Part shown: piece after piece, positions 1 through 64,000 of the stretch
How positions within the stretch are numbered: the stretch's first letter is position 1
Layout of the letters: the number at the start of each line of letters is the position of its first letter
Assembly (NCBI RefSeq): GCF_013408305.1
Contig: NZ_JACBZS010000001.1
Location: 1,178,001 to 1,242,000 of the forward strand
Direction: 5' to 3'
DNA: 64,000 nucleotides
Source: Naumannella cuiyingiana
Lineage (GTDB): Bacteria; Actinomycetota; Actinomycetes; Propionibacteriales; Propionibacteriaceae
Notes under the pieces: generated by a model
What the model saw: only the letters and a program-made list of their open reading frames with translations
Database searches by the model: none
Told to the model about the DNA's origin: nothing
Made by a program: the position numbers and the translations under genes

Positions 1-10
1 CTTCGGCGGT

Positions 11-51
11 GATCAACGCGACATGGTTGATCAAGCTGCCCCGACCGGGGC
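11..51 (-). terminator. Possible hairpins downstream of rplL
   Basis: Just past the rplL stop there is an inverted repeat GATCAA/TTGATC (11-32) and a short GC hairpin GCCCC-GACC-GGGGC (38-51). Either could end the rplJ-rplL transcript, which runs toward lower coordinates. No T tract follows, so this is a weak call, and the window edge cuts off the rest of the region. Confidence 0.3.
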
Positions 52-56
52 GATGA

Positions 57-452
57 TCACTTCAGGGTGACGGTGGCGCCGGCGGCCTCGAGGGCCTCCT
101 TGGCCTTCTCGGCGTCTTCCTTCTTGGCGCCCTCGAGCACGGCCTTGGGGGCCGCCTCGACCAGGTCCTTGGCCTCCTTCAGGCCCAGGCTGGTGATGCC
201 GCGCACCTCCTTGATGACGGCGATCTTCTTGCCACCGTCGGACTCGAGGATGACGTCGAAGGAATCCTTCTCCTCCTCGGCCGGCGCACCGCCGTCGCCG
301 CCCGCGGCAGCGCCCGGGGCGGCGGCAACCGCGACCGGCGCGGCAGCGGTCACCTCGAAGGTGTCCTCGAACAGCTTCACGAACTCGGAGAGCTCGATCA
401 GGGTCATCTCCTTGAAAGCGTCAAGGAGCTCGTCGTTGCTGAGCTTCGCCAT
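57..452 (-). CDS. rplL: 50S ribosomal protein L7/L12
   Basis: 131-residue L7/L12, the flexible stalk protein that binds translation factors at the ribosomal GTPase centre. The N-terminal dimerisation region ([18 protein letters not shown]) is followed by an Ala/Gly-rich hinge at about residues 36-58 and the conserved C-terminal domain with [20 protein letters not shown]. Length and order are normal for the family. ATG at 452 is preceded by a GGAAGGA ribosome binding site. It lies 75 nt downstream of rplJ on the same strand, so the two form the usual rplJL transcription unit. Confidence 0.98.
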
Positions 453-527
453 GGTGGCGTTCCTTCCTGGTTGTCCCAGCCCGGCCGGTTCGGTCCGGGC
501 GTGAGGTTCGTGGGGTTGGGGTGGTGA

Positions 528-1181
528 TTACTCGGCCGCGCCGGACTCGGCCGGCTCGGCTGCGGGCTCCTGCGTGGCGGGCTCGTCGGCGGGCGCCTCG
601 GGCGCGGCCTCCTCGGCCGGCGCCTCCGCCGCGGGCGCCGCACCGGCGCCGGCGATCAGGTCGGGGTTCGCCTCGGCCGCGGTCTGCAGGGCACCCAGGG
701 CACGGGCGGCCTGCGACAGCGGGGCGGCGAACAGCGACACGGCGTTCGACAGGGCGCCCTTCATGCCACCCGCGAGCTTGGCGAGCAGAACCTCGCGCGA
801 CTCCAGGTTGGCGAGCTGGGTGACCTGCGCGGCGTCGAGGACACGACCGTCCATGACGCCACCCTTGAGCACCAGGAGCGGGTTTGCCTTGGCGAAGTCG
901 CGCAGGCCCTTGGCCACCGTGGCCACGTCACCGTTGATGAACGCGATGGCGGTCGGGCCGACGAGCTGCTCGTCCAGGCCCTCGATGCCGGCGTCCTTCG
1001 CGGCACGCTGGGTCAGCGTGTTCTTCGTCACGGCGTAGCTGGCGTCATCACCGAGCGAGCGCCGAAGATCCTTCAGCGCCGACACGGAGAGTCCGCGGTA
1101 CTCGGTGAGCACGACGGCAGTGGAATCGGCGAAACGCTTCGCCAGCTCCTCGACCGTGGCCACCTTGTCTGGCCTCGCCAT
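528..1181 (-). CDS. rplJ: 50S ribosomal protein L10
   Basis: 217-residue L10, which anchors L7/L12 dimers to 23S rRNA. The start [18 protein letters not shown] at 1181 is chosen over the in-frame start 30 codons upstream, because the extra residues are leader sequence. The conserved [13 protein letters not shown] and YAVTKNTL segments are present, followed by a C-terminal tail of about 45 residues rich in Ala, Glu and Pro. Such acidic tails are common in actinobacterial L10. It is translated just ahead of rplL and is probably autoregulated through the leader upstream. Confidence 0.97.
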
Positions 1182-1400
1182 GGGTCTCCCTTCCGGTTTC
1201 TGCCCATCCGGTTCGATGGGTACGCCTGGACCGGCCCCACGAACGAGAAAGGCCCCGGCGCACAGGCGCAACGGGGCATCGTGGATCGGAAGAGATCCTG
1301 CTCAGTCATCACCTGCGCGGGCCCCCACGAGGTGAGGTTTCGGACGTGTCGCCACGTCACCAGCGGTCTTCGGCAAGGAGCACTCTACGCCGGCGCCGCG
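1182..1400 (-). promoter_or_regulatory. Putative L10 leader region upstream of rplJ
   Basis: About 220 nt without a gene separate rplJ from the dehydrogenase gene. On the minus strand it contains CCGAAGACCGCTGGTGACG (1355-1373), which resembles the AAGACCGC-type segment of L10 autoregulatory leaders. Further along is a strong hairpin (1252-1277). In many bacteria L10-L7/L12 binds this leader to control its own synthesis. I recognise this by sequence resemblance and position only; a covariance model search was not possible. Confidence 0.45.
1252..1277 (-). terminator. Attenuator-like hairpin in rplJ leader
   Basis: On the minus strand GCCCCG-TT-GCGC-CTGT-GCGC-CGGGGC folds into a 10-bp stem with a 2-nt bulge and a 4-nt loop, followed by the pyrimidine-rich CTTTCTCGTTC. 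It lies 71 nt before the rplJ start and could act as an attenuator. There is no clean U run. Confidence 0.4.
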
Positions 1401-1417
1401 CCGACCGCCAAATCCGC

Positions 1418-2407
1418 TCAGGGGCGCAACTGCACCTTGATCGCGTCGGCCGACGCCATCGCCGCCAGGGCCGCGTCGAAGTCGGCGAGATCGAACTCGT
1501 GCGTGATCAGTCCCCGCAAACGGGGCGCCAGCGTACCCATCGCCGCCGCAGCGGCCGGGTACTGGTCGGCCACCGAGTTGGAACCGATGATCCGCCATTC
1601 CTTCTCGTACAGGTGATACGGCGAGTACGCCTGCTCGGCCCCGGTCGGCAGCACCCCCATCTGCAGGAACGTGCCGCGCTTGCGCAGGCGCGACAGCCCG
1701 TCGGCCACGGCCGCCGGGGCGCCGGAGGCGTCCAGCACCAGATCGAACTGAGCCGGGCCGGCGAGCTCGGTGACCGATCCGGCCGCGCCCCGGGCGCCGA
1801 GCTCCAACCCGCGCTCGCGGCGCCGGGCGTGCGGTTCGATCAGGTACGCCTCCGCGCCGAGGTCGGCCGCGACCGCCACGGCCAGCAGCCCGATCGCCCC
1901 GCCGCCGTAGATGATCATGCTCCGACCGCCCTCGACGCCACCGCGGTCGAAGCCGTGCAGCACACAGGACAAGGGCTCGATCAGCGCACCGGTCGCCGGG
2001 TCGAGTCCGGCCGCGAGCGGGACGGCGAGCCGCGCCGGCACCGTGACGTACTCGGCCAGCGCCCCGTCGCGGGTGATGCCGAGGGCCTCCCAGTGGGCGC
2101 ACAGATTGGGCGCGCCGCGCCGACACCACTCGCAGCGGCCGCACCAGATGTTCGGGTCGGCGGCGACGGGATCGCCGACGGCGTACCCCTCCACCCCCTC
2201 GCCCCACCCGGCGACGGTTCCGGCGAACTCGTGGCCGGGCACCAGCGGGAAGCTCAGATGCCCGTAGTCGCCGGTGGCGATCCGCAGGTCCGTGCCGCAG
2301 ACTCCCGACGCCTCCACCTTGATCAACAACTCGTCGGGTCCGGGCTCCGGCGCCGGCACCTCGGCCAGGACCCAGTCCCCGGGCCCGTCGAACCTGATCG
2401 CCCTCAC
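1418..2407 (-). CDS. Zinc-dependent alcohol dehydrogenase (MDR family)
   Basis: 329-residue medium-chain dehydrogenase that probably oxidises a sugar alcohol or similar polyol with NAD(P). Visible features are the catalytic zinc ligands in GVCGTD (about residue 37) and GHE (about 59), the structural-zinc cluster CGRCEWCRRGAPNLC (about 89-103), and the Rossmann motif YGGGAIG (about 168). The start overlaps the stop of the preceding dehydrogenase by ATGA, so the two MDR genes are translationally coupled. The substrate cannot be told from sequence; sorbitol/arabinitol-type dehydrogenases look closest. Confidence 0.85.
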   Translation of the reverse strand: MRAIRFDGPGDWVLAEVPAPEPGPDELLIKVEASGVCGTDLRIATGDYGHLSFPLVPGHEFAGTVAGWGEGVEGYAVGDPVAADPNIWCGRCEWCRRGAPNLCAHWEALGITRDGALAEYVTVPARLAVPLAAGLDPATGALIEPLSCVLHGFDRGGVEGGRSMIIYGGGAIGLLAVAVAADLGAEAYLIEPHARRRERGLELGARGAAGSVTELAGPAQFDLVLDASGAPAAVADGLSRLRKRGTFLQMGVLPTGAEQAYSPYHLYEKEWRIIGSNSVADQYPAAAAAMGTLAPRLRGLITHEFDLADFDAALAAMASADAIKVQLRP

Positions 2408-3471
2408 GATCCGGCCCCGGGGCCGATCAGCACCTTCCCCGCCCCCGGCTCGACCGCCCGGTCGAAGGCCGTCGCCGCGTCGGCGAACGCGAACCGGTCG
2501 GAGACGATCTCTGCGGCGGGAAGGTCGGCGGCCATCGCCAGCGCCGCGGCGAAATCGTCCTCGGTGTAGCTCGCGCAGCCCTGCACCCGCAACTCGCGGT
2601 CCTGGATCGCCGGCATCGGCGTGACAAGATCAGCCGCGGGTACGCCGACCACCGCGATCGTCGCCGCCCGCCGGACCAGCTCCGGCCACTGACGGGCCGA
2701 GCCTGCGGAGGCGACACAGTCGAAGAGCACATCGGCCCCGCCACCGAGCTCTCGGCGTACCCGATCGCCAAGATCGGCGGCCAGCGCGTCGAGCGCGGCA
2801 TCCGCGCCGAGCCGCACCGCCCGCTCGCGCTTGACCGGGTCGGGGTCGGTGACCACGATCCGCTCGGCCCCGGCGGCGCGCGCGGCGATGATCATCAGCA
2901 CGCCGATCGTGCCGGCGCCCAGCACCACCACACCGGCACCGGCCAGGTCGCCCGCGATCCGCGCCGCGTGCACGGGGGTGGCCAGGCACTCCACCAGCGC
3001 GGCCTGATCGTCGTCGACGCCGTCGGGCACCGGGTAGAGGTTGCCACTCGGCGCGAGGAAGAACTCCCCCATCGCGCCGGGGCGCGCGCCGGTCGGGTCG
3101 CAGCCGATCCAGGCCAGCACCTCGCAGGCGTTGGTACGCCCCGCGCGGCAGTTCACGCACACCCCGCAGACCACATTGGGCTTCAGCACGACCCGACGCC
3201 CGGCGCCGTCGCCGCTCGCGATCACCCCGACCGCCTCGTGCCCAGGCACATACGGCGGGGCCAGCAGCGGATGTTGCCCCGCAAGCGCGTGGGTGTCGGA
3301 GCCGCAGATCCCGGCGTACCGGGTGCGGACCAGCACCTGCCCGGCCTCCGGCGCCGGAATCTCGACCGACCCGGCGGCGACCCGGCCGATCGCGGTGGCG
3401 GTGACCCGGATCATCGAGCCGTCCGGCTCGGGCGTCATCGAGCCGTCCGGCTCGCGCGTCGCTGCGTCCAT
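2404..3471 (-). CDS. Zinc-dependent alcohol dehydrogenase (MDR family)
   Basis: 355 residues from the chosen ATG at 3471. It has GICGSDTH and PGHE catalytic-zinc segments, a complete CGVCVNCRAGRTNAC structural-zinc cluster, and GAGTIG in the NAD-binding fold. It is the upstream partner of a second MDR gene with a 4-nt overlap, so the two may act on consecutive or alternative substrates. The start is uncertain. ATG 3471 has GGCGG just upstream, but ATG 3414 begins closer to the conserved fold. The N-terminus carries a duplicated EPDGSM peptide made by a direct DNA repeat (GAGCCGTCCGGCTCG). Confidence 0.8.
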   Translation of the reverse strand: MDAATREPDGSMTPEPDGSMIRVTATAIGRVAAGSVEIPAPEAGQVLVRTRYAGICGSDTHALAGQHPLLAPPYVPGHEAVGVIASGDGAGRRVVLKPNVVCGVCVNCRAGRTNACEVLAWIGCDPTGARPGAMGEFFLAPSGNLYPVPDGVDDDQAALVECLATPVHAARIAGDLAGAGVVVLGAGTIGVLMIIAARAAGAERIVVTDPDPVKRERAVRLGADAALDALAADLGDRVRRELGGGADVLFDCVASAGSARQWPELVRRAATIAVVGVPAADLVTPMPAIQDRELRVQGCASYTEDDFAAALAMAADLPAAEIVSDRFAFADAATAFDRAVEPGAGKVLIGPGAGS

Positions 3472-3585
3472 CCGCCGATCGTAGCCGCGCCCTGTCGATC
3501 GGCTGTGAGAACGCCCACATGGTCTCGATATCGGCGACCCGCCCACATACGGTCGGCCGTGCGAGCCCCTGGGGCTCCCTGACCG

Positions 3586-4707
3586 TTGTCCGCCGCCGCG
3601 TCGAACAGGGCCTTGTCCGTGGATTTACTGATCACGCTGTTGTTGCCGCTGTCGATCACACTGCTGGTGGCCGCCGTGGCGGCCGTGATCGTTGCGCTGG
3701 TGACCGCTGCCGCCGTCAAGATCTTCAGCCGTCAACCCAACATCCGGCACGCGCTGCGTGGCCGGCTGCGTACCCCGGCCGGCGTGTTTGCCGCGCTCGT
3801 CGCGGGGAGCATCGCGGCCGGCACGACGGGCGTGGTCGGGTACGCCGGTGACAACGCCCCGGTGGTCGAGCGGACGCTCGCCATCGCCTGCATCGCCGCG
3901 GGAGCCTGGCTGGTGATCCGGGTGATCTCTGCCGCCGGGGACGTGCTGGCACGGCGCCTCGTGCACACCGAGGACGGCAACGGACACAACCGGCGGATGC
4001 GTACCCAGGTGATCCTGCTGACCCGGGTGGCGATCGCGGTGGTGGTGATCCTCGCCATCGGCGCCACCTTGTTCACGTTCCCGGGCGCGCGGGCCGTCGG
4101 GACGAGCCTGCTCGCCTCCGCCGGGCTCGCCTCGGTGATCGCCGGCCTGGCGGCGCAATCCGTGCTGGGCAACGTGTTCGCGGGGATGCAGCTCGCATTC
4201 AGCGACGCCATCCGCGTCGACGATGTGGTGGTCGTGGAGGACGAGTGGGGATCGATCGAGGAGATCACCCTGACCTACGTGGTCGTGCACATCTGGGACG
4301 ACCGGCGGCTGGTGCTGCCGTCGACCTACTTCACCTCGACGCCGTTCGCGAACTGGAGCCGCCGCAGTTCGCAGATCATGGGCACGGTCGAGCTGGATCT
4401 GGACTGGCGCGTCCCGCTGGACGACATGCGCGCCGAGTTGCAGGCCGTGGTCGCGCGCAGTGACCTGTGGGACGGCCGGACCGCGTCGCTGGTCGTCACG
4501 GAGGCCGTCGACGGGCGCGTCCGGGTACGGATCCTGGTCAGCGCCGACGGCACCGACAAGATCTTCGACCTGCGTTGTGCGGTACGCGAGGCGATGATCA
4601 CCTGGCTGCGGACCGCCCATCCGGAGGCGCTGCCGGTGCAGCGGGTACGCGCGATCGACCCGGAGACCCCGCGCGAGGCCGAGCTCGCCGCCGCCGAAGG
4701 CTGGTGA
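3586..4707 (+). CDS. MscS-family mechanosensitive ion channel
   Basis: About 373-residue inner-membrane protein with three to four hydrophobic segments in the first 170 residues. The MscS pore region follows: LLASAGLASVIAGLAAQSVLGN and then MQLAFSDAIRVDDVVVV, matching the Gly/Ala-packed TM3 and beta domain of small-conductance mechanosensitive channels. It probably releases osmolytes on hypo-osmotic shock. The C-terminal cytoplasmic domain is typical. The start is uncertain: the longest reading begins at TTG 3586, while GTG 3619 starts just before the first membrane segment. It is monocistronic and converges with the gene at 4740. Confidence 0.85.
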   Translation: MSAAASNRALSVDLLITLLLPLSITLLVAAVAAVIVALVTAAAVKIFSRQPNIRHALRGRLRTPAGVFAALVAGSIAAGTTGVVGYAGDNAPVVERTLAIACIAAGAWLVIRVISAAGDVLARRLVHTEDGNGHNRRMRTQVILLTRVAIAVVVILAIGATLFTFPGARAVGTSLLASAGLASVIAGLAAQSVLGNVFAGMQLAFSDAIRVDDVVVVEDEWGSIEEITLTYVVVHIWDDRRLVLPSTYFTSTPFANWSRRSSQIMGTVELDLDWRVPLDDMRAELQAVVARSDLWDGRTASLVVTEAVDGRVRVRILVSADGTDKIFDLRCAVREAMITWLRTAHPEALPVQRVRAIDPETPREAELAAAEGW

Positions 4708-4739
4708 TCAGTCCCCGGTCGCGCGGTGGTGCGGAGTCG

Positions 4740-4949
4740 TCAGCGCCACGGCGGGAACCACCGCCAGTAGCGCGTGCATTCGCCCATCGCCGGGCCGTCC
4801 ACGCAGTCCTCGACCTGCGTGAGTCCCGATGCCAAGAACAAGGCCCCCAGCACGAGGACGACCACGACGGCGATGAGGAACAGCCGCAAGGGTCGTCCCA
4901 CGTCACTGCGGCTATCTGGCTTCATCAACTGGGACTCGTCCTCGCCCAT
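4740..4949 (-). CDS. Small single-pass membrane protein
   Basis: 69 residues from ATG 4949, which has GGAGGG 11 nt upstream. One hydrophobic helix (LFLIAVVVVLVLGALFLA, about residues 23-40) follows a polar N-terminus. After it comes a short extracytoplasmic tail with two cysteines (VEDC, GEC) and a Trp-rich end (RYWRWFPPWR). I do not recognise a family. It starts 22 nt after the DinB-family gene on the same strand, so the two are probably cotranscribed. Confidence 0.65.
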   Translation of the reverse strand: MGEDESQLMKPDSRSDVGRPLRLFLIAVVVVLVLGALFLASGLTQVEDCVDGPAMGECTRYWRWFPPWR

Positions 4950-4971
4950 GTTCCCGATTGCCCTCCAACGC

Positions 4972-5523
4972 TCAGTCGCCGGTCGCGCCGTCGATCGACT
5001 CCCGGAGCAGATCGGCATGACCCGCATGCCGGGCGTACTCCTCGATCAGGTGCACCAGCACCCAACGCAGGCTGATCGGCCCCTCGTCCTTCGGCCGGGC
5101 GCGGACGACCAGGTCCAGGCCGCCCTCGGTCAGCGCGCGATCGAGAGTGCGATCCGCACTGTGGACGGACTGGTCGTACCAGACGAGAAGCTGACCCGGA
5201 TCATCATCGGCCGCGCTGTGGAACTCCCAGTCCGGGTCGTCGTCCCAGGGTGCATCGTCGAACGGCGCCATCGGCGGCTCGCCGGTCAGCCGCTGCCCGA
5301 GCCAGCCGTTCTCGACCAGCGTGAGGTGCTTGATCAGCCCGCCGAGGGTCAGGTCGGAGGGCCCGAGCCGGGCGGCCAGCGCCTCGCGGTCGAGCCCCTC
5401 GACCTTGCGGCGGATGACCGCGCGGTAGAAGTCCAGGAAACCGCGCAGGGTGGCCAGCTCGTCCGCGGTCGTCGGCGGCTCGATCAGCGAGGTCGACTCG
5501 GTCAGCGGGGCAGGCTCGGTCAC
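4972..5523 (-). CDS. DinB/DUF664 family protein, probable mycothiol transferase
   Basis: 183 residues from GTG 5523; a longer reading would run into Gly/Ala-rich intergenic sequence. The DinB four-helix fold is indicated by GLIKHLTLVENGWLGQRL and the C-terminal HLIEEYARHAGHADLLRE. Together these supply the three histidines that bind metal in DUF664/DinB proteins. In actinobacteria this family includes mycothiol-dependent S-transferases and uncharacterised detoxification enzymes; the substrate here is unknown. Palindromic repeat copy 1 lies 58 nt upstream. Confidence 0.8.
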   Translation of the reverse strand: MTEPAPLTESTSLIEPPTTADELATLRGFLDFYRAVIRRKVEGLDREALAARLGPSDLTLGGLIKHLTLVENGWLGQRLTGEPPMAPFDDAPWDDDPDWEFHSAADDDPGQLLVWYDQSVHSADRTLDRALTEGGLDLVVRARPKDEGPISLRWVLVHLIEEYARHAGHADLLRESIDGATGD

Positions 5524-5580
5524 GAGGCCAGCATCGCACCTCCCGCCACCGGCCCCGGCCCCGGAGCACCCGCCACCCAT

Positions 5581-5640
5581 TCGTGTCGTCAGTTATCGCC
5601 GCCTGCGCGAGCGCGCAGGCGGCGATAACTGACGACACGA
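5581..5640. repeat. Palindromic repeat, copy 1
   Basis: A 60-nt near-perfect palindrome with 29-nt arms (5581-5609 and 5612-5640) and a 2-nt centre. The arms contain the shared 18-nt core GTGTCGTCAGTTATCGCC and its complement, extended inward by GCCTGCGCG. It sits between the rplA terminator (5658-5697) and the DinB-family gene (start 5523). Because rplA already has its own terminator, this copy is not needed to end that transcript. Four other copies are at 22721, 26677, 62657 and 63732. Confidence 0.95.
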
Positions 5641-5657
5641 ACAGCAGGGGCAGACGA

Positions 5658-5697
5658 AACGGGCCCGGTCGCAGCGGCTGCTGCGACCGGGCCCGTT
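5658..5697 (-). terminator. Terminator hairpin of the rplKA operon
   Basis: Perfect 18-bp stem (AACGGGCCCGGTCGCAGC at 5658-5675 and its complement at 5680-5697) with the 4-nt loop GGCT, 38 nt beyond the rplA stop. On the minus strand it is followed by TTTCGTCTG. It is a strong intrinsic-terminator candidate despite the short T tract. Confidence 0.8.
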
Positions 5698-5735
5698 GCC
5701 GGCCTCGGGGCGTACCTCCGAGGCGTGGAGTCAGC

Positions 5736-6440
5736 TCACTCGCCCTCGGGCTTGGTCCGCGACGGGTCCACCTGGACGCCGGGGCCCATCGTCGAGGAGA
5801 CGGTGATCTTCTTGATGTAGCGGCCCTTCGATGCCGACGGCTTGAGCCGCAGCACCTCCTCCAGCGCGGCGAAGTAGTTCCCCTCCAACTGCTCGGGGGT
5901 GAACGAGGACTTGCCGATGATGAAGTGCAGGTTCGCGTGCCGGTCGACGCGGAACTCGATCTTGCCGCCCTTGATGTCGGAGACGGCCTTGGCGACGTCC
6001 ATGGTCACCGTGCCGGTCTTCGGGTTCGGCATCAGGCCACGCGGGCCGAGCACCCGGCCCAGGCGGCCGATCTTGCCCATCATGTCCGGGGTGGCGACGA
6101 CGGCGTCGAAGTCGAGGTAACCGTCGGCCACCTTCGCGACCAGCTCGTCCGAGCCGACCTCGTCGGCGCCGGCGGCCTCGGCCGCGGCGGCCTTGTCACC
6201 GGTGGCGAAGACGAGAACCCGCGCCGTCTTGCCGGTGCCGTGCGGCAGGTTGACCGTGCCGCGGACCATCTGGTCCGCCTTCCGCGGGTCGACGCCGAGA
6301 CGCATGGCCACATCCACGGTCTCGTCGAACTTCGCCGACGCGTTGTCCTTCACCTGTGCCACCGCGGCCGTGGGCGTGAGCAGCTCGTCGCGGCCCATCT
6401 TCTCCTCGGCGGCCCGGTAGGCCTTGCTGCGCTTGGTCAT
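5736..6440 (-). CDS. rplA: 50S ribosomal protein L1
   Basis: 234-residue L1, which binds 23S rRNA at the L1 stalk. Diagnostic segments are [35 protein letters not shown], and the [21 protein letters not shown] region that is nearly invariant in L1. It follows rplK by 106 nt on the same strand, and the operon ends at the hairpin 5658-5697. The ATG at 6440 has GGAAGGAACC upstream. Confidence 0.98.
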
Positions 6441-6546
6441 GTCTGGTTCCTTCCGATGATCCAGATCGTGGTCCGAGGTAGCGCTACCCCTCCCACGTGA
6501 TTGTTCGTCCGGCCGCTGCGCGGCCGCACTGCACTCGACTTTCAGT

Positions 6547-6975
6547 TCAGTCGATCGTCACACCCATGGAGCGGGCGGTGCCCTCGACGATCTTCATGGC
6601 GCCGTCGATGTCGTTGGCGTTCAGATCCGGGAGCTTGGTGGTGGCGATCTCACGGACCTGGTCGCGGGTCAGCTTGCCGACCTTCTCCTTGTGCGGGACC
6701 GACGAGCCCTTGGACAGACCAGCGGCCTTCTTGATCAGCTCGGCGGCCGGCGGGGCCTTCGTGATGAAGGTGAAGGTGCGGTCCTCATAGATGGTGATCT
6801 CGACCGGGATCACCTGCCCACGCATGTTCTCGGTCTGCGCGTTGTACGCCTTGCAGAACTCCATGATGTTGACGCCGTGCGGGCCGAGAGCGGTACCCAC
6901 CGGCGGGGCCGGCGTGGCCTGGCCCGCGTTCAGCGCGACCTTGACCAGCGCCGCGACTTTCTTCTTCGGAGGCAT
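6547..6975 (-). CDS. rplK: 50S ribosomal protein L11
   Basis: 142-residue L11 of the GTPase-associated centre. The N-terminal domain shows [32 protein letters not shown]; the C-terminal rRNA-binding domain shows [22 protein letters not shown] and [19 protein letters not shown]. It is placed as usual between nusG and rplA. In the 94-nt gap to nusG there is a hairpin GCCCGGC-6 nt-GCCGGGC (7011-7030). Confidence 0.98.
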
Positions 6976-7069
6976 GTTCGGGTTCCTTGTTGATTTCTTC
7001 TCTACTGGTTGCCCGGCATGTGGGCCGGGCCGTGCCGGACAACGCCCGGCAGGTCTATCGGTATTCCGC

Positions 7070-7978
7070 TCAGACCTTCTGGATCTGGGCGAACGTCAGG
7101 TCGACCGGGGTCTCCCGGCCGAGGATCTCGACCAGGGCCTTCAGCCGCTGGCTGTTGGCATTGATCTCGGTGATCGTGGCATGGACGCCGGCGAACGGCC
7201 CGTCGACGACCATCACCGAATCGCCCTCGGCGTAGTCGGCGACCTCGACCTTCTTCTTCGACTTCTTCTGCTTGCCGTCGGAGGTCGCGGTGGCCGCGGC
7301 AATCACCGACGGGGCGAGCATCTTCTCCACCTCGTCGATGCTCAACGGCACCGGCGAAGTGGCGTGGCCGACGAAACCGGTCACCGACGGCGTGTGCCGC
7401 ACGGCGGCCCAGGACTCGTCGGTCAGATCCATGCGTACCAGCACATAGCCGGGCAGCACGGTCCGCTTCACCGTCTTCTTGGCGCCGTTGCGGATCTCGG
7501 TGACCTCTTCGGTCGGGACCCGCACCTCGAAGATGAAGTCCTCCATGTTCAGCGAGGTGACGCGGTTCTCGAGGTTCTGCAGCACCCGGTTCTCCATCCC
7601 GGAGTAGGTGTGCACCACGTACCAGTCGCCGATCTTGGACGACAGCTCCTCGCGAAGCTCGGCGAGCGCCTTCTCCGCGGCGTCGTCGTCCTCGGCATCC
7701 TCGTCCTCGGAGTCCTCCGGCTCGTCGACGCTGAGGTCGATCTCGACGCCGTCGTCCTCGCCCGAATCGTCCGGGGCGCCGAGGTCGATCCCGGTGTCGC
7801 CGGAGTCGGAATCGCTGACCGGCCCGAGGTCGATCTCGATGTCGTCGTCGGCGGGGTCGTCGTCGGCGGGCTCGGCCGGTGCGCCGAGATCGATCTCGGG
7901 CTCGGCGCTCGCCTGCTCGTCGGTATTCGTCTGCGGATCGAGCTCGTCGGCCACTGCTTCCCTTTCGTTGTCGCTCAT
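7070..7978 (-). CDS. nusG: Transcription termination/antitermination factor NusG with long acidic repeat extension
   Basis: 302 residues. The NGN domain starts at about residue 117 ([22 protein letters not shown]) and the KOW domain ends the protein ([25 protein letters not shown]). NusG links RNA polymerase to Rho or the ribosome. The unusual part is the first 115 residues, a very acidic tract with four spaced copies of an IDL(G) motif: EIDLG at 28, EIDLG at 48, GIDLG at 63 and EIDL at 79. A short helix ([10 protein letters not shown]) leads into NGN. The start ATG 7978 overlaps the secE stop (TGATG). Confidence 0.95.
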
Positions 7979-8391
7979 CAGCCGAACAACCTCAACAGCA
8001 AGGTCCCGTACCCGAGGTCGAGCAGGCTGGTCACGGTGATCATGAAGACGACGAAGATCAGCACCACCACGAAGTACTGCTGCCACTGGCTGCCACTCGG
8101 CCAGACGACCTTGCGCAACTCGGCGACGCACTGCTGGATGAAGCGGATCGGGCCGATCCGCTCGGGGCCGTCCTTGTCCTTGGACCTGGACTTCGACTTC
8201 CGGGTGAGGGCCTTGCCGTCGGAATCGTCGTCGGCGTCGGGCGCACTGCGACGCTTGGGCATCGTGGCGCGCGTGCGCACCGCAGTCCCGCCGCGGGCCT
8301 CGCTCTCACCCTCGGGCGCGGATTCGGGGTCCGCAACGTCAGCGTCGGTGTCCGGCGTCTGGTCCGGATCCTCCCGCTTGTCGTCTGCCAC
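7978..8391 (-). CDS. secE: Preprotein translocase subunit SecE
   Basis: 137 residues from GTG 8391, which is preceded by AAAGGAAAT. The N-terminal 75 residues are charged and low in complexity (acidic, then Lys/Arg/Ser-rich). The conserved SecE core follows ([21 protein letters not shown]) with one C-terminal membrane helix ([19 protein letters not shown]). SecE clamps SecY in the protein export channel. It is translationally coupled to nusG by TGATG, and lies downstream of tRNA-Trp as in other actinobacteria. Confidence 0.96.
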
Positions 8392-8419
8392 CTGATTTCC
8401 TTTGCTTCGCCGTCTCATG

Positions 8420-8480
8420 CCTCCGGCCCGGACAGTCAGGATCCGCCTCCTTTCGGAGGGGCCTGCCGCCGGGCCGGAGG
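8420..8480. repeat. Inverted repeat between tRNA-Trp and secE
   Basis: A perfect 12-nt inverted repeat, CCTCCGGCCCGG (8420-8431) and CCGGGCCGGAGG (8469-8480), encloses a smaller hairpin CCTCC-TTTC-GGAGG (8446-8459). It lies in the secE leader just after the tRNA-Trp gene. It could be a tRNA processing or termination structure, or a secE leader; sequence alone does not decide. Confidence 0.5.
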
Positions 8481-8485
8481 GTCCG

Positions 8486-8558
8486 CACGGGAAGAGGGAC
8501 TTGAACCCCCAACCTTCGGTTTTGGAGACCGATGCTCTGCCAATTGAGCTATTCCCGT
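8486..8558 (-). tRNA. trpT: tRNA-Trp (CCA anticodon)
   Basis: 73-nt cloverleaf. The acceptor pairs ACGGGAA with TTCCCGT and has discriminator G. The anticodon loop is CTCCAAA with anticodon CCA; D-arm AGCTCAATTGGCAGAGC and T-loop GTTCAAGTC are present. The 3' CCA is not encoded. Its place directly before secE-nusG is the standard actinobacterial order. Confidence 0.95.
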
Positions 8559-8667
8559 CCGGTGCGGGCTCCGCCGCCCGGGCAGGCCGGACGATGGTGC
8601 TCCCACCAAGTACGGCAGTGTACGTGGTCGGCGCGACCGAAGTCGAACCGGTACGCCGTCGCTGCCC

Positions 8668-9921
8668 TCAGCTCTCCGCGGCGGCCAGCAGCACACAGGT
8701 GGCCAGGCCGTTGATGGCCTGCTCCAGCTCCGGCAGCGGCGGGAAGGTCGGCGCGATCCGGATGTGCCGGTCGCGCGGATCGTTGCCATGGGGGTACGCC
8801 GCCCCGGCCGGCGTCAGCGCGATGCCCGCCTGCTTGGCCAGCTCGACCACCCGGGTCGCCGTCCCGTCCGGCACCGCCAGATTCACGAAGTAGCCGCCGT
8901 CCGGCGCCTCCCACTCCCCGACCCCGTGCGGCCCGAGCCGCTCGGTCAGCACCTGGCCGACCAGATCGAACTTCGGCGCGAGCTGGTCGCGGTGCTCGCG
9001 CATCAGCCGGCGTACACCCTCGGCGTCGCCGAAGAACCGCACGTGCCGCAGGTGGTTCACCTTGTCCGGGCCGATCGAACGGAACTTGGCGTGCCCGACG
9101 TACTCGTCGAGGTTGGCCTTCGACGACGCCAGGAAGGAGACGCCGCCGCCGGCGAAGGTGATCTTGGAGGTGGACGCGAACTGGTAGACCCGGTCGGGGT
9201 TGCCGGCCTCCGCGGCCATCCCGAGCACGTCGAGCGGGGCGTACTCCTCGGCGGTCAGGTGGTGGAAGGCATACGCGTTGTCCCAGAAGATCCGGAAGTC
9301 GTCGGCGGCGGGCATCGCGAGCAGCGCCCGGGTGGTCTGCTCGTCATAGATCGCGCCGGACGGGTTGGCATACATCGGGACGACCCAGATCCCCTTGACC
9401 GCGGGGTCGGCCGCCAGTTCGCGGACCGCCTCGACGTCCGGCCCGTGGGGACCCAGCTCGACCGGGACCATCTCGATGCCGAGGTGCTGGCAGATCCCGA
9501 AGTGCCGGTCATAGCCCGGCACCGGGCAGATGAACTTGATCTTCTGCTCGGCCCAGCGCTGGCCGCCGCCGATGCCGTGCAACATCGCGTACGCGATCAG
9601 GTCGTGCATCAGCGACAGGCTGGAGTTGTCCTGGGCGATCACCTGGTCCAGCTCCACCCCGAGCAGCTCGGCGAAGATCGCCCGCAGCTCGGTCAGGCCG
9701 AGCTGGCCGCCGTAGTTGCGGGTATCGGTGCCATCGTCGGCGATGCCCTTGCCACCGGGCAGTTCCAGCAGTTCGTTGGACAGGTCGAGCTGCGTCGCGG
9801 CCGGCTTGCCACGCGTCAGGTCGAGCTTCAGCCCGGCCTGCTGCAGCGCGGCGTACGCCCGCTCCTGCTCGGCGCGAAACTCCGCGCGCTCGTTCTCCGA
9901 CAGCTCCGACAGTCGTGGCAT
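8668..9921 (-). CDS. Aspartate aminotransferase (actinobacterial MocR-like aminotransferase family)
   Basis: 417-residue fold-type I PLP enzyme, probably transferring the amino group of aspartate to 2-oxoglutarate in the cytosol. It has the start LDLTRGKPAATQLDLS, the YGGQLGLTELR segment, PMYANPSGAIYDEQT, and the PLP-binding lysine in STSKITFAGGGVSF (about residue 254). These match the corynebacterial-type aspartate aminotransferases rather than classical AspC. It has a likely leaderless promoter, TAGCAT (9929-9934) 7 nt before ATG 9921, back-to-back with that of the acyl-CoA ligase gene. Confidence 0.85.
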   Translation of the reverse strand: MPRLSELSENERAEFRAEQERAYAALQQAGLKLDLTRGKPAATQLDLSNELLELPGGKGIADDGTDTRNYGGQLGLTELRAIFAELLGVELDQVIAQDNSSLSLMHDLIAYAMLHGIGGGQRWAEQKIKFICPVPGYDRHFGICQHLGIEMVPVELGPHGPDVEAVRELAADPAVKGIWVVPMYANPSGAIYDEQTTRALLAMPAADDFRIFWDNAYAFHHLTAEEYAPLDVLGMAAEAGNPDRVYQFASTSKITFAGGGVSFLASSKANLDEYVGHAKFRSIGPDKVNHLRHVRFFGDAEGVRRLMREHRDQLAPKFDLVGQVLTERLGPHGVGEWEAPDGGYFVNLAVPDGTATRVVELAKQAGIALTPAGAAYPHGNDPRDRHIRIAPTFPPLPELEQAINGLATCVLLAAAES

Positions 9922-9928
9922 GGCCGCG

Positions 9929-9979
9929 ATGCTATCGCGGCGCGCGGGGCTCCCGCCCGGGCTTATCGCTCGCTAAGCT
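9929..9979. promoter_or_regulatory. Divergent leaderless promoter pair
   Basis: TAGCAT (minus strand, 9929-9934) ends 7 nt before the aminotransferase ATG at 9921. TAAGCT (plus strand, 9974-9979) ends 7 nt before the ligase ATG at 9987. Both match TANNNT at the spacing expected for transcripts that begin at the start codon. No purine-rich ribosome binding site lies before either gene. The 39 bp between the hexamers must hold both upstream promoter elements. Confidence 0.6.
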
Positions 9980-9986
9980 GCGGGCC

Positions 9987-11474
9987 ATGAACATCGCGAC
10001 ATGGGTGTCCGAACAGGCCTCCGCCCGGCCCGAGGCGCCGGCCATCAAGCAGGGCGAGCTGGTGCTCAGCTACGGGGTGCTGCAGGCCGCCGTGCAGCGC
10101 TGCGCGCGGCTGCTCGCCGACCGCGGCGTCGGCCCGGGCGACCGCGTCGCGCTGATCATGCCGAACGTGGCGTACTTCCCGATCACCTACTTCGCAGCAC
10201 TCTGGCTCGGCGCAACCGTGCTGCCCCAGAACCCGCTGCTGAAGGCCGGCGAGATCGAGTACCTGTGGAACGACGCCGAGCCGCGCGTCGCGTTCGTGCT
10301 GGAGATGTTCGCCGAGGAGGCGATCAAGGCCGCGAACGCGACCGGCGTCGACGTGATCGTCGTCCGGCCGGGCGAGTTCGACCAACTGGTCGCCGGCCAG
10401 GAACCCGTCGCCGAGCTCACCGAGCGCGCCGGCGAGGACACCGCGGTGCTGCTCTACACCTCCGGCACCACGGGCCAACCCAAGGGCGCCGAGCTCACCC
10501 ACGAGAACCTGCGCAGCAATGTCGTCACCTGCGGCGAGACGCTGCTGGAGATCTCGCCCGACGACGTGTTGTTCGGCGGCCTGCCGCTGTTCCACGTCTT
10601 CGGCCAGACCTGCGCCATGAACTGCGCGATCGCGTTCGGCGCCTGCCTCACGCTGATGCCGAAGTTCGACGCCGCGGGTGCGCTGAAGATCATCGCCGAG
10701 GACAAGGTGACGATCTTCGAGGGCGTGCCGACGATGTACATGGGCCTGATCGCCGCGCAGAGCGCCGGCAACCACGACGTCTCGTCGGTACGGGTGGCGA
10801 TCTCCGGCGGCGCGGCCATCCCGGTCGAGACGCTGGCGGAGGTCCAGCGCGTGTTCGGCTTCAAGCTGTTGGAGGGTTACGGGCTGTCGGAGACCTCGCC
10901 GGTGGCCTCGTTCAACCATCCCGACCGGCCGGCGAAGGCCGGCTCGATCGGTCAGGCGATCCGCGGTGTCGAGATGCGCCTGGTCGACGACGACGATGTC
11001 GAGGTGGCCGAGGGCGAGATCGGCGAGATCGCGATCCGCGGCGAGAACGTGATGCGCGGCTACTGGAAGAACCCCGAGGCCACCGCCGAGGCGATCCGCG
11101 ACGGTTGGTTCCACAGCGGCGACCTCGCCCGCCGCGACTCCGAGGGCTTCTACTTCATCGTCGACCGCAAGAAGGACATGATCCTCCGCAACGGCTACAA
11201 CGTGTACCCGCGCGAGGTCGAGGAGGTGCTCTACACCCACCCGGCCGTCGCCGAGGCGGCGGTGCTCGGCGTACCGCACCCGACCCACGGCGAGGAGATC
11301 GCCGCGGTGGTCACCCTGCGCGAAGGTGCGAGCGCGTCGGAGGACGAGCTGCGCGACTACGTCAAGGAGCGGATCGCGGCGTACAAGTACCCGCGGATCA
11401 TCCGCTTCGGCGGGCTGCCGAAGGGTCCGACCGGCAAGATCCTCAAGCGCGAGATCACCATCGACGAGGCCTGA
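9987..11474 (+). CDS. Long-chain acyl-CoA ligase (AMP-forming)
   Basis: 495-residue ANL-family ligase that activates a carboxylic acid, probably a fatty acid, to its CoA ester with ATP. Motifs in order: YTSGTTGQPKGAELTHEN (P-loop, about 160), GYGLSETSPV (about 300), DGWFHSGDLARRD (about 373), and RKKDMILRNGYNVYPREVEE. The catalytic lysine is in PTGKILKRE near the C-terminus. ATG 9987 is favoured over an upstream in-frame start by the -10 box at 9974-9979. The chain-length preference is not readable. Its stop abuts the stop of the convergent ABC permease gene. Confidence 0.88.
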   Translation: MNIATWVSEQASARPEAPAIKQGELVLSYGVLQAAVQRCARLLADRGVGPGDRVALIMPNVAYFPITYFAALWLGATVLPQNPLLKAGEIEYLWNDAEPRVAFVLEMFAEEAIKAANATGVDVIVVRPGEFDQLVAGQEPVAELTERAGEDTAVLLYTSGTTGQPKGAELTHENLRSNVVTCGETLLEISPDDVLFGGLPLFHVFGQTCAMNCAIAFGACLTLMPKFDAAGALKIIAEDKVTIFEGVPTMYMGLIAAQSAGNHDVSSVRVAISGGAAIPVETLAEVQRVFGFKLLEGYGLSETSPVASFNHPDRPAKAGSIGQAIRGVEMRLVDDDDVEVAEGEIGEIAIRGENVMRGYWKNPEATAEAIRDGWFHSGDLARRDSEGFYFIVDRKKDMILRNGYNVYPREVEEVLYTHPAVAEAAVLGVPHPTHGEEIAAVVTLREGASASEDELRDYVKERIAAYKYPRIIRFGGLPKGPTGKILKREITIDEA

Positions 11475-12935
11475 TCAGCTCGCCGCCGCGGTACGCACCG
11501 CCCTGGCCCACAGCCAGAAGCCCGCTGCCGCGGCGGCCAGCGCGACCGGCACGACCACGGCCAGCCGTTCCGGCGTCGCACCCGAGTACGCCCACGCCGC
11601 GGGCCCCAGCAACCAGGCCCACCCCTCCGCAAGCGTGCTGCCTCCGAACAGCAATCCGAACACCACGCCGACGACACTGATCCCGATCGCCACCCCGGGG
11701 CCGAACCGCGTGCCCAACCAGAGGTTCGCGAACAGCCCGGCGATCCCGACCACCAGACCCGCCAGCGCGACGCCCGGCCGCGCCGACAGCACCCCCGCCG
11801 CCGCAACCAGCGGCAACCAGCACAGGACCAACAGCACCGCGATGGCGCCGCACCAGGCCGTGGCCGAACATCGCGTCAGCACCACCCGCAGCGCATCGGC
11901 CTGTCCGGCGACCACCAGCCAGCTCGCCGTCGCGGCAGCCACCGGCACCACCAACAGCCCAAACGCCCCGCGCACCCCCGCGTCCTGCCAGAGCAGGTAC
12001 ACCGCGACCAGGCCCGCGCCGGCCGGCACCAGTGCCCAGACCAGGGCGGTCCGGCGCAGGCTCACCCAGGCTGCCGCCACCGGTGCCGGGTGGCCGCGGC
12101 GGACGGACCCTGCGGCGCCCGCGAGCTCGGAGGGTGCGAGTTCGGGCGGCGTCACCCCCGGGCGGGTCGCCGCGCCGGGGCGGATCCGTCCTCGGGGCTC
12201 CGGCGCGAACGCCGCGGCCGCGATCAGCGCGATGCCCGCGATCGCGGCGAGCAACGCGGGCGGCCAGCTCGCCAACCCCAGCACAAGATCACCGGACTGC
12301 GCGGCCACCCCGTTGGCGTGTATCCCGAGCACCGGGAGCGCCGCCCGCACCGCCCAGGTCCACGGCTGGGCAAACCAGGCCCCGCTCTCGGACAACACGG
12401 TGCCCGCGATCTGCCAGACGACCGCGAGGCCGAGGGTGCCGAAGAGGCCGATCCGCTCGGCGGCCAGCAACGCCAGGCCGAGCACCGGCAGGGCGCCCGA
12501 CCAACTGATCATGACCAACCAGAGGATCCGATCAACCGGTGGGGCGCCGAGACCCGCGACGGACCCGATCACCAGCACCGGCAGCGTGATCGCCAGGTTG
12601 AACACGAGGAGCTGTCCCGCGATCCACAGGGCGCGGGCAAGCCGAAGCGTCGGCCGTTGCACGGGACGCCAGCTCGTCGCGCCGAACCGGGCGGCCCGGT
12701 CCCGGCGCACGGCGAGCGCGGCGACCAGCGCGACCAGCGGCGCGGCCAGCGCGGTGACATAGATCACCTGCCAGGCCAGCAACTGGTCCCAGCCGGTCGC
12801 GTCGCGAACGGAGACCAGCCACCAGCCCGCACCCTGCAGCGTGCAGATCACCAGGCCCGCCAGGCCCAACCGGGCGATCACGGTACGCCGGGAGCGCAGC
12901 CGCTCGGCGGCGAGCGCGCGGAGCAGTTGGCTCAT
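11475..12935 (-). CDS. ABC exporter permease (12-13 membrane segments)
   Basis: 486-residue membrane protein built from two similar halves of roughly six helices each, joined by a Pro/Arg-rich loop at about residues 255-300. It starts with a cytoplasmic MSQLLRALAAERLRSRR segment of the kind seen in lantibiotic/bacitracin exporter permeases. It overlaps the ATPase gene by 4 nt and is the last gene of a kinase-regulator-ATPase-permease operon. That context suggests efflux or sensing of a cell-envelope-active compound. The family is assigned from topology and context, not from a specific motif. Confidence 0.75.
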   Translation of the reverse strand: MSQLLRALAAERLRSRRTVIARLGLAGLVICTLQGAGWWLVSVRDATGWDQLLAWQVIYVTALAAPLVALVAALAVRRDRAARFGATSWRPVQRPTLRLARALWIAGQLLVFNLAITLPVLVIGSVAGLGAPPVDRILWLVMISWSGALPVLGLALLAAERIGLFGTLGLAVVWQIAGTVLSESGAWFAQPWTWAVRAALPVLGIHANGVAAQSGDLVLGLASWPPALLAAIAGIALIAAAAFAPEPRGRIRPGAATRPGVTPPELAPSELAGAAGSVRRGHPAPVAAAWVSLRRTALVWALVPAGAGLVAVYLLWQDAGVRGAFGLLVVPVAAATASWLVVAGQADALRVVLTRCSATAWCGAIAVLLVLCWLPLVAAAGVLSARPGVALAGLVVGIAGLFANLWLGTRFGPGVAIGISVVGVVFGLLFGGSTLAEGWAWLLGPAAWAYSGATPERLAVVVPVALAAAAAGFWLWARAVRTAAAS

Positions 12936-13651
12936 CGCGCGGCCCCCGTCGGCTCGAGATAGGCGGCCTCGACGTCGCCGCCCGGGGCGAAGTCACGCAG
13001 CGTGCCCTGATAGGCCAACCTGCCGCCGACCAGGACGCCGATGTCGTCGGTGAGCTGGGCGATCTCGCCGAGTTGGTGGCTGGAGATCAACACCGTCCGG
13101 CCACCCGCCGCCAGTCGTCGGATCAGCTCGCGCAACTCGATGATCCCCTCGGGGTCGAGACCGTTCTGCGGCTCGTCCAGCATCAGCACCGGCGGGTCGG
13201 CGAGCAGCGCGATGGCCAGTGCCAGCCGGGCCTTCATGCCGGTCGAGAAACTGCGGGCCGGCTTGCGTCCCACCCCGGCGAGGCCGACCGCAGCCAGCAC
13301 CTCCGCGCTCCGCTCGCGGCCCAGTCCGAGCAGCCGCGCATGCACGAGCAGGTTCTCACCGGCACTGAGCTGCGGATAGAAGGCGGGCCCGTCGACCGAC
13401 GCGCCCACCCGGTCGAGCAGTTCGCGCCGCCAGGGCTGGCCGAGCAGGCGTACCTGCCCCGCATCGGGTTCGATCAGGCCCAACATGATCTTGAAGGTGG
13501 TCGACTTGCCGGCGCCGTTGCGGCCGAGCAGCGTGTAGACGCGGCCGGAGGGTACGCACAGATCGAGGCCGTCGAGCACACGCTGACCGGCATAGCTCTT
13601 GATCAGCCCGCGACACTCGATCACCGGCGCCGATGGGGAGGTGATGTCCAT
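12932..13651 (-). CDS. ABC transporter ATP-binding protein (BcrA-like)
   Basis: 239 residues from ATG 13651. It contains Walker A GRNGAGKST (about residue 45), a modified signature SFSTGMKARL in place of LSGGQ, Walker B VLMLDEPQNGLDP with Gln-Asn after the catalytic Glu-Pro, and the switch histidine in SSHQLGE. The FSTGM/EPQNGLDP pattern is typical of bacitracin/lantibiotic-resistance exporters. It drives the permease encoded immediately downstream and lies 77 nt after the response regulator gene. Confidence 0.88.
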   Translation of the reverse strand: MDITSPSAPVIECRGLIKSYAGQRVLDGLDLCVPSGRVYTLLGRNGAGKSTTFKIMLGLIEPDAGQVRLLGQPWRRELLDRVGASVDGPAFYPQLSAGENLLVHARLLGLGRERSAEVLAAVGLAGVGRKPARSFSTGMKARLALAIALLADPPVLMLDEPQNGLDPEGIIELRELIRRLAAGGRTVLISSHQLGEIAQLTDDIGVLVGGRLAYQGTLRDFAPGGDVEAAYLEPTGAAR

Positions 13652-13728
13652 GCCGCCAGCGTGGCGCGCGGTGCGGCGGCGTACCTCCTGCCGGGGAAGG
13701 AACGGGGCGACACCCGCTCCGGGTCGGC

Positions 13729-14439
13729 TCATGCCGAGGGAGGATCGCCGTCTCGGGGAAGGCTCGGCAGCGTCCCCGGCCGGGCCAGGCCCATCGTGTG
13801 GGCGAGCACGACCAGCGCTACCCGGTCGCGGGCAGCGAGCTTGAGCAGCAGGTTGCCGATGTGGGTCTTCACGGTGGTCTCGGCGATGAACAGCTCCGCG
13901 GCGATCTCGGCATTGCTCGCGCCGCGCGCGACGAGCGCGAGGACCTCGGTCTCGCGGGCGGTCAGCCGGCCGGCCAGCTCGGCGGCGGCCGGCGGCGGGG
14001 CCTGCTGCAGGGCGGCCACGACGTGGCCGGTGACGGCCGGGTCGAGGACGGCCTCGCCGCGGTGCACCGCGCGGATGCCGTCCAGGACGACTCCGGGGTC
14101 GGCATCCTTGAGCAGGAAACCCCGCGCGCCGGCACCGATCGCGCCGGTGACCAGCTCGTCGACGTTGAACGTGGTCAGCACCAGGATGCGCGGCCGCGGC
14201 GCCGCTCGCGCGATCCGCCGGGTCGCCTCCACCCCGTCCAACACGGGCATCCGCAGGTCCATCAACAACACGTCCGGCCGCGCCCGGGCGGCCAGCGTGA
14301 CGGCCTGTTCCCCGTCCGCGGCCGTGCCGACCACGTGCAGGTCGGGCTGGTTGTCGATCAGTGCGACGAACGCGGAGACCAGCAACGGCTGATCATCCAC
14401 GACGCCGACGGTGATCGGTGACGTCGGCAGCTCAGGCAT
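13729..14439 (-). CDS. NarL/FixJ-type response regulator
   Basis: 236 residues. The receiver domain has the acidic pair VVDDQPL near the N-terminus, phosphoacceptor Asp in DVLLMDLRMPVLDG (about 59), and Lys in RGFLLKDAD. A LuxR-type helix-turn-helix follows (LTARETEVLALVARGASNAEIAAELFIAETTVKTHIGNLLLKL). It overlaps the kinase gene by 8 nt, so the pair is coupled. It probably activates the downstream ABC exporter genes. Confidence 0.92.
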   Translation of the reverse strand: MPELPTSPITVGVVDDQPLLVSAFVALIDNQPDLHVVGTAADGEQAVTLAARARPDVLLMDLRMPVLDGVEATRRIARAAPRPRILVLTTFNVDELVTGAIGAGARGFLLKDADPGVVLDGIRAVHRGEAVLDPAVTGHVVAALQQAPPPAAAELAGRLTARETEVLALVARGASNAEIAAELFIAETTVKTHIGNLLLKLAARDRVALVVLAHTMGLARPGTLPSLPRDGDPPSA

Positions 14440-15598
14440 CGGAGGTCCCCACGGGTATCCATGCCGAGAGGACGAATCGGCCGTCCTGGGCGCCGGCCTC
14501 GATGCTGCCGACGACCAGGGCGACCCGCTCGCGCAACCCGATCAGCCCGTACCCCGGCGCCCGCCCGGTGCCGGGCCCGGCGTCCAGCTCGTTGCTGATC
14601 ATGATGTGGCAGCGCGGCGCGGCCCGGTCGTCGGTCAGCTCGACCAGCACCCGCCCGGTCGGTCGGGAGCCGCCGTGCTTGATCAGATTCGCCAACCCCT
14701 CCTGGACGATCCGCAGGACGGTCAGCCGGGCGAGCGCGGGCCACGCGTCCTGCCAGCCCCGGAGCCGATCGGGGTCCGGCAACCGCACCTCCAGCCGGGC
14801 CGCATTGCCGGCTGCCGCGACCAGCCCGGGAATCCGGGTCAGGTCCCCGGTCGGCGACGCCTGGTCGCCGACTCTCAGCACGCCGACCAGATCGCGTACC
14901 TCGTCCAGCGCGGCCGAGCTGACCTGCCGGATGTCACCCATCGCGCCGCGCAGGCGATCGGGATCGCCGATCGCGAGCGAGGTCGCGGCCTGGACCTGGA
15001 CGACGGCCAGGCTGTGCGCGACCACGTCGTGCACCTCGCGCGCGATCAGGGCACGCTCGTCGCGGGCGGCCTGCGCGGCGCGCTCGGCGTGGCGACGCTC
15101 CTGTTCGGCCAGCTCCCGGCGGTGCCGATCGGCGATACCGCGCTGCTGGCTCGCCCACAGGTAGACCGCGACCATCACCAGGACGTGCAGGGCGACGACG
15201 AGGGAACCGCCCCCCAGTTCGCTGATCGGGCTGACGAACGACCCGGCGATCCCGAGGAGCAGGCCCGCGACACCCCACCGGCGGTCGGGGGCCCATCGGG
15301 TGACGGCATACAACGCCAGCGGCGCGGCGAAGAGCAGGGGCGTGACGCCGAGATTGGTCCGACCGACCCGGATCAGCACGGCCAGCGCGGCGAGCAGGCC
15401 GTAGGTCGCGACGAATGCCGGCAGCACGGCCGCCCGGCGGAACAGCAGCGCGGCGACCAGGCCGAGGTGAATGGCGAGGTAGGCGAGATATTCCGGCGCT
15501 GGGCCGAACTCCACGACGAAGCTGCCGGCGACCGCGGCCATCGCCGCCGCTGCCGCCGCGAGCAGCCAGTCGCCGAGCGGGATCCGGCGCCAGGTCAT
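14432..15598 (-). CDS. NarL-family sensor histidine kinase
   Basis: 388 residues from ATG 15598, 10 nt after the treZ stop. Four to five membrane helices occupy residues 10-150. The HisKA_3 dimerisation domain has the phosphorylated His in ALIAREVHDVVAHSLAVV, and the HATPase domain has the N-box LTVLRIVQEGLANLIKHG and GYGLIGLRERV. There is no separate extracellular sensor domain, so the signal is probably sensed in the membrane or through the ABC exporter, as known for envelope-stress kinases. Confidence 0.9.
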   Translation of the reverse strand: MTWRRIPLGDWLLAAAAAAMAAVAGSFVVEFGPAPEYLAYLAIHLGLVAALLFRRAAVLPAFVATYGLLAALAVLIRVGRTNLGVTPLLFAAPLALYAVTRWAPDRRWGVAGLLLGIAGSFVSPISELGGGSLVVALHVLVMVAVYLWASQQRGIADRHRRELAEQERRHAERAAQAARDERALIAREVHDVVAHSLAVVQVQAATSLAIGDPDRLRGAMGDIRQVSSAALDEVRDLVGVLRVGDQASPTGDLTRIPGLVAAAGNAARLEVRLPDPDRLRGWQDAWPALARLTVLRIVQEGLANLIKHGGSRPTGRVLVELTDDRAAPRCHIMISNELDAGPGTGRAPGYGLIGLRERVALVVGSIEAGAQDGRFVLSAWIPVGTSDA

Positions 15599-15608
15599 GA
15601 GCCGCAGC

Positions 15609-17387
15609 CTAGGCCTCGGCGGCGGGCGTCTCCTCCTGCCGTGGGAGGAGATCTCCACCGAGCACGAGGGTCGCGTGGGCGCCGAGCACCGTCTCCGCGC
15701 CCTCGCCCCGGACCTCGCCGTGACTGAAGATCGGCTCGCCCGTCACCGGGGCCCGGGTCTCGCGGTCGGCGAGATTGACCACCAGGGTGATCGGGCCGCG
15801 GCGTACCGCGAACCACCCGGCGTCGGCGTCGAAGTCGACCAGGGCCGAGGCCAGCCGAGGATCGGTGATCGCGGCATGGGCGCGGCGGATCCCGATCAGT
15901 TGCCGGTACGCCGTGAGCAGCTCGGCGTACTCGCCCGCGTCGGGTTCTGACCAGTCCAGCTTGGACCGGGTGAACGTGGCGGGATCCTGCGGGTCGGGGA
16001 TGTCGTCGAGGTTCCAGCCCATCGCTGCGAACTCGCCCTTGCGGCCGCGGCTGACCGCCTCGCCGAGCTCCGGCTCGGGGTGGGAGGTGAAGTACGCGAA
16101 CGGCGTCGAGGCCCCCCACTCCTCCCCGGCGAAGATCATCGGCGTCTGGTTGCCCAGCAGCACCAGCGCCGCGGCGATCACCAACTGGCCCTGGTCGAGC
16201 CGCGCGCGGGGGCGGTCGCCCGCGGCCCGGTTGCCGACCTGATCATGGTTGGCCGAGCAGACCACCAGCCGCCAGGCCGGGGTCTGCTCGGGATCGAGCG
16301 GGCGGCCGTGGTGGCGCCGCCGGAAGCTCGACCAGCCGCCGTCGTGGTAGAAACCGCGCTCGATCACCCGCGCGAGCGCGGCCGGGCCGGCGAAGTCGGC
16401 GAAATAGCCGCTGACATCGCCGGTCAGGTTGGTCAGCAGCGCGTGATGGAAGTCGTCGCTCCACTGCCCGGTCATGCCCAGGCCGCCGGCCTCGCGCGGC
16501 GTGATCATCCGCGGGTCGTTGGCATCGGATTCGGCGATCAGGCTCAGCGGGCGGCGCAGGTGCGCCGACAGGGCGGCGGTCTCGGCCGCAAGCTGCTCCA
16601 GCACGTGGGTCGCGCGATGATCCACCAGCGCGTGCACCGCGTCGAGGCGCAGCGCGTCGACATGGAAGTCGGCGAACCAGGCGAGCGCGTTGTCGATCAG
16701 GTAGCGGCGTACCTCGTCGGAGTCCGGCCCGTCGAGGTTGATCTGGGTTCCCCACGGCGTCTCGGCGCCCTCCAGCAGATAGGGGCCGAACCGGGGCAGG
16801 TAGTTGCCGCTCGGCCCGAGGTGGTTGTAAACGGCGTCCTGCACCACGCCGAGGCCCCGGGCGTGGCAGGCATCGACGAAGCGGCGGTACGCCTCCGGCC
16901 CGCCGTAGGGCTCGTGCACGGCGTACCAGTCGACCCCGTCGTAGCCCCAGCCGTGCTCGCCGTTGAACGCGTTCACCGGTAGGGGCTCCACAAGATCGAC
17001 GCCGAGTGCGACCAGGTGATCAAGCCTGCCGATGGCGGCATCCAGCGTCCCCTCGGGGGTGAAGGTCCCGATGTGCAGCTCATAGATCACCGAGCCGGCG
17101 AGCTGGCGACCGGTCCAGGCGTGATCGGTCCAGTCGAAGGCGGTCGGGTCGACGGTCTGCGACAGGCCGTGCACGCCGTTCGGCTGTCGCCGGCTGCGGG
17201 GATCCGGCAGCGGGGTCTCCTCGTCGTCGAGCAGATAGCCGTAGTCGACGCCCGCCCGGAGCAGCTCCGGGTCCAGGTCGACGGGTCGCCACCAGCCGGA
17301 ATCCTCGCGCCGCATGGGAAACCGGCGCCCGTCGGCGAGCAGGGTGAGGCGCTGCGGGCGTGGCGCCCAGACGTCGAAGCTGATCAC
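15609..17387 (-). CDS. treZ: Malto-oligosyltrehalose trehalohydrolase
   Basis: 592-residue GH13 enzyme that releases trehalose from maltooligosyl-trehalose. An N-terminal beta-domain (FDVWAPRPQRLTLLADGRRF) precedes the catalytic barrel. Catalytic residues are visible: the nucleophile Asp in VDALRLDAVHALVD, acid Glu in LIAESDANDPRM, and Asp in ANHDQVGNRA. The early motif GTFTPEGTLDAAIGRLDHLVALGVD is typical of TreZ. Usually treY and treX/glgX are neighbours; neither is here, so treZ is isolated or the partners lie elsewhere. GGGAGG precedes the ATG at 17387. Confidence 0.92.
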   Translation of the reverse strand: MISFDVWAPRPQRLTLLADGRRFPMRREDSGWWRPVDLDPELLRAGVDYGYLLDDEETPLPDPRSRRQPNGVHGLSQTVDPTAFDWTDHAWTGRQLAGSVIYELHIGTFTPEGTLDAAIGRLDHLVALGVDLVEPLPVNAFNGEHGWGYDGVDWYAVHEPYGGPEAYRRFVDACHARGLGVVQDAVYNHLGPSGNYLPRFGPYLLEGAETPWGTQINLDGPDSDEVRRYLIDNALAWFADFHVDALRLDAVHALVDHRATHVLEQLAAETAALSAHLRRPLSLIAESDANDPRMITPREAGGLGMTGQWSDDFHHALLTNLTGDVSGYFADFAGPAALARVIERGFYHDGGWSSFRRRHHGRPLDPEQTPAWRLVVCSANHDQVGNRAAGDRPRARLDQGQLVIAAALVLLGNQTPMIFAGEEWGASTPFAYFTSHPEPELGEAVSRGRKGEFAAMGWNLDDIPDPQDPATFTRSKLDWSEPDAGEYAELLTAYRQLIGIRRAHAAITDPRLASALVDFDADAGWFAVRRGPITLVVNLADRETRAPVTGEPIFSHGEVRGEGAETVLGAHATLVLGGDLLPRQEETPAAEA

Positions 17388-17407
17388 GATGCCTCCCAGA
17401 CGGTGGG

Positions 17408-18430
17408 TCAGAGTTGATCGCCGATGATCACGGGTTCGTTGACGAGGGTGATGCCCCAGCGCTCGCGTACGCCGTCGCGGATCTCGCGGGCCAGCGCGAG
17501 CAGGTCGACGGCGCGCGCGTCGCCCCGGTTGGTCAGGGCGAGCACGTGCTTGCCGGACAGGCGGGCGGCGCCGGTGCCGTGGCCCTTGTCGAAGCCGGCA
17601 TGGTCGATCAGCCAGGCCGCGCTGGTCTTCACCCGCCCGTCCGGCTGGGGAAAGCGCGGCGCGTCGGCCGGCAGCGCGTCGGCCGCGGCGGCGTCGATGA
17701 TCGGATTGGTGAAGAACGAGCCGGCGCTCCAGGTGTCGTGATCATCGGCATCGAGCACCATGCCCTTGCCGCGGCGCAGCGCGAGCACGGCCTCGCGCAC
17801 CCGCGTCGCCGGCGCCCGTTCGCCCTGCTCGACGCCCAGGCGCCGGGCCAGCTCCGCATAGCGGACCGGTGCGGAGAGATCGCCGATCGGCAACTGGAAC
17901 GTGACGTCGAGGACCACGAACCGGTCCGGATTCCCCTTGAACCTGCTGTGCCGGTAGGAGAAGCCGCAGTCGGCTCCGGCGAAGGTGACGATCCGTCGCT
18001 CGGCGCGATCCCACGTGCGCACCCGGGCGATGGTCTGGGCGACCTCCGCCCCGTAGGCGCCGACGTTCTGGATCGGCGTCGCGCCGACCAGCCCCGGGAT
18101 ACCGGAGAGCGCCTCCAACCCGGCCCAGCCGTGCTCAAGGGTGTGCGCGACGAATGCGTCCCATGGCTCACCGGCCTGCGCGGTGATCATCGCGCCGGAG
18201 CAGGAATCGACATCGGAGTCGATCCTGCGGTTCGCGATCACGATCACCCGGCCGTCGAAGCCGGCATCGGCGATCAGCAGGTTCGACCCGCCGCCGATCA
18301 GCAGCACCGGCGTACCCTGCTCGTCGGCCTCGGTGATCAACGCGACGAGTTCGTCGGCGCTGCGGGCGGTCGCCAACTCGCGGGCGGGGCCGCCGACCCG
18401 CAGCGTGGTCAGCTCGGCGAGATCAGTCAA
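17408..18430 (-). CDS. murB: UDP-N-acetylenolpyruvoylglucosamine reductase
   Basis: 340-residue FAD-dependent reductase that makes UDP-N-acetylmuramic acid for peptidoglycan. The FAD-binding core has LIGGGSNLLIADAGFDG and SGIPGLVGATPIQNVGAYG. The catalytic Ser lies in SAGSFFTNPI, Tyr in FSYRHSRFK, and the C-terminal Glu in LVNEPVIIG. HAGFDKGHG and LALTNRGDA also match. It overlaps hadB by 8 nt; linkage of hadAB with murB is common in actinobacteria. Confidence 0.96.
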   Translation of the reverse strand: MTDLAELTTLRVGGPARELATARSADELVALITEADEQGTPVLLIGGGSNLLIADAGFDGRVIVIANRRIDSDVDSCSGAMITAQAGEPWDAFVAHTLEHGWAGLEALSGIPGLVGATPIQNVGAYGAEVAQTIARVRTWDRAERRIVTFAGADCGFSYRHSRFKGNPDRFVVLDVTFQLPIGDLSAPVRYAELARRLGVEQGERAPATRVREAVLALRRGKGMVLDADDHDTWSAGSFFTNPIIDAAAADALPADAPRFPQPDGRVKTSAAWLIDHAGFDKGHGTGAARLSGKHVLALTNRGDARAVDLLALAREIRDGVRERWGITLVNEPVIIGDQL

Positions 18431-18830
18431 CGCGCACCTGCGCGCTGGCCTGGCCGAGCACCTTCTCCTCGCCGCACATCACCTCGAGCCTGATCGTCGC
18501 GATGCCGTCGGCGATCTCGGCGACCTCGCCGGTGACCACGAGCTCGACGCCGACGCCGTCGTCCGGCACGGGCACCGGCTTGCGGAACCGGGCGTACTGG
18601 CCCACCACCCGGCCCGGGCCGCCGACGGCATCGGTGACGGCGCGCATGGCGATCGCCAGGGTCAGCATGCCGTGGGCGATCACGCCGTCGAGGCCGAGCT
18701 CGCGCGCCGCATGATCGGAGTGGTGGATCGGGTTGAAGTCGCCGGAGGCGCCGGCGTAGCGGACCAGCGTGGTCCGGGTGACGGGCACCGTCAGCGGGCC
18801 GATCCGCTGGCCCTCGGCGAGGGCGGTCAT
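18423..18830 (-). CDS. hadB: MaoC-family hydroxyacyl dehydratase, HadB-like subunit
   Basis: 135-residue single hot-dog protein with the hydratase 2 motif SGDFNPIHHSDHAARELGLDG, whose Asp and His are catalytic, and VIAHGMLTLA. With HadA it forms the (3R)-hydroxyacyl-ACP dehydratase of type II fatty acid synthesis. Mycobacteria use it for mycolate elongation; other actinobacteria keep it without mycolates. It overlaps hadA by 4 nt and murB by 8 nt, so the three are one operon. Confidence 0.88.
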   Translation of the reverse strand: MTALAEGQRIGPLTVPVTRTTLVRYAGASGDFNPIHHSDHAARELGLDGVIAHGMLTLAIAMRAVTDAVGGPGRVVGQYARFRKPVPVPDDGVGVELVVTGEVAEIADGIATIRLEVMCGEEKVLGQASAQVRVD

Positions 18831-19276
18831 GCGGCGGCCTCGCGGTTGTGCACGAAGGTCGACTCCGCGGTGCAGATCTCCTCGCCGGCCGGCTCGGCCG
18901 GACCGCCCTCGACGGCGACGGTGGAGATCACCACGCGGATGCCGATGGTCTCGGTCGCGCCGCGGGTGCGCACGCTGGTGATCGTCAGTTGCGGGGCGAT
19001 GGTGTCGCCGGCGCGCAGCGGCCGCGACCAGTGGAAGCGTTGATCGGCATGCACGGTGCGGGCGAGGGAGAGCCCGAGCTCGGGATCGTCGAACATCGCC
19101 TGCCAGGCGTCGGCGGCCACGCTCATCACGAAGGTCGGCGGCGCGGCGGCATCGGCACCGCGATAGGCGGGGTCGGGGTCGCCGATGGCGTCGGCGAAGG
19201 CGGCAATCCGGCCGGCGCTGACCGGGGTCGGGTCGCCGGGCGGATAGCTGCGGCCCACGTGCTCGGCTGAGATCAT
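18827..19276 (-). CDS. hadA: MaoC-like FAS1-type dehydratase N-domain protein, HadA-like subunit
   Basis: 149-residue hot-dog protein without the catalytic Asp-His pair, as expected for the scaffold/substrate-binding HadA subunit. Recognisable segments are GRIAAFADAIGDPDPAYRG, APPTFVMSVAADAW and HADQRFHWSRPLRAGDTI. It is first gene of hadA-hadB-murB. TACCGT (19283-19288) ends 6 nt before the ATG and no ribosome binding site is visible, so it is probably leaderless. In mycobacteria rpmG lies just upstream; here about 11 kb of other genes intervene. Confidence 0.86.
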   Translation of the reverse strand: MISAEHVGRSYPPGDPTPVSAGRIAAFADAIGDPDPAYRGADAAAPPTFVMSVAADAWQAMFDDPELGLSLARTVHADQRFHWSRPLRAGDTIAPQLTITSVRTRGATETIGIRVVISTVAVEGGPAEPAGEEICTAESTFVHNREAAA

Positions 19277-19282
19277 GGCGCC

Positions 19283-19288
19283 ACGGTA
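19283..19288 (-). promoter_or_regulatory. -10 box of hadA-hadB-murB
   Basis: TACCGT on the minus strand, 6 nt before the hadA ATG at 19276, matches TANNNT at leaderless spacing. Confidence 0.45.
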
Positions 19289-19297
19289 CCGGCCCGC

Positions 19298-20371
19298 TCA
19301 GCGCGGGGCGGTGGTGCTGTTGCCGATCAGCAGGCGGTAGGGGGCCGGCTCATCGGCGAGTTTCTCGCCCCGGGCCAGCGCGAGCATCATCTCGGCCAGT
19401 CGCCGGCCCTGCGCCTGACCGCCCTGGTCGATCGTGGTCAGGGTGACCGGCAGCCACGGCAGGTCGACCCCGTCGAAGCCGGTGACGCTGAGATCGTCGG
19501 GTACGCGCAGGCCGAGATCCTCCGCCGCCCGGATCACGCCGGCGGCCAGCGTGTCGGCCTGGGTGATGATCGCGGTCGGGCGCGGGTCGGCCGCCAGCAG
19601 GGCGCGCGCGGCAGCCTGGCCACCCTCGATGGAGACCGGGGCCGTGATCATCGGCCCGTCGGGAAAGACGTCGCGAAAGCCGCGCACCCGCTGCTGGGCG
19701 TCGGGGAAGTCGGAGCAGGTCACCTCCGCCGGCCCGAACGGCCGCGGCGTACCCACCGCGTACTCCGCCACGTTCAGCGGCATCGCGATGTGCGCGACGC
19801 GGGTGTGGCCGAGGTCGCGGACGTGGGCGGCCACCTCCGCCTGCGCGGCGCGGTTGTCGACGGTCAGTTGGACGACCCGGTCGTCCTCGGGTGCGCCGGT
19901 GCCGACCATCGGTACGCCGCGACCCGCCAGGTGTTCGACGACCGGATTGCTCCGCGGGCCGCAGAGCGGGAACGCGACGGCATCCAGCGCGGTGCCGGCA
20001 ATCTGGTCGATCGCCGCCTCCGGATCGCTGCCGGACTGCGCGATCAGCAACAACCCGGTCGAGGTGTTGTCCAGGCCGGTCATGATCCCGTCCAACAGGC
20101 CGAGCGCGTACGGATCGCGCAGCGCCTGCATCAGCGTGCCCTCGCCGATCACGCCGACCACGCCGGCCCGGCCCCGGCGCAGCGATCGGGCGATGGGATC
20201 GGGGCCCGCATAGTCGAGTTCGGCCGCGGCGATCCGGACCCTGGCGGCCATCTCGTCCGAGACCGGTCCACGGCCGCTGAACACCAGCGACGCGGTGGAC
20301 ACCGCGACGCCGGCCCGCGCCGCGACCTGCTTGAGGGTCGGGCGCCGGGCGGCCTGGTCGACCTGGCTCAT
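19298..20371 (-). CDS. LacI-family transcriptional regulator
   Basis: 357 residues. N-terminal LacI helix-turn-helix (TLKQVAARAGVAVSTASLVFSGRG) with the hinge-helix region ELDYAGPDPIARSLRRGR is followed by a periplasmic-binding-protein-like sensor domain (VGVIGEGTL, DGIMTGLDNT, SVTGFDGVDLPWL, LTTIDQGG). It probably represses a sugar-uptake gene set, but no such genes adjoin it, so its targets are elsewhere. The -10 box TAGCAT (20379-20384) lies 7 nt before the ATG, inside the end of the convergent-side methyltransferase gene. Confidence 0.9.
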   Translation of the reverse strand: MSQVDQAARRPTLKQVAARAGVAVSTASLVFSGRGPVSDEMAARVRIAAAELDYAGPDPIARSLRRGRAGVVGVIGEGTLMQALRDPYALGLLDGIMTGLDNTSTGLLLIAQSGSDPEAAIDQIAGTALDAVAFPLCGPRSNPVVEHLAGRGVPMVGTGAPEDDRVVQLTVDNRAAQAEVAAHVRDLGHTRVAHIAMPLNVAEYAVGTPRPFGPAEVTCSDFPDAQQRVRGFRDVFPDGPMITAPVSIEGGQAAARALLAADPRPTAIITQADTLAAGVIRAAEDLGLRVPDDLSVTGFDGVDLPWLPVTLTTIDQGGQAQGRRLAEMMLALARGEKLADEPAPYRLLIGNSTTAPR

Positions 20372-20378
20372 GTCGCGG

Positions 20379-20384
20379 ATGCTA
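20379..20384 (-). promoter_or_regulatory. -10 box of the LacI-family gene
   Basis: TAGCAT on the minus strand, 7 nt before ATG 20371, and no ribosome binding site. It overlaps the stop codon of the upstream methyltransferase gene (20382-20384), so the LacI gene can be transcribed separately from the ABC operon ahead of it. Confidence 0.55.
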
Positions 20385-20963
20385 CCCGCGCCGGCTCGCC
20401 TCGATCACCAGCAGCGGCAGCTCGACGCCCAGCAGCGGGGTGATCGCGTGGCGGGCGACCCGGTCCAGCCGCAGCGGGCTCGCCGCGACCGCCGCCTCGG
20501 GATCGCGCAGCGGGTCGCAGCCGTGGTCGAGCAGGCGGGTCGCGGGTCGGAGCAGGCGCTGGAGCGTCCGCGCCGCAGTGCCGCGCGGCGCGGCGCCGTG
20601 TTCGGCGAGCACCACCCGCCCGCCCGGGCGCAGGACGCGGTACGCCTCGGCGAGGGCGCGCGCCACCTCGTCCACGCTGCACAGGACGGTCGTGGCGAGC
20701 ACGGCATCGACGCTCGCGTCGGGCAGCGGAACGGCCTCGGCGCGCGCGGCGAGCGGCGCGGCCGGATGGCCGCTGGCGCGGGCGCGGACGGCAAGTCGAT
20801 CGCGCAGGCGGCGGTTCGGCTCCAGCCCGATCCAGGCGATGCCCGGCGCCAGCCGGGCGAAGTTGGCGCCGCGCCCGGCGCCGAGCTCGAGCACCCGGCC
20901 GCGCAGCGCCGCGACGGCCCGGTCGCGATCGCGTTCGAAACCCGCCAGCCCCTCGTTGATCAT
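20382..20963 (-). CDS. Class I SAM-dependent methyltransferase
   Basis: 193 residues with a SAM-binding motif I VLELGAGRGANFARL, an acidic motif II (IGLEPNRRL), VDAVLATTVLCSVDEVARAL, and RVLRPGGRVVLAEHGA. These match UbiE/Methyltransf_11 small-molecule methyltransferases. It starts in an ATGA overlap with the ABC permease gene, so it is the third gene of an ATPase-permease-methyltransferase operon. A role in modifying or detoxifying the exported compound is an inference from that coupling. Confidence 0.85.
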   Translation of the reverse strand: MINEGLAGFERDRDRAVAALRGRVLELGAGRGANFARLAPGIAWIGLEPNRRLRDRLAVRARASGHPAAPLAARAEAVPLPDASVDAVLATTVLCSVDEVARALAEAYRVLRPGGRVVLAEHGAAPRGTAARTLQRLLRPATRLLDHGCDPLRDPEAAVAASPLRLDRVARHAITPLLGVELPLLVIEASRRG

Positions 20964-21793
20964 CAGCGGGTGATCTTGCGCGGGAACAGCCAGCCGCACA
21001 AGGCGCCGCAGGCGATGATCAGCCCGACGCACCAGGCGAGCGCGCCGATCCCGACGCCCGGCGAGACCGGCGTACCCTGCAGGAAGCCGCGCAGGGTCTC
21101 GATGACGAGCGTGTAGGGCTGATTGGCGGCGAAGACCTGCAGCCAGCCGGGCATCGTCTGCACCGGCACGAAGCCGCTGGAGACGTAGGGCAGGATGAAG
21201 AACAAGAAGCCGTAGCCGGCAGCGTTCTCCGGCGATCCGGAGATCAGGCCGATGGTGGCCATGATCGTGGTGATGGTCAGGATGTAGATCATCATCAGGC
21301 CGAGTGCGGCGAGCAGCGACAGCGCTCCCCCGGTCGGTCGGTAGCCGAGCAGCAGCGCCACGCCGAGGACGACGGAGGAACCGATCAGATTGCGCACCAT
21401 GCTCGCCGCCACGTGTCCGACGAGCGCGGTGGCCGAGGCGATCGGCAGGGTCCGGAAGCGATTCATCACACCGGTGGACAGATCGCGGCTGACCGCCGCG
21501 GCGACGGAGGCTGCGCCTTGGGTGGCGCACAGCACCAGCACCCCGGGCACGACGTAGTCGAGATAGCCGGGACCGAGGATCGCCCCGCCGAAGATGTAGG
21601 TGAACATCAACATCAGCGTGAGCGGCAGGACGATCGCCATCACGATGCCCTCGCCGTCGCGCAGGCTGTGGCGCAGGCTGCGCCCGGCAAAGATCGCCCC
21701 TGAGTGCAGCGGCGAGACACCCCGCGCGGTGAGGTCGCGCGCGGTGTGGTCGCCTCGGGTGTGGTCGCGTCGGGTGAGTTGGTCCGTGCTCAT
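20963..21793 (-). CDS. ABC-2 type drug exporter permease (DrrB-like)
   Basis: 276-residue permease with six hydrophobic segments and the ABC-2 signature region (VSRDLSTGVMNRFRTLPIASATALVGH). The N-terminus contains a short repeat, RRDHTRGDHTARDLTARG, encoded by repeated GTGGTCGC-like DNA. It is translationally coupled to the ATPase (overlap 21790-21793) and to the methyltransferase. It resembles daunorubicin-resistance permeases; the substrate is unknown. Confidence 0.87.
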   Translation of the reverse strand: MSTDQLTRRDHTRGDHTARDLTARGVSPLHSGAIFAGRSLRHSLRDGEGIVMAIVLPLTLMLMFTYIFGGAILGPGYLDYVVPGVLVLCATQGAASVAAAVSRDLSTGVMNRFRTLPIASATALVGHVAASMVRNLIGSSVVLGVALLLGYRPTGGALSLLAALGLMMIYILTITTIMATIGLISGSPENAAGYGFLFFILPYVSSGFVPVQTMPGWLQVFAANQPYTLVIETLRGFLQGTPVSPGVGIGALAWCVGLIIACGALCGWLFPRKITR

Positions 21794-22701
21794 CGGGCAC
21801 CTCCGGTGATCATCTCGGGCCGATCGGCAGGGCGATCGGCGCGCTGGCGCGCGGTGAGGGCGAGGAAGACGTCGTCGAGGGTGGGCTGGCGCAGCTCGAG
21901 GCGGGCGGCCGGGTCATGCGGGGGAAGTTGGCGCAGGGCGGCGGCGACCGCGTCCGGCGTACCGTCCGTCGGAGCCTCGTGCAACACCTCACCCGTGGGC
22001 AGCACCAGGGCGAGGGATTCGCCGCCGACGATCGCCTTGAGCCGGCTCGCGGTGCCGTCGGCGACGATCCGGCCGCCGTCGAGGATCGCGATCCGGTCGG
22101 CCAGCGCCTCGGCCTCCTCGAGGTACTGCGTGGTCAGGAAGATCGTCGTGCCGTCGGCGGCGAGCGCGAGGACATCGCGCCAGACCTGTTGCCGGCTCTC
22201 CAGATCGAGCCCGGTGGTCGGCTCATCGAGGAACAGCACGGCGGGCCTGGTGATCATGCTGGCGGCCAGGTCGAGGCGACGCTTCATCCCGCCGGAATAG
22301 GTGTTCGCGGCCCGGCCGGCCGCGTCGGCGAGCCCGAACTGGTCGAGCAGTTCGGCGGCGCGGCGACGAGCGACGGCGGCGGGCAGCCCCCGCAGCCGGC
22401 CGAAGAGCACCAGATTCTCCCGACCGGTGAGCAGTTCGTCGATCGCGGCGAACTGTCCCGTGGTGCTGATCGCCGCGCGCAGCCGGCGGCGGTCGCGGGC
22501 GACATCGTGACCCGCCACCCGCGCGGTGCCCGCATCGGCGCGGATCAGCGTGGTCAGGATGCTGACCAGCGTGGTCTTGCCCGCTCCGTTGCGGCCGAGC
22601 AGCGCGAACACGCCACCGTCGATGCGTAGCGTCAGGTCGTCCAGCACCCGGTTGGCGCCGAAGCTCTTGGCGAGCCCGTGGGTTTCGATCGTGCCGTCCA
22701 T
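21790..22701 (-). CDS. ABC exporter ATP-binding protein (DrrA-like)
   Basis: 303 residues from ATG 22701, which follows a GGAGGGAGAGGGG ribosome binding site. It has Walker A GRNGAGKTT, the complete DrrA-type signature YSGGMKRRLDLA, Walker B AVLFLDEPTTGLD, and LTTQYLEEAEALADRI, then the DrrA C-terminal domain (PTLDDVFLALT). It is the first gene of a three-gene exporter operon and is divergent from a TetR gene. Palindromic repeat copy 2 begins 20 nt upstream of this ATG. Confidence 0.9.
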   Translation of the reverse strand: MDGTIETHGLAKSFGANRVLDDLTLRIDGGVFALLGRNGAGKTTLVSILTTLIRADAGTARVAGHDVARDRRRLRAAISTTGQFAAIDELLTGRENLVLFGRLRGLPAAVARRRAAELLDQFGLADAAGRAANTYSGGMKRRLDLAASMITRPAVLFLDEPTTGLDLESRQQVWRDVLALAADGTTIFLTTQYLEEAEALADRIAILDGGRIVADGTASRLKAIVGGESLALVLPTGEVLHEAPTDGTPDAVAAALRQLPPHDPAARLELRQPTLDDVFLALTARQRADRPADRPEMITGGAR

Positions 22702-22720
22702 TGCCCCTCTCCCTCCATTT

Positions 22721-22776
22721 GTGTCGTCAGTTATCGCCGCCTGCGGCCTCGCCGAGGGGGCGATAACTGACGACAC
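22721..22776. repeat. Palindromic repeat, copy 2
   Basis: Two perfect 18-nt arms, GTGTCGTCAGTTATCGCC (22721-22738) and its complement (22759-22776), around a 20-nt centre. Unlike copies 1 and 4 the stem does not extend outward or inward without mismatches. It lies in the divergent region between the DrrA-like ATPase (start 22701) and the TetR gene (start 22888), so it is upstream of both genes and cannot be a terminator for either. Confidence 0.95.
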
Positions 22777-22841
22777 GATTTCTGCGTACTGAATAAACTG
22801 TTTTGTCCGCACACAGCGTGGCACGAAACTGTGTGCCCTGC

Positions 22842-22880
22842 AAGCAGTATGTGGGGAAAGCAGTATGTCTGGCATACAGT
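22842..22880 (+). promoter_or_regulatory. TetR operator candidate and -10 box
   Basis: An 11-nt direct repeat AAGCAGTATGT (22842-22852 and 22858-22868) runs into GTATG-TCTGG-CATAC, an inverted repeat, and then TACAGT (22875-22880), a -10 box 7 nt before ATG 22888. A second dyad, CACACAG...CTGTGTG, lies just upstream (about 22810-22835). The cluster is a likely autoregulatory site controlling the TetR gene and perhaps the divergent exporter. Confidence 0.55.
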
Positions 22881-22887
22881 GACCCGC

Positions 22888-23826
22888 ATGACGGATGAGC
22901 TGCCGCGGGCGCTGGCGATCGCCTGGGGGATGGAGACCTCGCCCAGCCGCGGGCCGAAGCGCGAGCTGAGCCACGAGAGCATCGTCGATGCGGCGATCGA
23001 GATCGCGAACGCCGAAGGACTCGCGGCGTTGACGATGCAGCGGGTGGCGAAGTCATTCGGCTTCACCACAATGGCGCTCTACCGCTACGTCTCCAGCAAG
23101 GACGACCTGCAGATTTTGATGCTCGACCGGGCGAACGCCCAGGCCGCCGACGCGGTGATCGACGCCACCGACTGGCGCGCCGGGCTGCGCGACTGGATGG
23201 ACGCGGTGCGGGCGACGCTGCACGCGCACCCGTGGCTCTTCGAGCTGTACGCCAGTGGCGCCGGCGTGAACCAGCTCGCGCTGCCCAACATGATGCGGAT
23301 GACCGACAACGGCCTGCGCGCGATGCGTACGCTCGACCTGCCGCTCGCCGCCAAGCTCGACGTGATCACCCGGCTGTCGGTGCTGGCGACCGAGTCGGTC
23401 AGCCAGGAGTTGGCGCGCCGCGACCCGAGCACCAATCTCGACCCGATGGCCGTGGAGGCGATCCGGGAAGTGGCGACCGCCGAACGCTTTCCCGACCTGC
23501 ACCCGTCGATCGCCGACGGCAGCTACTTCGACGGCTGCACCGAGCTGGGCGACCCGGACAATCTCCGGACCGAGCTCGATTCCTTCTTCGACCGGCTCGA
23601 AACGCAGGCCCGGACCGGTCCCCCGGCCACCCCTGCGCCGCTCACCCCGGACGCCGCGGCGGCCGTTGCCGAACGCGAATGGCGCGAGGCCGTCGCCCTG
23701 CGCAAGCGGGCGACCGAACGGGTCAACGAGGCCTCCCGGATCGAGGCCGCGAAGCACGTCGAGTACACCGCAGCGAAGGAGTTCGCCAAGGCATCGGCAA
23801 AGGCCGCCCGATCCGGGCGGGGGTGA
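22888..23826 (+). CDS. TetR-family transcriptional regulator
   Basis: 312 residues from ATG 22888, supported by the -10 box TACAGT. The helix-turn-helix is SIVDAAIEIANAEGLAALTMQRVAKSFGFTTMALYRYVSSKDDL. The long C-terminal domain resembles TetR_C of tetracycline-class regulators. About 70 extra residues at the end form a charged helix (AVAEREWREAVALRKRATERV) rich in Ala/Lys/Glu. It is divergent from the DrrAB-like exporter and probably represses it, releasing on binding the exported compound. Confidence 0.88.
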   Translation: MTDELPRALAIAWGMETSPSRGPKRELSHESIVDAAIEIANAEGLAALTMQRVAKSFGFTTMALYRYVSSKDDLQILMLDRANAQAADAVIDATDWRAGLRDWMDAVRATLHAHPWLFELYASGAGVNQLALPNMMRMTDNGLRAMRTLDLPLAAKLDVITRLSVLATESVSQELARRDPSTNLDPMAVEAIREVATAERFPDLHPSIADGSYFDGCTELGDPDNLRTELDSFFDRLETQARTGPPATPAPLTPDAAAAVAEREWREAVALRKRATERVNEASRIEAAKHVEYTAAKEFAKASAKAARSGRG

Positions 23827-23852
23827 GCCCGCCTCCCGATCGACCATGATCA

Positions 23853-25166
23853 TCATCTGCTCACCGCAGCCCGCTCGGCGAACACCGTGACCCCCACCGT
23901 CAGCGCTGCGCCGATCGCGATCATCAACAGGTAGGGCCCCGGGGCGGCCGCGGCCCGGACATCACCCAGTTTCGCGATCGCGAACGGGATCACCGCCACC
24001 ACGGCGCCGAGCGTGCTGGCCAGGGTCGCCACGGCGAGGCCAACCAACGTCTCACAAAGGAGCATGGCCCGCACCTGCGGCTCGGTCGCGCCGACCGATG
24101 ACATGGTCGCAAGCTCGCCACGTCGCCCGTTGATCGCGGCGATCAGATTGTTGGCCAACGCGATCGCCATGAACGCGGCGATCAACACGACAACCAGGTA
24201 GTTGATCGATGCCATCACCACGCCGATCCCGCCGGCGCCTCCGTTCGCGGCATTCTCGATCCCTTGCATGGTGAGGATTCCCGTGGACACCCCGAGAAAC
24301 AGCGTCAGGAATGTGACCGCCGGTCGGATCCGATCCGGCACGGTGCGCAGGTTGATCCGTGCCAGGTGCCAGCTCGCCGAACGACCCGTCGGCAGCAATC
24401 GCAGCACGCGCTCCGCGAGCCCAACCAGCTCGCGGGCCAACAGGCACAGACCGACGGCAACCAGCACACAGCCCGGCCCGGTTGCCGCGGTGGCATAGAC
24501 ACTGGATGCGGGCATCGCCAGCGAGCTTGCCGAGGAGATCAGGCCGATCATGATCAATGCCGCCGCCACGATTCGGCGTACCCGGCCCGAGCGGGACGCA
24601 CGATCGCTCGGACCGGCGGCCTCGACAGGGCTCCGCGCGGCCAGCGTACGCGCGCCGAGATACCCGCCCGCGATGCTGGCGAGCACGATCAGCCCCGCGG
24701 CGAGGACCGGCCAGCCCAGGCCGGGACGATACGCAGATTCCGGGTGGATCAGCCCGACATCGCGGACCTGCGCGACGATCACCCAGCCGACCAGATAGCT
24801 CACCGCCACGCCGGGCAGCGCCGCGGCCAGGGCGACCGCCGCGGTCTCCAGCGCGACCATCCGGCGGACCTGCCCCGGAGTGGCACCGATCAGGCGCATC
24901 CCGCCGATCTCTTCGGTACGCCCGTCGAGCGCGACCCCCACCGTGGAGACCACTGCGAACACCACGATCGCCAGGATCCAACTGCCCATGATCGCCGGGA
25001 ACTGGGTGAGGAACGGCCGATCGGCATCGTTCGCGCCGGGCGCCAGACCGCTCGCCAGGATGCCGGCCATGCCTGCCACGAGCGCGGTACCGACGAGGCC
25101 GACCAGGCCGGTGGCCAGCAACGAACGCCGGTGGTACGCCGCCGACTGCAGCGCGACGCTGATCAT
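23853..25166 (-). CDS. FtsX/MacB-type ABC transporter permease
   Basis: 437-residue permease with two FtsX-type halves. The first contains GVALDGRTEEIGGMRLIGATPGQVRRMVALE, the second INGRRGELATMSSVGATEPQVRAMLLCE; this paired RLIGAT/SSVGAT arrangement is diagnostic. About eight membrane segments. It overlaps the ATPase gene by 4 nt. It is part of a two-gene exporter probably controlled by the divergent TetR at 26070. The substrate (lipid, peptide or drug) is unknown. Confidence 0.87.
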   Translation of the reverse strand: MISVALQSAAYHRRSLLATGLVGLVGTALVAGMAGILASGLAPGANDADRPFLTQFPAIMGSWILAIVVFAVVSTVGVALDGRTEEIGGMRLIGATPGQVRRMVALETAAVALAAALPGVAVSYLVGWVIVAQVRDVGLIHPESAYRPGLGWPVLAAGLIVLASIAGGYLGARTLAARSPVEAAGPSDRASRSGRVRRIVAAALIMIGLISSASSLAMPASSVYATAATGPGCVLVAVGLCLLARELVGLAERVLRLLPTGRSASWHLARINLRTVPDRIRPAVTFLTLFLGVSTGILTMQGIENAANGGAGGIGVVMASINYLVVVLIAAFMAIALANNLIAAINGRRGELATMSSVGATEPQVRAMLLCETLVGLAVATLASTLGAVVAVIPFAIAKLGDVRAAAAPGPYLLMIAIGAALTVGVTVFAERAAVSR

Positions 25167-25975
25167 CGTCCCGCCTCGGCTGCTTCGCGTTCGGCGTTCT
25201 CGATCAGCACCGCCATCCGCGCGGCCACGGCGCGCGCAGACGGCTCGCCGACGCGATCGACGAGCCGCCCGTCGGCGAGGAACAGCACCTCATCGGAGCT
25301 GCCGGCGGCCGACGGATCGTGGGTGACCATGACGATGGTCTGGCCGGCATCGGCCAGGCTGCGGAGCAGGCCCAGCACCTCGCGCGCGCTGTGCAGGTCC
25401 AGCGCGCCGGTCGGTTCGTCGGCGAAGACGATCGACGGTTCGGTGATCAGCGCGCGGGCGATCGCCACCCGTTGCCGTTGACCTCCCGAAAGCTGGTTCG
25501 GCCGGTGCCGGGCTCGCTGACCGAGGCCGACCCGGTCGAGCAGCTCGACGGTTGCCCGGCGATCGGGGCGGCGTCCGTCCAGACGCAGCGGCAGCTCGAC
25601 GTTCTCGGCGGCGGTCAGCGCGGGCAGCAGGTTGAATGACTGGAACACGAATCCGAGCTCGCGACGGCGTAGCTCGGCGAGCCGGGTCTGGTCCAGGCCA
25701 CCGAGCACCTGGCCGGCCAGTTCGACCCGGCCGCCGGTCGGCGACTGGAGCCCTGCGGAACAGTGCAGCAACGTGGTCTTGCCCGAGCCGGACGGGCCCA
25801 TGATCGCGGTGAAGGAGCCGCGCGCGATCGTGAGGTCGATGCCGCGCAGTGCGTGCACGGGACCCGCGTCACCCGGATAGGCGCAGGCGAGCCCGCGCAA
25901 CCGGAGCGCGGGCGCGCCCGGCTGACTGGAAGCCGATCGCCGCGGCGCGGGACCTCGGCGGTTGGTGTCGTTCAT
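25163..25975 (-). CDS. LolD/MacB-type ABC transporter ATP-binding protein
   Basis: 270 residues from ATG 25975. Walker A GPSGSGKTTLLHC, Q-loop VFQSFNLLPALTAAENVELPL, signature LSGGQRQRVAIARAL, Walker B SIVFADEPTGALD, and H-loop VMVTHD are intact and typical of the MacB/LolD group. It powers the FtsX-type permease encoded downstream. An upstream in-frame extension to 26050 crosses the operator region and is unlikely to be translated. Confidence 0.92.
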   Translation of the reverse strand: MNDTNRRGPAPRRSASSQPGAPALRLRGLACAYPGDAGPVHALRGIDLTIARGSFTAIMGPSGSGKTTLLHCSAGLQSPTGGRVELAGQVLGGLDQTRLAELRRRELGFVFQSFNLLPALTAAENVELPLRLDGRRPDRRATVELLDRVGLGQRARHRPNQLSGGQRQRVAIARALITEPSIVFADEPTGALDLHSAREVLGLLRSLADAGQTIVMVTHDPSAAGSSDEVLFLADGRLVDRVGEPSARAVAARMAVLIENAEREAAEAGR

Positions 25976-26016
25976 GGATGGCCCGTTTCTCGCCGGCGGT
26001 CGCTCGCCGCCGGTTG

Positions 26017-26060
26017 ATACGAGCGTATGAAACATATGTATGAAATGCAAATGTTAGCAT
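26017..26060. promoter_or_regulatory. TetR operator candidate in divergent promoter
   Basis: This is an AT-rich island in GC-rich DNA. It holds the dyad ATACG-AG-CGTAT (26017-26028), a direct repeat GTATGAAA (26025-26032 and 26038-26045) and the -10 box TAGCAT (26055-26060), 9 nt before the TetR ATG at 26070. It lies between the MacB-like exporter and its divergent TetR gene, the usual place for an operator serving both. Confidence 0.5.
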
Positions 26061-26069
26061 CCTCGAGCG

Positions 26070-26588
26070 ATGGACCAGGACACGAACTCGCCGACCAAGG
26101 ACCGCCTGCTCGCGGCCGCCCGGGCCTGCCTTCTGCGACGCGGGTACGCGGGCACGACGGTGCGCGAGCTGATCGCCGAGAGCGGCACCAACCAGGCGTC
26201 GATCAACTACCACTTCGGGTCGAAGGAGGTCCTGCTCAACCAGGCCGTGCTGGATCTCAACGGCGAATGGGGGCGGCACCTGTTCGACGCCGTGGGCGGT
26301 GAGTTGTCGGCCACCGAGCGCTGGCGACGGGTGATCGACTCCATCGAGGAGAACCGATCGCTGTGGTTCGTCAACTTCGAGGCGATCACCCTGGCCCAGC
26401 ACAACGAGACGATCCGGCAGGGCCTTGCCGAACGCGGCGCGCGGGCCCGGGAGGTGCTCGCCGAGGCATTCGGCGGCGACGGCTCCCGGCAGTACGCCCT
26501 GCTGATCGGCGTGGCCGCCCAGTGGCTGCTCGACCCCGACACCGCCCCGTCGGCGGAGGCGATTGCCGGCGGCGCCGCCCCCGGCTGA
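26070..26588 (+). CDS. TetR-family transcriptional regulator
   Basis: 172 residues. The DNA-binding domain is DRLLAAARACLLRRGYAGTTVRELIAESGTNQASINYHFGSKEVLL. The NYHFGSKE end is typical of TetR proteins near YbiH/AcrR types. The ligand domain is short (LWFVNFEAITLAQHNETIRQGL). It is divergent from the MacB-like exporter and is its probable repressor. A 16-bp tandem repeat begins at its stop codon. Confidence 0.9.
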   Translation: MDQDTNSPTKDRLLAAARACLLRRGYAGTTVRELIAESGTNQASINYHFGSKEVLLNQAVLDLNGEWGRHLFDAVGGELSATERWRRVIDSIEENRSLWFVNFEAITLAQHNETIRQGLAERGARAREVLAEAFGGDGSRQYALLIGVAAQWLLDPDTAPSAEAIAGGAAPG

Positions 26589-26633
26589 GCTTGCGGGTTG
26601 AGAGCTTGCGGGGTTGAGAGCTTGCGGGGTTGA
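26587..26633. repeat. 16-bp tandem repeat after TetR gene
   Basis: Three head-to-tail copies of GAGCTTGCGGGGTTGA (26587-26601, one base short; 26602-26617; 26618-26633). The first copy overlaps the TetR stop codon. This is probably a slippage-derived repeat; no function is visible. Confidence 0.9.
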
Positions 26634-26676
26634 TGCTGGGCCCTCCCTCCTCCGGCGCGGCTCTCCCCACCCAAGA

Positions 26677-26732
26677 GTGTCGTCAGTTATCGCCCTCTGG
26701 GGAGCTGCCCAGGGGGCGATAACTGACGACAC
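26677..26732. repeat. Palindromic repeat, copy 3
   Basis: Arms GTGTCGTCAGTTATCGCC (26677-26694) and complement (26715-26732). The stem continues inward with one wobble-type mismatch and then CTGGG/CCCAG, leaving a small loop. The inner stem sequence differs from copies 1 and 4 but is again self-complementary. It lies 88 nt after the TetR stop and 74 nt before the CDF exporter start. Confidence 0.95.
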
Positions 26733-26805
26733 AACTGGATCGAGGACGGAGCCGCGACCGGCGGCATACTGGCGTGGGGCATCCGCATCCAGGGAGGGCG
26801 TTGTC

Positions 26806-27888
26806 ATGGCGAACGGCGACCGGCACGAACACCCCGGGCATGATCACGGGCAGGGGCATGATCACGGGCACGGACAAGGGCACGGGCACGGGCACGGGCA
26901 CGGGCACAGGCATGATCACGGCTTGGGCTGGTGGCCGCGGCTGCGGCACGCGCTTTCGGACCTGGTCGGCGGGCACTCCCACGACGCGGCGGACCAGGTC
27001 GACGATGCACTGGAGGCCGACGAGCGCGGGCGCCGGGCGCTCTGGATCAGCCTCGGCGCGCTGGTGCTGACGGCAGCCGTGCAGGCGGGCGTGTTCTGGT
27101 TCACCGGCTCGGTGGCCCTGCTCGGCGACACGCTGCACAACGTCGCCGACGCCGCCACGGCGGTGCCGCTGTTGATCGCCTTCTGGCTGGCCCGGCGCCC
27201 GGCCAACGACACCTACACCTACGGCTACGGGCGGGCCGAGGATCTGGCCGGGCTGTTCGTGGTCGCCATGATCGCGCTGTCCAGCGTGGTGGCCGCCTGG
27301 CAGGCGATCGACCGGCTGCTGAATCCGCGCGAGGTGTCGCACCTGTGGGCGGTCGCGGCGGCGGGCGTGGTGGGGTTCGTGGGCAACGAGCTGGTTGCCC
27401 GGTATCGCATCCGGGTCGGCCGCCGGATCGGGTCCGCGGCGCTGGTCGCCGACGGGCTGCACGCCCGTACCGACGGGTTCACCTCCCTCGCGGTCGTGCT
27501 GGGCGCCGCCGGCGTGGCGGTCGGCTGGACGTGGGCCGATCCGGTCATCGGGCTGCTGATCGCTCTCGCGATCCTCGGCGTCCTCCGCTCGGCGATCAAG
27601 CAGGTCGGCGCGCGGCTGATGGACGCCGTGGACCCCCGGCTGGTCGCCCGGGCGCGCGCCGAGATCGCCGGCACTCCCGGCGTGCTGGGGGTACGCGCGA
27701 TCCGGCTGCGCTGGATCGGGCACACGCTGCACGCCGATGCCGATGTCACCGTCGGCGACGACCTGCCGGTGACCGCCGGGCACGAGATTGCCCACGCCGT
27801 CGAGCAGCGGCTGATCGACGGCGTACCGCGGCTGACCCGGGCCGTCGTCCATGTCAGCCCCGCCGGCGCGCACCGGCTGGTCTCCTGA
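26806..27888 (+). CDS. Cation diffusion facilitator (zinc-type) with His-rich N-terminus
   Basis: 360 residues from ATG 26806, which has AGGGAGGG upstream. The first 35 residues are mostly His, Gly and Asp (HEHPGHDHGQGHDHGHG and onward), a metal-binding tail. Six membrane helices follow. The two metal-site motifs HNVAD in TM2 and HARTD in TM5 are of the HxxxD type found in zinc transporters. A cytoplasmic C-terminal domain (VRAIRLRWIGHTLHADADVTV) completes it. It probably exports Zn2+ in exchange for protons. Confidence 0.93.
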   Translation: MANGDRHEHPGHDHGQGHDHGHGQGHGHGHGHGHRHDHGLGWWPRLRHALSDLVGGHSHDAADQVDDALEADERGRRALWISLGALVLTAAVQAGVFWFTGSVALLGDTLHNVADAATAVPLLIAFWLARRPANDTYTYGYGRAEDLAGLFVVAMIALSSVVAAWQAIDRLLNPREVSHLWAVAAAGVVGFVGNELVARYRIRVGRRIGSAALVADGLHARTDGFTSLAVVLGAAGVAVGWTWADPVIGLLIALAILGVLRSAIKQVGARLMDAVDPRLVARARAEIAGTPGVLGVRAIRLRWIGHTLHADADVTVGDDLPVTAGHEIAHAVEQRLIDGVPRLTRAVVHVSPAGAHRLVS

Positions 27889-27946
27889 CGCCTGCCGCGC
27901 GAGGATCCCGGCCGCCCCGCCCCGCGACCGCCTAGTCTGGGAGGCG

Positions 27947-28165
27947 ATGACTTCCTCGCTCCGTTGGTCGATCGCGACCTTCGCCTGCTTCGCTGCGGCG
28001 CTGCTGGCCGTGCTCGCGGCGAACGTGCCGCCGGGCCGCAGCGCGCCGATCGTCTGCTTCGCGATCGCGGGCGCGTTCGTGATCGTCGGGCTGGTCCTGC
28101 GGTTCCAGACGGTACGCCAGCTCAACCGCGAGTCCCGCGAGCGGCACGGGCACAAGCCCTCGTGA
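27947..28165 (+). CDS. Small two-helix membrane protein
   Basis: 72 residues with two predicted membrane helices (IATFACFAAALLAVLAANV and IVCFAIAGAFVIVGLVL) and a basic C-terminal tail (RFQTVRQLNRESRERHGHKPS). ATG 27947 has GGGAGG close upstream and TAGTCT (27933-27938) 8 nt before it. No family recognised. The next gene starts 16 nt downstream, so they may be cotranscribed. Confidence 0.6.
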   Translation: MTSSLRWSIATFACFAAALLAVLAANVPPGRSAPIVCFAIAGAFVIVGLVLRFQTVRQLNRESRERHGHKPS

Positions 28166-28181
28166 CCGAGGAGGAGGCCCG

Positions 28182-28664
28182 GTGAAGGTCGAGTCGAGCG
28201 TGGTCGTCGGCGTCGATCCCGCCACCGCCTTTGCCGTCTCCCAGACCACGGGCGAGACCCGGCTGCGCTGGGACCCGTTCATCGACCGACAACACTTCCT
28301 CGACGGGGCGACGCGTCCGGGCAAGGGCGTACGCACCTTCACCCGGCACCGGTGGGGGCTGTCCATGATCAGCGAGTACGTGTCGTGGAACCCGCCGACC
28401 AATGTCGGGATGCGGATGGTGCGCGGGCCGTGGTTCTTCGCCACCCTGGCGGGCGGCTGGCGCTTCACCGGCGTGCCGGACGGCACCCGCGCGACCTGGA
28501 AGTACAGCTTCGCCTGCCGACCGGGCTGGCTCGCCCCGCTGGCCGAACGGATCGGCGGCGCGCTCCTCGGCCGCGAGATCGAGGCCCGCCTGGCCGGTTT
28601 CGCCCGCGGCTGCACCGATCCGGTGGTGCTGGCGGCCGCCAGCGGCTCCCGACCCGCTCAGTGA
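28182..28664 (+). CDS. SRPBCC-family protein
   Basis: 160 residues from GTG 28182, preceded by GAGGAGG. The sequence VESSVVVGVDPATAFAVSQTTGETRLRWDPFI at the start, and GWRFTGVPDGTRATWKYSFACRP in the middle, match the START/Bet v1-like (polyketide cyclase/SRPBCC) fold that binds hydrophobic ligands. Function is unknown. Its stop overlaps the stop of the convergent SDR gene by 7 nt. Confidence 0.75.
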   Translation: MKVESSVVVGVDPATAFAVSQTTGETRLRWDPFIDRQHFLDGATRPGKGVRTFTRHRWGLSMISEYVSWNPPTNVGMRMVRGPWFFATLAGGWRFTGVPDGTRATWKYSFACRPGWLAPLAERIGGALLGREIEARLAGFARGCTDPVVLAAASGSRPAQ

Positions 28665-29383
28665 CCGGCGTACGCCCCGCCGTCGACGTGGATCACCTGC
28701 TTGGTGATGTGCCCGGCGCCGGGCGAGGCGAGCCAGCCGATCGTCTCCGCCACGTCGTCGGGTACGCCGGCCCGGTTCGTCGCGGTCTGTGAGATCAACA
28801 TCTCCTTGCGCTCATCGCTGAGCTGCCCGTTGAAGAACTCGGTGTCGATGATCAGCCCCGGCGAGACGACATTGCAGGTGATGCCGCGCGGGCCGAGCTC
28901 GCCGCCCAGGGAGAGATTCCACGCCTCCACCGCAGCCTTCGCCGCCCCGTAGGAGGCCGCGCCGCTTCGCGCGGCGATCGAGCCGATCGTGATCACCCGG
29001 CCATGATCAGCAATCCGCTCGCGCAGCGCCTCGGTGGCCAGCACGGCGGTCAGCACGTTGGCATCGAAGTTGCGCTGCCAGGCCGCGCGCACGCCGTCCA
29101 GACCGGCCGGGGCCGGCGTACCCTGCAGGTCCGGATTCCCGCCGGCATTGTTCACCAGCACGCCGATCTCGCCGTCGATCGCCTCGGCCAACGCCCGCGC
29201 ACCGGACGGCCCGGACAGGTCGGCGACCACGGCCCGGGCACCGATCGCCGAGGCCGCCTCCCGCAGCACCGGTTCGCGCCGTCCGGCGATGATCACCCGA
29301 TCGCCGGCCCGGGCGAACCACTCCGCGCTCGCCCGTCCGATCCCTGTCCCGCCGCCGGTCACCACCACGGTCCGCTGAACCAT
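28658..29383 (-). CDS. Short-chain dehydrogenase/reductase
   Basis: 241 residues from ATG 29383, which has GAGGGA 6 nt upstream; a GTG two codons earlier is too close to that site. NAD(P) motif TGGGTGIGRA, NNAGG, and the catalytic Ser/Tyr/Lys in GSIAARSGAASYGAAKAAVE are present. Residue VNNAGGNPDLQG and C-terminal GHITKQVIHVDGG fit classical SDRs. It is divergent from a MarR gene across a 61-nt region with paired operator-like sites and is its probable target. Confidence 0.9.
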   Translation of the reverse strand: MVQRTVVVTGGGTGIGRASAEWFARAGDRVIIAGRREPVLREAASAIGARAVVADLSGPSGARALAEAIDGEIGVLVNNAGGNPDLQGTPAPAGLDGVRAAWQRNFDANVLTAVLATEALRERIADHGRVITIGSIAARSGAASYGAAKAAVEAWNLSLGGELGPRGITCNVVSPGLIIDTEFFNGQLSDERKEMLISQTATNRAGVPDDVAETIGWLASPGAGHITKQVIHVDGGAYAGH

Positions 29384-29403
29384 TTTCACTCCCTCACGAC
29401 TTC

Positions 29404-29437
29404 TTTAGGCCTTAACTATCTACTGAAGCCCTAAACT
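29404..29437. promoter_or_regulatory. MarR operator candidate and -10 box
   Basis: TTTAGGCCTTAA (29404-29415) and, on the other strand, TTTAGGGCTTCA (29424-29435) form an imperfect inverted pair. TAAACT (29432-29437) is a -10 box 7 nt before the MarR GTG at 29445 and overlaps the second site. Binding would cover the promoters of both the SDR and MarR genes. Confidence 0.5.
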
Positions 29438-29444
29438 AGCCGTC

Positions 29445-29951
29445 GTGCCGGTCGAGGACAACACCGATGCCGCAGCCATCCAGCGGGCCTGGCTGCGCGA
29501 GGATCCGACCCTGCCCGTCGAGTCGATCGGGGTGATCACGCGGATCTGGCAGGTGGCCAAGCTGCTGCACGACGACCGGCGCCGGACCATGCGGCGGCTC
29601 GGTATGGATGAGGCCACGCGCGATCTGCTGGCGACGCTGAAGCGGGCCGGCGAGCCCTATGCCCTGCCGCCCGGCACCATCGCGGCCCGGTGTGGGGTGA
29701 GCGCCGCCGCGATCACGCAGCGGGTGGCGCGGGCGGTTGCCGCGGGCTATGTCACCCGGGCCGGGTCGGAGCGGGACGGGCGGGGCGCCCTGGTCACGCT
29801 GACCGCGCTCGGCCATCGGCGCATCGACGAGACGGTGGGTGACCTGCTGCGGCACGAGGCAGAACTGGTCGCGGGCCTCGACCCGGCGCAACGCGACCAG
29901 TTGGCCGGGTTGCTGCAGGAGTTGCTGGTCGACCTGCGGGCCCGGGAGTGA
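29445..29951 (+). CDS. MarR-family transcriptional regulator
   Basis: 168 residues from GTG 29445, supported by the -10 box 7 nt upstream. The winged helix region reads DEATRDLLATLKRAGEPYALPPGTIAARCGVSAAAITQRVARAVAAGYVTRAGSERDGRG, with the MarR wing RDGRG and LTALGHRRIDETV helix. It is divergent from, and probably represses, the SDR gene. It ends at a bidirectional terminator shared with rpmG. Confidence 0.88.
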   Translation: MPVEDNTDAAAIQRAWLREDPTLPVESIGVITRIWQVAKLLHDDRRRTMRRLGMDEATRDLLATLKRAGEPYALPPGTIAARCGVSAAAITQRVARAVAAGYVTRAGSERDGRGALVTLTALGHRRIDETVGDLLRHEAELVAGLDPAQRDQLAGLLQELLVDLRARE

Positions 29952-29966
29952 GCCGCGGACACGAAA

Positions 29967-29997
29967 GAGCCGCCCGACCTCGGCGGTCGGGCGGCTC
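29967..29997. terminator. Bidirectional terminator between MarR gene and rpmG
   Basis: Perfect 13-bp stem GAGCCGCCCGACC (29967-29979) with its complement (29985-29997) and loop TCGGC, located between two convergent genes. TTTCG follows on the minus strand and GTTGC on the plus strand. Confidence 0.8.
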
Positions 29998-30011
29998 GTT
30001 GCGGCGTCAGC

Positions 30012-30179
30012 TCAGCGGGTCTCGCGGTGCGCGGTGTGGCTGTGGCAGCGCGGGCAGAACTTCTTCAGCTCCAGGCGATCCGGGTCGTTGCGCCGGTTCT
30101 TCTTGGTGATGTAGTTCCGCTCCTTGCACTCGGTGCAGGCGAGCGTGATCTTCGGCCGGACGTCCGATGCCTTGGCCAT
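30012..30179 (-). CDS. rpmG: 50S ribosomal protein L33
   Basis: 55 residues, the normal length, reading [19 protein letters not shown] at the start and [16 protein letters not shown] at the end. Both CxxC pairs are present, so this is the zinc-binding form of L33. It is preceded on the same strand by tRNA-Met and tRNA-Thr. In many actinobacteria this tRNA-tRNA-rpmG block leads straight into hadAB and secE-nusG; here hadA is about 11 kb away. Confidence 0.96.
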
Positions 30180-30225
30180 GGTCGTTTCCTTTGGTCTGCT
30201 TCGTCTTCGGGTGGCGGGTACGCGG

Positions 30226-30299
30226 TAGCGAGAGCGGGATTCGAACCCGCGACCTCACGATTATGAGTCGTGCGCTCTCACCAACTGAGCTACCTCGCC
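30226..30299 (-). tRNA. tRNA-Met (CAT anticodon)
   Basis: 74-nt cloverleaf starting GGCGAGGTAGCTCAG. Anticodon loop is CTCATAA with anticodon CAT; T-arm is GCGGG-TTCGAAT-CCCGC; discriminator A. The first acceptor pair is G-U rather than a C-A mismatch, so it is the elongator type. The 3' CCA is not encoded. Confidence 0.93.
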
Positions 30300-30329
30300 G
30301 CGGGAGCGGCCTGCCTCGCCGCTCCGCAG

Positions 30330-30402
30330 AGCCCCGATGCGGAATCGAACCGCAGACCTTCTCCTTACCATGGAGACGCTCTGCCTACTGAGCTATCGGG
30401 GC
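30330..30402 (-). tRNA. tRNA-Thr (GGT anticodon)
   Basis: 73-nt cloverleaf starting GCCCCGATAGCTCAG, with acceptor GCCCCGA/TCGGGGC, anticodon stem TCTCC/GGAGA, loop ATGGTAA (anticodon GGT) and T-loop GTTCGATTC. The 3' CCA is not encoded. It is the first gene of the tRNA-Thr/tRNA-Met/rpmG unit. Confidence 0.93.
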
Positions 30403-30480
30403 GTGGCAACAGCCCTCGGGGCGCTGCCGACGCACAAAGATACACGCTGGCCGCCCGCGTGCGCCAATCGCGGCGACGCC

Positions 30481-31251
30481 TCACCCGGCGGGCCGCTCCC
30501 ATACCGAAACGTGGCGCCGGGACTCGGCGGTGAACGGGCTGCGATCCCACCAGTCCCACCGCTCGACCAGCCGCATCCCGGCGATCCGCGCCATCAGGTC
30601 GAACTCCGCAGGCCAGGCGTACCGGAACGGGACCGACGTCCGCTCGGCCACGCCGTCGCGGATGGTGACATGGTGCGAGGTCATCGCCTGGGTGACGGTG
30701 TCGTAGGTGTCGAAACCGAGGTGGTCGTCGCTGAGGTCGAACGGGACCGCGGTCTGGCCGGGCGGCAGGCGCCGCAGGTCGGGTACGCCGACCTCGACCA
30801 CGAACCGGCCGCCGGGTTCGAGGTGGGCGGCGGCGTTGCCGAAGCAGGCGACCTGGGCGTCCTGGCTGGTCAGGTTGCTGATCGTGTTGAACACCAGATA
30901 GACGAGCCCGAAGGAGCCCGGCACCCGGGTGGTGCTCATGTCGCCGATCGTTACGGGCAGCTCGGCGCCGCCGGGCTTCGCGCGCAGGCGCTCGACCATC
31001 GCCTGGGAGAGTTCGATGCCGGTGACGGGTACGCCCGCCTCGGCCAGCGGGAGCGCGATCCGGCCGGTGCCGATCGCGAACTCCAGCGCCGGTCGGCCGG
31101 AGGCCAGCTCGGCGAGGAAGTCGACGGTGCGGGCGATGCCGGTGGGACCGTGGTCGCCCTCGGGAATGTCGTCGTCATAGGTGGCCGCGACGCTCGCGCC
31201 GAAGTATCCGTCGGGGTCCGTGCTGCCGGGGTCCGTGCTGTCGGGGTCCAT
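30481..31251 (-). CDS. Class I SAM-dependent methyltransferase
   Basis: 256 residues from ATG 31251. SAM motifs: ALEFAIGTGRIALPLAEAGVPVTGIELSQAM, then GLVYLVFNTISNLTSQDAQVACFGNAAAHLEPGGRFVVEV. The family of small-molecule methyltransferases with FDLSDDHLGFDTYD is common in actinobacteria; the substrate is unknown. TAGCGT (31259-31264) 7 nt upstream and no ribosome binding site suggest a leaderless transcript. The first residues carry an STDP repeat from a duplicated GGGGTCCGTGCTG. Confidence 0.83.
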   Translation of the reverse strand: MDPDSTDPGSTDPDGYFGASVAATYDDDIPEGDHGPTGIARTVDFLAELASGRPALEFAIGTGRIALPLAEAGVPVTGIELSQAMVERLRAKPGGAELPVTIGDMSTTRVPGSFGLVYLVFNTISNLTSQDAQVACFGNAAAHLEPGGRFVVEVGVPDLRRLPPGQTAVPFDLSDDHLGFDTYDTVTQAMTSHHVTIRDGVAERTSVPFRYAWPAEFDLMARIAGMRLVERWDWWDRSPFTAESRRHVSVWERPAG

Positions 31252-31258
31252 GATCACG

Positions 31259-31268
31259 ACGCTAGGGT
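31259..31268. promoter_or_regulatory. Overlapping divergent -10 boxes
   Basis: TAGCGT on the minus strand (31259-31264) serves the methyltransferase gene. TAGGGT on the plus strand (31263-31268) faces the small EthD gene. The two hexamers share the central TA bases, so RNA polymerase could occupy only one direction at a time. Confidence 0.45.
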
Positions 31269-31324
31269 GGGCAACACCGCCGGGCAATCGAGTTTCGGCG
31301 TACCCGCGCCGAGGAGCACCGCCG

Positions 31325-31483
31325 ATGCATCGCCTGACCGTGGTCTACGACGAGCCGGCCGACAAGGCGGCGTTCGAGCGCCGCTACAGCGAGGAGCACG
31401 TCCCGTTGGTCGAGATCCGCCGGCACGCCGAGGGCTGCGGCACCACCTACACGACCTACGCCGGCGAGGTCGCCGAGGCCTGA
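31325..31483 (+). CDS. Short EthD-domain protein
   Basis: 52 residues: MHRLTVVYDEPADKAAFERRY then SEEHVPLVEIRRHAEGCGTTYTTYAGEVAEA. The start matches the EthD/ferredoxin-like fold family (strand, then D-x-x-x-F-x-x-x-Y-x-x-x-H-x-P-L), but normal EthD proteins are about 100 residues. It therefore lacks the second half of the fold or is a natural mini-form. ATG 31325 has GAGGAG upstream. Function is unknown. Confidence 0.6.
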   Translation: MHRLTVVYDEPADKAAFERRYSEEHVPLVEIRRHAEGCGTTYTTYAGEVAEA

Positions 31484-31498
31484 GCCGGCTCGGCGACC

Positions 31499-31549
31499 GT
31501 GAGCGTTTTGTGGTCATTCTCGAGCGGAATCGGACGACAAAATGATCAC
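31499..31549. repeat. Inverted repeat after the EthD gene
   Basis: GTGAGCGTTTTGT (31499-31511) and ACAAAATGATCAC (31537-31549) pair at 11 of 13 positions around a 25-nt loop. It lies 16 nt past the EthD stop and is unusually T/A-rich for this genome. It may be a terminator. Confidence 0.4.
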
Positions 31550-31640
31550 GCGGCCCGGTAATCGCCTCGCCCTCACCGCGTCGGTACGCGGCGGCCACGG
31601 TCACGTCACATTTCCGCCAGCGCCGGAGCGCCCCGCTCCC

Positions 31641-31646
31641 TAGCGT
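31641..31646 (+). promoter_or_regulatory. -10 box of the MFS gene
   Basis: TAGCGT ends 7 nt before the GTG start at 31654, with no ribosome binding site in between. Confidence 0.5.
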
Positions 31647-31653
31647 CGATCCG

Positions 31654-32868
31654 GTGAACAACGCACCCGCCGCAAACCTCACCACACAACGACTTCGCAC
31701 GCCCGCGGTGATCTTCATGGCGCTGGCCGCCGCGATCGGGACCGGGAGCGCGTACCCGCTGCAACCGGCGATGGCGGACGTCGCCGATGCCCTGAACTCC
31801 ACCATCGGCGCGATCGGGGTCGCCCTCGCCGCCGCACCGGTGGGCTACCTGATCGGGCTCTGCCTGCTCGTGCCCCTGGTCGACCGGTTCCCGCCGGGCC
31901 GGGTGCTCGCCGCCCAGTTCGGCGGCCTGGCAGTCGCCCTCGCGTCGGCGGCGGCGGTGGGCAGCACACCGGTGCTCGGCGGCCTGATCGGCGTGGTCGG
32001 GGCCTTCTCCGCGGTCGGCGCGGGGATCAGCTCGGTGGCTGGCCGGCTCGCGCGTTCCGAACGACGCGCGGTGACGCTCGGCGTGGTCACCGCCGGCATC
32101 TCGGCCGGCATCCTGGCGGGCCGGATCGCCGGCGGTTGGCTGAGCGACGCGTACGGCTGGCGGGCGATGCTGCTGGTGTTCGCGGCGGCCTGCGCGGGCA
32201 GCGCGACCGGCTGTCTGGTGCTGATCCCGAGAGTGCCCGCCGGCGCCAACCGCGACTACCTGGCGACCGTCCGCTCGCTGCCCCGCCTGATCGTCCGGAA
32301 CCGGCTCCTGCGCTCGGCGGCGATCCGGGGCTCGGCATGGTTCTTCGCCTTCTGCGCGATCTGGGCGGGACTCGCGGCCGCGTTGGCCGAGCCGCCCTAC
32401 TCCTACCCGGCCGAGCGGATCGGCCGGTACGCCCTGGCCGGGCTCGCCGGGATGCTGATCACTCCCCTCGCGGGCGCCCTGACCGACCGGATCGGCCCAC
32501 GCCGCGTGATTCTCTGCGGGCTCGCGCTGGCCGGCGCCGCCGCGGTCGGCGTTGCCCTCGGCCTGAGCAGCCCGGTCCAGACGCTGGCGTGTCTGGCGCT
32601 CTTCGATGCCGGACTGTTCGCGGCCCAGGTGGCCAACCAGAGCACCGTGCTGGCCATCGACCCCGCCGCGCCGGCCCGCTTCAACGGCGCGTACATGGTG
32701 GTCTACTTCGTGGGCGGCAGCCTCGGCACGGCCTTTGGTCCGCTGGCGGTCGGCCTGCTTGGCTGGACGGCCACCGCGCTGATCGCCGCGGCGGCCATCG
32801 CCTTCGCCGCGGTGCTCACGACGCTGGACCGGCGTTCGGTGGCAGGTGTTGGATTCGAACCAACGTAG
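31654..32868 (+). CDS. MFS transporter whose tail overlaps tRNA-Tyr
   Basis: 404 residues, about 12 membrane helices, with MFS features such as VPLVDRFPPGRVLAAQ after TM2 and GRIAGGWLSDAYGWRAMLLVF in the first half; the second half has LAGALTDRIGPRRVILCG. It resembles CynX/MdtG-like carriers; the substrate is unknown. The last nine residues (AGVGFEPT) are the antisense reading of the tRNA-Tyr T-arm and acceptor, so the gene ends inside the tRNA gene on the opposite strand. The GTG start is supported by the -10 box 7 nt upstream. Confidence 0.83.
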   Translation: MNNAPAANLTTQRLRTPAVIFMALAAAIGTGSAYPLQPAMADVADALNSTIGAIGVALAAAPVGYLIGLCLLVPLVDRFPPGRVLAAQFGGLAVALASAAAVGSTPVLGGLIGVVGAFSAVGAGISSVAGRLARSERRAVTLGVVTAGISAGILAGRIAGGWLSDAYGWRAMLLVFAAACAGSATGCLVLIPRVPAGANRDYLATVRSLPRLIVRNRLLRSAAIRGSAWFFAFCAIWAGLAAALAEPPYSYPAERIGRYALAGLAGMLITPLAGALTDRIGPRRVILCGLALAGAAAVGVALGLSSPVQTLACLALFDAGLFAAQVANQSTVLAIDPAAPARFNGAYMVVYFVGGSLGTAFGPLAVGLLGWTATALIAAAAIAFAAVLTTLDRRSVAGVGFEPT

Positions 32869-32921
32869 GCAATGCCGACGGTTTTACAGACCGCTCCCTT
32901 TGGCCGCTCGGGCAACCTGCC
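32840..32921 (-). tRNA. tRNA-Tyr (GTA anticodon)
   Basis: 82-nt tRNA with the long variable arm of bacterial tRNA-Tyr. Acceptor GGCAGGT/ACCTGCC, discriminator A, anticodon loop CTGTAAA (anticodon GTA), T-loop GTTCGAATC. The 3' CCA is not encoded. Its 3' part (32840-32868) overlaps the end of the MFS gene on the plus strand. Confidence 0.93.
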
Positions 32922-32991
32922 ATCGGCCGTCCTCGCGAACGACCGGCGATGAGGATAGCAAGCGCGCGAGCCGCGGCACCAATCCGCGAAG

Positions 32992-34173
32992 TCAGGCCGC
33001 CAGCAGCTCCAGCCGATCGGGCAGAGCGGACAGGGGCATCACCGACAGCGGGGCCTGCCCGGGCGTGATCGATCCGAGCACGCTCGCCCTCGACGCGCCG
33101 GTGGTCGAGGGCACCGCGCCGGGCAGGTGGTGCGCGGTGAGCCAGCCGAGCACCGCGAACGCGAGCGCCTCCTTCGCGCTGACCGGCAGCCCGTACGCCT
33201 CGCTCGACCGCACCGGCGCCGGCCTCGACAGTGCCGCGATCCGGCCCATCAGCACCGGGTTCCTCGCGCCGCCGCCGGAGACCACCAGGCCGGTCACGCC
33301 TTGGTCGGCCGCCGCCTCGGCGACGGTACGCGCGGTCAGCTCCACGAGCGTCGCCATCAGGTCGGGCAGCGCGATCGGCCGGTGCGCGGCGACCGCGGCG
33401 TCCAGCCGGGCGAGGTTGAAGTGTTCCTTGCCGGTGCTCTTCGGCGGCCGGCGCGCGTAGTAGGGGTCCGCGGCAAGGTCGGCCAGCAGCGCCTCCCGCA
33501 CCCGCCCCGCCGCCGCGGTCTGCCCGCCGTCGTCGAAGTCGGCGCCGCCGTCGCGCTGCATGATCGCGTCGAGCCACGCGTTCGCCGGCCCGCTGTCGAA
33601 CGCGACCGGCGGGTCCGTCGCCACCGTGAGGTTCGCGATCCCGCCGAGGTTGAGCGCGGCGGGCCGGGCGCCGAGCTCGGCGAACGCCGGCGAGCGCAGC
33701 CACCAGCCGTCGAACAGCGCGACGAGCGGCGCGCCCTGCCCGCCGGCCGCGACATCGGCGGAGCGGAAGTCCGAGACGACGGGCAGGCCGGTACGCGCGG
33801 CGATCCAGGCCGGCTGCCCGAGCTGCAGGCTGCCCCGCGCGGCGCCGTCCTCGACCCAGTGGTGCACCGTCTGGCCGTGGCTGGCGACGAGGTCGGCCCG
33901 GCCCGCGCACAGCGTCGCCACCGCCCGCTCGGCCAGCGCCGCGAACGACCGGCCGATCTCGGTGGTCAGCCGGTTCACCTGCGCCAGCTCGATCCGGCCG
34001 GGTGGCAGGGCGGCGCGGAGCAGTTGGCATACCTCGTCGGGGTAGTGGTCGGTGATCATGCCGAGCGGGCGTATCCGCAGCGTTCGTTCCACCAGCTCGA
34101 TCTCCGCTGCCGCCGCGTCGATCCCGTCGAACGACGTCCCCGACATCAGCCCGATCACCCTCAGCCGAGCCAT
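32992..34173 (-). CDS. anmK: Anhydro-N-acetylmuramic acid kinase
   Basis: 393 residues. The ATP-binding start GLMSGTSFDGIDAAAAEIE, then VASHGQTVHHW, GLPVVSDFRSADVAAGGQGAPLV, NLGGIANLT and DSGPANAWLDA are hallmarks of AnmK. The enzyme phosphorylates and opens anhydroMurNAc during peptidoglycan recycling. ATG 34173 is preferred because GGAGAG lies 6 nt upstream; ATG 34179 would abut it. It follows the MFS gene by 2 nt, suggesting that carrier may work with cell-wall turnover products. Confidence 0.93.
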   Translation of the reverse strand: MARLRVIGLMSGTSFDGIDAAAAEIELVERTLRIRPLGMITDHYPDEVCQLLRAALPPGRIELAQVNRLTTEIGRSFAALAERAVATLCAGRADLVASHGQTVHHWVEDGAARGSLQLGQPAWIAARTGLPVVSDFRSADVAAGGQGAPLVALFDGWWLRSPAFAELGARPAALNLGGIANLTVATDPPVAFDSGPANAWLDAIMQRDGGADFDDGGQTAAAGRVREALLADLAADPYYARRPPKSTGKEHFNLARLDAAVAAHRPIALPDLMATLVELTARTVAEAAADQGVTGLVVSGGGARNPVLMGRIAALSRPAPVRSSEAYGLPVSAKEALAFAVLGWLTAHHLPGAVPSTTGASRASVLGSITPGQAPLSVMPLSALPDRLELLAA

Positions 34174-34175
34174 GA

Positions 34176-35456
34176 TCATCTCTCCGGTTCGGGCTTGCGG
34201 GGCAGGCTGAGCAGCGCGACGAAGCTGACCGCGCAGGTGATCATCACGTAGTACGCCGGGACGGCCTTATTTCCCGACCAGGCGACGAGCTGGGTGATGA
34301 TCAGCCCGGCGCTGCCGGAGAAGACGGCATTGGCCAGCGAGTAGGACAGGCCGAGGCCGGTGTAGCGGACCGAGGTGGGGAACATCTCCGACAGCATGGC
34401 CGGACCGGGCCCGGCCATCAGGCCCACGCTGGCGCCGGCGAGCAGCAGCCCGATCGCCCGCGGCACGATGCCCACATCGGCGCTGAGCAGCCAGAGCAGC
34501 GGCAGCGCCAACACGAGGGTCGCGCCCGCGCCGAGCAGCATGATCGGGCGCCGGCCGACCCGGTCGCTCGCCCAGCCGGCCGGCAGGATCGCGGCGGCGA
34601 ACCCGAGATTGGCCAGCACGGCCGCGGTGAGCGCGGCATCGACGCTCGAGCCCAGCGCCTTCTCCAGGTACGCCGGGAGCACCACCAGGAACGTGTAGCC
34701 CGCGGCCGCCCAGCCCATCAGCCGGGCGATGCCGAGGCCGATCGCGCGTACCGTCTCGCCCAGCGGGGCGACCTCGACGACACCCGGGTCCGCCGCGCGC
34801 AACCGCTCGAACTGCGGCGTCTCGTCCAGCCGCAGGCGCAGGAACAGCGCGACCGCGCCGAGCGGCAGCGCCAGCAGGAACGGGATCCGCCAGCCCCAGG
34901 CCTGCAACTGGTCGGCGCCCAGCACCGCACCGACCAGCCAGACCGTGCCCGCCCCCGCCAGCAGCCCGAGCGCGACGGTGAACGACTGCCAGGCGCCGTA
35001 GCGGCCGCGCCGCCCGGGCGGCGCGAACTCGGTCATCACCGCGACGGCGCCGCCGAACTCCCCGCCCGCGGACAGCCCCTGCAGCACCCGGACGCAGGTC
35101 AGCAGCACCGGCGCGGCCGCGCCCACGGTGGCGGCCGTGGGCAGCACACCGATCAGCGTCGTCGCCACCGACATCAGCACCAGCACCGCGATCAGCACCG
35201 GCCGACGGCCGAACCGGTCGCCGAGCCGGCCGAACAGCCAGGCGCCGAGCGGCCGGAAGAAGAACGCGAGGGCGAACGAGGCGTAGGTCCGGATCAGCGC
35301 CTCCAGCGGCGCGCCGCCGTCCTGGGCGAAGAAGTTCGCCGCGATCGCGGTGGCGAGGAACCCGTAGACGCCGAACTCGTACCACTCGATGAAGTTGCCG
35401 ACCGAGCCGGCGATCAGCGCGCGGCGCGCCTTTGCGGGCGTTGCCTGCTGGGACAT
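34176..35456 (-). CDS. MFS metabolite/H+ symporter
   Basis: 426 residues from ATG 35456, preceded by AAGGAGG. Typical of the metabolite:H+ symporter group (ProP/ShiA-like): GSVGNFIEWYEFGVYGFLATAIA, FFFRPLGAWLFGRLGDRFGRRPVL, RVLQGLSAGGEFGGAVAVMTEFAP, and SDRVGRRPIML in the second half. The substrate may be a small organic acid or osmolyte. It is coupled to anmK. A very long in-frame extension upstream is antisense to yajQ and the peroxidase gene and is not real. Confidence 0.9.
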   Translation of the reverse strand: MSQQATPAKARRALIAGSVGNFIEWYEFGVYGFLATAIAANFFAQDGGAPLEALIRTYASFALAFFFRPLGAWLFGRLGDRFGRRPVLIAVLVLMSVATTLIGVLPTAATVGAAAPVLLTCVRVLQGLSAGGEFGGAVAVMTEFAPPGRRGRYGAWQSFTVALGLLAGAGTVWLVGAVLGADQLQAWGWRIPFLLALPLGAVALFLRLRLDETPQFERLRAADPGVVEVAPLGETVRAIGLGIARLMGWAAAGYTFLVVLPAYLEKALGSSVDAALTAAVLANLGFAAAILPAGWASDRVGRRPIMLLGAGATLVLALPLLWLLSADVGIVPRAIGLLLAGASVGLMAGPGPAMLSEMFPTSVRYTGLGLSYSLANAVFSGSAGLIITQLVAWSGNKAVPAYYVMITCAVSFVALLSLPRKPEPER

Positions 35457-35546
35457 GGCGCCTCCTTGCAACCCTCGGCAGCCTAAGCCCGGCGCCCGGT
35501 GCGGGCTAGGGTGTGACACGCCGGCAACCGGGAGAAGGGAGGCGCC

Positions 35547-36038
35547 GTGGCCAAGGAGAGTTCGTTCGATGTGGTGAGCAAGGTCGACCGCCAGGAGGTC
35601 GACAATGCGCTCAACCAGGCGGCCAAGGAGGTACGCCAGCGCTTCGACTTCAAGAACACCGACGCCGGCATCCGCTGGTCCGGCGAGCTGATCGAGATGG
35701 AGGCGAACTCCGAGGAGCGGGTGAAGGCCGTGCTCGATGTCTTCCAGTCGAAGTTGATCAAGCGCGGGATCAGCCTGAAGGCGCTGGATGCCGGCGAGCC
35801 GCGCAGCTCGGGCAAGCTGTTCAAGATCACCGGCTCGATGACGGAAGGGATCAGCACCGAGAACGCGAAGAAGGTCTCGAAGCTTGTCCGCGATGAGGGC
35901 CCAAAGGGCGTCAAGGCGCAGATCCAGGGCGACGAGCTGCGGATCACCGGCAAGTCCCGCGACGATCTGCAGGCCGTGCAGAAGCTGATCACCGGCGCCG
36001 ACTACGATTTTGCCGTCCAGTTCGTCAACTACCGATAG
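35547..36038 (+). CDS. YajQ-family nucleotide-binding protein
   Basis: 163 residues with the YajQ signature [36 protein letters not shown] and [20 protein letters not shown]. YajQ proteins have two ferredoxin-like domains and bind nucleotides, including cyclic di-GMP in some species. GTG 35547 follows GGGAGGCGCC. TAGGGT near 35510 is a likely -10 box with a normal leader. The DyP peroxidase gene starts 12 nt downstream. Confidence 0.92.
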
Positions 36039-36050
36039 CAGGAGACACCG

Positions 36051-37028
36051 ATGAGCAACGAAGCCGTCGGCGGCATCGTCGACAACCAGCACGCGATCGA
36101 CACCGAGCCGCAGTATGTCGACGCGCCGATGACCGCGGCCGCGGCATTCCTCGTCCTGACGATCAATGACGGGGAGGAGGCGGCGGCGAAGGCCCGCTCC
36201 GTGGTGGCCAGCACCGGCGACCTGATCAAGGACGTGAACATCCGCGCCGCCGATCACATCTTCACCTGCAATGTCGGCATCTCGCACGACGCCTGGGGCC
36301 GGCTGACGGACAAGCCGCTGCCCAAGGAACTCAAGCCGTTCACCGAGATCAAGGGCTCCGTGCACACCGCGGTCGCCACCCCCGGCGACCTGCTCTTCCA
36401 CATCCGCGCCGACTCCGTCGACCTGGTGATCGAGTTCGAGAAGCTGGTGCTGGAGGCCTTCGGTGACTCGGTGACCTGCGTCGACGACGTGTCCGGCTTC
36501 CGCTACTTCGACGGCCGGGATCTGCTGGAGTTCATCGACGGCACCGCCAACCCGGAGGGCCTGGCGCTGCGCGCGGACACGATCGTCGGCGACGAGGATC
36601 CCGACTACGCCGGCGGCGCCTATGTCGTCACCCAGAAGTACCTGCACGACCTGCCCCGCTGGCGCTCGGAGTCCACCGAGAACCAGGAGCGGGTGATCGG
36701 GCGTACCAAGTTCGACAATGTCGAGTTGCCCGATGCCGGTCCGGCGGACCAGAAGTCGCACAAGACGCTGTGCACCATCAAGGACGAGGACGGCGAACAC
36801 GACATCCTGCGCGACAACATGCCGTTCGCGGTGCCGGGCAAGGGCGAGTACGGCACCTACTTCATCGGCTACTCGCGCTATCTGTGGGTGGTCGAGAAGA
36901 TGCTGGAGCGGATGTTCGTCGGCGATCCGGTCGGCAAGTACGACCAGATCCTCGACGTCTCCCGCGCGGTCACCGGCACCACCTTCTTCGTGCCGTCGCG
37001 CGAGTTCGTCAAGAACCTGGACGGCTGA
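36051..37028 (+). CDS. Dye-decolorizing (DyP-type) haem peroxidase
   Basis: 325 residues. The DyP fingerprint GFRYFDGRDLLEFIDGTANPEG contains the distal Asp. The C-terminal half has YAGGAYVVTQKYLHDLPRWRS, IGRTKFDNVELP and PFAVPGKGEYGTYFIGYSRYL, with the haem-proximal His probably in QKSHKTLC. There is no signal peptide, so it is cytosolic (class B-like). It is read with yajQ (12-nt gap, AGGAG site). No encapsulin gene is nearby. Confidence 0.92.
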   Translation: MSNEAVGGIVDNQHAIDTEPQYVDAPMTAAAAFLVLTINDGEEAAAKARSVVASTGDLIKDVNIRAADHIFTCNVGISHDAWGRLTDKPLPKELKPFTEIKGSVHTAVATPGDLLFHIRADSVDLVIEFEKLVLEAFGDSVTCVDDVSGFRYFDGRDLLEFIDGTANPEGLALRADTIVGDEDPDYAGGAYVVTQKYLHDLPRWRSESTENQERVIGRTKFDNVELPDAGPADQKSHKTLCTIKDEDGEHDILRDNMPFAVPGKGEYGTYFIGYSRYLWVVEKMLERMFVGDPVGKYDQILDVSRAVTGTTFFVPSREFVKNLDG

Positions 37029-37033
37029 GCCGG

Positions 37034-37627
37034 CTACTTCGCCTTCGCCGCCTTCTTCGACTTGGCGCGCGGGTTCTTGGCCTGCTTCTTCTTGGACACG
37101 GTCCCGCCGCGGCGCTTGTTCTTCTCGACAAACTTCTCCGGATCCTTGTCCTTCGGCGCCTTGCCGGTGGTCGCCCGGATCGCCTCGTAGCGCAGGAACT
37201 TCACGGCGATCTCCTGGCGCAGCTCCAGGCTCGCCTGCTGCCGGAAGTCGGCGAGATCCTGGCGCTCCTCCTCGCCCATGTGCCGGCTGTTGTAGACATT
37301 GCAGTCGGTGACCGCGGCCCACCACTTCGGCGAGCCCGTCCTGGCTCGCCGGGCCCGCCGGATCGCCTTGCGGATGTTGTTGTGGTCCGAGACCGCGTCC
37401 TCGGCCTCCTCCTCCACGTCGGGCGCGTCGGCGGCGCCGGTGCCGAGCTCCAGCAGCTCGGGGTAGAAATAGCGCTCCTCGGCCTCGGCATGGTTCTCCA
37501 GCAGGATCGCCAGGCGCCGCCAGATCGCGGCCAGCCCCTCGGTGTCGTCACGCGGCCATTCCTCCAGCGCGGCGAAGGCGCGGCGCTGCTCGTCGTGCTG
37601 ACGCAGGATCTCTTCGGTGATGTCCAT
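37034..37627 (-). CDS. Hemerythrin HHE-domain protein with Lys-rich tail
   Basis: 197 residues. The HHE four-helix bundle supplies His/Glu ligands: LRQHDEQRRAF, LLENHAEAEERYFYPEL, VSDHNNIRKAI and NSRHMGEEERQDL. This fits a di-iron site that senses or binds O2 or NO. The last 40 residues (KDKDPEKFVEKNKRRGG then KKKQAKNPRAKSKKAAKAK) are strongly basic and could bind nucleic acid. It converges with the peroxidase gene with only 5 nt between stops. Confidence 0.87.
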   Translation of the reverse strand: MDITEEILRQHDEQRRAFAALEEWPRDDTEGLAAIWRRLAILLENHAEAEERYFYPELLELGTGAADAPDVEEEAEDAVSDHNNIRKAIRRARRARTGSPKWWAAVTDCNVYNSRHMGEEERQDLADFRQQASLELRQEIAVKFLRYEAIRATTGKAPKDKDPEKFVEKNKRRGGTVSKKKQAKNPRAKSKKAAKAK

Positions 37628-37645
37628 CCCGCAACGATATATCGA

Positions 37646-38257
37646 CTATTCGCTTTCGTCGCGCGTCTCCGCGTCCGACACGAACACTCCCGCCCGCGCC
37701 GCCGCCAGCGCCGTCGCGGCCGCCCGGTCGGCGGCCGCGCGATCGATCGTCCCGAGACCGGTGATCAACCGGTGGTAGAGCGGTGCGGACACCGCGCGGA
37801 ACACCTCCTCGGGGTCGGTGCCGGCCGGCACCTCCCCGCGCTCCACGGCCTCGGTCACACACGGCGCCCACTCGGCGATCCGAATGGCATAGAACGTGCT
37901 CAGCGCCCGCGCCGCGGCCCGGTCCACTTCGGCGGCCGAGATCACCGCCCGGAACAGCGCGCCCTGTCGAGGGTCCGCGAGGGTACGCCCGACCAGCCGC
38001 GCGTTGGCGGCCAGATCGCCGGCCAGGGATCCCGTACGGGCACGCGGTAGCGAGGTCGCGGCCATCGACTCGAGCAGGTCGGCAACCAGCGCGGCACCGC
38101 CACCCCAGCGCCGATAGACCGTGCTCCGGCCGACCCCGGCCCTGCGTGCGACGCGGCCGAGCTGGATGCCGGCCAGGCCGTGCTCGATCAACTCGTCCTC
38201 CACGGCGCGCAGCACCTGGGCGCGCACCCGGGCGGTACGCCCTCCGGGTCTCTGCAC
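37646..38257 (-). CDS. TetR-family transcriptional regulator
   Basis: 203 residues from GTG 38257. The helix-turn-helix is QVLRAVEDELIEHGLAGIQLGRVARRAGVGRSTVYRRWGGGAALVADLL, and a TetR_C-type domain follows. It is divergent from the aldo/keto reductase gene and is its likely repressor. TAAGGT (38264-38269) 6 nt upstream suggests a leaderless transcript. Confidence 0.87.
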   Translation of the reverse strand: MQRPGGRTARVRAQVLRAVEDELIEHGLAGIQLGRVARRAGVGRSTVYRRWGGGAALVADLLESMAATSLPRARTGSLAGDLAANARLVGRTLADPRQGALFRAVISAAEVDRAAARALSTFYAIRIAEWAPCVTEAVERGEVPAGTDPEEVFRAVSAPLYHRLITGLGTIDRAAADRAAATALAAARAGVFVSDAETRDESE

Positions 38258-38263
38258 CCGCTC

Positions 38264-38269
38264 ACCTTA
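38264..38269 (-). promoter_or_regulatory. -10 box of the TetR gene
   Basis: TAAGGT on the minus strand ends 6 nt before the GTG at 38257. The facing AKR promoter has TAGCGT at 38306-38311. Confidence 0.45.
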
Positions 38270-38353
38270 ACGGGACTGTCGTTTTATTTGTGGGTACGCC
38301 GGGCCTAGCGTCGATGCCATCGCATCGAAACGATCATGGAAGCGGGAACCGTC

Positions 38354-39388
38354 ATGGAACAACGCCAACTCGGCCGGTCCGGCCTTCGCGTCCCGGCCCT
38401 GGCCTTCGGCGCCGGCACCTTCGGGGGACGCGGCGAACTGTTCTCCGCCTGGGGCGACACCGACGTCGCCGGGGCTCGGGAGCTGGTCGACATCTGCCTG
38501 GAAGCCGGCGTCACACTGTTCGACACCGCCGATGTCTACTCCGACGGTGCCTCGGAGGAGATCCTCGGTCGGGCCCTGGAAGGCCGGCGCGACCAGGCAC
38601 TGATCTCGACCAAGATCGGGCTGCCGACCGGACCGGGCCCGCTGCAGCGCGGCACCTCCCGGGCGCGACTGGTCGATCGCGTGGACGCCGCGCTGCGCCG
38701 ACTGCGTACCGACCGGATCGACCTGCTGCAGCTGCACGCCCACGACGCGGCCACGCCGCCCGAGGAACTTGGCGCGAGTCTTGATCAACTGGTCCGCTCG
38801 GGCAAGGTCGGCTACGTCGGCGTGTCCAACTGGTCGGGTTGGCAACTGATGCATGCGATCGATGTCGCACGAGAGCACGGTTGGGTACGCCCGGTGGCGA
38901 ATCAGGTCTACTACTCGCTGCTCGGCCGCGACTACGAGTGGGACCTGATGCCGCTGGGCGCCCGCCACGGCGTGGGCGCGCTGGTCTGGAGTCCGCTGGC
39001 CTGGGGCCGGCTGACGGGCCGGATCCGTCGAGGCGCCCCGGTGCCGACCGACAGCCGGCTGCCCGCCACCGCCAAGTTCGGGCCGCCGGTCGACGACGAG
39101 CGCCTGTTCGCCGTGGTGGACGAACTCTCCGCGATCGCCGCCGAGGCCGGCGCGACCGTGCCGCAGGTCGCCATCGCCTGGTTGCTCGGCCGGCCGACCG
39201 TGGCCTCGGTGATCATCGGCGCGCGGACGCCGCAGCAGCTACGGGACAACCTCGGCGCCGCAACGCTGGCGTTCGATGCGTGCCAGCTCGCCCGCCTGGA
39301 CGCCGTGAGCGCAGTCGAGGCCCCGTACCCGCACTTTCCCTACCGGCGACAGGAGGGCTTCGCGTTGCTCGACCCGCCGTTGGTCTGA
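38354..39388 (+). CDS. Aldo/keto reductase
   Basis: 344 residues, NADPH-dependent reductase of carbonyl compounds. The catalytic tetrad is visible as Asp and Tyr in LFDTADVYSDGASEEILG, Lys in ALISTKIG and His in LLQLHAHDA. The NADP site shows in SVIIGARTPQQLRDNL. It matches the YajO/Tas-like AKR group. ATG 38354 starts at the conserved MEQRQLGRSGLRV; a start six codons earlier (38336) is possible. Divergent from a TetR gene. Confidence 0.9.
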   Translation: MEQRQLGRSGLRVPALAFGAGTFGGRGELFSAWGDTDVAGARELVDICLEAGVTLFDTADVYSDGASEEILGRALEGRRDQALISTKIGLPTGPGPLQRGTSRARLVDRVDAALRRLRTDRIDLLQLHAHDAATPPEELGASLDQLVRSGKVGYVGVSNWSGWQLMHAIDVAREHGWVRPVANQVYYSLLGRDYEWDLMPLGARHGVGALVWSPLAWGRLTGRIRRGAPVPTDSRLPATAKFGPPVDDERLFAVVDELSAIAAEAGATVPQVAIAWLLGRPTVASVIIGARTPQQLRDNLGAATLAFDACQLARLDAVSAVEAPYPHFPYRRQEGFALLDPPLV

Positions 39389-39489
39389 GACGACGCATCG
39401 CGGAGTGCGACCGCGGCTCGGCCCCGGCGCGGGCCGGCATGGCCCGCGGCCGGATGGCGTACCGGCTGACGGCGACGACGATGGGCGTC

Positions 39490-40293
39490 ATGTTGCTGAA
39501 CGCCCGCGGGCTGACCATGACCTACGGCAAGGGCACGGGACAAACCCGCGCCCTGGCCGGTGTTGATCTTGATGTGCGACCTGGATCGTTGGCGATCATG
39601 GGGCCGTCCGGATCGGGCAAGACCACCTTGTTGCACTGCCTGGCCGGCATCGTCCGGCCGACCGGCGGGGCGGTGCTGTATCGAGGTCATGATCTTGCCA
39701 CGCTGTCTGATCGACAGCGGACCGCGCTGCGGCGTACCGATTTCGGCTTTGTCTTCCAGTCCGGCCAGTTGCTGCCGGAGCTGCCGGCCGCCGAGAATGT
39801 CGCCCTGCCGCTGATGCTCGGCGGCCTGCCCGCACGGGAGGCCACCGCGCGCGCCGGCGGTTGGCTGGACCGGCTCGGCCTGGGCGGGATGCACGACCGC
39901 AGGCCGGGCGAGCTGTCCGGCGGGCAGGCCCAGCGGGTGGCGATCGCCCGGGCCCTGGTCGTCGAGCCGTCGGTCGTCTTCGCCGACGAGCCGACCGGGG
40001 CGCTGGACCAGCGCACCGGCGCAGAGGTGCTGGACGTGCTCGCCCGTACGGTCACCGCGGCCGGTGCCGCGTTGGTCGTGGTCACCCATGATCGTTCGGT
40101 CGCCGCGTCGTGTTCCCGGACGATCACGATGGCCGACGGCCGGATCACCGGCGAGTACTTCGCGCCCGGTACGCAGCCCCCCGCCCCCGAACGTCGCCCC
40201 AAGCTGAGCTTCGGCGAACCGGAGTCCGAGCGGACCGCGGTGCTGGAGACCACGACCGTCCTGCCCGCGCTCGATCCGGCGGTACGCCGATGA
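39490..40293 (+). CDS. MacB/LolD-type ABC transporter ATP-binding protein
   Basis: 267 residues. Walker A GPSGSGKTTLLHC, Q-loop FVFQSGQLLPELPAAENVALP, signature LSGGQAQRVAIARAL, Walker B VVFADEPTGALD and VVVTHDRS are intact. About 45 residues after the core form a Pro/Glu-rich tail (APERRPKLSFGEPESERT). The start could also be ATG 39481; neither has a clear ribosome binding site. It overlaps the permease gene by 4 nt (ATGA), forming a two-gene exporter. Confidence 0.88.
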   Translation: MLLNARGLTMTYGKGTGQTRALAGVDLDVRPGSLAIMGPSGSGKTTLLHCLAGIVRPTGGAVLYRGHDLATLSDRQRTALRRTDFGFVFQSGQLLPELPAAENVALPLMLGGLPAREATARAGGWLDRLGLGGMHDRRPGELSGGQAQRVAIARALVVEPSVVFADEPTGALDQRTGAEVLDVLARTVTAAGAALVVVTHDRSVAASCSRTITMADGRITGEYFAPGTQPPAPERRPKLSFGEPESERTAVLETTTVLPALDPAVRR

Positions 40294-41579
40294 GCCTGCT
40301 CCGTCTTGGTTGGCTGCTCGCCCGGCGACAGCGCGAACTCGGCATGATCACCGCGCTGGCGGTGCTTGCCCTCACGGTCGCCACCGGCGCTCTGCTCACG
40401 GTGCTCGGCGGCCTGCAGGCTTTCACCGCGCGAGCCGGTGGGGACCCCGACGACCTCTACATGGTCCTCGCCCAGGTGGCGACGATCATCCTCGTGGTGC
40501 CGGTGATGACCCTCGGCGGGGCGGCCGCCCGGCTGGCGATCTCCCGGCGCAATGCCCGGCTCGCGGCGCTGCGACTGGCCGGTGCGACGACCCGCCAGAT
40601 CGGCACGCTGACCCTGGTCGAGGCAGCGGCCCAGGCGCTCGCCGGCGCGCTGCTCGGCACCGTGCTCTACGAGATCGCCCTGCCGGGGGTCGCGTTGCTC
40701 AACTTCCAGGGTCGCTCGTTCGACTGGGCGGAGCTGCAGCTCGGCCCACTCGCCCTGCTCGGTGCGGTCGCCGCGATCGTGATCATCGCGACCGGTTCGG
40801 CCGCGATCAGCCTGGCCGGCGTCGCGGTGAGCCCGCTCGGCGTGGCCAACCGGGTCAGCCCCAAGGCGCTGTCGGCGCTGCGGCTGGCGCTGGCGATCGG
40901 TGCCTTCGCCGTCTGGGCCGTGGCATCCGGCCAGCAGAATGTGACCGTGATCATGGTCTCCTTCGCCATCTGCCTGGGAGTGCTCGGGGTGGTCGGCCCG
41001 TTCGTCTTGTGGTGCGTGGGCAAGATCGGGGCCCGGCTGGCGCGGACCGCACCCCAGTTGCTCGCCACCCGTCGCCTCTCCGATGATCCCCGGGGCGCCT
41101 GGCGGGCCGTCGGCGGCGTCGCACTGGCCACCTTCATCGCCGGCATCGCGTGCATCGCGCCGTCGCTGCCCCAGGACACCGAGAGCTACCCGACGATCAA
41201 TACCGACATCTTCACCGGCGCCTGTGTCACCTTGATCATCTCGGTGCTGCTGGCGGCCACCTCGACCGGAGTCAACCAGGCGACCCGGGCCCTGGACCAG
41301 GCCCCGTCCTTCCGGCTGCTGCATCTCGCCGGAACCGAGCCTGCCGTGCTCCGCCGCGCCCGGCTGACCGAAACCGCGCTCCCGCTGGGCTGGGCGGTCG
41401 GCACCGCCGCCGTCGCGGCGCTGTTGCTGATCGCCCCGCTGGGGATGGAAACACTGACCGGCAATTGGTACGGCCCGACCCTGTTCCTCGGCGCCGTGAT
41501 CGGTTCGGTCACGCTGATGCTCGGCGCCGTCCGGCTCACCGAGCCGCTGGTGGACTCGGCGGTCGCCGCGCCCAACTGA
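40290..41579 (+). CDS. FtsX-like ABC transporter permease
   Basis: 429 residues, about eight to ten membrane helices. The segment AISRRNARLAALRLAGATTRQIGTLTLVEAAAQALAG corresponds to the RLxGAT motif of FtsX-type permeases, and RLLHLAGTEPAVLRRARLTETALPLG is its counterpart in the second half. It works with the ATPase encoded just upstream. Substrate is unknown; related pairs export peptides or drugs. No regulator gene adjoins. Confidence 0.83.
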   Translation: MSLLRLGWLLARRQRELGMITALAVLALTVATGALLTVLGGLQAFTARAGGDPDDLYMVLAQVATIILVVPVMTLGGAAARLAISRRNARLAALRLAGATTRQIGTLTLVEAAAQALAGALLGTVLYEIALPGVALLNFQGRSFDWAELQLGPLALLGAVAAIVIIATGSAAISLAGVAVSPLGVANRVSPKALSALRLALAIGAFAVWAVASGQQNVTVIMVSFAICLGVLGVVGPFVLWCVGKIGARLARTAPQLLATRRLSDDPRGAWRAVGGVALATFIAGIACIAPSLPQDTESYPTINTDIFTGACVTLIISVLLAATSTGVNQATRALDQAPSFRLLHLAGTEPAVLRRARLTETALPLGWAVGTAAVAALLLIAPLGMETLTGNWYGPTLFLGAVIGSVTLMLGAVRLTEPLVDSAVAAPN

Positions 41580-41591
41580 TGCCCGTCCCGC

Positions 41592-41597
41592 TAGCAT
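41592..41597 (+). promoter_or_regulatory. -10 box of the exonuclease III gene
   Basis: TAGCAT ends 8 nt before GTG 41606 with no ribosome binding site, favouring that start over ATG 41579. Confidence 0.5.
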
Positions 41598-41605
41598 CAC
41601 GCCGC

Positions 41606-42406
41606 GTGCGCATCGCCACCCTGAACGTGAACGGCATCCGCGCCGCGCAGCGCCGCGGCCTGCGGGACTGGCTGGAGGCCGAGCGTCCCGACATCGTCAC
41701 CCTGCAGGAGATGCGGGCAGCGCCGGAGCTGGTGCCGGACGAGGTGTTCGAGGGCTACCACCTCTCCTACGACGCCGGCTCGCTGCCCGGCCGCAACGGG
41801 GTGGCCGTCGCCTCGCGGGAGGCGCCGCTGGCGGTGCGCACGTCGATGGGCGCTCGGGAGTTCGCCCACGAGGGCCGCTGGATCGAGGTCGACCTGCCCG
41901 AGGTCACCGTCGCCTCCCTCTACCTGCCCAAGGGGGCCTCGCCGGATGATCACGAGCGCGCCGAGGCGTACCGGCGGAAGATGCGGTTCCTCCCGGCGCT
42001 GGCGAGGCACCTGACCAGGGCTCGTCGCGACGCGCGTCGCGCGGGCCGCGAGTTCGTGGTCACCGGCGACTTCAACATCGCCCGTACCGAACACGATCTG
42101 GCCAACCCACGGGCCAACCGGCGCTCCCCCGGATTCCTGCCCGAGGAGCGCGAGTGGTTCGGGTCCATCCTGTCCCCCCGGACGCTGGTCGACGTGGTAC
42201 GCCGGCTGCACCCCGACGGTCCCGGGCCCTACTCGTGGTGGAGCTGGCGGGGGCAGGCGTGGAACAACGACGCAGGCTGGCGGATCGACTACCAGCTCGC
42301 CAGCCCCGGCCTGGCCGCGGCCGCCACCACCGGCGGCACCCGCCGGGACCCGAGCTACGACCGGCGGATGTCCGACCACGCCCCGGTGGTCGTCGACTAC
42401 CGCTGA
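41606..42406 (+). CDS. Exodeoxyribonuclease III (AP endonuclease family)
   Basis: 266 residues, Mg2+-dependent nuclease acting at abasic sites in base excision repair. Motifs: VRIATLNVNGIRAAQRRGL, metal Glu in IVTLQEMRA, GRNGVAVAS, TGDFNIARTEHDL (catalytic Asp/Asn), WRIDYQLAS, and the terminal SDHAPVVVDY. The start GTG 41606 aligns with the usual MRIATxNVNGIR and is supported by the -10 box. A 9-residue longer form from ATG 41579 would overlap the permease stop. Confidence 0.92.
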   Translation: MRIATLNVNGIRAAQRRGLRDWLEAERPDIVTLQEMRAAPELVPDEVFEGYHLSYDAGSLPGRNGVAVASREAPLAVRTSMGAREFAHEGRWIEVDLPEVTVASLYLPKGASPDDHERAEAYRRKMRFLPALARHLTRARRDARRAGREFVVTGDFNIARTEHDLANPRANRRSPGFLPEEREWFGSILSPRTLVDVVRRLHPDGPGPYSWWSWRGQAWNNDAGWRIDYQLASPGLAAAATTGGTRRDPSYDRRMSDHAPVVVDYR

Positions 42407-42409
42407 GGC

Positions 42410-42415
42410 TAGGGT
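42410..42415 (+). promoter_or_regulatory. -10 box of the hydrolase gene
   Basis: TAGGGT lies 3 nt before ATG 42419 and 6 nt before GTG 42422, just after the exonuclease III stop. Transcription would begin at or within the start codon. Confidence 0.45.
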
Positions 42416-42418
42416 GCG

Positions 42419-43456
42419 ATGGTGGTCGACTACTTCACCCTGGACACCGACGACGTCCGATTCGCCGACGACGGCGCGCTCGGCCGCATCGAACTCAACC
42501 GGCCGAAAGCGATCAACGCCCTGACCACGCCGATGGTCACCGACATCGGCACCGTCCTGCGGCGCTGGGCCGACGACGACGCCATCGCTGCGGTCGCGAT
42601 CACCGGCGCCGGCGAGCGTGGCCTGTGCGCCGGCGGCGACGTGCGGGCGGTACGCGAGGCCATCGCCGCGGGCGACCTTGATCAGCCGTATGAGTTCTGG
42701 CGCAGCGAGTACGCCGTCAATGCCCAGATCGCCGACTACCCCAAGCCGTATGTGGCGATCATGGACGGCATCGTGATGGGCGGCGGGGTCGGCATCTCGG
42801 CCCACGGCAACCGGCGGCTGGTCACCGAGCGGACCAAGATCGCGATGCCGGAGACGATCATCGGCCTGTTCCCCGATGTCGGCGCGCTGTGGTTGTTGGC
42901 CAACGCCCCCGGCGAGTTCGGGACCCATCTGGCCCTGACCGGCTCCACCATCGACGGCCCCAGCGCGATCACGGCCGGGCTGGCCGACGCCATGATCGAC
43001 TCCGCAAGCATCCCGCAGGTGCTGGACACCCTGGCCCGCGGCGAGTCGATCGACGAGCTGACCAGCGTGCCCGAGCCCGTCGAGCTGCCGGCGTGGCTGG
43101 AGGCCTACGCCGGCGACGATGCCGCACAGATCGTTGCCCGGCTGGAGGCCTCCGACGACGCCGACGCCCGTGCCGCCGCGGAGGCGATCCGGGCGCGCTC
43201 ACCCTTCTCGGTCTCCGTCACCCTCGCGGCGCTGCGCCGGGCCGCTGCGATGTCGTCGGTGCACGAGGTGCTGGCCCAAGATCTCGTCCTCGGCCGACGC
43301 TTCCTGGCCGAGCCCGACTTCGCCGAGGGCGTGCGCGCGCAACTGGTCGACAAGGACCGCAACCCGAAGTGGCGGCACGCCTCGCTGGACGAGGTGGACC
43401 CCGCCGAGGTCGAGGCGGCCTTCACTCCGTCGGACGGGAGCGCAGCCCGAGCCTGA
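42419..43456 (+). CDS. 3-hydroxyisobutyryl-CoA hydrolase / enoyl-CoA hydratase family
   Basis: 345 residues, longer than ordinary crotonases and matching the ECH_2 type that hydrolyses 3-hydroxyisobutyryl-CoA in valine breakdown. Oxyanion-hole segments are GLCAGGDVRAVRE and DGIVMGGGVGIS; the catalytic Glu lies in AMPETIIGLFPDVGALW. The C-terminal ECH_2 extension ends RNPKWRHASLDEVDPAEVEAAF. The start may instead be GTG 42422 given the -10 position. Its last 35 nt overlap the convergent TMEM175-like gene. Confidence 0.88.
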   Translation: MVVDYFTLDTDDVRFADDGALGRIELNRPKAINALTTPMVTDIGTVLRRWADDDAIAAVAITGAGERGLCAGGDVRAVREAIAAGDLDQPYEFWRSEYAVNAQIADYPKPYVAIMDGIVMGGGVGISAHGNRRLVTERTKIAMPETIIGLFPDVGALWLLANAPGEFGTHLALTGSTIDGPSAITAGLADAMIDSASIPQVLDTLARGESIDELTSVPEPVELPAWLEAYAGDDAAQIVARLEASDDADARAAAEAIRARSPFSVSVTLAALRRAAAMSSVHEVLAQDLVLGRRFLAEPDFAEGVRAQLVDKDRNPKWRHASLDEVDPAEVEAAFTPSDGSAARA

Positions 43457-44096
43457 CCAACAGGCCGCGCAGCGGCCAGGTGAGCGCCAGCAGGAACAGC
43501 GCCAGCGCGCCCGTGCCGGTCAGGGCGCCGATGAGCGCGGCGAGGGTGTAGAGGATCGACATGGCCAGCGGTGCCGCAAGGATGGATCGATCGGGATTCG
43601 GCAGGCCGGCTCGCGCCCGGGCGGCGTACTCGAGGACGGCGAGCACGAACAACAGCCAACTGCTGAGCGCCATCGAACCGATGTAGACCAGGGTCTGCGC
43701 GGCGTCGCCGGGCAGCCCCGTGTCCAACGCGGTCGCCACCGGCAGCCAGGCGATGGTCAGCAGCCAGGCGAGGTTGACGAGCGAGCGGGCCGGCGACATC
43801 GGCGTGTCGGCGCGGAAGATCCGATGGTGCTGCAACCAGAAGACGCCGATCACCAGGAAGCTGATCACGAACCCGATCAGTTCCGCGCGCCGCTCGGACA
43901 GGTACTCCAGGGTCGTCAGGTGCTCCGCCGACGCCTCGACGACGCCTTCCAGCAGCGGCAGCGCCAACAGCGTCAGCGCAATCGCCACCGCCGCATCGGT
44001 GAACGCCCCGAAGCGGTGGCTGGTGTCGACGAAGGCCAGCCGGCCGCCGCGGTGCGCGGGCGGTTTCAGTGGTTCGTGGGTGGACGATTCGGTCAT
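43422..44096 (-). CDS. TMEM175/DUF1211-family membrane protein
   Basis: 224 residues with six hydrophobic segments. The N-terminal HRFGAFTDAAVAIALTLLALPL matches the TMEM175 pore-helix motif (R-x-x-A-F-S-D), with Thr replacing the usual Ser. IGFVISFLVIGVFWLQHHRIF is the second family landmark. Bacterial TMEM175 proteins conduct K+ and other monovalent cations. It overlaps the mannosyltransferase gene by 4 nt and the hydrolase gene by 35 nt at its 3' end. Confidence 0.85.
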   Translation of the reverse strand: MTESSTHEPLKPPAHRGGRLAFVDTSHRFGAFTDAAVAIALTLLALPLLEGVVEASAEHLTTLEYLSERRAELIGFVISFLVIGVFWLQHHRIFRADTPMSPARSLVNLAWLLTIAWLPVATALDTGLPGDAAQTLVYIGSMALSSWLLFVLAVLEYAARARAGLPNPDRSILAAPLAMSILYTLAALIGALTGTGALALFLLALTWPLRGLLVRLGLRSRPTE

Positions 44097-45691
44097 CTGG
44101 TCGATCCCGTCACGAGTCGGCGGTCCGGGCGCCGCGAGGGCGGCTCGTACCGGAAAGCATCGGGCCGAAGCTCCTCCGGCCGCAACCGGCCCGAGGGCCC
44201 GGCCCCGCCCCCGTTGGGTGGCCCGCCGAAGGCGAGCCGGTCGTTGGCCCAGCCGGCCCACACGATGGCAAGCATGCCGACCATGCCGATGATGCCCTGG
44301 GAGTTGCGATCGGCGTACTGCAGGAAGCTGAAGGCCAGAACGATGATCACGCCCCAGCAGGACAGCCGGACCACCCGGCGGGAGAAGTGGGTGAGCGGGA
44401 GGAAGGTGCCCCACCAGGTGAGGTACCACGGATGCAGCGCCGGGCCGCCCATGGTGATCGCCACCAGGGCGTAGGCGAGGAAGTCGATCGGGCGCCGATA
44501 GGCGTGCCGGAAGTACAGGTACAGCACCCCGAAGACGGTGATGATCATGCCGACCTGGCGGAAGATGCGGACCACCCGACGGGCGATGTCGTAGTAACCG
44601 AGCTCATTCAGCGCGTTCTGCACGATCTCGCCCAGCATCGTGGTCGGGGCGATCGTGCTGACCATGCCGGGCACGTTCAGGCCCTGGACCCACCCCCAGC
44701 CGAGTCCGCAGGCCAGCGAGATCACCACGAAGGCGATCACCGTGGCCACCGTGCCGACGGCGACCACGAGCGCGCTGTGCCATTGTCGGGCCAGCGTGCT
44801 GGCCCGGCCGGCCGGTTGCGGCGGCATGGCGAGCAGCGCCACCGGCACCACGCCGACGATGGCGGGGATCTTGACGGCGGTGGCGGCGGCGACGAGCAGA
44901 CAGCCGACCAGGAAGCGGCCCTTGTTGGCCATCCAGAGCGCGAGCGCCAGCAGGGCAAGCATCACGGCGTCGTTGTGGGCGCCGCCGATCACGTGGATCA
45001 TCACCACCGGGTTGGCGATGGCGAACCACAGCGCCAGCCGCGGATCGGCGCCCACCCGGCGGGCCAGCGCCGGCAGGCACGCGGCGACCACGACCATGCT
45101 GATCATGGACAGCAGCCGCATGCCGAGCGTGGAGGACCAGTAGGGATTGAAGCCGAACAGGTCGACGACCAGATGATTGATCTGGAGCGCGACCGGGCCG
45201 TAGGGCGCCGGGGTGTAGCGCCAGATCGGGATCACCTGCTCGGCCCAGACGCCCGGGATCTGGGAGACGCCACCCTCGTTGTAGGGGTTGACGCCGTTGT
45301 GGATCAGCCAGCCCTCGGCGGCATAGGCGTAGGAATCGTCGCTGAAGACCGGCGGCGCGAACAGCATCGGCAGCGTCCACAGCGCCACCACGACCCGCAT
45401 GTCGACCAGCGGGCGGCCGATCCGCGGCCGGAGCTGGAACCACGCGTCGGCCAGCATGATCACGCCGAACAATGTCAGACCGGTCGCCAGCGCCCGCATC
45501 GGCGGGGTGTTCAGGTAGGGCACGATGTCGTACCACGGCGAGTTCTCCGGCAGGTACGCCGGGGAGATCGCGCCGAGCGCGAGCAGCAGGCTCGCCACCA
45601 TGCCGCGGCGTACCGACGCAACGGCCCATGCGTCGGCGACCAGCGCCCGCAGCACCGCCCAGCGGCGCCTCAGCAGTTCACCCCAGGTCAT
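44093..45691 (-). CDS. Polyprenol-phosphomannose alpha-1,6-mannosyltransferase, MptB-like
   Basis: 532-residue GT-C glycosyltransferase with about 12 membrane helices. The first extracytoplasmic loop has the acidic motif FSDDSYAYAAEGWLIHNGVNPY, expected to bind the polyprenyl-phosphomannose donor; FNPYWSSTLGMRLLS, GGAHNDAVMLALLALA and GGPALHPWYLTWWG are also conserved. In corynebacteria and mycobacteria MptA/MptB build the alpha-1,6-mannan core of lipomannan. A hydrophilic tail of about 50 residues follows the last helix. It is a paralogue of the next gene, 16 nt away. Confidence 0.87.
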   Translation of the reverse strand: MTWGELLRRRWAVLRALVADAWAVASVRRGMVASLLLALGAISPAYLPENSPWYDIVPYLNTPPMRALATGLTLFGVIMLADAWFQLRPRIGRPLVDMRVVVALWTLPMLFAPPVFSDDSYAYAAEGWLIHNGVNPYNEGGVSQIPGVWAEQVIPIWRYTPAPYGPVALQINHLVVDLFGFNPYWSSTLGMRLLSMISMVVVAACLPALARRVGADPRLALWFAIANPVVMIHVIGGAHNDAVMLALLALALWMANKGRFLVGCLLVAAATAVKIPAIVGVVPVALLAMPPQPAGRASTLARQWHSALVVAVGTVATVIAFVVISLACGLGWGWVQGLNVPGMVSTIAPTTMLGEIVQNALNELGYYDIARRVVRIFRQVGMIITVFGVLYLYFRHAYRRPIDFLAYALVAITMGGPALHPWYLTWWGTFLPLTHFSRRVVRLSCWGVIIVLAFSFLQYADRNSQGIIGMVGMLAIVWAGWANDRLAFGGPPNGGGAGPSGRLRPEELRPDAFRYEPPSRRPDRRLVTGSTR

Positions 45692-45707
45692 TGCCCGCTC
45701 CCCCGCC

Positions 45708-47237
45708 TCAGTGCGCCGGGACCAGCTCGGGCCGGCCGGGCCGCGGCACCCCGCGGGCGGGGAAGTGGATCCGGTCGTTGATCCAGCCGAGCCACAGGAA
45801 CGGCACGACCGCGATGATGCCGAGCAGCAGGGTGTCGTTGAGGAAGCAGTAGACGATGATGCTGGCGTACATGCCGATGGTCACCGTGAAGGCGCCGATC
45901 CGGCGGACCAGCAGGGAGGCATTGGTCAGCGGCAGCAGCGTCGAGGCCCAGGTGAAGTACCACGGGTGCAGGGCCGGGCCGCCGACCGTGATGGCCGCGA
46001 TGGCCGCCGTGACGAAGTCCATCGGCCGCCGCAACGCCCAGCGGTGGAACAGCCACAAGATGCCGACCACCGTGGCGACCATCCCGGTCTGCCGGAAGAT
46101 CCGCACCGCGCGGCGCCCGGCGTCGTAGAGGCCGAGCTCGTAGAGACCGATCCGGGCGACCTCGCCCAGCAGCACCCAGGGCGCCATGGTGACGACGATG
46201 CCGGGCACGTTCAGCCCCTCGATCCAGCCCCAGCCGAGGCCGGTGGCGAGCGAGATCGCGACGAAGGCCAGCACCGTCAGCGTCGAGGCGATCGAGACAT
46301 GCACGATCATCTGGAACTCGCGCTGCCAGCGCGTACCCCGCTTCGACACGGGCAGCGCGATCAGCGCGACCGGGACGGCGACCACGATCGCCGGCAGCTT
46401 GATCGCGGTGGCGGCGGCGACCGCGACGCAGGCGAGCAGGAAGCGACCGCGGGTGGCGAGCCAGAGCGCCAGCACGACCAGGCCGAGCATCCAGGCATCG
46501 TTGTGGGCGCCGCCGATGAAGTGCGTGACGGCGAGCGGGTTGGCGACCGCGAACCAGATCGCCGTCGCCGGGTCCGCGCCGAAGCGGCGGGCCAGGGCCG
46601 GCAGGCAGCCGGCGATCAGCGCCATGCCCGCGATCGAGAGCAGCCGCATGCCCAGGGTGGAGGACCAGTACGGGTTGAAGTTGAACAGCCCGACCACGAA
46701 CTCGCTGAGCTGCAGCGACAACGGCCCGTACGGCGCGATGGTGTAGCGCCAGACCAGCACCGCCTGCTCGCCGAACGGGCCGGGCATCATCCCGACGCCC
46801 ATCTCGTAGGGATTCTCGCCGTTGTGCAGCATCCAGCCCTCGGCCGCATAGGCGTAGGAGTCCTGGCTGAAGATGGGCGGCCCCAGCAGCATCGGCAGCG
46901 CCCAGAGCGCGACCACGACCCGTAGATCGGGCCGGGGGCCGTGCACTCGGGGCCGGAGCTGGAACCACGCGTCGACCAGCATCAGCGTGCCGACCAGCGT
47001 GAGCACCGTGGCGATCAGCTTCCAGGTCTGGCTCTCGCCGAGCCAGGGCAGGTACGCCAGCCAGGGCGAATTCGCCGGGGTGAAGGCCGGGGTGAAGGCG
47101 CCGATCGAGATCATCGCGGTCGCCAGCAGGCCCCGGCGTACCGCCGCGACGGCCCAGGCCCGCGCAACCTCGGTGACCAGCCCGGCCCAGAATGCGCGGA
47201 CCCGCGTCAACCACAGCGAGCCGGCAGCCTGCAGCAC
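45708..47237 (-). CDS. Polyprenol-phosphomannose alpha-1,6-mannosyltransferase, MptB-like
   Basis: 509 residues from GTG 47237, which has AAGGAG 7 nt upstream. It has the same landmarks as its neighbour: FSQDSYAYAAEGWMLHNGENPYEMGV, FNPYWSSTLGMRLLS, GGAHNDAWMLGLVVLALW, and GGPALHPWYFTWASTLLPL. The first Asp of the DD motif in the neighbour (SDDS) is Gln here (SQDS), which may affect donor binding or reflect a different acceptor. Tandem duplication is the likely origin. Longer readings to 47408 lack a ribosome binding site. Confidence 0.87.
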   Translation of the reverse strand: MLQAAGSLWLTRVRAFWAGLVTEVARAWAVAAVRRGLLATAMISIGAFTPAFTPANSPWLAYLPWLGESQTWKLIATVLTLVGTLMLVDAWFQLRPRVHGPRPDLRVVVALWALPMLLGPPIFSQDSYAYAAEGWMLHNGENPYEMGVGMMPGPFGEQAVLVWRYTIAPYGPLSLQLSEFVVGLFNFNPYWSSTLGMRLLSIAGMALIAGCLPALARRFGADPATAIWFAVANPLAVTHFIGGAHNDAWMLGLVVLALWLATRGRFLLACVAVAAATAIKLPAIVVAVPVALIALPVSKRGTRWQREFQMIVHVSIASTLTVLAFVAISLATGLGWGWIEGLNVPGIVVTMAPWVLLGEVARIGLYELGLYDAGRRAVRIFRQTGMVATVVGILWLFHRWALRRPMDFVTAAIAAITVGGPALHPWYFTWASTLLPLTNASLLVRRIGAFTVTIGMYASIIVYCFLNDTLLLGIIAVVPFLWLGWINDRIHFPARGVPRPGRPELVPAH

Positions 47238-47379
47238 GGGCGGCTCCTTCCAGTGACGTCGGGCCCGGGGATCAGGGCATCGGGGTCCGGTGAGACAGGC
47301 TACGGGAGCGCCCCGGCGGTGGGAAATACGACCGCAGTCGGGTTCTGGGCCTCCGTGCGTCGGGTACGCCATCCAGCTT

Positions 47380-47639
47380 GCGAGCCCAACCGGCACCCGC
47401 GAGCTCAACCGGCACCTGCGAGCTCAACCGGCATCTGCGAACGATACTCAGCCCGCACCTGCCGACTCAGCCCGCGGATGGAGCCAGGCCCACCCAAACG
47501 CGAACCCAACCGGCACCCGCGAACGTTACTCAGCCCGCGTCTGCCGGTTCAGCCCGCGGATGAGGTCAGGCCCACCCAAACGCGAACCCAACCGGCACCC
47601 GCGAACGTTACTCGGCCCGCGCCTGCCGGTTCGGCCCGC
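47380..47639. repeat. 82-bp tandem repeat with nested 19-bp repeat
   Basis: The 424-nt gap between the mannosyltransferase start and the MarR stop is filled largely by repeats. An 82-bp unit is complete at 47485-47566, with a nearly complete copy at 47567-47639 and a diverged copy at about 47403-47484. Nested at the left are three 19-bp copies related to GCGAGCTCAACCGGCACCT (47380-47398, 47399-47417, 47418-47436). No coding signal is seen. It may act as spacer DNA or carry protein-binding sites. Confidence 0.9.
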
Positions 47640-47661
47640 GGGAGCATGGCGGATCCGGGCA

Positions 47662-48132
47662 TCAGGCGGAGCCGTCGCGAAGGGCGGCGAGGACGGCGCG
47701 CAGGGTGGCATCGGCTTGTGCCAGGTCCTCCGGCGACAGCCCGGCGCGGCGCAATGGGTCGGCCCGGCGTTCGCGGGTGGTCGTCCACAGCTCATCGAGG
47801 ACGGCGCGCCCGTCGGCGGTGATCGCCAGTAGCGGGGCGGTCCGGTGATCGCGATTCGGCCGCCGCTCCGCCCGCCCGGCATCGACCAACACGTCGGCCA
47901 CCCGCTGCACCGCCTGCCGGGTCAACCCGAGCCGGCGGGCCACGGCGGCCACCGTTCGCGGCTCCTCGCTGATCGCACTGAGCACATGCCACTGCGCCGA
48001 CGTCAGTCCCAGCGGGGCGGTCTCCGCGTCGCTGATCCGCCGGGTCAGCGTGGCCAACTCGTACACATCGGCGATCAGCAGCCGGTACGCGCCGTGCAGG
48101 TCACCGGGATCGGGCTCGGATGTTGACAACAT
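47662..48132 (-). CDS. MarR-family transcriptional regulator
   Basis: 156 residues. The winged helix is LTSAQWHVLSAISEEPRTVAAVARRLGLTRQAVQRVADVLVDAGRAERRPNRDHRTAPLLAITADG, with the family wing residues RDHRTAP. The ATG lies inside a perfect 16-bp palindrome (48124-48139), and TATAGT 6 nt upstream is its -10 box, so it is leaderless and should be strongly autorepressed. It is divergent from an APC-family permease gene. Confidence 0.9.
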   Translation of the reverse strand: MLSTSEPDPGDLHGAYRLLIADVYELATLTRRISDAETAPLGLTSAQWHVLSAISEEPRTVAAVARRLGLTRQAVQRVADVLVDAGRAERRPNRDHRTAPLLAITADGRAVLDELWTTTRERRADPLRRAGLSPEDLAQADATLRAVLAALRDGSA

Positions 48133-48144
48133 GTTGTCACTATA
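48124..48144. promoter_or_regulatory. MarR operator palindrome overlapping start codon and -10 box
   Basis: TGACAACATGTTGTCA (48124-48139) is a perfect 16-bp palindrome that includes the MarR ATG (48130-48132). It touches the minus-strand -10 box TATAGT (48139-48144). It lies 20 nt before the permease ATG at 48160, so one bound dimer could control both genes. Confidence 0.75.
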
Positions 48145-48159
48145 GCAACCTCCTGTCGT

Positions 48160-49416
48160 ATGATCTCCCGACGCTCCGCGTACCGATATGTCCGGGCGCT
48201 GGCGCTCGCCATCGGCTCGATCGCCGGCGCGGGCCTGCTGAGTACGCCGAGCGCGGTGCTGGCCGCGGCCGGCGACGCCGCGGTGCTCGCCTGGCTGGTC
48301 GCGCTCGCGATGTGCGTACCGATGTTGCTGATGTTCGGCGCGTCCGTGCGCCGGGATCCGGGCGGGATCGGGCTCGAGTCGCTCGTCCGCCGCGGCCTCG
48401 GCGATGTCGCGGGCGGAATGATCCCGGTGATGTTCGTCGGCGTGGTGGGGATCGGCCTGCCGACCGGGGCGATGGTCGCCGGACGGTTCGTCGCGCTGGC
48501 CACCGGCTGGCCGGCCGCCGAGCCGATCGCCGCGCTTGCCGTGCTCGGCACCGCCCTCGCGACGAATCTCGCGGGGCTGCGGACCGGGGATGCCGTCGGC
48601 CTGCTCGGCAGTTGGTCGCTGCTGATCGTCTGCGGCTGGCTGATCGTCACCGCCCTGGCCGGCGGCAGCCAGCGCGCCGATCTGTTACCGGGCGCCGATT
48701 GGTGGCAGCTCCTGCCCGCCGGGGTGACCCTCGCCTGCTGGGCGTTCATCGGCTTCGAGAACCTGACCTTCCTGAGCGATGAGCTGCCCGATCCGCACCG
48801 CGACTTCGTGCCGATCGCCGCCACCGCGTTGGCCGTGCTCGGCGTCGTCGCGATCGGCCTCACCGTGGCCATCGCCGCCAATGTGGCGCCGGAACGCCTC
48901 GACCCGGTGGGCGGCCTGTTGCAGCTCGCCGCCGGCCTCGGGCCGGCCGCGACGGCGGCGGGCGTCGGCGTCGCCGTGGTGGCCATGCTGATCAACGCGG
49001 TCGCCTGGCTGCGTGGCGTGTCGACGATGATCATCGGTGCGGCCGAGCGGGCCATGCTGCCGCGCGGCCTGGCCCGTCGCCGGCGCGCGCTTGGCCTGAT
49101 GGGCATCCTCTTCGCGCTGACCACGGCGGTCCTGCTCGCCCGGCCGGAACTGATCGTCGCCGGGCTGGCGGCCTCCAGCGCGACCTTCATCGCGATGTAT
49201 GTGATGTGCGTGCTCGCCTGGTTGATCCGGGGCGGGCCGCGCGGGCTGGGCATCGCCAATCTCGCCGTGCTGGTGGTGATGGGAGCGGCCGTGATCGGGA
49301 ACGGGCCGAGCAGCCTGCCCGCCCTCGGCATCGGCCTGGTCGCGCTGGCGATGTCCGTGCTGTTCGCCCGCCGGCGCGCCTCACGGGCAGCCGGCGCCCC
49401 GGTGAGCAAGCGGTGA
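48160..49416 (+). CDS. APC-family amino acid/amine permease
   Basis: 418 residues with about 12 membrane helices. The first helix IGSIAGAGLLSTPSAVLAAAG carries the G-x-G-x-G-type substrate loop of the APC superfamily, and CWAFIGFENLTFLSDELPDPHRDFVPIA matches TM6 and the loop after it. The substrate (amino acid or amine) is unknown. It is divergent from the MarR gene and probably regulated by it. No ribosome binding site is obvious. Confidence 0.82.
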   Translation: MISRRSAYRYVRALALAIGSIAGAGLLSTPSAVLAAAGDAAVLAWLVALAMCVPMLLMFGASVRRDPGGIGLESLVRRGLGDVAGGMIPVMFVGVVGIGLPTGAMVAGRFVALATGWPAAEPIAALAVLGTALATNLAGLRTGDAVGLLGSWSLLIVCGWLIVTALAGGSQRADLLPGADWWQLLPAGVTLACWAFIGFENLTFLSDELPDPHRDFVPIAATALAVLGVVAIGLTVAIAANVAPERLDPVGGLLQLAAGLGPAATAAGVGVAVVAMLINAVAWLRGVSTMIIGAAERAMLPRGLARRRRALGLMGILFALTTAVLLARPELIVAGLAASSATFIAMYVMCVLAWLIRGGPRGLGIANLAVLVVMGAAVIGNGPSSLPALGIGLVALAMSVLFARRRASRAAGAPVSKR

Positions 49417-49423
49417 TCAGCCG

Positions 49424-49466
49424 GTAACGCGCACCGCGATCGGCTGAAACACGGCCCTCCTAGCGT
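49424..49466 (+). promoter_or_regulatory. narK promoter with GlnR-like half sites
   Basis: GTAAC (49424-49428), 17 nt, GAAAC (49446-49450), 10 nt, TAGCGT (49461-49466). The 5-17-5 spacing equals two conserved half sites of a GlnR box (n6-5-n6), and the same GAAAC-10 nt-TAGCGT arrangement precedes nirB. A leader of about 20 nt with AGGAGG follows before GTG 49495. Confidence 0.55.
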
Positions 49467-49494
49467 CGGCGGCACACCCGAGCAGGAGGCCGCC

Positions 49495-50916
49495 GTGACC
49501 ACCACCCAATCCCCGGACGTCACCCCCGACGTCGCGCCCGAAGCCACAACGAGCGCCGGGGCGAGCGCCGCGCGTACCGGCCTGCGCGGCGCGCCCGGCC
49601 GCTGGCTGCACGGCTGGGACCCCGAGAACCGCGCCCAGTGGGACGGCGGAGGGCGCGCGATCGCCCGGCGCAATCTGTGGCTGTCGATCTTCGCCGAGTT
49701 CCTCGGCTTCGGCGTCTTCGCGCTCTGGGGCATCGCGGTGCCGATGCTTGCCGCGTGGGGCTACACGGGTCCGCTCGCGCTGAGCAATGCCGAGCAGTTC
49801 TGGCTGGTGTCGATCCCGATCCTGGTCGGCGCGACCATGCGGATCCCCTATACGTTCGCGGTCCCGCTGGTCGGCGGCCGGAACTGGACGGTGATCTCGG
49901 CGCTGCTGCTGTTGGCGCCGACTGTCGGGCTCGCGCTCGCGGTGTCGGCGCACGCGCCGTTCCCCGTCCTGCTGGTGGTCGCCGCGCTGGCCGGCTTCGG
50001 GGGCGGCAACTTCGCCTCCTCGATGACCAACATCTCCTTCTTCTACCCCGCGGCGGAGAAGGGTGCCGCGCTCGGCCTGAACGCGGCCGGCGGCAACCTG
50101 GGCACGGCGGCCGTGCAGTTCACCGCGCCGCTGGTGGTGCTGATCGGCGCCACGACCATGTCGGCCGGTGCGACCGTGCCCAACCTGCCCGCGGTCGGCT
50201 GGGTCTTCGCCCCGTTCGTGCTGCTCGCGGCCATGCTGGCCTGGCGCTTCATGGACAATGTCGCCGACGCCAAGGCCGACCCGAAGTCGTTCGCCGCGGC
50301 GGTACGCCGTCCGCAGACCTGGCTGTTGTCCCTGCTCTACATCGGCACGTTCGGGTCCTTCATCGGCTTCGCCGGCGCCTTCCCCAAGCTGCTCACCGAC
50401 GCCTTCCCCGAGGCCAGCCTGAAGATCGCCTTCCTCGGCGCGCTGGTCGGCTCGTTGTCCCGGCCGCTCGGCGGGATCGTCGCCGACCGGGTCGGCGGCT
50501 GGGTGATCACGGTGATCTCGTTCGCCGGAATGGCGCTCGGCGCCGGCGGCGCGATCTTCGCCCTCCAGGCCGGAAGCCTGGCCGCCTTCATGATCAGCTT
50601 TGTCTGCCTGTTCGTCTTCACCGGAATCGGCAACGGTTCGATCTACCGGATGATCCCGGCGGTTTTCGCCGCCACCGAACCGGACCGCTCCCCCGCCGGC
50701 CGGCTCGCCACCCTGCGCCTGACCGGAGGCGCGATCGGTATCGTTGGCGCCATCGGCGCCTACGGCGGCTTCGTCATCCCGCAGGGATTCTCGCTGTCGA
50801 TGGCGCTGTCGGGTGGCTCGATCGTGCCCGCCCTGCTGGCGATCATCGGCGTGTACCTGATCTTCGGCATCCTCACCTGGCGCCTCTACGGCCGCGGCTT
50901 CGGCGCCCGGATCTGA
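49495..50916 (+). CDS. narK: Nitrate/nitrite transporter, MFS NarK family
   Basis: 473 residues, 12 membrane helices after a 60-residue hydrophilic N-terminus. The nitrate signature GFGGGNFASSMTNISFFYP and its second-half partner GIGNGSIYRMIPAVF are both present, along with the pore arginine in ATMRIPYTF. It imports nitrate for the reductase encoded next, whose start overlaps its stop (TGATG). GTG start with AGGAGG upstream. Confidence 0.94.
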   Translation: MTTTQSPDVTPDVAPEATTSAGASAARTGLRGAPGRWLHGWDPENRAQWDGGGRAIARRNLWLSIFAEFLGFGVFALWGIAVPMLAAWGYTGPLALSNAEQFWLVSIPILVGATMRIPYTFAVPLVGGRNWTVISALLLLAPTVGLALAVSAHAPFPVLLVVAALAGFGGGNFASSMTNISFFYPAAEKGAALGLNAAGGNLGTAAVQFTAPLVVLIGATTMSAGATVPNLPAVGWVFAPFVLLAAMLAWRFMDNVADAKADPKSFAAAVRRPQTWLLSLLYIGTFGSFIGFAGAFPKLLTDAFPEASLKIAFLGALVGSLSRPLGGIVADRVGGWVITVISFAGMALGAGGAIFALQAGSLAAFMISFVCLFVFTGIGNGSIYRMIPAVFAATEPDRSPAGRLATLRLTGGAIGIVGAIGAYGGFVIPQGFSLSMALSGGSIVPALLAIIGVYLIFGILTWRLYGRGFGARI

Positions 50917-53024
50917 TGACCGACACGCATTGCCCCTACTGCGCCCTGCAGTGCGCGATCACGCTGACCGTCGACGAGACGGGCGGCAACCGCACGGTCA
51001 GCGTCGCCCCGCGCGACTTCCCGACCAACCTCGGCGGGCTGTGTCAGAAGGGCTGGACCGCGGCAACGCTGTTGGACCATCCCGACCGGCTGACCACGCC
51101 GCTGGTCCGGCGCGACGGTGCGCTGGTGCCGGCCAGCTGGGACGAGGCGTACGCCGTGATCATCGAGCGGGTACGCCGGGTGCAGGACGAGTCCGGGCGC
51201 GACGCCGTGGCCGTCTTCGGCGGCGGCGGGCTGACCAACGAGAAAGCCTACCTGCTCGGCAAGTTCGCCAGGCTCGCGCTCGGCACATCCATGATCGACT
51301 ACAACGGCCGGTTCTGCATGTCGTCGGCGGCCGCGGCGGGCAACCGCGCCTTCGGGCTGGACCGCGGGCTGCCGTTCCCGCTGGCCGATCTCGGCGGCGC
51401 CGACGCCGTCCTGCTCGCCGGGTCCAATCTCGCCGCGACGATGCCGCCGGCGGTCCGCCACCTCGCCAGCATCCGCGAGCGCGGCGGGCTGATCGCGATC
51501 GATCCGCGGCGCAGCGAGACCGCGCGGCTCACCGACGACGGCGCCGGCATCCATCTGCGCAATCTTCCGGGCAGCGATCTCGCGGTGCTGCTCGGCCTGT
51601 TGCAGGTGATCATCGCCGAGGACCGTTGCGACGAGGACTATCTCGCGTCCCGCACCACGGGCTGGCCACGGGTACGCGCGGCCGCCGCCCAGTGGTGGCC
51701 CGAACGCGTCGAGCGGGCCTCGGGCGTACCAGCCGATGCCTTGCGCCAGGCCGCCCGGCTACTCGCCGCCGCGAGCCCCGCACGCGGTGGTGCGGGGGCG
51801 TACCTGCTGACCGGTCGGGGCGCGGAGCAGCACGCCCACGGCACCGACACGGTGACCGCGGTGATCAACCTCGCGCTGGCGCTCGGCCTGCCCGGGCGCG
51901 CCGGCAGCGGCTACGGCGCGATCACCGGCCAGGGCAACGGCCAGGGCGGCCGCGAGCACGGGCAGAAGAACGATCAGCTCCCCGGCTACCGCAAGATCAC
52001 CGATCACGCCGCCCGGGAACACGTGGCGAGCGTGTGGGGAGTCGCTCCCGAGACGATCCCGGGCCCGGGCGTACCGGCCGTCCAACTGCTGCGGTCGCTC
52101 GGTACGCCGGGCGGGCCGCGCGCCCTGTTCGTGCACGGCGCCAACCCGGTGATCAGCGGCCCCGATGCGCAGGTGATCACCGAGCGGCTCGCGGCGCTCG
52201 ACCTGCTGGTGGTGTGCGACTTCTTCCGCTCCGAGACCGCGGAGCTGGCCGATGTCGTGCTACCGGTCACCCAGTGGGCCGAGGAGACCGGCACCATGAC
52301 CTCGCTGGAGGGCCGTGTGCTGCGGCGCCGGCGCGCGGTCCCGCCGCCCGAGGGGGTGCGCGACGAGTTGCGCGTGCTGGCCGACCTGGCCGGCCGGCTC
52401 GGCTGCCGCGCCGACTTCCCCACCGATCCCGATGCGGTGCTCGCCGAGCTGGGCCGCGCGAGCGCGGGCGGGATCGCCGACTACGGCGGCATCACCCCCG
52501 AACGGCTGGACCGCGGCGAGGCGCTGCACTGGCCCTGTCCGGCCGATGATCATCCCGGCACGCCGCGGCTGTTCGCCGAGCGGTTCGCCACCCCCGACGG
52601 GCGCGCGGCCATGATCGCGGTCGAGCCCGCCCCGGTGGACGATGATCTTCGACCCGATGCACCGATCTACCTGATCACCGGGCGGGTGCTGCAGCAGTAC
52701 CAGTCCGGCGCGCAGACCCGCCGCGTGGCCGCGCTGAATCGCGTGCAGGGCAGCGGTTTTGTCGAGCTGCACCCGCGGCTGGCCCGGCGCCTGGAAGTCG
52801 CCGAGGGCGAGCTGGTCCGGGTCCGCTCGGCGCGCGGGGAGGCCTGCGCGCCGGCGCGGATCAGCGCCGACCTGCGGCCCGACGTGGTGTTCATGCCGTT
52901 CCATTTCCCCGGGCAGGAGCGCGCCAACACGCTGACCAATCCGACGACCGACCCGGTCAGCGGGATGCCCGAGTTCAAGGTCTGCGCGGTCGAGGTGACG
53001 AAGATCAAGGAGGCGGCATGCTGA
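50916..53024 (+). CDS. Assimilatory nitrate reductase catalytic subunit
   Basis: 702-residue molybdopterin oxidoreductase that reduces nitrate to nitrite. The N-terminal [4Fe-4S] site is CPYCALQC with the fourth Cys in GGLCQKG. Mo-bis-MGD landmarks include YNGRFCMSSAAAAGNRAFGLDRG (Cys as probable Mo ligand), LLAGSNLAATMPP, GYGAITGQGNGQGGREHGQK, VHGANPVIS and, in the C-terminal domain, YLITGRVLQQYQSGAQTRR. No extra ferredoxin domain, so electrons come from the flavoprotein encoded next (7-nt overlap). Equivalent to NasA/NasC. Confidence 0.93.
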   Translation: MTDTHCPYCALQCAITLTVDETGGNRTVSVAPRDFPTNLGGLCQKGWTAATLLDHPDRLTTPLVRRDGALVPASWDEAYAVIIERVRRVQDESGRDAVAVFGGGGLTNEKAYLLGKFARLALGTSMIDYNGRFCMSSAAAAGNRAFGLDRGLPFPLADLGGADAVLLAGSNLAATMPPAVRHLASIRERGGLIAIDPRRSETARLTDDGAGIHLRNLPGSDLAVLLGLLQVIIAEDRCDEDYLASRTTGWPRVRAAAAQWWPERVERASGVPADALRQAARLLAAASPARGGAGAYLLTGRGAEQHAHGTDTVTAVINLALALGLPGRAGSGYGAITGQGNGQGGREHGQKNDQLPGYRKITDHAAREHVASVWGVAPETIPGPGVPAVQLLRSLGTPGGPRALFVHGANPVISGPDAQVITERLAALDLLVVCDFFRSETAELADVVLPVTQWAEETGTMTSLEGRVLRRRRAVPPPEGVRDELRVLADLAGRLGCRADFPTDPDAVLAELGRASAGGIADYGGITPERLDRGEALHWPCPADDHPGTPRLFAERFATPDGRAAMIAVEPAPVDDDLRPDAPIYLITGRVLQQYQSGAQTRRVAALNRVQGSGFVELHPRLARRLEVAEGELVRVRSARGEACAPARISADLRPDVVFMPFHFPGQERANTLTNPTTDPVSGMPEFKVCAVEVTKIKEAAC

Positions 53025-54517
53025 ACGGGATGCGGATCGTGGTGATCGGCAACGGCATGGTCGGCTCCCGGTTCTGCGCGGGGCTGGCGGGCTGCGGCGC
53101 GAAGATCACCGTCCTCGGCGCCGAGCCCTACGCCGCGTACAACCGGCTGCAGCTCTCCGAGGTGATCGCCGGCCGCGCCGAGCTGGGCTCGCTGGAGCTT
53201 CCCGGACCGCCGCCGGAGGCGACGGTGCTGCGCGGGGTCGCGGCGACCGCGATCGATCGGGTACGCCGCCGCGTGCGCGACAGCGCCGGCACCGAACACC
53301 CCTACGACCTGTGCGTGCTCGCCACCGGGGCCCGGGCCCGGCTGCCGCTGCCCGGCGCCCCGAGCGAGCCGCCGCCCGGGGTGCGCACGCTGCGCGACCT
53401 CGACGACTGCCGCGAGCTGCTGGCGGCCGCCGCCACCCATGACGACATCACCGTGCTCGGCGGCGGGCTGCTCGGGGTGGAGCTGGCCTGCGGGCTGCGT
53501 ACCCACGGCGTCAACGTCACGCTGATCAACAACGGCCCGTACCCGCTGCAGCGCCAACTGCCCGAGGGCGCCGGCCGGATCGCCGAGGCCACGCTCACCG
53601 ATCTCGGGGTACGGGTGATCAACAACGCCGAGGTACGCGGCTGGGGCCACCGTGGCACCCGGCTGACCGTCCTCACCCTGGCCACGGCGGCCGGCCCGAC
53701 CCGGGTGCCGACCTCGCTGCTGGTGGTCACCGCCGGCGTCTCTGCGCGCACCGAACTCGCCCGCGCCGCCGGCCTGCCGATCCGGCGCGGGGTCGTGGTG
53801 GGCGAGGACCTGCTGAGCCCGGCCGACCCCGCGATCGCAGCCATCGGCGACTGTGCGGAGACACCGGACGAGGGCTGCCCCGGCCTGCTGGCACCTGGCT
53901 GGGCACAGGCCGACCGCCTGGCGAGCCGGCTGCGCGGCGAGGCCCGGCGCCCGCCGGAGGCGGCCGGCGAGGTGATCGCGCTGAAGGCGGTGGGCCTGCA
54001 GGTGACCGCCCTCGGCGAGCTCGACTGGGCGACGACGGAGGCCGGCGGTACGCGGGTGCTGGAACTGTCCGATGCCGCGGCCCGGCGCGCCGTGCGGATC
54101 GCGGTCCGCGACGACCGACTGGTCGGCGCCGTCTGCGTCGGGGCCCCGCGCACGGCGGCCGACCTCACGGTGGCCTTCGAGCGACGCACGGCGCTGCCGC
54201 CCGACCCCGCGGAGCTCCTGCTCGCCGGCGACGGGCGACGTACCGATCCCACGGACCTGCCCGCCGCCGCCACGGTCTGCCGCTGCAACGGCGTGAACCG
54301 GGCCGAGATCGACCGGGCCCACGACTGCGGCGCCCGGACCGTGGAAGAAGTGGCGTGCGCCACCCGCGCCGGCACCGGCTGCGGCTCCTGCACCGGTCTG
54401 GTCGCCGCGCTGCTGCAGGCCGCGGCGGACAGGGTCACCGGTGATCGTGACGGGAGTGAGGGCCTTGTTGCAGGGCCGAAACATTCCGCACCGCTCGCCG
54501 AAACAAGCGCCACCTAG
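53018..54517 (+). CDS. Nitrate reductase electron-transfer flavoprotein with BFD-type [2Fe-2S] domain
   Basis: 499 residues. A pyridine nucleotide-disulphide oxidoreductase domain (VVIGNGMVGSRFCAGL, ITVLGGGLLGVELACGL, AIGDCAETP) resembles the N-terminal half of NirB. A C-terminal BFD-like domain has four Cys (TVCRCNGV and GTGCGSC) for [2Fe-2S]. It should pass electrons from NAD(P)H to the nitrate reductase, like Bacillus NasB. Unlike NirB it has no sirohaem domain. The nirB promoter lies within its last codons. Confidence 0.88.
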   Translation: MLNGMRIVVIGNGMVGSRFCAGLAGCGAKITVLGAEPYAAYNRLQLSEVIAGRAELGSLELPGPPPEATVLRGVAATAIDRVRRRVRDSAGTEHPYDLCVLATGARARLPLPGAPSEPPPGVRTLRDLDDCRELLAAAATHDDITVLGGGLLGVELACGLRTHGVNVTLINNGPYPLQRQLPEGAGRIAEATLTDLGVRVINNAEVRGWGHRGTRLTVLTLATAAGPTRVPTSLLVVTAGVSARTELARAAGLPIRRGVVVGEDLLSPADPAIAAIGDCAETPDEGCPGLLAPGWAQADRLASRLRGEARRPPEAAGEVIALKAVGLQVTALGELDWATTEAGGTRVLELSDAAARRAVRIAVRDDRLVGAVCVGAPRTAADLTVAFERRTALPPDPAELLLAGDGRRTDPTDLPAAATVCRCNGVNRAEIDRAHDCGARTVEEVACATRAGTGCGSCTGLVAALLQAAADRVTGDRDGSEGLVAGPKHSAPLAETSAT

Positions 54518-54520
54518 CGT
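54478..54520 (+). promoter_or_regulatory. nirB promoter with GlnR-like half sites
   Basis: GAAAC (54478-54482), 17 nt, GAAAC (54500-54504), 10 nt, TAGCGT (54515-54520). Spacing is identical to the narK promoter. It overlaps the end of the flavoprotein gene. A leader with GGAGGTG follows before ATG 54558. Confidence 0.6.
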
Positions 54521-54557
54521 CGGGGACCGAGCAGGTGGATCGAAACCGGAGGTGATC

Positions 54558-57167
54558 ATGACCGACCAGCGAATCGTGGTGATCGGCGCCGGCATGGTCG
54601 CCCAGAGGTTCGTCGAGGCGCTGGCCGACCGCGACGGATCCGCCGCCGTCACGGTCGTCGGCGAGGAGCCGCACGCGCCGTACGACCGGGTCGCCCTGAC
54701 CAGCTATTTCACCGGCGGCGCGGATGCCCTCGCCCTGGGCGATCCCGGGCTGTGGAAGCGGCCGGGTGTGCAGTTGGTCAGCGGGGTCGCCGCGACGGCA
54801 ATCGACCGCGATCGGCGTACCGTCACCCTCGCCGACGGACGCGAGCTGGGCTACGACGCGCTGGTCCTGGCGACCGGATCCCGGGCGTTCGTGCCGCCGG
54901 TCCCGGGCAGCGATCTGATCAACTCCTTCGTCTATCGCACGATCGACGACGTGCGCAGCATCGAGGCCTGCGTCCACGAGCTGGCGGCACGGCTCGACCG
55001 TCCGGTCCGCGGTGCGGTGATCGGCGGCGGGCTGCTCGGCCTGGAGGCGGCCGGCGCGCTGCGGGCGATGAACGCCGAGGCGGCCGTGATCGAGTTCGCG
55101 CCGCGGCTGATGCCGCTGCAGGTCGACGAGGGCGGCGGCGCCGAGCTGGCCCGGATCATCGCCGGACTCGGCGTGGACGTGCGGACCGGCACCGCCACCA
55201 AGCAGGTGCTCGCCGACGACGCGGGCGCGGTCCGCGCGCTCGACCTGGGCGAGGCCGAGCTCGACGCCGATCTGGTGATCTTCGCCACCGGGGTACGCCC
55301 GCGCGACGAGCTGGCCCGAGACGCCGGGCTGGCGATCGGCGAGCGCGGCGGCGCCGTGGTGGATGCCGGCTGCCGGACCAGCGACCCGGCGATCCTGGCC
55401 ATCGGCGAGGTGGCCTGCATCGGCGGTGCCGTGTGGGGGCTGATCGCCCCGGGCAATGCGATGGCCGAGATCGCGGTCGACCGCCTGCTCGGCGGGCAGG
55501 GCACCTTCCCGGGTGCGGACACCTCGGCCAAGCTCAAGCTGCTCGGCGTCGACGTCGCCTCGTTCGGGGACGCGTTCGCGACGACCCCGGGCGCGCTGGA
55601 GGTGGTGCACGCCGATCCGGTCACCGGCCGCTACGGCAAGCTGGTCGTCTCCGACGACGCCCGGACGCTGCTGGGCGGGATCCTGGTCGGCGACGCGTCG
55701 GCGTACCCGACCCTGCGGCCGCTGCTCGGCACCGAACTCTCCGCGGACCCGTCGGCCTACCTGGTCGGCGGCACTGCCGCGCCGGGCTCCGAGCAGTTGC
55801 CCGATGCCGCCGCGGTCTGCTCGTGCAACAACGTGACCGCGGGCACGGTGCGCGCGGCGGTCAGCGAGCACGGCTGCACCGATCTGGCCGCGGTGAAGGG
55901 CTGCACGAAGGCGGGCACCAGTTGCGGGTCGTGCCTGCCGCTGGTCAAGAGGCTGGTGGAGACCGAGCTGGCGGCCGCCGGGATCGAGGTCTCCCGCGCG
56001 CTCTGCGAGCACTTCGCGCTGGGCCGGGCCGAGCTCTTCGAGGCGGTACGCCTGACCGGGCTCGGCACCTTCTCCGAGATCATCGCCCGACACGGCCGCG
56101 GCGGGCGCGGCTGCGACATCTGCAAACCGGTGGTCGCCTCGATCCTCGCCAGCCTCGGCAACGGGCACATCCTCTCCGGCGAACAGGGCGCGCTGCAGGA
56201 CACCAACGACCACATGCTCGCCAACCTGCAGAAGGACGGCAGCTACTCGGTGGTGCCGCGCATCCCGGGCGGCGAGATCACCCCGGACGGGCTGATCACC
56301 ATCGGCGAGGTGGCGCGCGAGTTCGGGCTCTACACCAAGATCACCGGCGGCCAGCGGATCGATCTGTTCGGGGCGCGGGTGGAGCAGTTGCCGCAGATCT
56401 GGCGGCGCCTGGTGGAGGCCGGCTTCGAATCGGGCCACGCCTACGGCAAGGCGCTGCGGACCGTGAAGTCCTGCGTCGGCTCGACCTGGTGTCGCTACGG
56501 CGTACAGGACTCGGTCGCGATGGCGATCCGGCTGGAGCTGCGCTACCGCGGACTGCGGGCGCCGCACAAGATCAAGCTGGGAGTCTCCGGCTGCGCCCGG
56601 GAGTGCGCCGAGGCGCGCGGCAAGGACGTCGGCGTGATCGCCACGGACAAGGGCTGGAATCTCTACCTGGGCGGCAATGGCGGCTTCTCGCCCAAGCACG
56701 CCCAGCTCTTCGCGGAGGACCTGGACGACGACGGGTTGATCACGCTGATCGACCGTTTCCTGATCTACTACGTGCGCACCGCCGACCGGTTGCAGCGCAC
56801 CGCCGGCTGGCTGGAGTCGCTGGACGGCGGGCTGGACCGGTTGCGCGAGGTGATCGTCGACGACCGGCTCGGGGTGGCGGCCGATCTGGACGCCGCGATG
56901 GCCGCCCACGTCGCGGGCTATCGCGACGAGTGGGGCGAGGTGCTCGACGACCCGGACAAGTTGGCCCGGTTCGGATCCTTCGTCAATGCGGCGCAGACGC
57001 CCGATCCCGATCTTGCCTATGTCGGCGAGCGCGGTCAGCGGCGGCCGGCGACCCCGGCCGAGCGCGCCGCGGCGGCCTCCGGCGGGCTGCAGTTGATCAC
57101 GCCCGATCGCGAACCCGTACTGATCTCGGATTCCCGGCTCCCCACCCGCAGGAAGGACCCGCAATGA
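54558..57167 (+). CDS. nirB: NAD(P)H nitrite reductase large subunit
   Basis: 869 residues. Domains in order: FAD/NAD(P)H oxidoreductase (1-330; VVIGAGMVAQRFVEAL, VIGGGLLGLEAAGAL), rubredoxin-like linker, BFD-like [2Fe-2S] domain (VCSCNNVTAGTV, GTSCGSCLP, about 415-470), then the nitrite/sulphite reductase half. The sirohaem-[4Fe-4S] cysteines are visible in KSCVGSTWCRYG and GVSGCARECAEARGKD. Six-electron reduction of nitrite to ammonium. ATGA overlap with nirD. Confidence 0.96.
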   Translation: MTDQRIVVIGAGMVAQRFVEALADRDGSAAVTVVGEEPHAPYDRVALTSYFTGGADALALGDPGLWKRPGVQLVSGVAATAIDRDRRTVTLADGRELGYDALVLATGSRAFVPPVPGSDLINSFVYRTIDDVRSIEACVHELAARLDRPVRGAVIGGGLLGLEAAGALRAMNAEAAVIEFAPRLMPLQVDEGGGAELARIIAGLGVDVRTGTATKQVLADDAGAVRALDLGEAELDADLVIFATGVRPRDELARDAGLAIGERGGAVVDAGCRTSDPAILAIGEVACIGGAVWGLIAPGNAMAEIAVDRLLGGQGTFPGADTSAKLKLLGVDVASFGDAFATTPGALEVVHADPVTGRYGKLVVSDDARTLLGGILVGDASAYPTLRPLLGTELSADPSAYLVGGTAAPGSEQLPDAAAVCSCNNVTAGTVRAAVSEHGCTDLAAVKGCTKAGTSCGSCLPLVKRLVETELAAAGIEVSRALCEHFALGRAELFEAVRLTGLGTFSEIIARHGRGGRGCDICKPVVASILASLGNGHILSGEQGALQDTNDHMLANLQKDGSYSVVPRIPGGEITPDGLITIGEVAREFGLYTKITGGQRIDLFGARVEQLPQIWRRLVEAGFESGHAYGKALRTVKSCVGSTWCRYGVQDSVAMAIRLELRYRGLRAPHKIKLGVSGCARECAEARGKDVGVIATDKGWNLYLGGNGGFSPKHAQLFAEDLDDDGLITLIDRFLIYYVRTADRLQRTAGWLESLDGGLDRLREVIVDDRLGVAADLDAAMAAHVAGYRDEWGEVLDDPDKLARFGSFVNAAQTPDPDLAYVGERGQRRPATPAERAAAASGGLQLITPDREPVLISDSRLPTRRKDPQ

Positions 57168-57568
57168 CCACCACCGAGCTCCACCACCGGCACACCTCCG
57201 CCCTCCCCGCCTGGACCACGGTCTGCACGGTCGCGCGGCTGCCCGTCGAGCGCGGGGTCGCCGCACTCGTCGCCGGCCGACAGGTGGCGATCTTCCGGCT
57301 GCACGACGACCGGGTGTTCGCCGTCGGCCACCGCGACCCGTTCACCGGGGTGAACGTGATCGCCCGCGGCATCGTCGGCTCCGCGCGGATCGGCGACGAG
57401 CTGGTGCCGACGGTCGCCTCCCCGCTGCACAAGCAGGTGTTCGATCTGCGTACCGGCGAGTGCCTGAGCGAGCCCGGCGTCGAGCTGGGCCGCTGGGACG
57501 TCCGGGTGCGCGAGGAGTGGGTGCAGGTACGCCCGGCCGTCGCGATCCCCCGCGCCGAGGTCGCCTGA
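57164..57568 (+). CDS. nirD: Nitrite reductase small subunit
   Basis: 134 residues with a Rieske-like fold: WTTVCTVARLPVERGVAALVAGRQVAIFRL, VFAVGHRDPFTGVNVIARGIVG, SPLHKQVFDLRTGECL. The C-H/C-H iron ligands of true Rieske proteins are absent, as is normal for NirD. It completes the NirBD complex and is coupled to nirB (ATGA) and to the methyltransferase gene downstream (TGATG). Confidence 0.95.
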   Translation: MTTTELHHRHTSALPAWTTVCTVARLPVERGVAALVAGRQVAIFRLHDDRVFAVGHRDPFTGVNVIARGIVGSARIGDELVPTVASPLHKQVFDLRTGECLSEPGVELGRWDVRVREEWVQVRPAVAIPRAEVA

Positions 57569-58305
57569 TGCCCGGGACGGGCCGCGTCGTGCTGGTCGGC
57601 GGCGGCCCGGGCGCGGACGACCTGATCACGGTCCGCGGCCTGCGGGCGTTGCAGTCCGCCGACGTGGTCGTCGCCGACCGGCTGGCCCCGCGCGGGCTGC
57701 TGGTCGGCCTGCGCGCGGAGATCATCGACGTCGGCAAGACGCCCTACCATCACCCCGTGCCGCAGGCCGAGATCAACGCGCTGCTGGTCGACCACGCCCG
57801 GGCCGGGCGCGCGGTCGTCCGGCTGAAGGGCGGCGACCCGTTCCTGCTCGGCCGCGGCGGCGAGGAGGTCGCGGCCTGCCGCGCCGCCGGCGTCGAGGTC
57901 GAGGTAGTGCCCGGGGTGAGCTCGGCCATCGCCGCACCCGCCGCCGCCGGCATCCCGGTCACCCACCGCGGGGTCGCCCAGGGGCTGTTGGTCATCTCCG
58001 GACACGACGAGCTGTCGCCCGCATTCCTCGCCGCGTGGCCACACACGCTGGTCGTACTGATGGGCATGGCGCGGTTGGCGGAGCTGACCGCCGGGTTGCT
58101 GCGGGCGGGCAAACCCGCCGCCACGCCCGCCGCCGTCGTGCAGCGCGCCTGGGGCGCCGGGCAGCGGGTGGTCCGAGCCCCGCTCGCCGAACTGCCCGCG
58201 CGGGTCACGAAGACGCAACTGGCCAACCCCGCGGTGATCGTGATCGGCCCGGTGGCCGCACTGGGCGCCGAGCTGGGCGAGGTGGTCGATGCAGCCGTCG
58301 CCTGA
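57568..58305 (+). CDS. Uroporphyrinogen-III C-methyltransferase
   Basis: 245 residues, SUMT/CobA type. GRVVLVGGGPGADDLITVRGL, ADVVVADRLAP, RAVVRLKGGDPFLLGRGGEE, VPGVSSAIAAPAAAGIPVTHRG and VVLMGMARL are diagnostic. It makes precorrin-2 for sirohaem, the NirB cofactor. No CysG-type dehydrogenase/chelatase domain is attached, so those steps are encoded elsewhere. It starts in a TGATG overlap with nirD. Confidence 0.95.
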   Translation: MPGTGRVVLVGGGPGADDLITVRGLRALQSADVVVADRLAPRGLLVGLRAEIIDVGKTPYHHPVPQAEINALLVDHARAGRAVVRLKGGDPFLLGRGGEEVAACRAAGVEVEVVPGVSSAIAAPAAAGIPVTHRGVAQGLLVISGHDELSPAFLAAWPHTLVVLMGMARLAELTAGLLRAGKPAATPAAVVQRAWGAGQRVVRAPLAELPARVTKTQLANPAVIVIGPVAALGAELGEVVDAAVA

Positions 58306-59422
58306 TCAGCTCTCCGGCTGCCGCGTGGTCCTCACCGCGCAGCGCCGGGCCGCCGAGTTCGCCGCAGCCCTGGAGCGCCGGGGCGCGTCGGTACTGCACG
58401 CCCCGACCCTTTCGGTGGTGCCGCACGTCGACGACAGCGAGCTCTTCCGGCGTACCACCGAACTGATCGAGAAGCCGCCGGATGTCACCGTGATCACCAC
58501 CGGCGTCGGCTTTCGCGGTTGGCTGGAGGCGGCCGACGCCGCGGGGGTGGCGACCCCACTCCTCCGTGTGCTCGGGCAGTCGCGGCTGATCGCGCGCGGA
58601 CCCAAGGCGCGCGGGGCCCTGCAGGCCGCCGGGCTGACCGCGGACTGGGTCGCCGAGTCCGAGACCAGCGCCGAGATCGCCGACCTGCTGCTGAGTGAGG
58701 GGGTGGCCGGTCAGCGGATCGCCATCCAGCACCACGGGTCCGGCGCGGACGGCCTCGACGAGGCCTTCGCGACCGCCTGTGCCGAGGTCTGCTCGCTGGT
58801 CGTCTACCGCTGGGGGCCGGCGCCCGACCCGGCTGCGGTCGCCGAGAGCGTGCGGCTCGTCGCCCGTCGCGAATGCGATGCCGTCGCCTTCACCTCCGCC
58901 CCCGGCGTCGCGGCCTTCCTCGACGCCGCCACCGAGCAGCGGGTGCTGGCCGAGGTCGCGCAGGCCTTCGCCGACGAGGACGGGGTCCTGGCCGCGGCGG
59001 TCGGCGTGATCACCGCCGGGCCGCTGCTCGAGCTCGGCGTGCAACCCCTGGTGCCCGACCGTTTCCGGCTCGGCGCGCTGGTCCGCGGCATCGTCCGCGA
59101 GCTCGGCGAGCGGCGCGGGCTGCGGCTGCTCACCTGCGGCGGCGAGCTGCGGCTGCTGCGCGGCGCGGCGCTGCTGGACGGCGAGGTGTTGCCGCTCTCG
59201 CCCGCCAGCCTCGCCGTGCTGCGGGTGCTCGCCGAGGCGGGCGGCGCCGTCGTGCACCGCGACGACATCCTGCGCGCCCTCCCGGGCAGCTCCGTCGACC
59301 CGCACGCCGCCGAGATGGCGGTGGCGCGGTTGCGCGGCACCCTGGCGCCGAGCGACCTGGTGCGTACCGTCATCCGCCGCGGCTACCGGCTGGCCGTGCC
59401 CGCGGCGTCCGTCGCCCGCTGA
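58289..59422 (+). CDS. Uroporphyrinogen-III synthase fused to a winged-helix DNA-binding domain
   Basis: 377 residues. Residues 10-255 are a HemD-type domain (GCRVVLTAQRRAAEFAAALERRGA, TTGVGFRGWLEAADAAGV, DAVAFTSAPGVAAFLDAA). Residues about 270-372 form an OmpR/PhoB-like winged helix: LLDGEVLPLSPASLAVLRVLAE, GAVVHRDDILRALPG and VRTVIRRGYRLAVP. Such fusions are known in actinobacterial nitrite reductase clusters and are suspected regulators. It overlaps the methyltransferase gene by 17 nt and ends the nitrate cluster. Confidence 0.88.
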   Translation: MQPSPDQLSGCRVVLTAQRRAAEFAAALERRGASVLHAPTLSVVPHVDDSELFRRTTELIEKPPDVTVITTGVGFRGWLEAADAAGVATPLLRVLGQSRLIARGPKARGALQAAGLTADWVAESETSAEIADLLLSEGVAGQRIAIQHHGSGADGLDEAFATACAEVCSLVVYRWGPAPDPAAVAESVRLVARRECDAVAFTSAPGVAAFLDAATEQRVLAEVAQAFADEDGVLAAAVGVITAGPLLELGVQPLVPDRFRLGALVRGIVRELGERRGLRLLTCGGELRLLRGAALLDGEVLPLSPASLAVLRVLAEAGGAVVHRDDILRALPGSSVDPHAAEMAVARLRGTLAPSDLVRTVIRRGYRLAVPAASVAR

Positions 59423-59471
59423 GCGCCGCTCCCGCGCGCCCGGTCCGCGTCCCAGCAACTGGCGGATGCGG

Positions 59472-59496
59472 TCAACCGTGGTTGAGCACCTACGAT
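59472..59496 (+). promoter_or_regulatory. Palindrome and -10-like box upstream of korA
   Basis: TCAACC-GT-GGTTGA (59472-59485) is a perfect 14-nt dyad followed 5 nt later by TACGAT (59491-59496), a TANNNT hexamer. It may be an operator/promoter for korAB; the mRNA leader would be about 65 nt. Confidence 0.4.
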
Positions 59497-59567
59497 GGAC
59501 GTTGCTCCGAAATTCGGGACGCCGCCGTTGCGGAAACCGGCGTGGCGTAGATGCGAAAGGCCAACGG

Positions 59568-61529
59568 GTGACAGCAGTCAAGAACCTCGACCGGGTCGTG
59601 ATCCGGTTCGCCGGCGACTCCGGCGACGGCATGCAGCTCACCGGCGACCGGTTCACCGCGGACTCGGCGTTGTTCGGCAACGACATCTCCACCCTGCCGA
59701 ACTTCCCAGCCGAGATCCGCGCCCCCGCCGGCACGCTGCCCGGCGTGTCCAGCTTCCAGTTGCACTTCGCCAATTACGACATCCTCACCCCCGGCGATCG
59801 GCCGGACGTGCTGGTCGCGATGAACCCGGCGGCGCTCAAGGCGAACCTGTCCGATCTGCCGCGCGGCGGGCTGATCATCGCCGACAGCGCGGAGTTCACC
59901 AAGCGCAATCTGCAGAAGGTGGGGTACGCCGAGAGCCCGCTGGAGGACGGCTCGCTGGAGGCCTACCAGGTGCACGCGCTGGACCTGACCGGGATGACCG
60001 TCGAGGCCGTGAAGGACTTCGGCCTGTCCCGCAAGGACGCCTCGCGCGCCAAGAACATGTTCGCGCTCGGGCTGTTGAGCTGGCTCTACCACCGACCCGT
60101 GGAGTCGACGCTGGAGTTCTTGTCGACGAAGTTCGCCAACAAGCCCGATATCCGCGACGCCAACCTCACCGCCTTCCGGACCGGCCATGCCTATGGCGAG
60201 ACGACCGAGACCTTCGCGGTCACCTACCAGGTCGACCCGGCGCCGATGCCGACCGGCACCTACCGTCAGATCACCGGCAACACGGCGCTGGCCTACGGCC
60301 TGATCACGGGCGCGCACAAGGCGGGGCTGCCGCTGTTCCTCGGTGCGTACCCGATCACGCCGGCCTCCGACGTCTTGCACGAATTGTCCAAGCACAAGGC
60401 GTTCGGGGTGACGACCTTCCAGGCCGAGGACGAGATCGCCGCGGTCGGCGCGGCGCTCGGCGCGAGCTTCGCGGGACACCTGGGAGTCACCACATCCTCC
60501 GGCCCGGGCGTGTCGCTGAAGATGGAGACGATCAGCCTCGGCGTGATGACCGAGCTGCCCATGATCATCTGCGATGTGCAGCGCGCCGGCCCGTCGACGG
60601 GCATGCCGACCAAGACCGAGCAGGCGGACCTGCTGCAGGTGCTCTACGGCCGCAACGGCGAGGCGCCGGTGCCGGTGCTGGCGGCGCAGACCCCGAGCGA
60701 CTGCTTCGACACGGCGGTGGAGGCGGCGCGCTGGGCGATCAAGTACCGCACCCCGGTCGTCGTGCTCTCCGACGGCTATCTCGCCAACGGAGCGGAGCCG
60801 TGGGAGGTGCCGAATCTGGCGGCGATCGAGCCGATCGATCCGGGCTTCGCGACCGAGCCGAACGGCACCGCGACGGACGCCAAGGGCAACGAGAAGCCGA
60901 CCTTCCTGCCGTACCGGCGCGACGAGGAGACGCTGGCGCGGCCGTGGGCGATCCCGGGGACGGCCGGGCTGGAGCACCGGCTCGGCGGCATCGAGAAGGC
61001 CGACGGCACCGGCAACGTGTCCTACGATCCGGCCAATCACGAGAAGATGATCAACCTGAGGCAGGCCAAGATCGACGGCATCGTGCGCGAGATCCCCGAT
61101 CTCGAGGTCGACGATCCGGACGGCAAGGCGCGGCTGCTGGTGCTGGGCTGGGGTTCGTCCTACGGCCCGATCGCGGCGGCGGTACGCCGGGTGCGCAATG
61201 CCGGCGGGCACATCGCGCAGACGCACCTGCGGCACCTGAACCCGTTCCCGGCCAACCTCGGCGAGGTGCTGCGGCGCTACGACAAGGTGATCGTGCCCGA
61301 GATGAACCTCGGCCAGTTGGCGATGCTGCTGCGCGCGAAGTACCTGGTGGACGTGCAGTCCTATTCGCGGGTACGCGGCCTGCCGATCTCGCTGGCCGAG
61401 CTCGCCCACGACCTGCTGGAGCTGGTCCGCGACGAGGTCGGACCCGTGCCGGAGGAGTCCGAACTGGCCGCGGAGCCGGAGCAGCACGGCCAACACGAAG
61501 TCGTCTTCGATCATGGGAGGCAGCAGTGA
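59568..61529 (+). CDS. korA: 2-oxoacid:ferredoxin oxidoreductase, alpha subunit (gamma-alpha fusion)
   Basis: 653 residues from GTG 59568 (GAAAGG upstream). The N-terminal gamma domain (VVIRFAGDSGDGMQLTGDRF) is fused to the alpha domain: GAYPITPASDVLHELSKH, FQAEDEIAAVGAALGAS, TTSSGPGVSLKMETISL and VPEMNLGQLAMLLRAKYL. With KorB it converts 2-oxoglutarate to succinyl-CoA and reduced ferredoxin. Actinobacteria often use this in place of, or beside, 2-oxoglutarate dehydrogenase. GTGA overlap with korB. Confidence 0.95.
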   Translation: MTAVKNLDRVVIRFAGDSGDGMQLTGDRFTADSALFGNDISTLPNFPAEIRAPAGTLPGVSSFQLHFANYDILTPGDRPDVLVAMNPAALKANLSDLPRGGLIIADSAEFTKRNLQKVGYAESPLEDGSLEAYQVHALDLTGMTVEAVKDFGLSRKDASRAKNMFALGLLSWLYHRPVESTLEFLSTKFANKPDIRDANLTAFRTGHAYGETTETFAVTYQVDPAPMPTGTYRQITGNTALAYGLITGAHKAGLPLFLGAYPITPASDVLHELSKHKAFGVTTFQAEDEIAAVGAALGASFAGHLGVTTSSGPGVSLKMETISLGVMTELPMIICDVQRAGPSTGMPTKTEQADLLQVLYGRNGEAPVPVLAAQTPSDCFDTAVEAARWAIKYRTPVVVLSDGYLANGAEPWEVPNLAAIEPIDPGFATEPNGTATDAKGNEKPTFLPYRRDEETLARPWAIPGTAGLEHRLGGIEKADGTGNVSYDPANHEKMINLRQAKIDGIVREIPDLEVDDPDGKARLLVLGWGSSYGPIAAAVRRVRNAGGHIAQTHLRHLNPFPANLGEVLRRYDKVIVPEMNLGQLAMLLRAKYLVDVQSYSRVRGLPISLAELAHDLLELVRDEVGPVPEESELAAEPEQHGQHEVVFDHGRQQ

Positions 61530-62623
61530 CCGAGGTGATCACGAACGGTTCGACGGCCGGCCCGCGCGGGCTGGCGGGCGTACCCCTGGCCCTGGAACCG
61601 CTGAACCGCAAGGACTTCACCTCCGACCAGGAGGTGCGCTGGTGCCCCGGGTGCGGCGACTATGCCGTGCTCGCGGCGTTCCAGGGGTTCATGCCGCAGA
61701 TCGGCATCCGCAAGGAGAACACCGTGATCGTGTCGGGCATCGGCTGCTCGTCGCGCTTCCCCTACTACGTGGACTCCTACGGGATGCACTCGATCCACGG
61801 CCGCGCGCCCGCGATCGCCACCGGCATCGCCACCGCGCGCGAGGACCTCGGCGTGTGGGTGATCACCGGCGACGGCGACGCCCTGTCGATCGGCGGCAAT
61901 CACCTGATCCACGCACTGCGCCGCAATGTGAACTTCACGATCCTGCTGTTCAACAACCGGATCTACGGGCTGACCAAGGGGCAGTACTCGCCGACATCGG
62001 AGGTCGGCAAGATCACCAAGTCGACGCCGATGGGCTCGCTGGATGCGCCGTTCAACCCGGTGTCGCTGGCGCTCGGGGCCGAGGCCAGCTTCGTCGCCCG
62101 GACCATCGACTCCGACCGGGCGCACCTGACCGAGGTGTTGACCGCCGCCGCGGAGCATCGCGGCGCCGCGCTGGTGGAGATCTACCAGAACTGCCCGATC
62201 TTCAACGACGGCGCGTTCGACGCGATCAAGGACAAGGACACCGCGCCGCAGGCGATCATCCCGCTCAAGCACGGCGAGAAGGTGATCTTCGGCGCCGGCG
62301 AGCTCGGACTGGTACGGGACCCGGTCAGCGGGGAGTTCTCGGTGGCCAAGGTGGCCGAGGTCGGCGAGGACGCCATCGTCGTCCACGACGCTCATCGCGA
62401 CGACCCGTCGTATGCCTTCGCGCTGTCCCGGTTGACCGATGCCGGCGTGCTGAACCGCACCCCGATCGGCATCTTCCGCGATGTTCCCCGGGCCACCTAC
62501 GACGACCTCGCCCGCGAGCAGATCCGGACCGCCCAGGGCGAGCGCCGCGAGGGCGAGCCGTCGGGTGCAGACACCGAGCTGCAGGCCCTCCTCGCCGGCC
62601 GGGACACCTGGACCGTCGCCTGA
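61526..62623 (+). CDS. korB: 2-oxoacid:ferredoxin oxidoreductase, beta subunit
   Basis: 365 residues from GTG 61526 with GGGAGG upstream. The cofactor regions are clear: Cys ligands in RWCPGCGDYAVL, GIGCSSRFPYY and NCPIFND for a [4Fe-4S] cluster, and thiamine diphosphate site GDGDALSIGGNHLIHALRRN with NNRIYGLTKGQ. It forms the catalytic complex with KorA. The 2-oxoglutarate preference is inferred from the gamma-alpha fused architecture. Palindromic repeat copy 4 starts 33 nt after the stop. Confidence 0.95.
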   Translation: MTEVITNGSTAGPRGLAGVPLALEPLNRKDFTSDQEVRWCPGCGDYAVLAAFQGFMPQIGIRKENTVIVSGIGCSSRFPYYVDSYGMHSIHGRAPAIATGIATAREDLGVWVITGDGDALSIGGNHLIHALRRNVNFTILLFNNRIYGLTKGQYSPTSEVGKITKSTPMGSLDAPFNPVSLALGAEASFVARTIDSDRAHLTEVLTAAAEHRGAALVEIYQNCPIFNDGAFDAIKDKDTAPQAIIPLKHGEKVIFGAGELGLVRDPVSGEFSVAKVAEVGEDAIVVHDAHRDDPSYAFALSRLTDAGVLNRTPIGIFRDVPRATYDDLAREQIRTAQGERREGEPSGADTELQALLAGRDTWTVA

Positions 62624-62656
62624 CCTGGTCCCCACGCCACCCCACGCCACCCCCCG

Positions 62657-62720
62657 ATTTGTGTCGTCAGTTATCGCCGCCTGACGGGACCGTCAGGCGG
62701 CGATAACTGACGACACAAAT
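62657..62720. repeat. Palindromic repeat, copy 4
   Basis: The longest perfect copy: 31-nt arms at 62657-62687 and 62690-62720 with a 2-nt centre (GA). The arms contain the 18-nt core, extended outward by ATTT/AAAT and inward by GCCTGACGG. It lies 33 nt past korB and 76 nt before the DUF559-type gene. It could end the korAB transcript, though the same family occurs upstream of genes elsewhere. Confidence 0.95.
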
Positions 62721-62796
62721 CAAGCCCGGGGAAACGGGCTGTGGACAACCCCGCCAGCCGCTGGTTCAGGCGTCGGCGCGGCGGCAGGATCGAGGC

Positions 62797-63717
62797 ATGC
62801 CGAGTCCCGAGCCCTTGCCGCGGGCCCTGCGCGGGCGGGCATTCACGCTGGCCGATGCCGCGGCGTACCCCGTGACCGAGAAGCGACTCCGGGCCAGCGA
62901 TCTGCAATCGCCCAGCCGCGACATCCGAGCGCCGGCGGGCGAGCTTCCCCTCGCCGAGCACGCCCGTGCCGTGCTCGCTCTCACCCCCGATGGATGGGTC
63001 TCCCATGCCAGCGCCGGACAGCTCCACGGCTTCTGGCTGCCGACGAGGTTAGCCTCGGACTCCACCCTCCACATCAGCCGCGGCAACACCTGCGAGCCGG
63101 CGCGCCGGCGACGCGTGCGCGGCCACGCCGCCCGCGTGACGGAGGAGGAGATCACCACCGTCGGCGGCCTGCGCATTGCCACCCGGGCCCGCGCCTGGTT
63201 CGAGCTGCTACCCGCACTCACCCTCGCCGAGGCGGTGATCATCGGGGATCAACTGATCCGGCGGCCGCGGCGCAATCTGGATGCCCACCTCGAACCGTGG
63301 TGCGCGCGGGAGGACCTGGGCCACATCCTGGAGCTGAACGAGTGGCGGGCCGGGGTCGTCCTCGGCCGCGAGGCACATGCCCTGGTCCGCCAGGGGTCGG
63401 ATTCACCGCCGGAGACGCGCCTGCGGCTCGCGATCATCGAGGCCGGACTGCCCGAACCACAGACGCAGCTCCGGCTCGATCCCGACGACCCCCACTCCCC
63501 CGAGGCCGATCTGGGATATCGCCGGGAGCGGATCGCCCTGCAGTACGAGGGCGCGCACCACCGCGACGGCGCACAGCTCAGCAGCGACATCCGCCGCGAC
63601 GAGGCCTGGGTCGGCGGCGGCTGGCGCGTCCTGCGGGCCGACGCCGGCGACCAGCGCACCGACTTCGTCCGGGTCACGACACTGCTCCGCCGGCTGCTCG
63701 CCGCGCGCGCCGCCTGA
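62797..63717 (+). CDS. AbiEi-like / DUF559 endonuclease-fold protein
   Basis: 306 residues. The middle part (GWVSHASAGQLHGFWLP and TVGGLRIATRARAWFELL) resembles the C-terminal domain of AbiEi-type proteins. The end (SPPETRLRLAIIEAGLPEPQ, PEADLGYRRERIALQYEGAHHR, DEAWVGGGWRVLRADA) matches the DUF559/Vsr-like PD-(D/E)xK fold, with candidate active residues E-D-Q-E. This architecture is common and uncharacterised in actinobacteria. It is bracketed by palindromic repeat copies 4 and 5. There is no partner toxin-like gene adjacent. Confidence 0.75.
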   Translation: MPSPEPLPRALRGRAFTLADAAAYPVTEKRLRASDLQSPSRDIRAPAGELPLAEHARAVLALTPDGWVSHASAGQLHGFWLPTRLASDSTLHISRGNTCEPARRRRVRGHAARVTEEEITTVGGLRIATRARAWFELLPALTLAEAVIIGDQLIRRPRRNLDAHLEPWCAREDLGHILELNEWRAGVVLGREAHALVRQGSDSPPETRLRLAIIEAGLPEPQTQLRLDPDDPHSPEADLGYRRERIALQYEGAHHRDGAQLSSDIRRDEAWVGGGWRVLRADAGDQRTDFVRVTTLLRRLLAARAA

Positions 63718-63731
63718 CCCGCCCGATCCCT

Positions 63732-63786
63732 TCGTGAGGTATCGCCGCCCGGACACGCGTGCGGCGGGCGATAACTGACGACACGA
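63732..63786. repeat. Palindromic repeat, copy 5 (degenerate)
   Basis: The right arm is intact (63767-63784). The left arm reads TCGTG-AGGTATCGCC: compared with other copies it has lost 5 nt (TCGTC) and carries one T-to-G change. It ends 7 nt before the GTG start of the rarD-like gene, 14 nt after the DUF559-type gene stop. Confidence 0.85.
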
Positions 63787-63793
63787 TGGGGGC

Positions 63794-64000
63794 GTGGCAA
63801 AGCAGACACCGGCAGCTCCGGCGGAGTCCGGCGCGGGGGTGCTGGCGGCGATCGGGGCGTACGCCATCTGGGGGCTCGTCCCGCTGTTCTGGCCGCTGCT
63901 GAATCGCAGCCAGGCCGTCGAGCTGCTCGCGCACCGGATCGTCTGGGCCTTCGTCGTCGCCGCGTTGATCGCGTTGATCATCGCCCGCCGGCCGCTGCTG
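63794..64000 (+). CDS. rarD: EamA-family transporter RarD (partial, cut by window end)
   Basis: Only the first 69 residues are visible from GTG 63794. After a short Ala-rich N-terminus, VLAAIGAYAIWGLVPLFWPLLNRSQAVELLAHRIVWAFVVAALIALIIARR matches the first two helices of RarD, including the conserved P-L-F and A-H-R-I-V-W-(A/S) residues. RarD proteins are ten-helix drug/metabolite transporters of unknown substrate. The palindromic repeat ends immediately before the start codon. Confidence 0.8.
   Translation, partial: MAKQTPAAPAESGAGVLAAIGAYAIWGLVPLFWPLLNRSQAVELLAHRIVWAFVVAALIALIIARRPLL

Follow-up and report, generated by a model that had tools for sequence, protein, structure and literature searches.

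What does a long acidic arm that carries four copies of one short motif do on an otherwise normal NusG? The question is raised by a nusG gene within the window, i.e., the 64,000 nucleotides of Naumannella cuiyingiana DNA analyzed here, for which a preliminary description had reported a 115-residue acidic extension with regularly spaced IDL(G) motifs resembling short linear binding motifs. The reading that we favor, with a probability of about 55%, is that the motif array binds in trans, by avidity, to a putative protein that works with RNA polymerase during elongation.

The gene product and its acidic arm

Judged from its sequence, the protein is NusG. It scored 192.2 bits against the NusG model TIGR00922 (cut-off 135.7), with residues 119–302 covering positions 1–172 of the 172 in the model, and Pfam assigned PF02357 to residues 118–221 with 98.5 bits; hence the extension precedes a true NusG, as the preliminary description had held. 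The KOW model PF00467 matched residues 251–276 with 22.1 bits, just below its cut-off of 22.3. Both NGN and KOW were normal in an AlphaFold2 model, the KOW strands lying at residues 254–301 (block pLDDT 84–95), and the best matches in a structure search were NusG chains. An identity as RfaH was rejected (59.6 bits against an RfaH cut-off of 144.5). The gene order is secE-nusG-rplK-rplA, with the genes for SecE, L11 and L1 adjoining nusG and a tRNA-Trp gene beyond secE; the host genome is 3.5 Mb. The best named relatives of the protein belong to Propionibacteriaceae, e.g., Microlunatus and Enemella. In known NusG proteins, the NGN domain binds RNA polymerase.

Several features of the surrounding genes were also observed. 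The secE stop codon and the nusG start codon overlap at 7976–7980 (TGATG, minus strand), suggesting translational coupling, and SecE itself (7978–8418) has an N-terminal extension of approximately 90 residues, first acidic and then basic, ahead of its Pfam domain. A gene for a mycothiol-S-transferase (MST/DinB-like) is located at 4972–5580, beyond the L1 gene.

The first 117 residues of NusG contain 47 Asp/Glu and four Lys/Arg. The IDL triplets begin at residues 29, 49, 64 and 80, so that the motif positions reported previously (28, 48, 63 and 79) are confirmed together with the acidic extension, and shuffling the residues of the arm 200,000 times never produced four IDL. The reported range of 7633–7978, approximately residues 1–115, is correct in its coordinates; the motif-bearing arm, however, occupies only about residues 1–92 of it, with a predicted helix at residues 94–114 beyond (Table 1). 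This helix falls within a stretch that, by consensus, is common to other actinobacteria, and the M. tuberculosis counterpart is modelled from residue 33 in structure 8e74 (model residue 103). Using a 44-sequence alignment, AlphaFold2 left the arm without structure; residues 1–90 are predicted to lack secondary structure (pLDDT 47–59), as is expected of a short linear motif in a disordered region. A second model, of the Enemella protein and built with 17 family sequences, likewise showed an unstructured arm, and neither of the two models docked the motifs anywhere (block pLDDT 38–59).

Table 1. Positions of nusG and its features in the window.
Feature	Coordinates	Strand	Basis or comparison
nusG coding region	7073..7978	minus	302 residues by translation; stop codon extends to 7070
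Acidic arm, residues 1-92	7703..7978	minus	translation; predicted disordered, block pLDDT 47-59
Motif 1 EIDLG, residues 28-32	7883..7897	minus	translation
Motif 2 EIDLG, residues 48-52	7823..7837	minus	translation
Motif 3 GIDLG, residues 63-67	7778..7792	minus	translation
Motif 4 EIDLS, residues 79-83	7730..7744	minus	translation
Pre-NGN helix, residues 94-114	7637..7699	minus	AlphaFold2 model
NGN domain, residues 118-221	7316..7627	minus	PF02357
KOW domain, ~residues 249-302	7073..7234	minus	PF00467 and modelled strands 254-301
KOW loop G264-V265	7184..7189	minus	T-L in other actinobacteria compared; E. coli D143-F144
KOW L286	7121..7123	minus	all others compared have F; F165 in E. coli
KOW D293	7100..7102	minus	most others have E; E172 in E. 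coli

Distribution of the motif array

To describe the prevalence of the array, a core was defined as [ILVF][DN][LF], and cores within the acidic stretch were counted if they were more than four residues apart. The family sample comprised the nusG loci of 122 of the 183 Propionibacteriaceae genomes with a NusG match; most came from the better-scoring matches to a query that included the arm, and 11 were added from lower-scoring ones. Sixteen named family loci that overlap partly with the 122 were kept out of the count. At least two separate cores were present in 120 of the 122 loci, the species of one genus not being independent of each other, and such members occurred in all 28 genera read; thus the array is conserved in relatives of the window protein. 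The exceptions, L313 and L320, have one clear core each, and a 29th genus gave no NusG match. When the family arms were shuffled, an average of 5.35 of 122 reached at least two separate cores.

Outside the family, with Kribbella set apart, none of 128 actinobacterial loci (119 distinct arms) had at least two separate cores: 0/60 among named loci, mostly Nocardioidaceae, 0/54 in a class-wide set, 0/8 in family f48 and 0/6 among further f2 loci. One locus was also taken from each of 27 other families; all 26 that could be parsed possess an acidic extension, in agreement with the earlier statement that such extensions occur in actinobacteria, and none has at least two cores. Based on this sampling, the motif array is specific to Propionibacteriaceae and not class-wide. 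A wider core gave at least two copies in 121/122 family, 3/128 other and 12/34 Kribbella loci, and a count of overlapping matches over the whole acidic stretch gave 122/122, 1/128 and 24/34, respectively. The separate-core counts were preferred since the overlapping count can score a single INLDF twice. With overlaps counted, there were 432 core matches, whereas 200 shuffles gave 57 at most, a count made with automatic start codons, by which the outer arm was lost in 3/4 Kribbella loci.

Anatomy and conservation of the motifs

Among the 107 family arms with an assigned start (26 genera), a slightly wider core yielded between two and five merged copies per arm, and 70 arms had three. The consensus is D-D-[FVI]-E-I-[DN]-L-[GD], in many cases with F-G after it. 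The copy nearest the N-terminus typically reads D-D-[FVI]-E-I-D-L-G; among the subsequent copies, I/L-[DN]-L-D-F-G is frequent. About 44 residues separate the last copy from the start of NGN. The regularity of spacing noticed in the single sequence holds for the family: the mean distance between copies is 17.1 residues (SD 5.2), and 92% of the distances fall within 13–21 residues versus 28% under random placement. Hydrophobic residues make up 48% of the positions inside the motif zones and 9% outside, a difference due partly to how the zones were constructed.

The motifs are also better conserved than the sequence between them. Over 436 within-genus pairs, identity was 0.746 in the motif and 0.422 in the linker, a contrast to be taken as indicative because the mask is set by the cores of only one member of each pair. 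In the pair from the window's own genus, 11 of 12 motif residues were kept versus 37 of 82 linker residues. The proposal that these are short linear binding motifs is therefore supported by recurrence, spacing and conservation over the linkers, with binding itself a prediction.

Low-complexity drift from codon repeats could draw on the direct repeats within the arm DNA, which are 68–79% alike, and on the bias of the motif Leu codons to CTC. We give this explanation almost no credence and rejected it: the shuffles never reproduced the four IDL, and the motifs are conserved over 28 genera while the linkers diverge. A signal at the DNA level was considered because the palindrome GAGATCGATCTC is a possible codon sequence for EIDL; it was rejected since synonymous variants exist at all three IDL codons, and conservation is therefore at the protein level. 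As an observation on codon usage, the ratio of CTC to CTG before G is 119:36 in the motifs compared with 241:331 in the NusG core.

A further explanation is that acidity alone, through solubility or nucleic-acid mimicry, is the function of the arm and that the IDL cores are incidental. Arms of other families do have a similar charge, the mean net value being −29.1 in Propionibacteriaceae and −28.4 at 64 other actinobacterial loci. However, those other families keep the charge without a motif array, so charge alone does not explain the array, and we consider a purely electrostatic arm improbable. Predicted disorder, cores embedded in acidic sequence, a copy number that may vary and a spacing that is controlled are traits for which multivalent short linear motifs are the most likely interpretation, although motifs conserved in this way could also serve self-association or contacts in cis.

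An altered KOW face in the same family

Alignment of the NusG core revealed six family-specific columns, four of them in KOW. The comparison took the 118 of 121 family loci and the 83 of 118 other loci that passed the parser and a length limit. Among the 118 family sequences, position 264 is G in 117, 265 is V in 116, 286 is L in 96 and M in 22, and 293 is D in 110; the same positions are T, L, F and E in 83/83 of the others. A pattern-based repeat found L or M at the position of E. coli F165 in 101/101 family sequences and F in 116/116 others, leaving out the 21 of 122 family and two of 118 other loci in which the KOW pattern was unmatched; the positions of T264 and E293 vary in a few of the 116. 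Accordingly, the window NusG has L286 in place of the E. coli contact residue F165. We take F144, the counterpart of V265, to belong to the S10/Rho face of KOW.

The loop formed by I164, F165 and G166 makes key contacts of NusG with Rho, and Rho-binding residues are lost in RfaH, according to PMC7593976; S10 binds the same KOW region, as stated in PMC7819879. The window protein is like RfaH in departing from the I164-F165-G166 sequence. It is unlike RfaH in that it scores as NusG and keeps the I and G positions, F165 being the only one of the three loop residues to differ.

If the KOW face has changed, a matching change might be visible in S10 or Rho. No family-specific column was found among approximately 99 S10 columns (15 versus 15 sequences); a coevolving S10 was thus rejected, and the change of the KOW face has no clear counterpart in S10. 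The Rho core, compared between 22 family and 21 other sequences (three of 46 loci were unparsed), differed in five columns by substitution and, in addition, by a gap in the tail. One column is clean, with A at core position 32 in 22/22 family sequences and V (20) or L (1) in the others. The remaining four are partial; one of these has V at the position of E. coli C202, and V occurs also in 5/21 of the others. Rho residues around C202 presumably lie near the NusG contact. For none of the five columns was contact with NusG apparent, and a coevolving Rho core was likewise rejected.

In the N-terminal insertion of Rho, inspection by eye showed a short motif resembling [DE]xVGxRLxAL in a number of family genera, e.g., at L294, L295 and L298, and further at L301, L303, L304 and L363. 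A fixed pattern of this type matched 4/22 family and 0/21 other Rho sequences, and the motif is not evident in the Rho of the window's own genome.

Docking in cis and the array of Kribbella

The family-specific KOW face (positions 264, 265 and 286) speaks for the main rival to our reading, namely that the motifs bind their own KOW, or NGN, and mask KOW until a partner displaces them. Autoinhibition by domain contact has been reported for Thermotoga NusG and for RfaH in PMC7819879. Both AlphaFold2 models left the arm undocked, a result with which docking in cis is still compatible. It also counts against this rival that a contact in cis needs no multiple copies, and that Kribbella combines an array with an unchanged KOW. 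We consider this rival unlikely.

The Kribbella proteins (34 loci, L030, L033, L051, L058 and L381–L410, with 31 distinct arms) share with the window NusG the same order of parts and acidic-hydrophobic patches in the arm. They differ in that their array is of another kind and is situated near the N-terminus, far from NGN. The motifs recognized by eye (DEFDVS, DLDLDF, DDLFA and DPFADLD) lie roughly 130–165 residues ahead of NGN, and at least two separate cores of the family type were present in 7/34 loci. KOW has FATL and F in 34/34 loci, which demonstrates that an array can exist where KOW is unaltered. Since the sampled f48 and f2 relatives are without an array, either arrays arose twice or they were lost in some lineages. 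In Propionibacteriaceae, the arm and the KOW change each appear to have arisen once, on a single branch, and their association thus amounts to a single case (n = 1).

Comparison with other proteins

M. tuberculosis NusG (8e74, 8eos) resembles the window protein in its NGN-KOW core, a related pre-NGN stretch and an acidic N-terminus, and differs from it in its canonical KOW residues, as judged by alignment. The modelled chain in 8e74 runs from residue 33 to 154, and its N-terminus is therefore unmodelled. The plain acidic extensions of the other sampled families, Kribbella apart, are without an array of separate cores. The NusG homologue Spt5 of eukaryotes has an acidic unordered N-terminus before NGN, as described in PMC7819879 and PMC6391919; the likeness to the arms is one of description only.

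Another likeness is to eukaryotic acidic activation domains, in which hydrophobic residues are also embedded in an acidic disordered region. The rule given in PMC10550315 calls for a 39-residue tile with a charge of −9 or lower, at least seven W/F/Y/L residues and a balance term. It was passed by 53/107 family arms versus 2/64 other actinobacterial arms, while the arm of the window protein, with three W/F/Y/L in its best tile, fails it. The acidic exposure model of the same source is the closest description of how the arm could work, and it serves as an analogy only because the window's own arm fails the tile rule. The likeness is in possible working, and no common ancestry is claimed.

The same comparison bears on the suggestion that NusG is concentrated in transcription clusters through association of its motifs, either among themselves or with acidic-hydrophobic tails of other kinds. 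Regular hydrophobic stickers separated by acidic spacers are what is observed in the arms, and the exposure model is related to the concept of stickers and spacers in PMC10550315. The high net charge would oppose self-association, however, and mere stickiness would not require so narrow a consensus; such clustering is, in our estimate, a poor bet.

Short conserved motifs at the N-terminus would fit, in principle, a handle for a chaperone, a protease adaptor or a modifying enzyme that sets the level or state of NusG. If the handle were a general one, more proteins should carry it. The pattern [DE]I[DN]LG occurs at 27 places in the window's own genome, two in nusG and one in the antisense reading of one of these two, and none of the remaining 24 lies in an acidic arm as judged by eye; because it concerns one motif form, this is a weak argument. 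The pattern [DE]I[DN][LF]DF gave 14 matches in 18 family genomes, five of them in the nusG of four genomes; the remaining nine fall in different proteins or frames, and by eye none of these is part of an acidic arm. This pattern caught nusG in only 4/18 genomes, and the two patterns together cover only part of the motif forms. We regard such a handle as highly improbable.

Proposed working of the arm

Binding in trans remains the preferred reading, and we infer that it would involve a protein, avidity provided by copy number and a partner within the coupling or termination machinery served by KOW. The preliminary description had named RNA polymerase, Rho, the ribosome or chaperones as possible partners; the one pointer to the coupling or termination machinery is an indirect one, the change of the S10/Rho face of KOW in the same family. 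In the proposed mechanism, the arm would be a flexible acidic tether, joined through the helix to the NGN domain that binds RNA polymerase, and would present a single type of short hydrophobic ligand motif several times over. The acidic linkers would keep the I, L and F side chains of the motifs exposed and apart. Each copy would bind weakly by itself, and the copies would act jointly by avidity at one or more sites on the partner, which would work with the elongating polymerase, most plausibly as part of the coupling or termination machinery. A bolder proposal is that in Propionibacteriaceae the KOW link to S10 and/or Rho has been weakened or re-aimed, through L or M at the F165 position and V at the F144 position, and the tandem motif arm is now the main coupling or termination contact; we hold this to be rather unlikely. 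A search of mainly open-licence literature found no description of the motif array or of the KOW change.

With a tandem motif arm present throughout the family, and a KOW contact face that has changed as well, NusG would possess a third interaction module. The arm also provides a short peptide that is immediately usable for fishing its receptor. Should binding of S10 or Rho be weaker owing to the KOW change, Propionibacteriaceae would show naturally to what limits NusG coupling and termination can be rewired; and if the weakening or re-aiming of KOW in favor of the arm is true, the family uses a multivalent disordered peptide, and not a folded KOW interface, to link polymerase with its partner.

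Follow-up and report, generated by a model that had tools for sequence, protein, structure and literature searches.

Introduction

The window analysed here is a 64,000-nucleotide stretch of the genome of Naumannella cuiyingiana (RefSeq assembly GCF_013408305.1, contig NZ_JACBZS010000001.1, positions 1,178,001 to 1,242,000) and carries a cluster of nitrate assimilation genes in which narK and nirB head separate transcription units. Both genes are preceded by the sequence GAAAC-N10-TAGCGT, which raises the question of what binds the two promoters and whether a single regulator accounts for them. A first-pass annotation of the sequence had noted a second half site 17 nt further upstream in each case, likened the gap to that of a GlnR box and proposed one activator for both units. 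Here we describe the complete layout of the two promoters, their counterparts in the same genome and their conservation in other actinobacteria. We conclude that both are very probably composite, activator-dependent operators of GlnR and NnaR, the predicted binding following from homology and from published work on mycobacteria and Streptomyces. The operator is real, conserved and of an already known kind; the pathway is known as well, and its control is seen here in an unusually clean form.

Gene content and regulators

All genes of the cluster are located on the plus strand. narK (49495..50916) encodes a nitrate/nitrite transporter with a match to Pfam MFS_1, the NCBIfam NarK/NarU matches lying below their curated cut-offs. 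It is followed by nasA (50916..53024) for the catalytic subunit of assimilatory nitrate reductase, of which the best NCBIfam match, NasC with 719 bits, is below the equivalog cut-off. Between nasA and nirB lies a gene for a stand-alone FAD reductase with a BFD domain (53018..54517), which resembles the N-terminal half of NirB and is probably the electron donor of NasA. nirB (54558..57167) encodes the nitrite reductase large subunit (1017 bits in NCBIfam, above the cut-off), and a cobA/cysG-type uroporphyrinogen-III methyltransferase gene (57460..58305), for the siroheme of NirB, is located downstream. The next gene, nnaR (58289..59422), still within the cluster and located 3.7 kb past the nirB promoter, encodes the candidate regulator of both promoters, a protein of the co-activator kind with a HemD domain and a winged helix (Pfam HEM4 and Trans_reg_C); it scores 425 bits against NCBIfam PRK07239, the cut-off being 273. 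Directly downstream of nnaR, positions 59466-62623 hold 2-oxoacid:ferredoxin oxidoreductase genes, the alpha subunit recognised by Pfam and the beta subunit by position. On the minus strand, 44093-45691 and 45708-47408 encode adjacent paralogous membrane proteins that resemble, judged by eye only, the mycobacterial mannosyltransferases MptA/MptB.

A GlnR homologue, which the first-pass annotation had proposed to look for, is encoded outside the cluster (G000:C1:2271635, minus strand). This protein of 218 amino acids matches the solved structures 8hig (250 bits) and 8hih (246 bits) best, followed at a distance by RegX3 (107 bits) and MtrA (104 bits). We take 8hig and 8hih to be GlnR; their database labels read only OmpR-family or transcriptional regulators. 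Another protein with a Trans_reg_C match (L011) was rejected as GlnR, since by eye it resembles SARP/BTAD-type activators.

Promoter layout

The sites described earlier, GTAAC-17-GAAAC-10-TAGCGT before narK and GAAAC-17-GAAAC-10-TAGCGT before nirB, were recovered exactly. In a pattern search of the 3.53-Mb genome GAAAC-N10-TAGCGT has exactly these two matches, with 0.34 expected from base composition; including the upstream half site lowers the expectation to 0.00026 per genome. With the -10 element relaxed to TANNNT, GAAAC-N10-TANNNT gives seven matches in the genome and one in the reversed control.

The initial description of the shared architecture covered its downstream half correctly and missed three elements further up, GTGAG, CTCAC/GTCAC and GTNNN. 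The complete ladder common to both promoters reads (C/G)TCAC-17-GTGAG-6-GTNNN-6-G(T/A)AAC-17-GAAAC-10-TAGCGT, the elements being set out by 11-bp steps. At narK it consists of a predicted NnaR palindrome CTCAC-N17-GTGAG (49380..49406, GTGAG starting at 49402), a weak predicted GlnR half site a1 (GTGAT, 49413..49417), the predicted half site b1 (GTAAC, 49424..49428), an a2 position without recognisable half site (CGCGA, 49435..49439), the predicted half site b2 (GAAAC, 49446..49450) and, 10 nt after it, the -10 element TAGCGT (49461..49466), all on the plus strand. The b1 and b2 sites are pattern matches, and the -10 assignment agrees with a spacing peak in the promoters of relatives. GTGAT contains the TGA with which the preceding permease gene ends.

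The corresponding elements of nirB, also on the plus strand, are a predicted NnaR palindrome with one mismatch, GTCAC-N17-GTGAG (54434..54460, GTGAG starting at 54456), followed by the predicted GlnR half sites a1 (GTTGC, 54467..54471) and b1 (GAAAC, 54478..54482), an a2 position again without recognisable half site (CACCG, 54489..54493), the predicted half site b2 (GAAAC, 54500..54504), again 10 nt before the -10 element, and TAGCGT (54515..54520). Here the palindrome and the a2 position were read from the ladder, b1, b2 and the -10 element are pattern matches, and a1 was obtained in both ways. The TAG of this -10 element also terminates the preceding reductase gene, so that most of the nirB operator lies within the 3' end of that gene.

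In both promoters GTGAG is one 22-bp step and CTCAC (GTCAC at nirB) two such steps upstream of b1, with GTNNN in register 11 bp upstream of b1. Taking a GlnR box as at least a1-b1-b2 at 11-bp steps (gTnAc / GaAAc), nirB has GTTGC-6-GAAAC-17-GAAAC and narK has GTGAT-6-GTAAC-17-GAAAC; a1 is imperfect and a2 degenerate at both. Next to these boxes, the published NnaR operator form CTCAC[A/C]-about 16-[T/G]GTGAG is matched by perfect half sites at narK and with one mismatch at nirB, the narK palindrome departing from the published motif only in its 17-nt spacer (PMC11162112, PMC6277429). No -35 element is recognisable at narK, and a TTGACA-like -35 is absent from both promoter sequences.

Over the 87 bp compared, 24 of 26 motif bases are identical between narK and nirB, as against 20 of 61 filler bases (33%, with 30% expected by chance). 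A duplication of the promoter block was rejected on this ground, and the earlier reading of conserved spacing holds.

Other sites in the genome

The glnA promoter (G000:C1:2766267, minus strand, the gene being recognised from its sequence) reads GTAAC-6-GAAAC-6-GCAAC-6-GAAAT-10-TAGCGT. The GlnR half sites stand in the same register as at narK and nirB, the last of them 10 nt before TAGCGT; glnA differs in that its four-site box is complete and the NnaR palindrome is absent. A GlnR core without palindrome is what should be expected of a promoter controlled by GlnR only. The genome encodes a clear GlnR, and glnA repeats the box and its distance to an identical -10 element; both findings bear out the proposal of a GlnR-type operator on the two transcription units. 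The box is shared with glnA, a core GlnR target. The promoter of amtB (L110, G000:C1:2991534), the single ammonium transporter gene, has a variant, GTAAC-16-GAAAC-10-CAGACT, which resembles a GlnR site with a gap of 16 instead of 17 nt. The expectation that other nitrogen genes might share the pattern was accordingly borne out by glnA, with GAAAT for GAAAC, and not by amtB, which lacks the form GAAAC-N10-TANNNT.

Allowing one mismatch, the GlnR part of the pattern has six sites in the genome, narK, nirB and glnA among them, and a longer version, in which at most three mismatches were tolerated, finds nirB, narK and glnA only (two in the reversed control). The five further GAAAC-N10-TANNNT sites in the genome were rejected, some lying in coding sequence and the rest before genes without evident role in nitrogen metabolism; the ladder is absent from all five. 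Three GlnR-box-like matches (L101-L103) were likewise discarded as being within coding sequence or not before recognised nitrogen genes. NnaR-like palindromes CTCAC-N17-GTGAG number seven in the genome and four in the reversed control; the six besides narK, which have no GlnR half sites at ladder distances, were set aside and probably occur by chance. Neither outcome named beforehand as speaking against GlnR control was encountered: the full pattern does not precede unrelated genes, and a GlnR-type regulator is present.

Conservation in other actinobacteria

A total of 80 nirB loci of other actinobacteria was collected, in which narK, nasA and nnaR were located; the window itself is counted once each in the nirB and narK sets. 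The threshold of the ladder score was the best value among 320 control windows from nirB coding sequence. It is reached or exceeded upstream of nirB in 43 of 80 cases, of narK in 47 of 62 and of nasA in 28 of 59; upstream of nnaR 2 of 71 regions reach it.

Distance histograms, which do not presuppose the ladder, were computed for the 201 upstream regions of nirB, narK and nasA with the reversed sequences as control. G[AT]AAC and TANNNT are 15 nt apart, start to start, in 47 of the 201 (background 0.3); GNAAC to GNAAC peaks at 22, and GTG[AC]G to GNAAC at 22 and 44. The distance from CTCAC to GTG[AC]G is 23 in 36 regions and 22 in 10, with a background of 0.3. These peaks are absent from the reversed sequences. 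Although left out of the scoring, a1 is kept as GTNNC in relatives (in narK, 93% have the T); a2 is unconserved in their narK and nirB promoters, and the -10 element varies as TANNNT.

The strict composite GTGNG-17-GNAAC-17-GAAAC-10-TANNNT is a search pattern with almost no false positives, giving 48 sites in 47 of the 294 genomes of the order and none in the reversed control. Nine of these sites were read out: seven precede nirB or narK, another precedes glnA, and the ninth probably matches by chance. NnaR is encoded by 46 of the 47 genomes with the composite versus 169 of all 294 (Fisher P about 2e-11), with the reservation that the genomes are phylogenetically non-independent, most matches coming from one genus (g27), so that the independent cases are fewer than 47.

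The spacer of the NnaR palindrome in relatives is 18 nt in 31 and 17 nt in 13 narK promoters, and 18 nt in 22 and 17 nt in 4 nirB promoters. Both promoters of the window have 17 nt and belong to the minority class. Within the same family, the narK spacer is likewise 17 nt at two other loci (L145 and L146), and the nirB spacer is 18 nt at a third (L144). The nirB promoters of Actinomadura (L044, L052, L053, L056, L060, L066) read GTGAG-6-TTAAC-6-GTGAC-17-GAAAT/GTAAT and so retain the GlnR ladder without the CTCAC half, in genomes that encode NnaR.

Regulation of narK and nirB

If the -10 element is placed at -12 to -7, b2 falls at about -27 to -23, b1 at -49 to -45 and a1 at -60 to -56, and the NnaR halves at -71 to -67 and -93 to -89. 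GlnR would bind the three 5-bp half sites a1, b1 and b2 in one helical register, a2 being degenerate. With b2 close to the usual -35 contact point, GlnR may substitute for the missing -35 element and bring RNA polymerase to TAGCGT. An NnaR dimer on CTCAC-N17-GTGAG, one 22-bp step or two helical turns further upstream and on the same face of the DNA, would stabilise GlnR. Nitrogen limitation, sensed through GlnR, and a suitable nitrate/nitrite or siroheme status, sensed through NnaR, would then jointly activate both units, which probably respond in concert to a shortage of ammonium with nitrate available. For glnA, with the GlnR part alone, the nitrogen-limitation signal would suffice.

Of the earlier proposal of one activator for both units, the shared GlnR survives; the activators are probably two, because the upstream NnaR palindrome sets narK and nirB apart from glnA and nnaR lies in the same cluster. 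That GlnR alone runs both promoters, the CTCAC/GTGAG pair being incidental or a further GlnR half site, is improbable. GTGAG does resemble the a-site GTNAC, it is retained without CTCAC in Actinomadura, and glnA manages with the GlnR core; against this stand the strong enrichment of CTCAC-to-GTG[AC]G distances of 22-23 and the identity of the palindrome with the published motif of a regulator encoded in the cluster itself. Still less probable is another regulator of the OmpR type (MtrA, PhoP or RegX3) in place of GlnR on the half sites, although several such regulators are encoded in the genome and in mycobacteria the MtrA motif is nearly identical to that of GlnR and MtrA binds nirB (PMC6277429). 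MtrA and PhoP regulons are broad, whereas the array occurs only at nirB, narK and glnA, which are core GlnR targets. MtrA and PhoP-type regulators do bind GlnR-box-like sites and could compete with GlnR. Both promoters read TAGCGTCGG, and the likeness of GAAAC (taken as -35) and CGTC (taken as -10) to ECF elements suggests recognition by an alternative sigma factor of the ECF type. This is hardly credible, since the two elements are 13 nt apart, less than is usual in ECF promoters, the GAAAC-type site recurs at 22-bp steps, the -10 of relatives varies and the sole other copy in the genome belongs to glnA.

For the composite GlnR-NnaR operator a more general form can be proposed, to which we give an even chance: NnaR and GlnR would fill one uninterrupted 11/22-bp ladder, fixed 10 nt before the -10 element, that is shared by the nitrate assimilation promoters of Actinomycetes, with a spacer of 17 or 18 nt according to lineage. 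This would imply a direct, side-by-side contact between NnaR and the GlnR protomer on a1 and a structural AND gate. The locus offers an exact and testable geometry for the joining of nitrogen-hunger and nitrate signals at one promoter.

Comparison with known systems

The nas promoter of Amycolatopsis mediterranei, as described in a review (PMC10704036), likewise belongs to a nitrate assimilation operon and has three useful GlnR half sites, a1-b1-b2 being needed and a2 dispensable. The poor middle half sites remarked on in the first-pass annotation match this documented state. The b1-b2 gap of nas is reported as 16 bp as compared to 17 here, and the review describes no NnaR site for it.

The closest systems are nirB and narK of Mycobacterium smegmatis and Streptomyces coelicolor, with the same targets, the same two regulators and the palindrome upstream of a start-proximal GlnR box (PMC6277429, PMC10704036). 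In M. smegmatis the NnaR motif c-t-C-A-C-a/c-16N-t/g-G-T-G-a-g is located beside the GlnR box with a conserved spacing noted by the authors, the start site following downstream of the box; GlnR and NnaR both bind the narK and nirB promoters, as seen for NnaR in EMSA, and upon nitrogen depletion the expression of both genes is lost without either GlnR or NnaR (PMC6277429). At S. coelicolor nirB the two proteins are reported to bind cooperatively, according to the review, which cites Amin 2012 (PMC10704036). The two M. smegmatis proteins associated weakly in pull-down and not in two-hybrid assays (PMC6277429); given so weak a complex, cooperation may run through the DNA or the polymerase. The base-exact 22-bp ladder, not stated in the published accounts of M. 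smegmatis and S. coelicolor consulted, is seen here. The present locus further differs from both in that a narK-nasA-reductase unit precedes nirB, and from M. smegmatis in the palindrome spacer, which is 18 nt there and 17 nt at both promoters here; the 17 nt fall within the range of the form CTCAC[A/C]...13-16 bp...GTGAG given for S. coelicolor and M. tuberculosis (PMC11162112).
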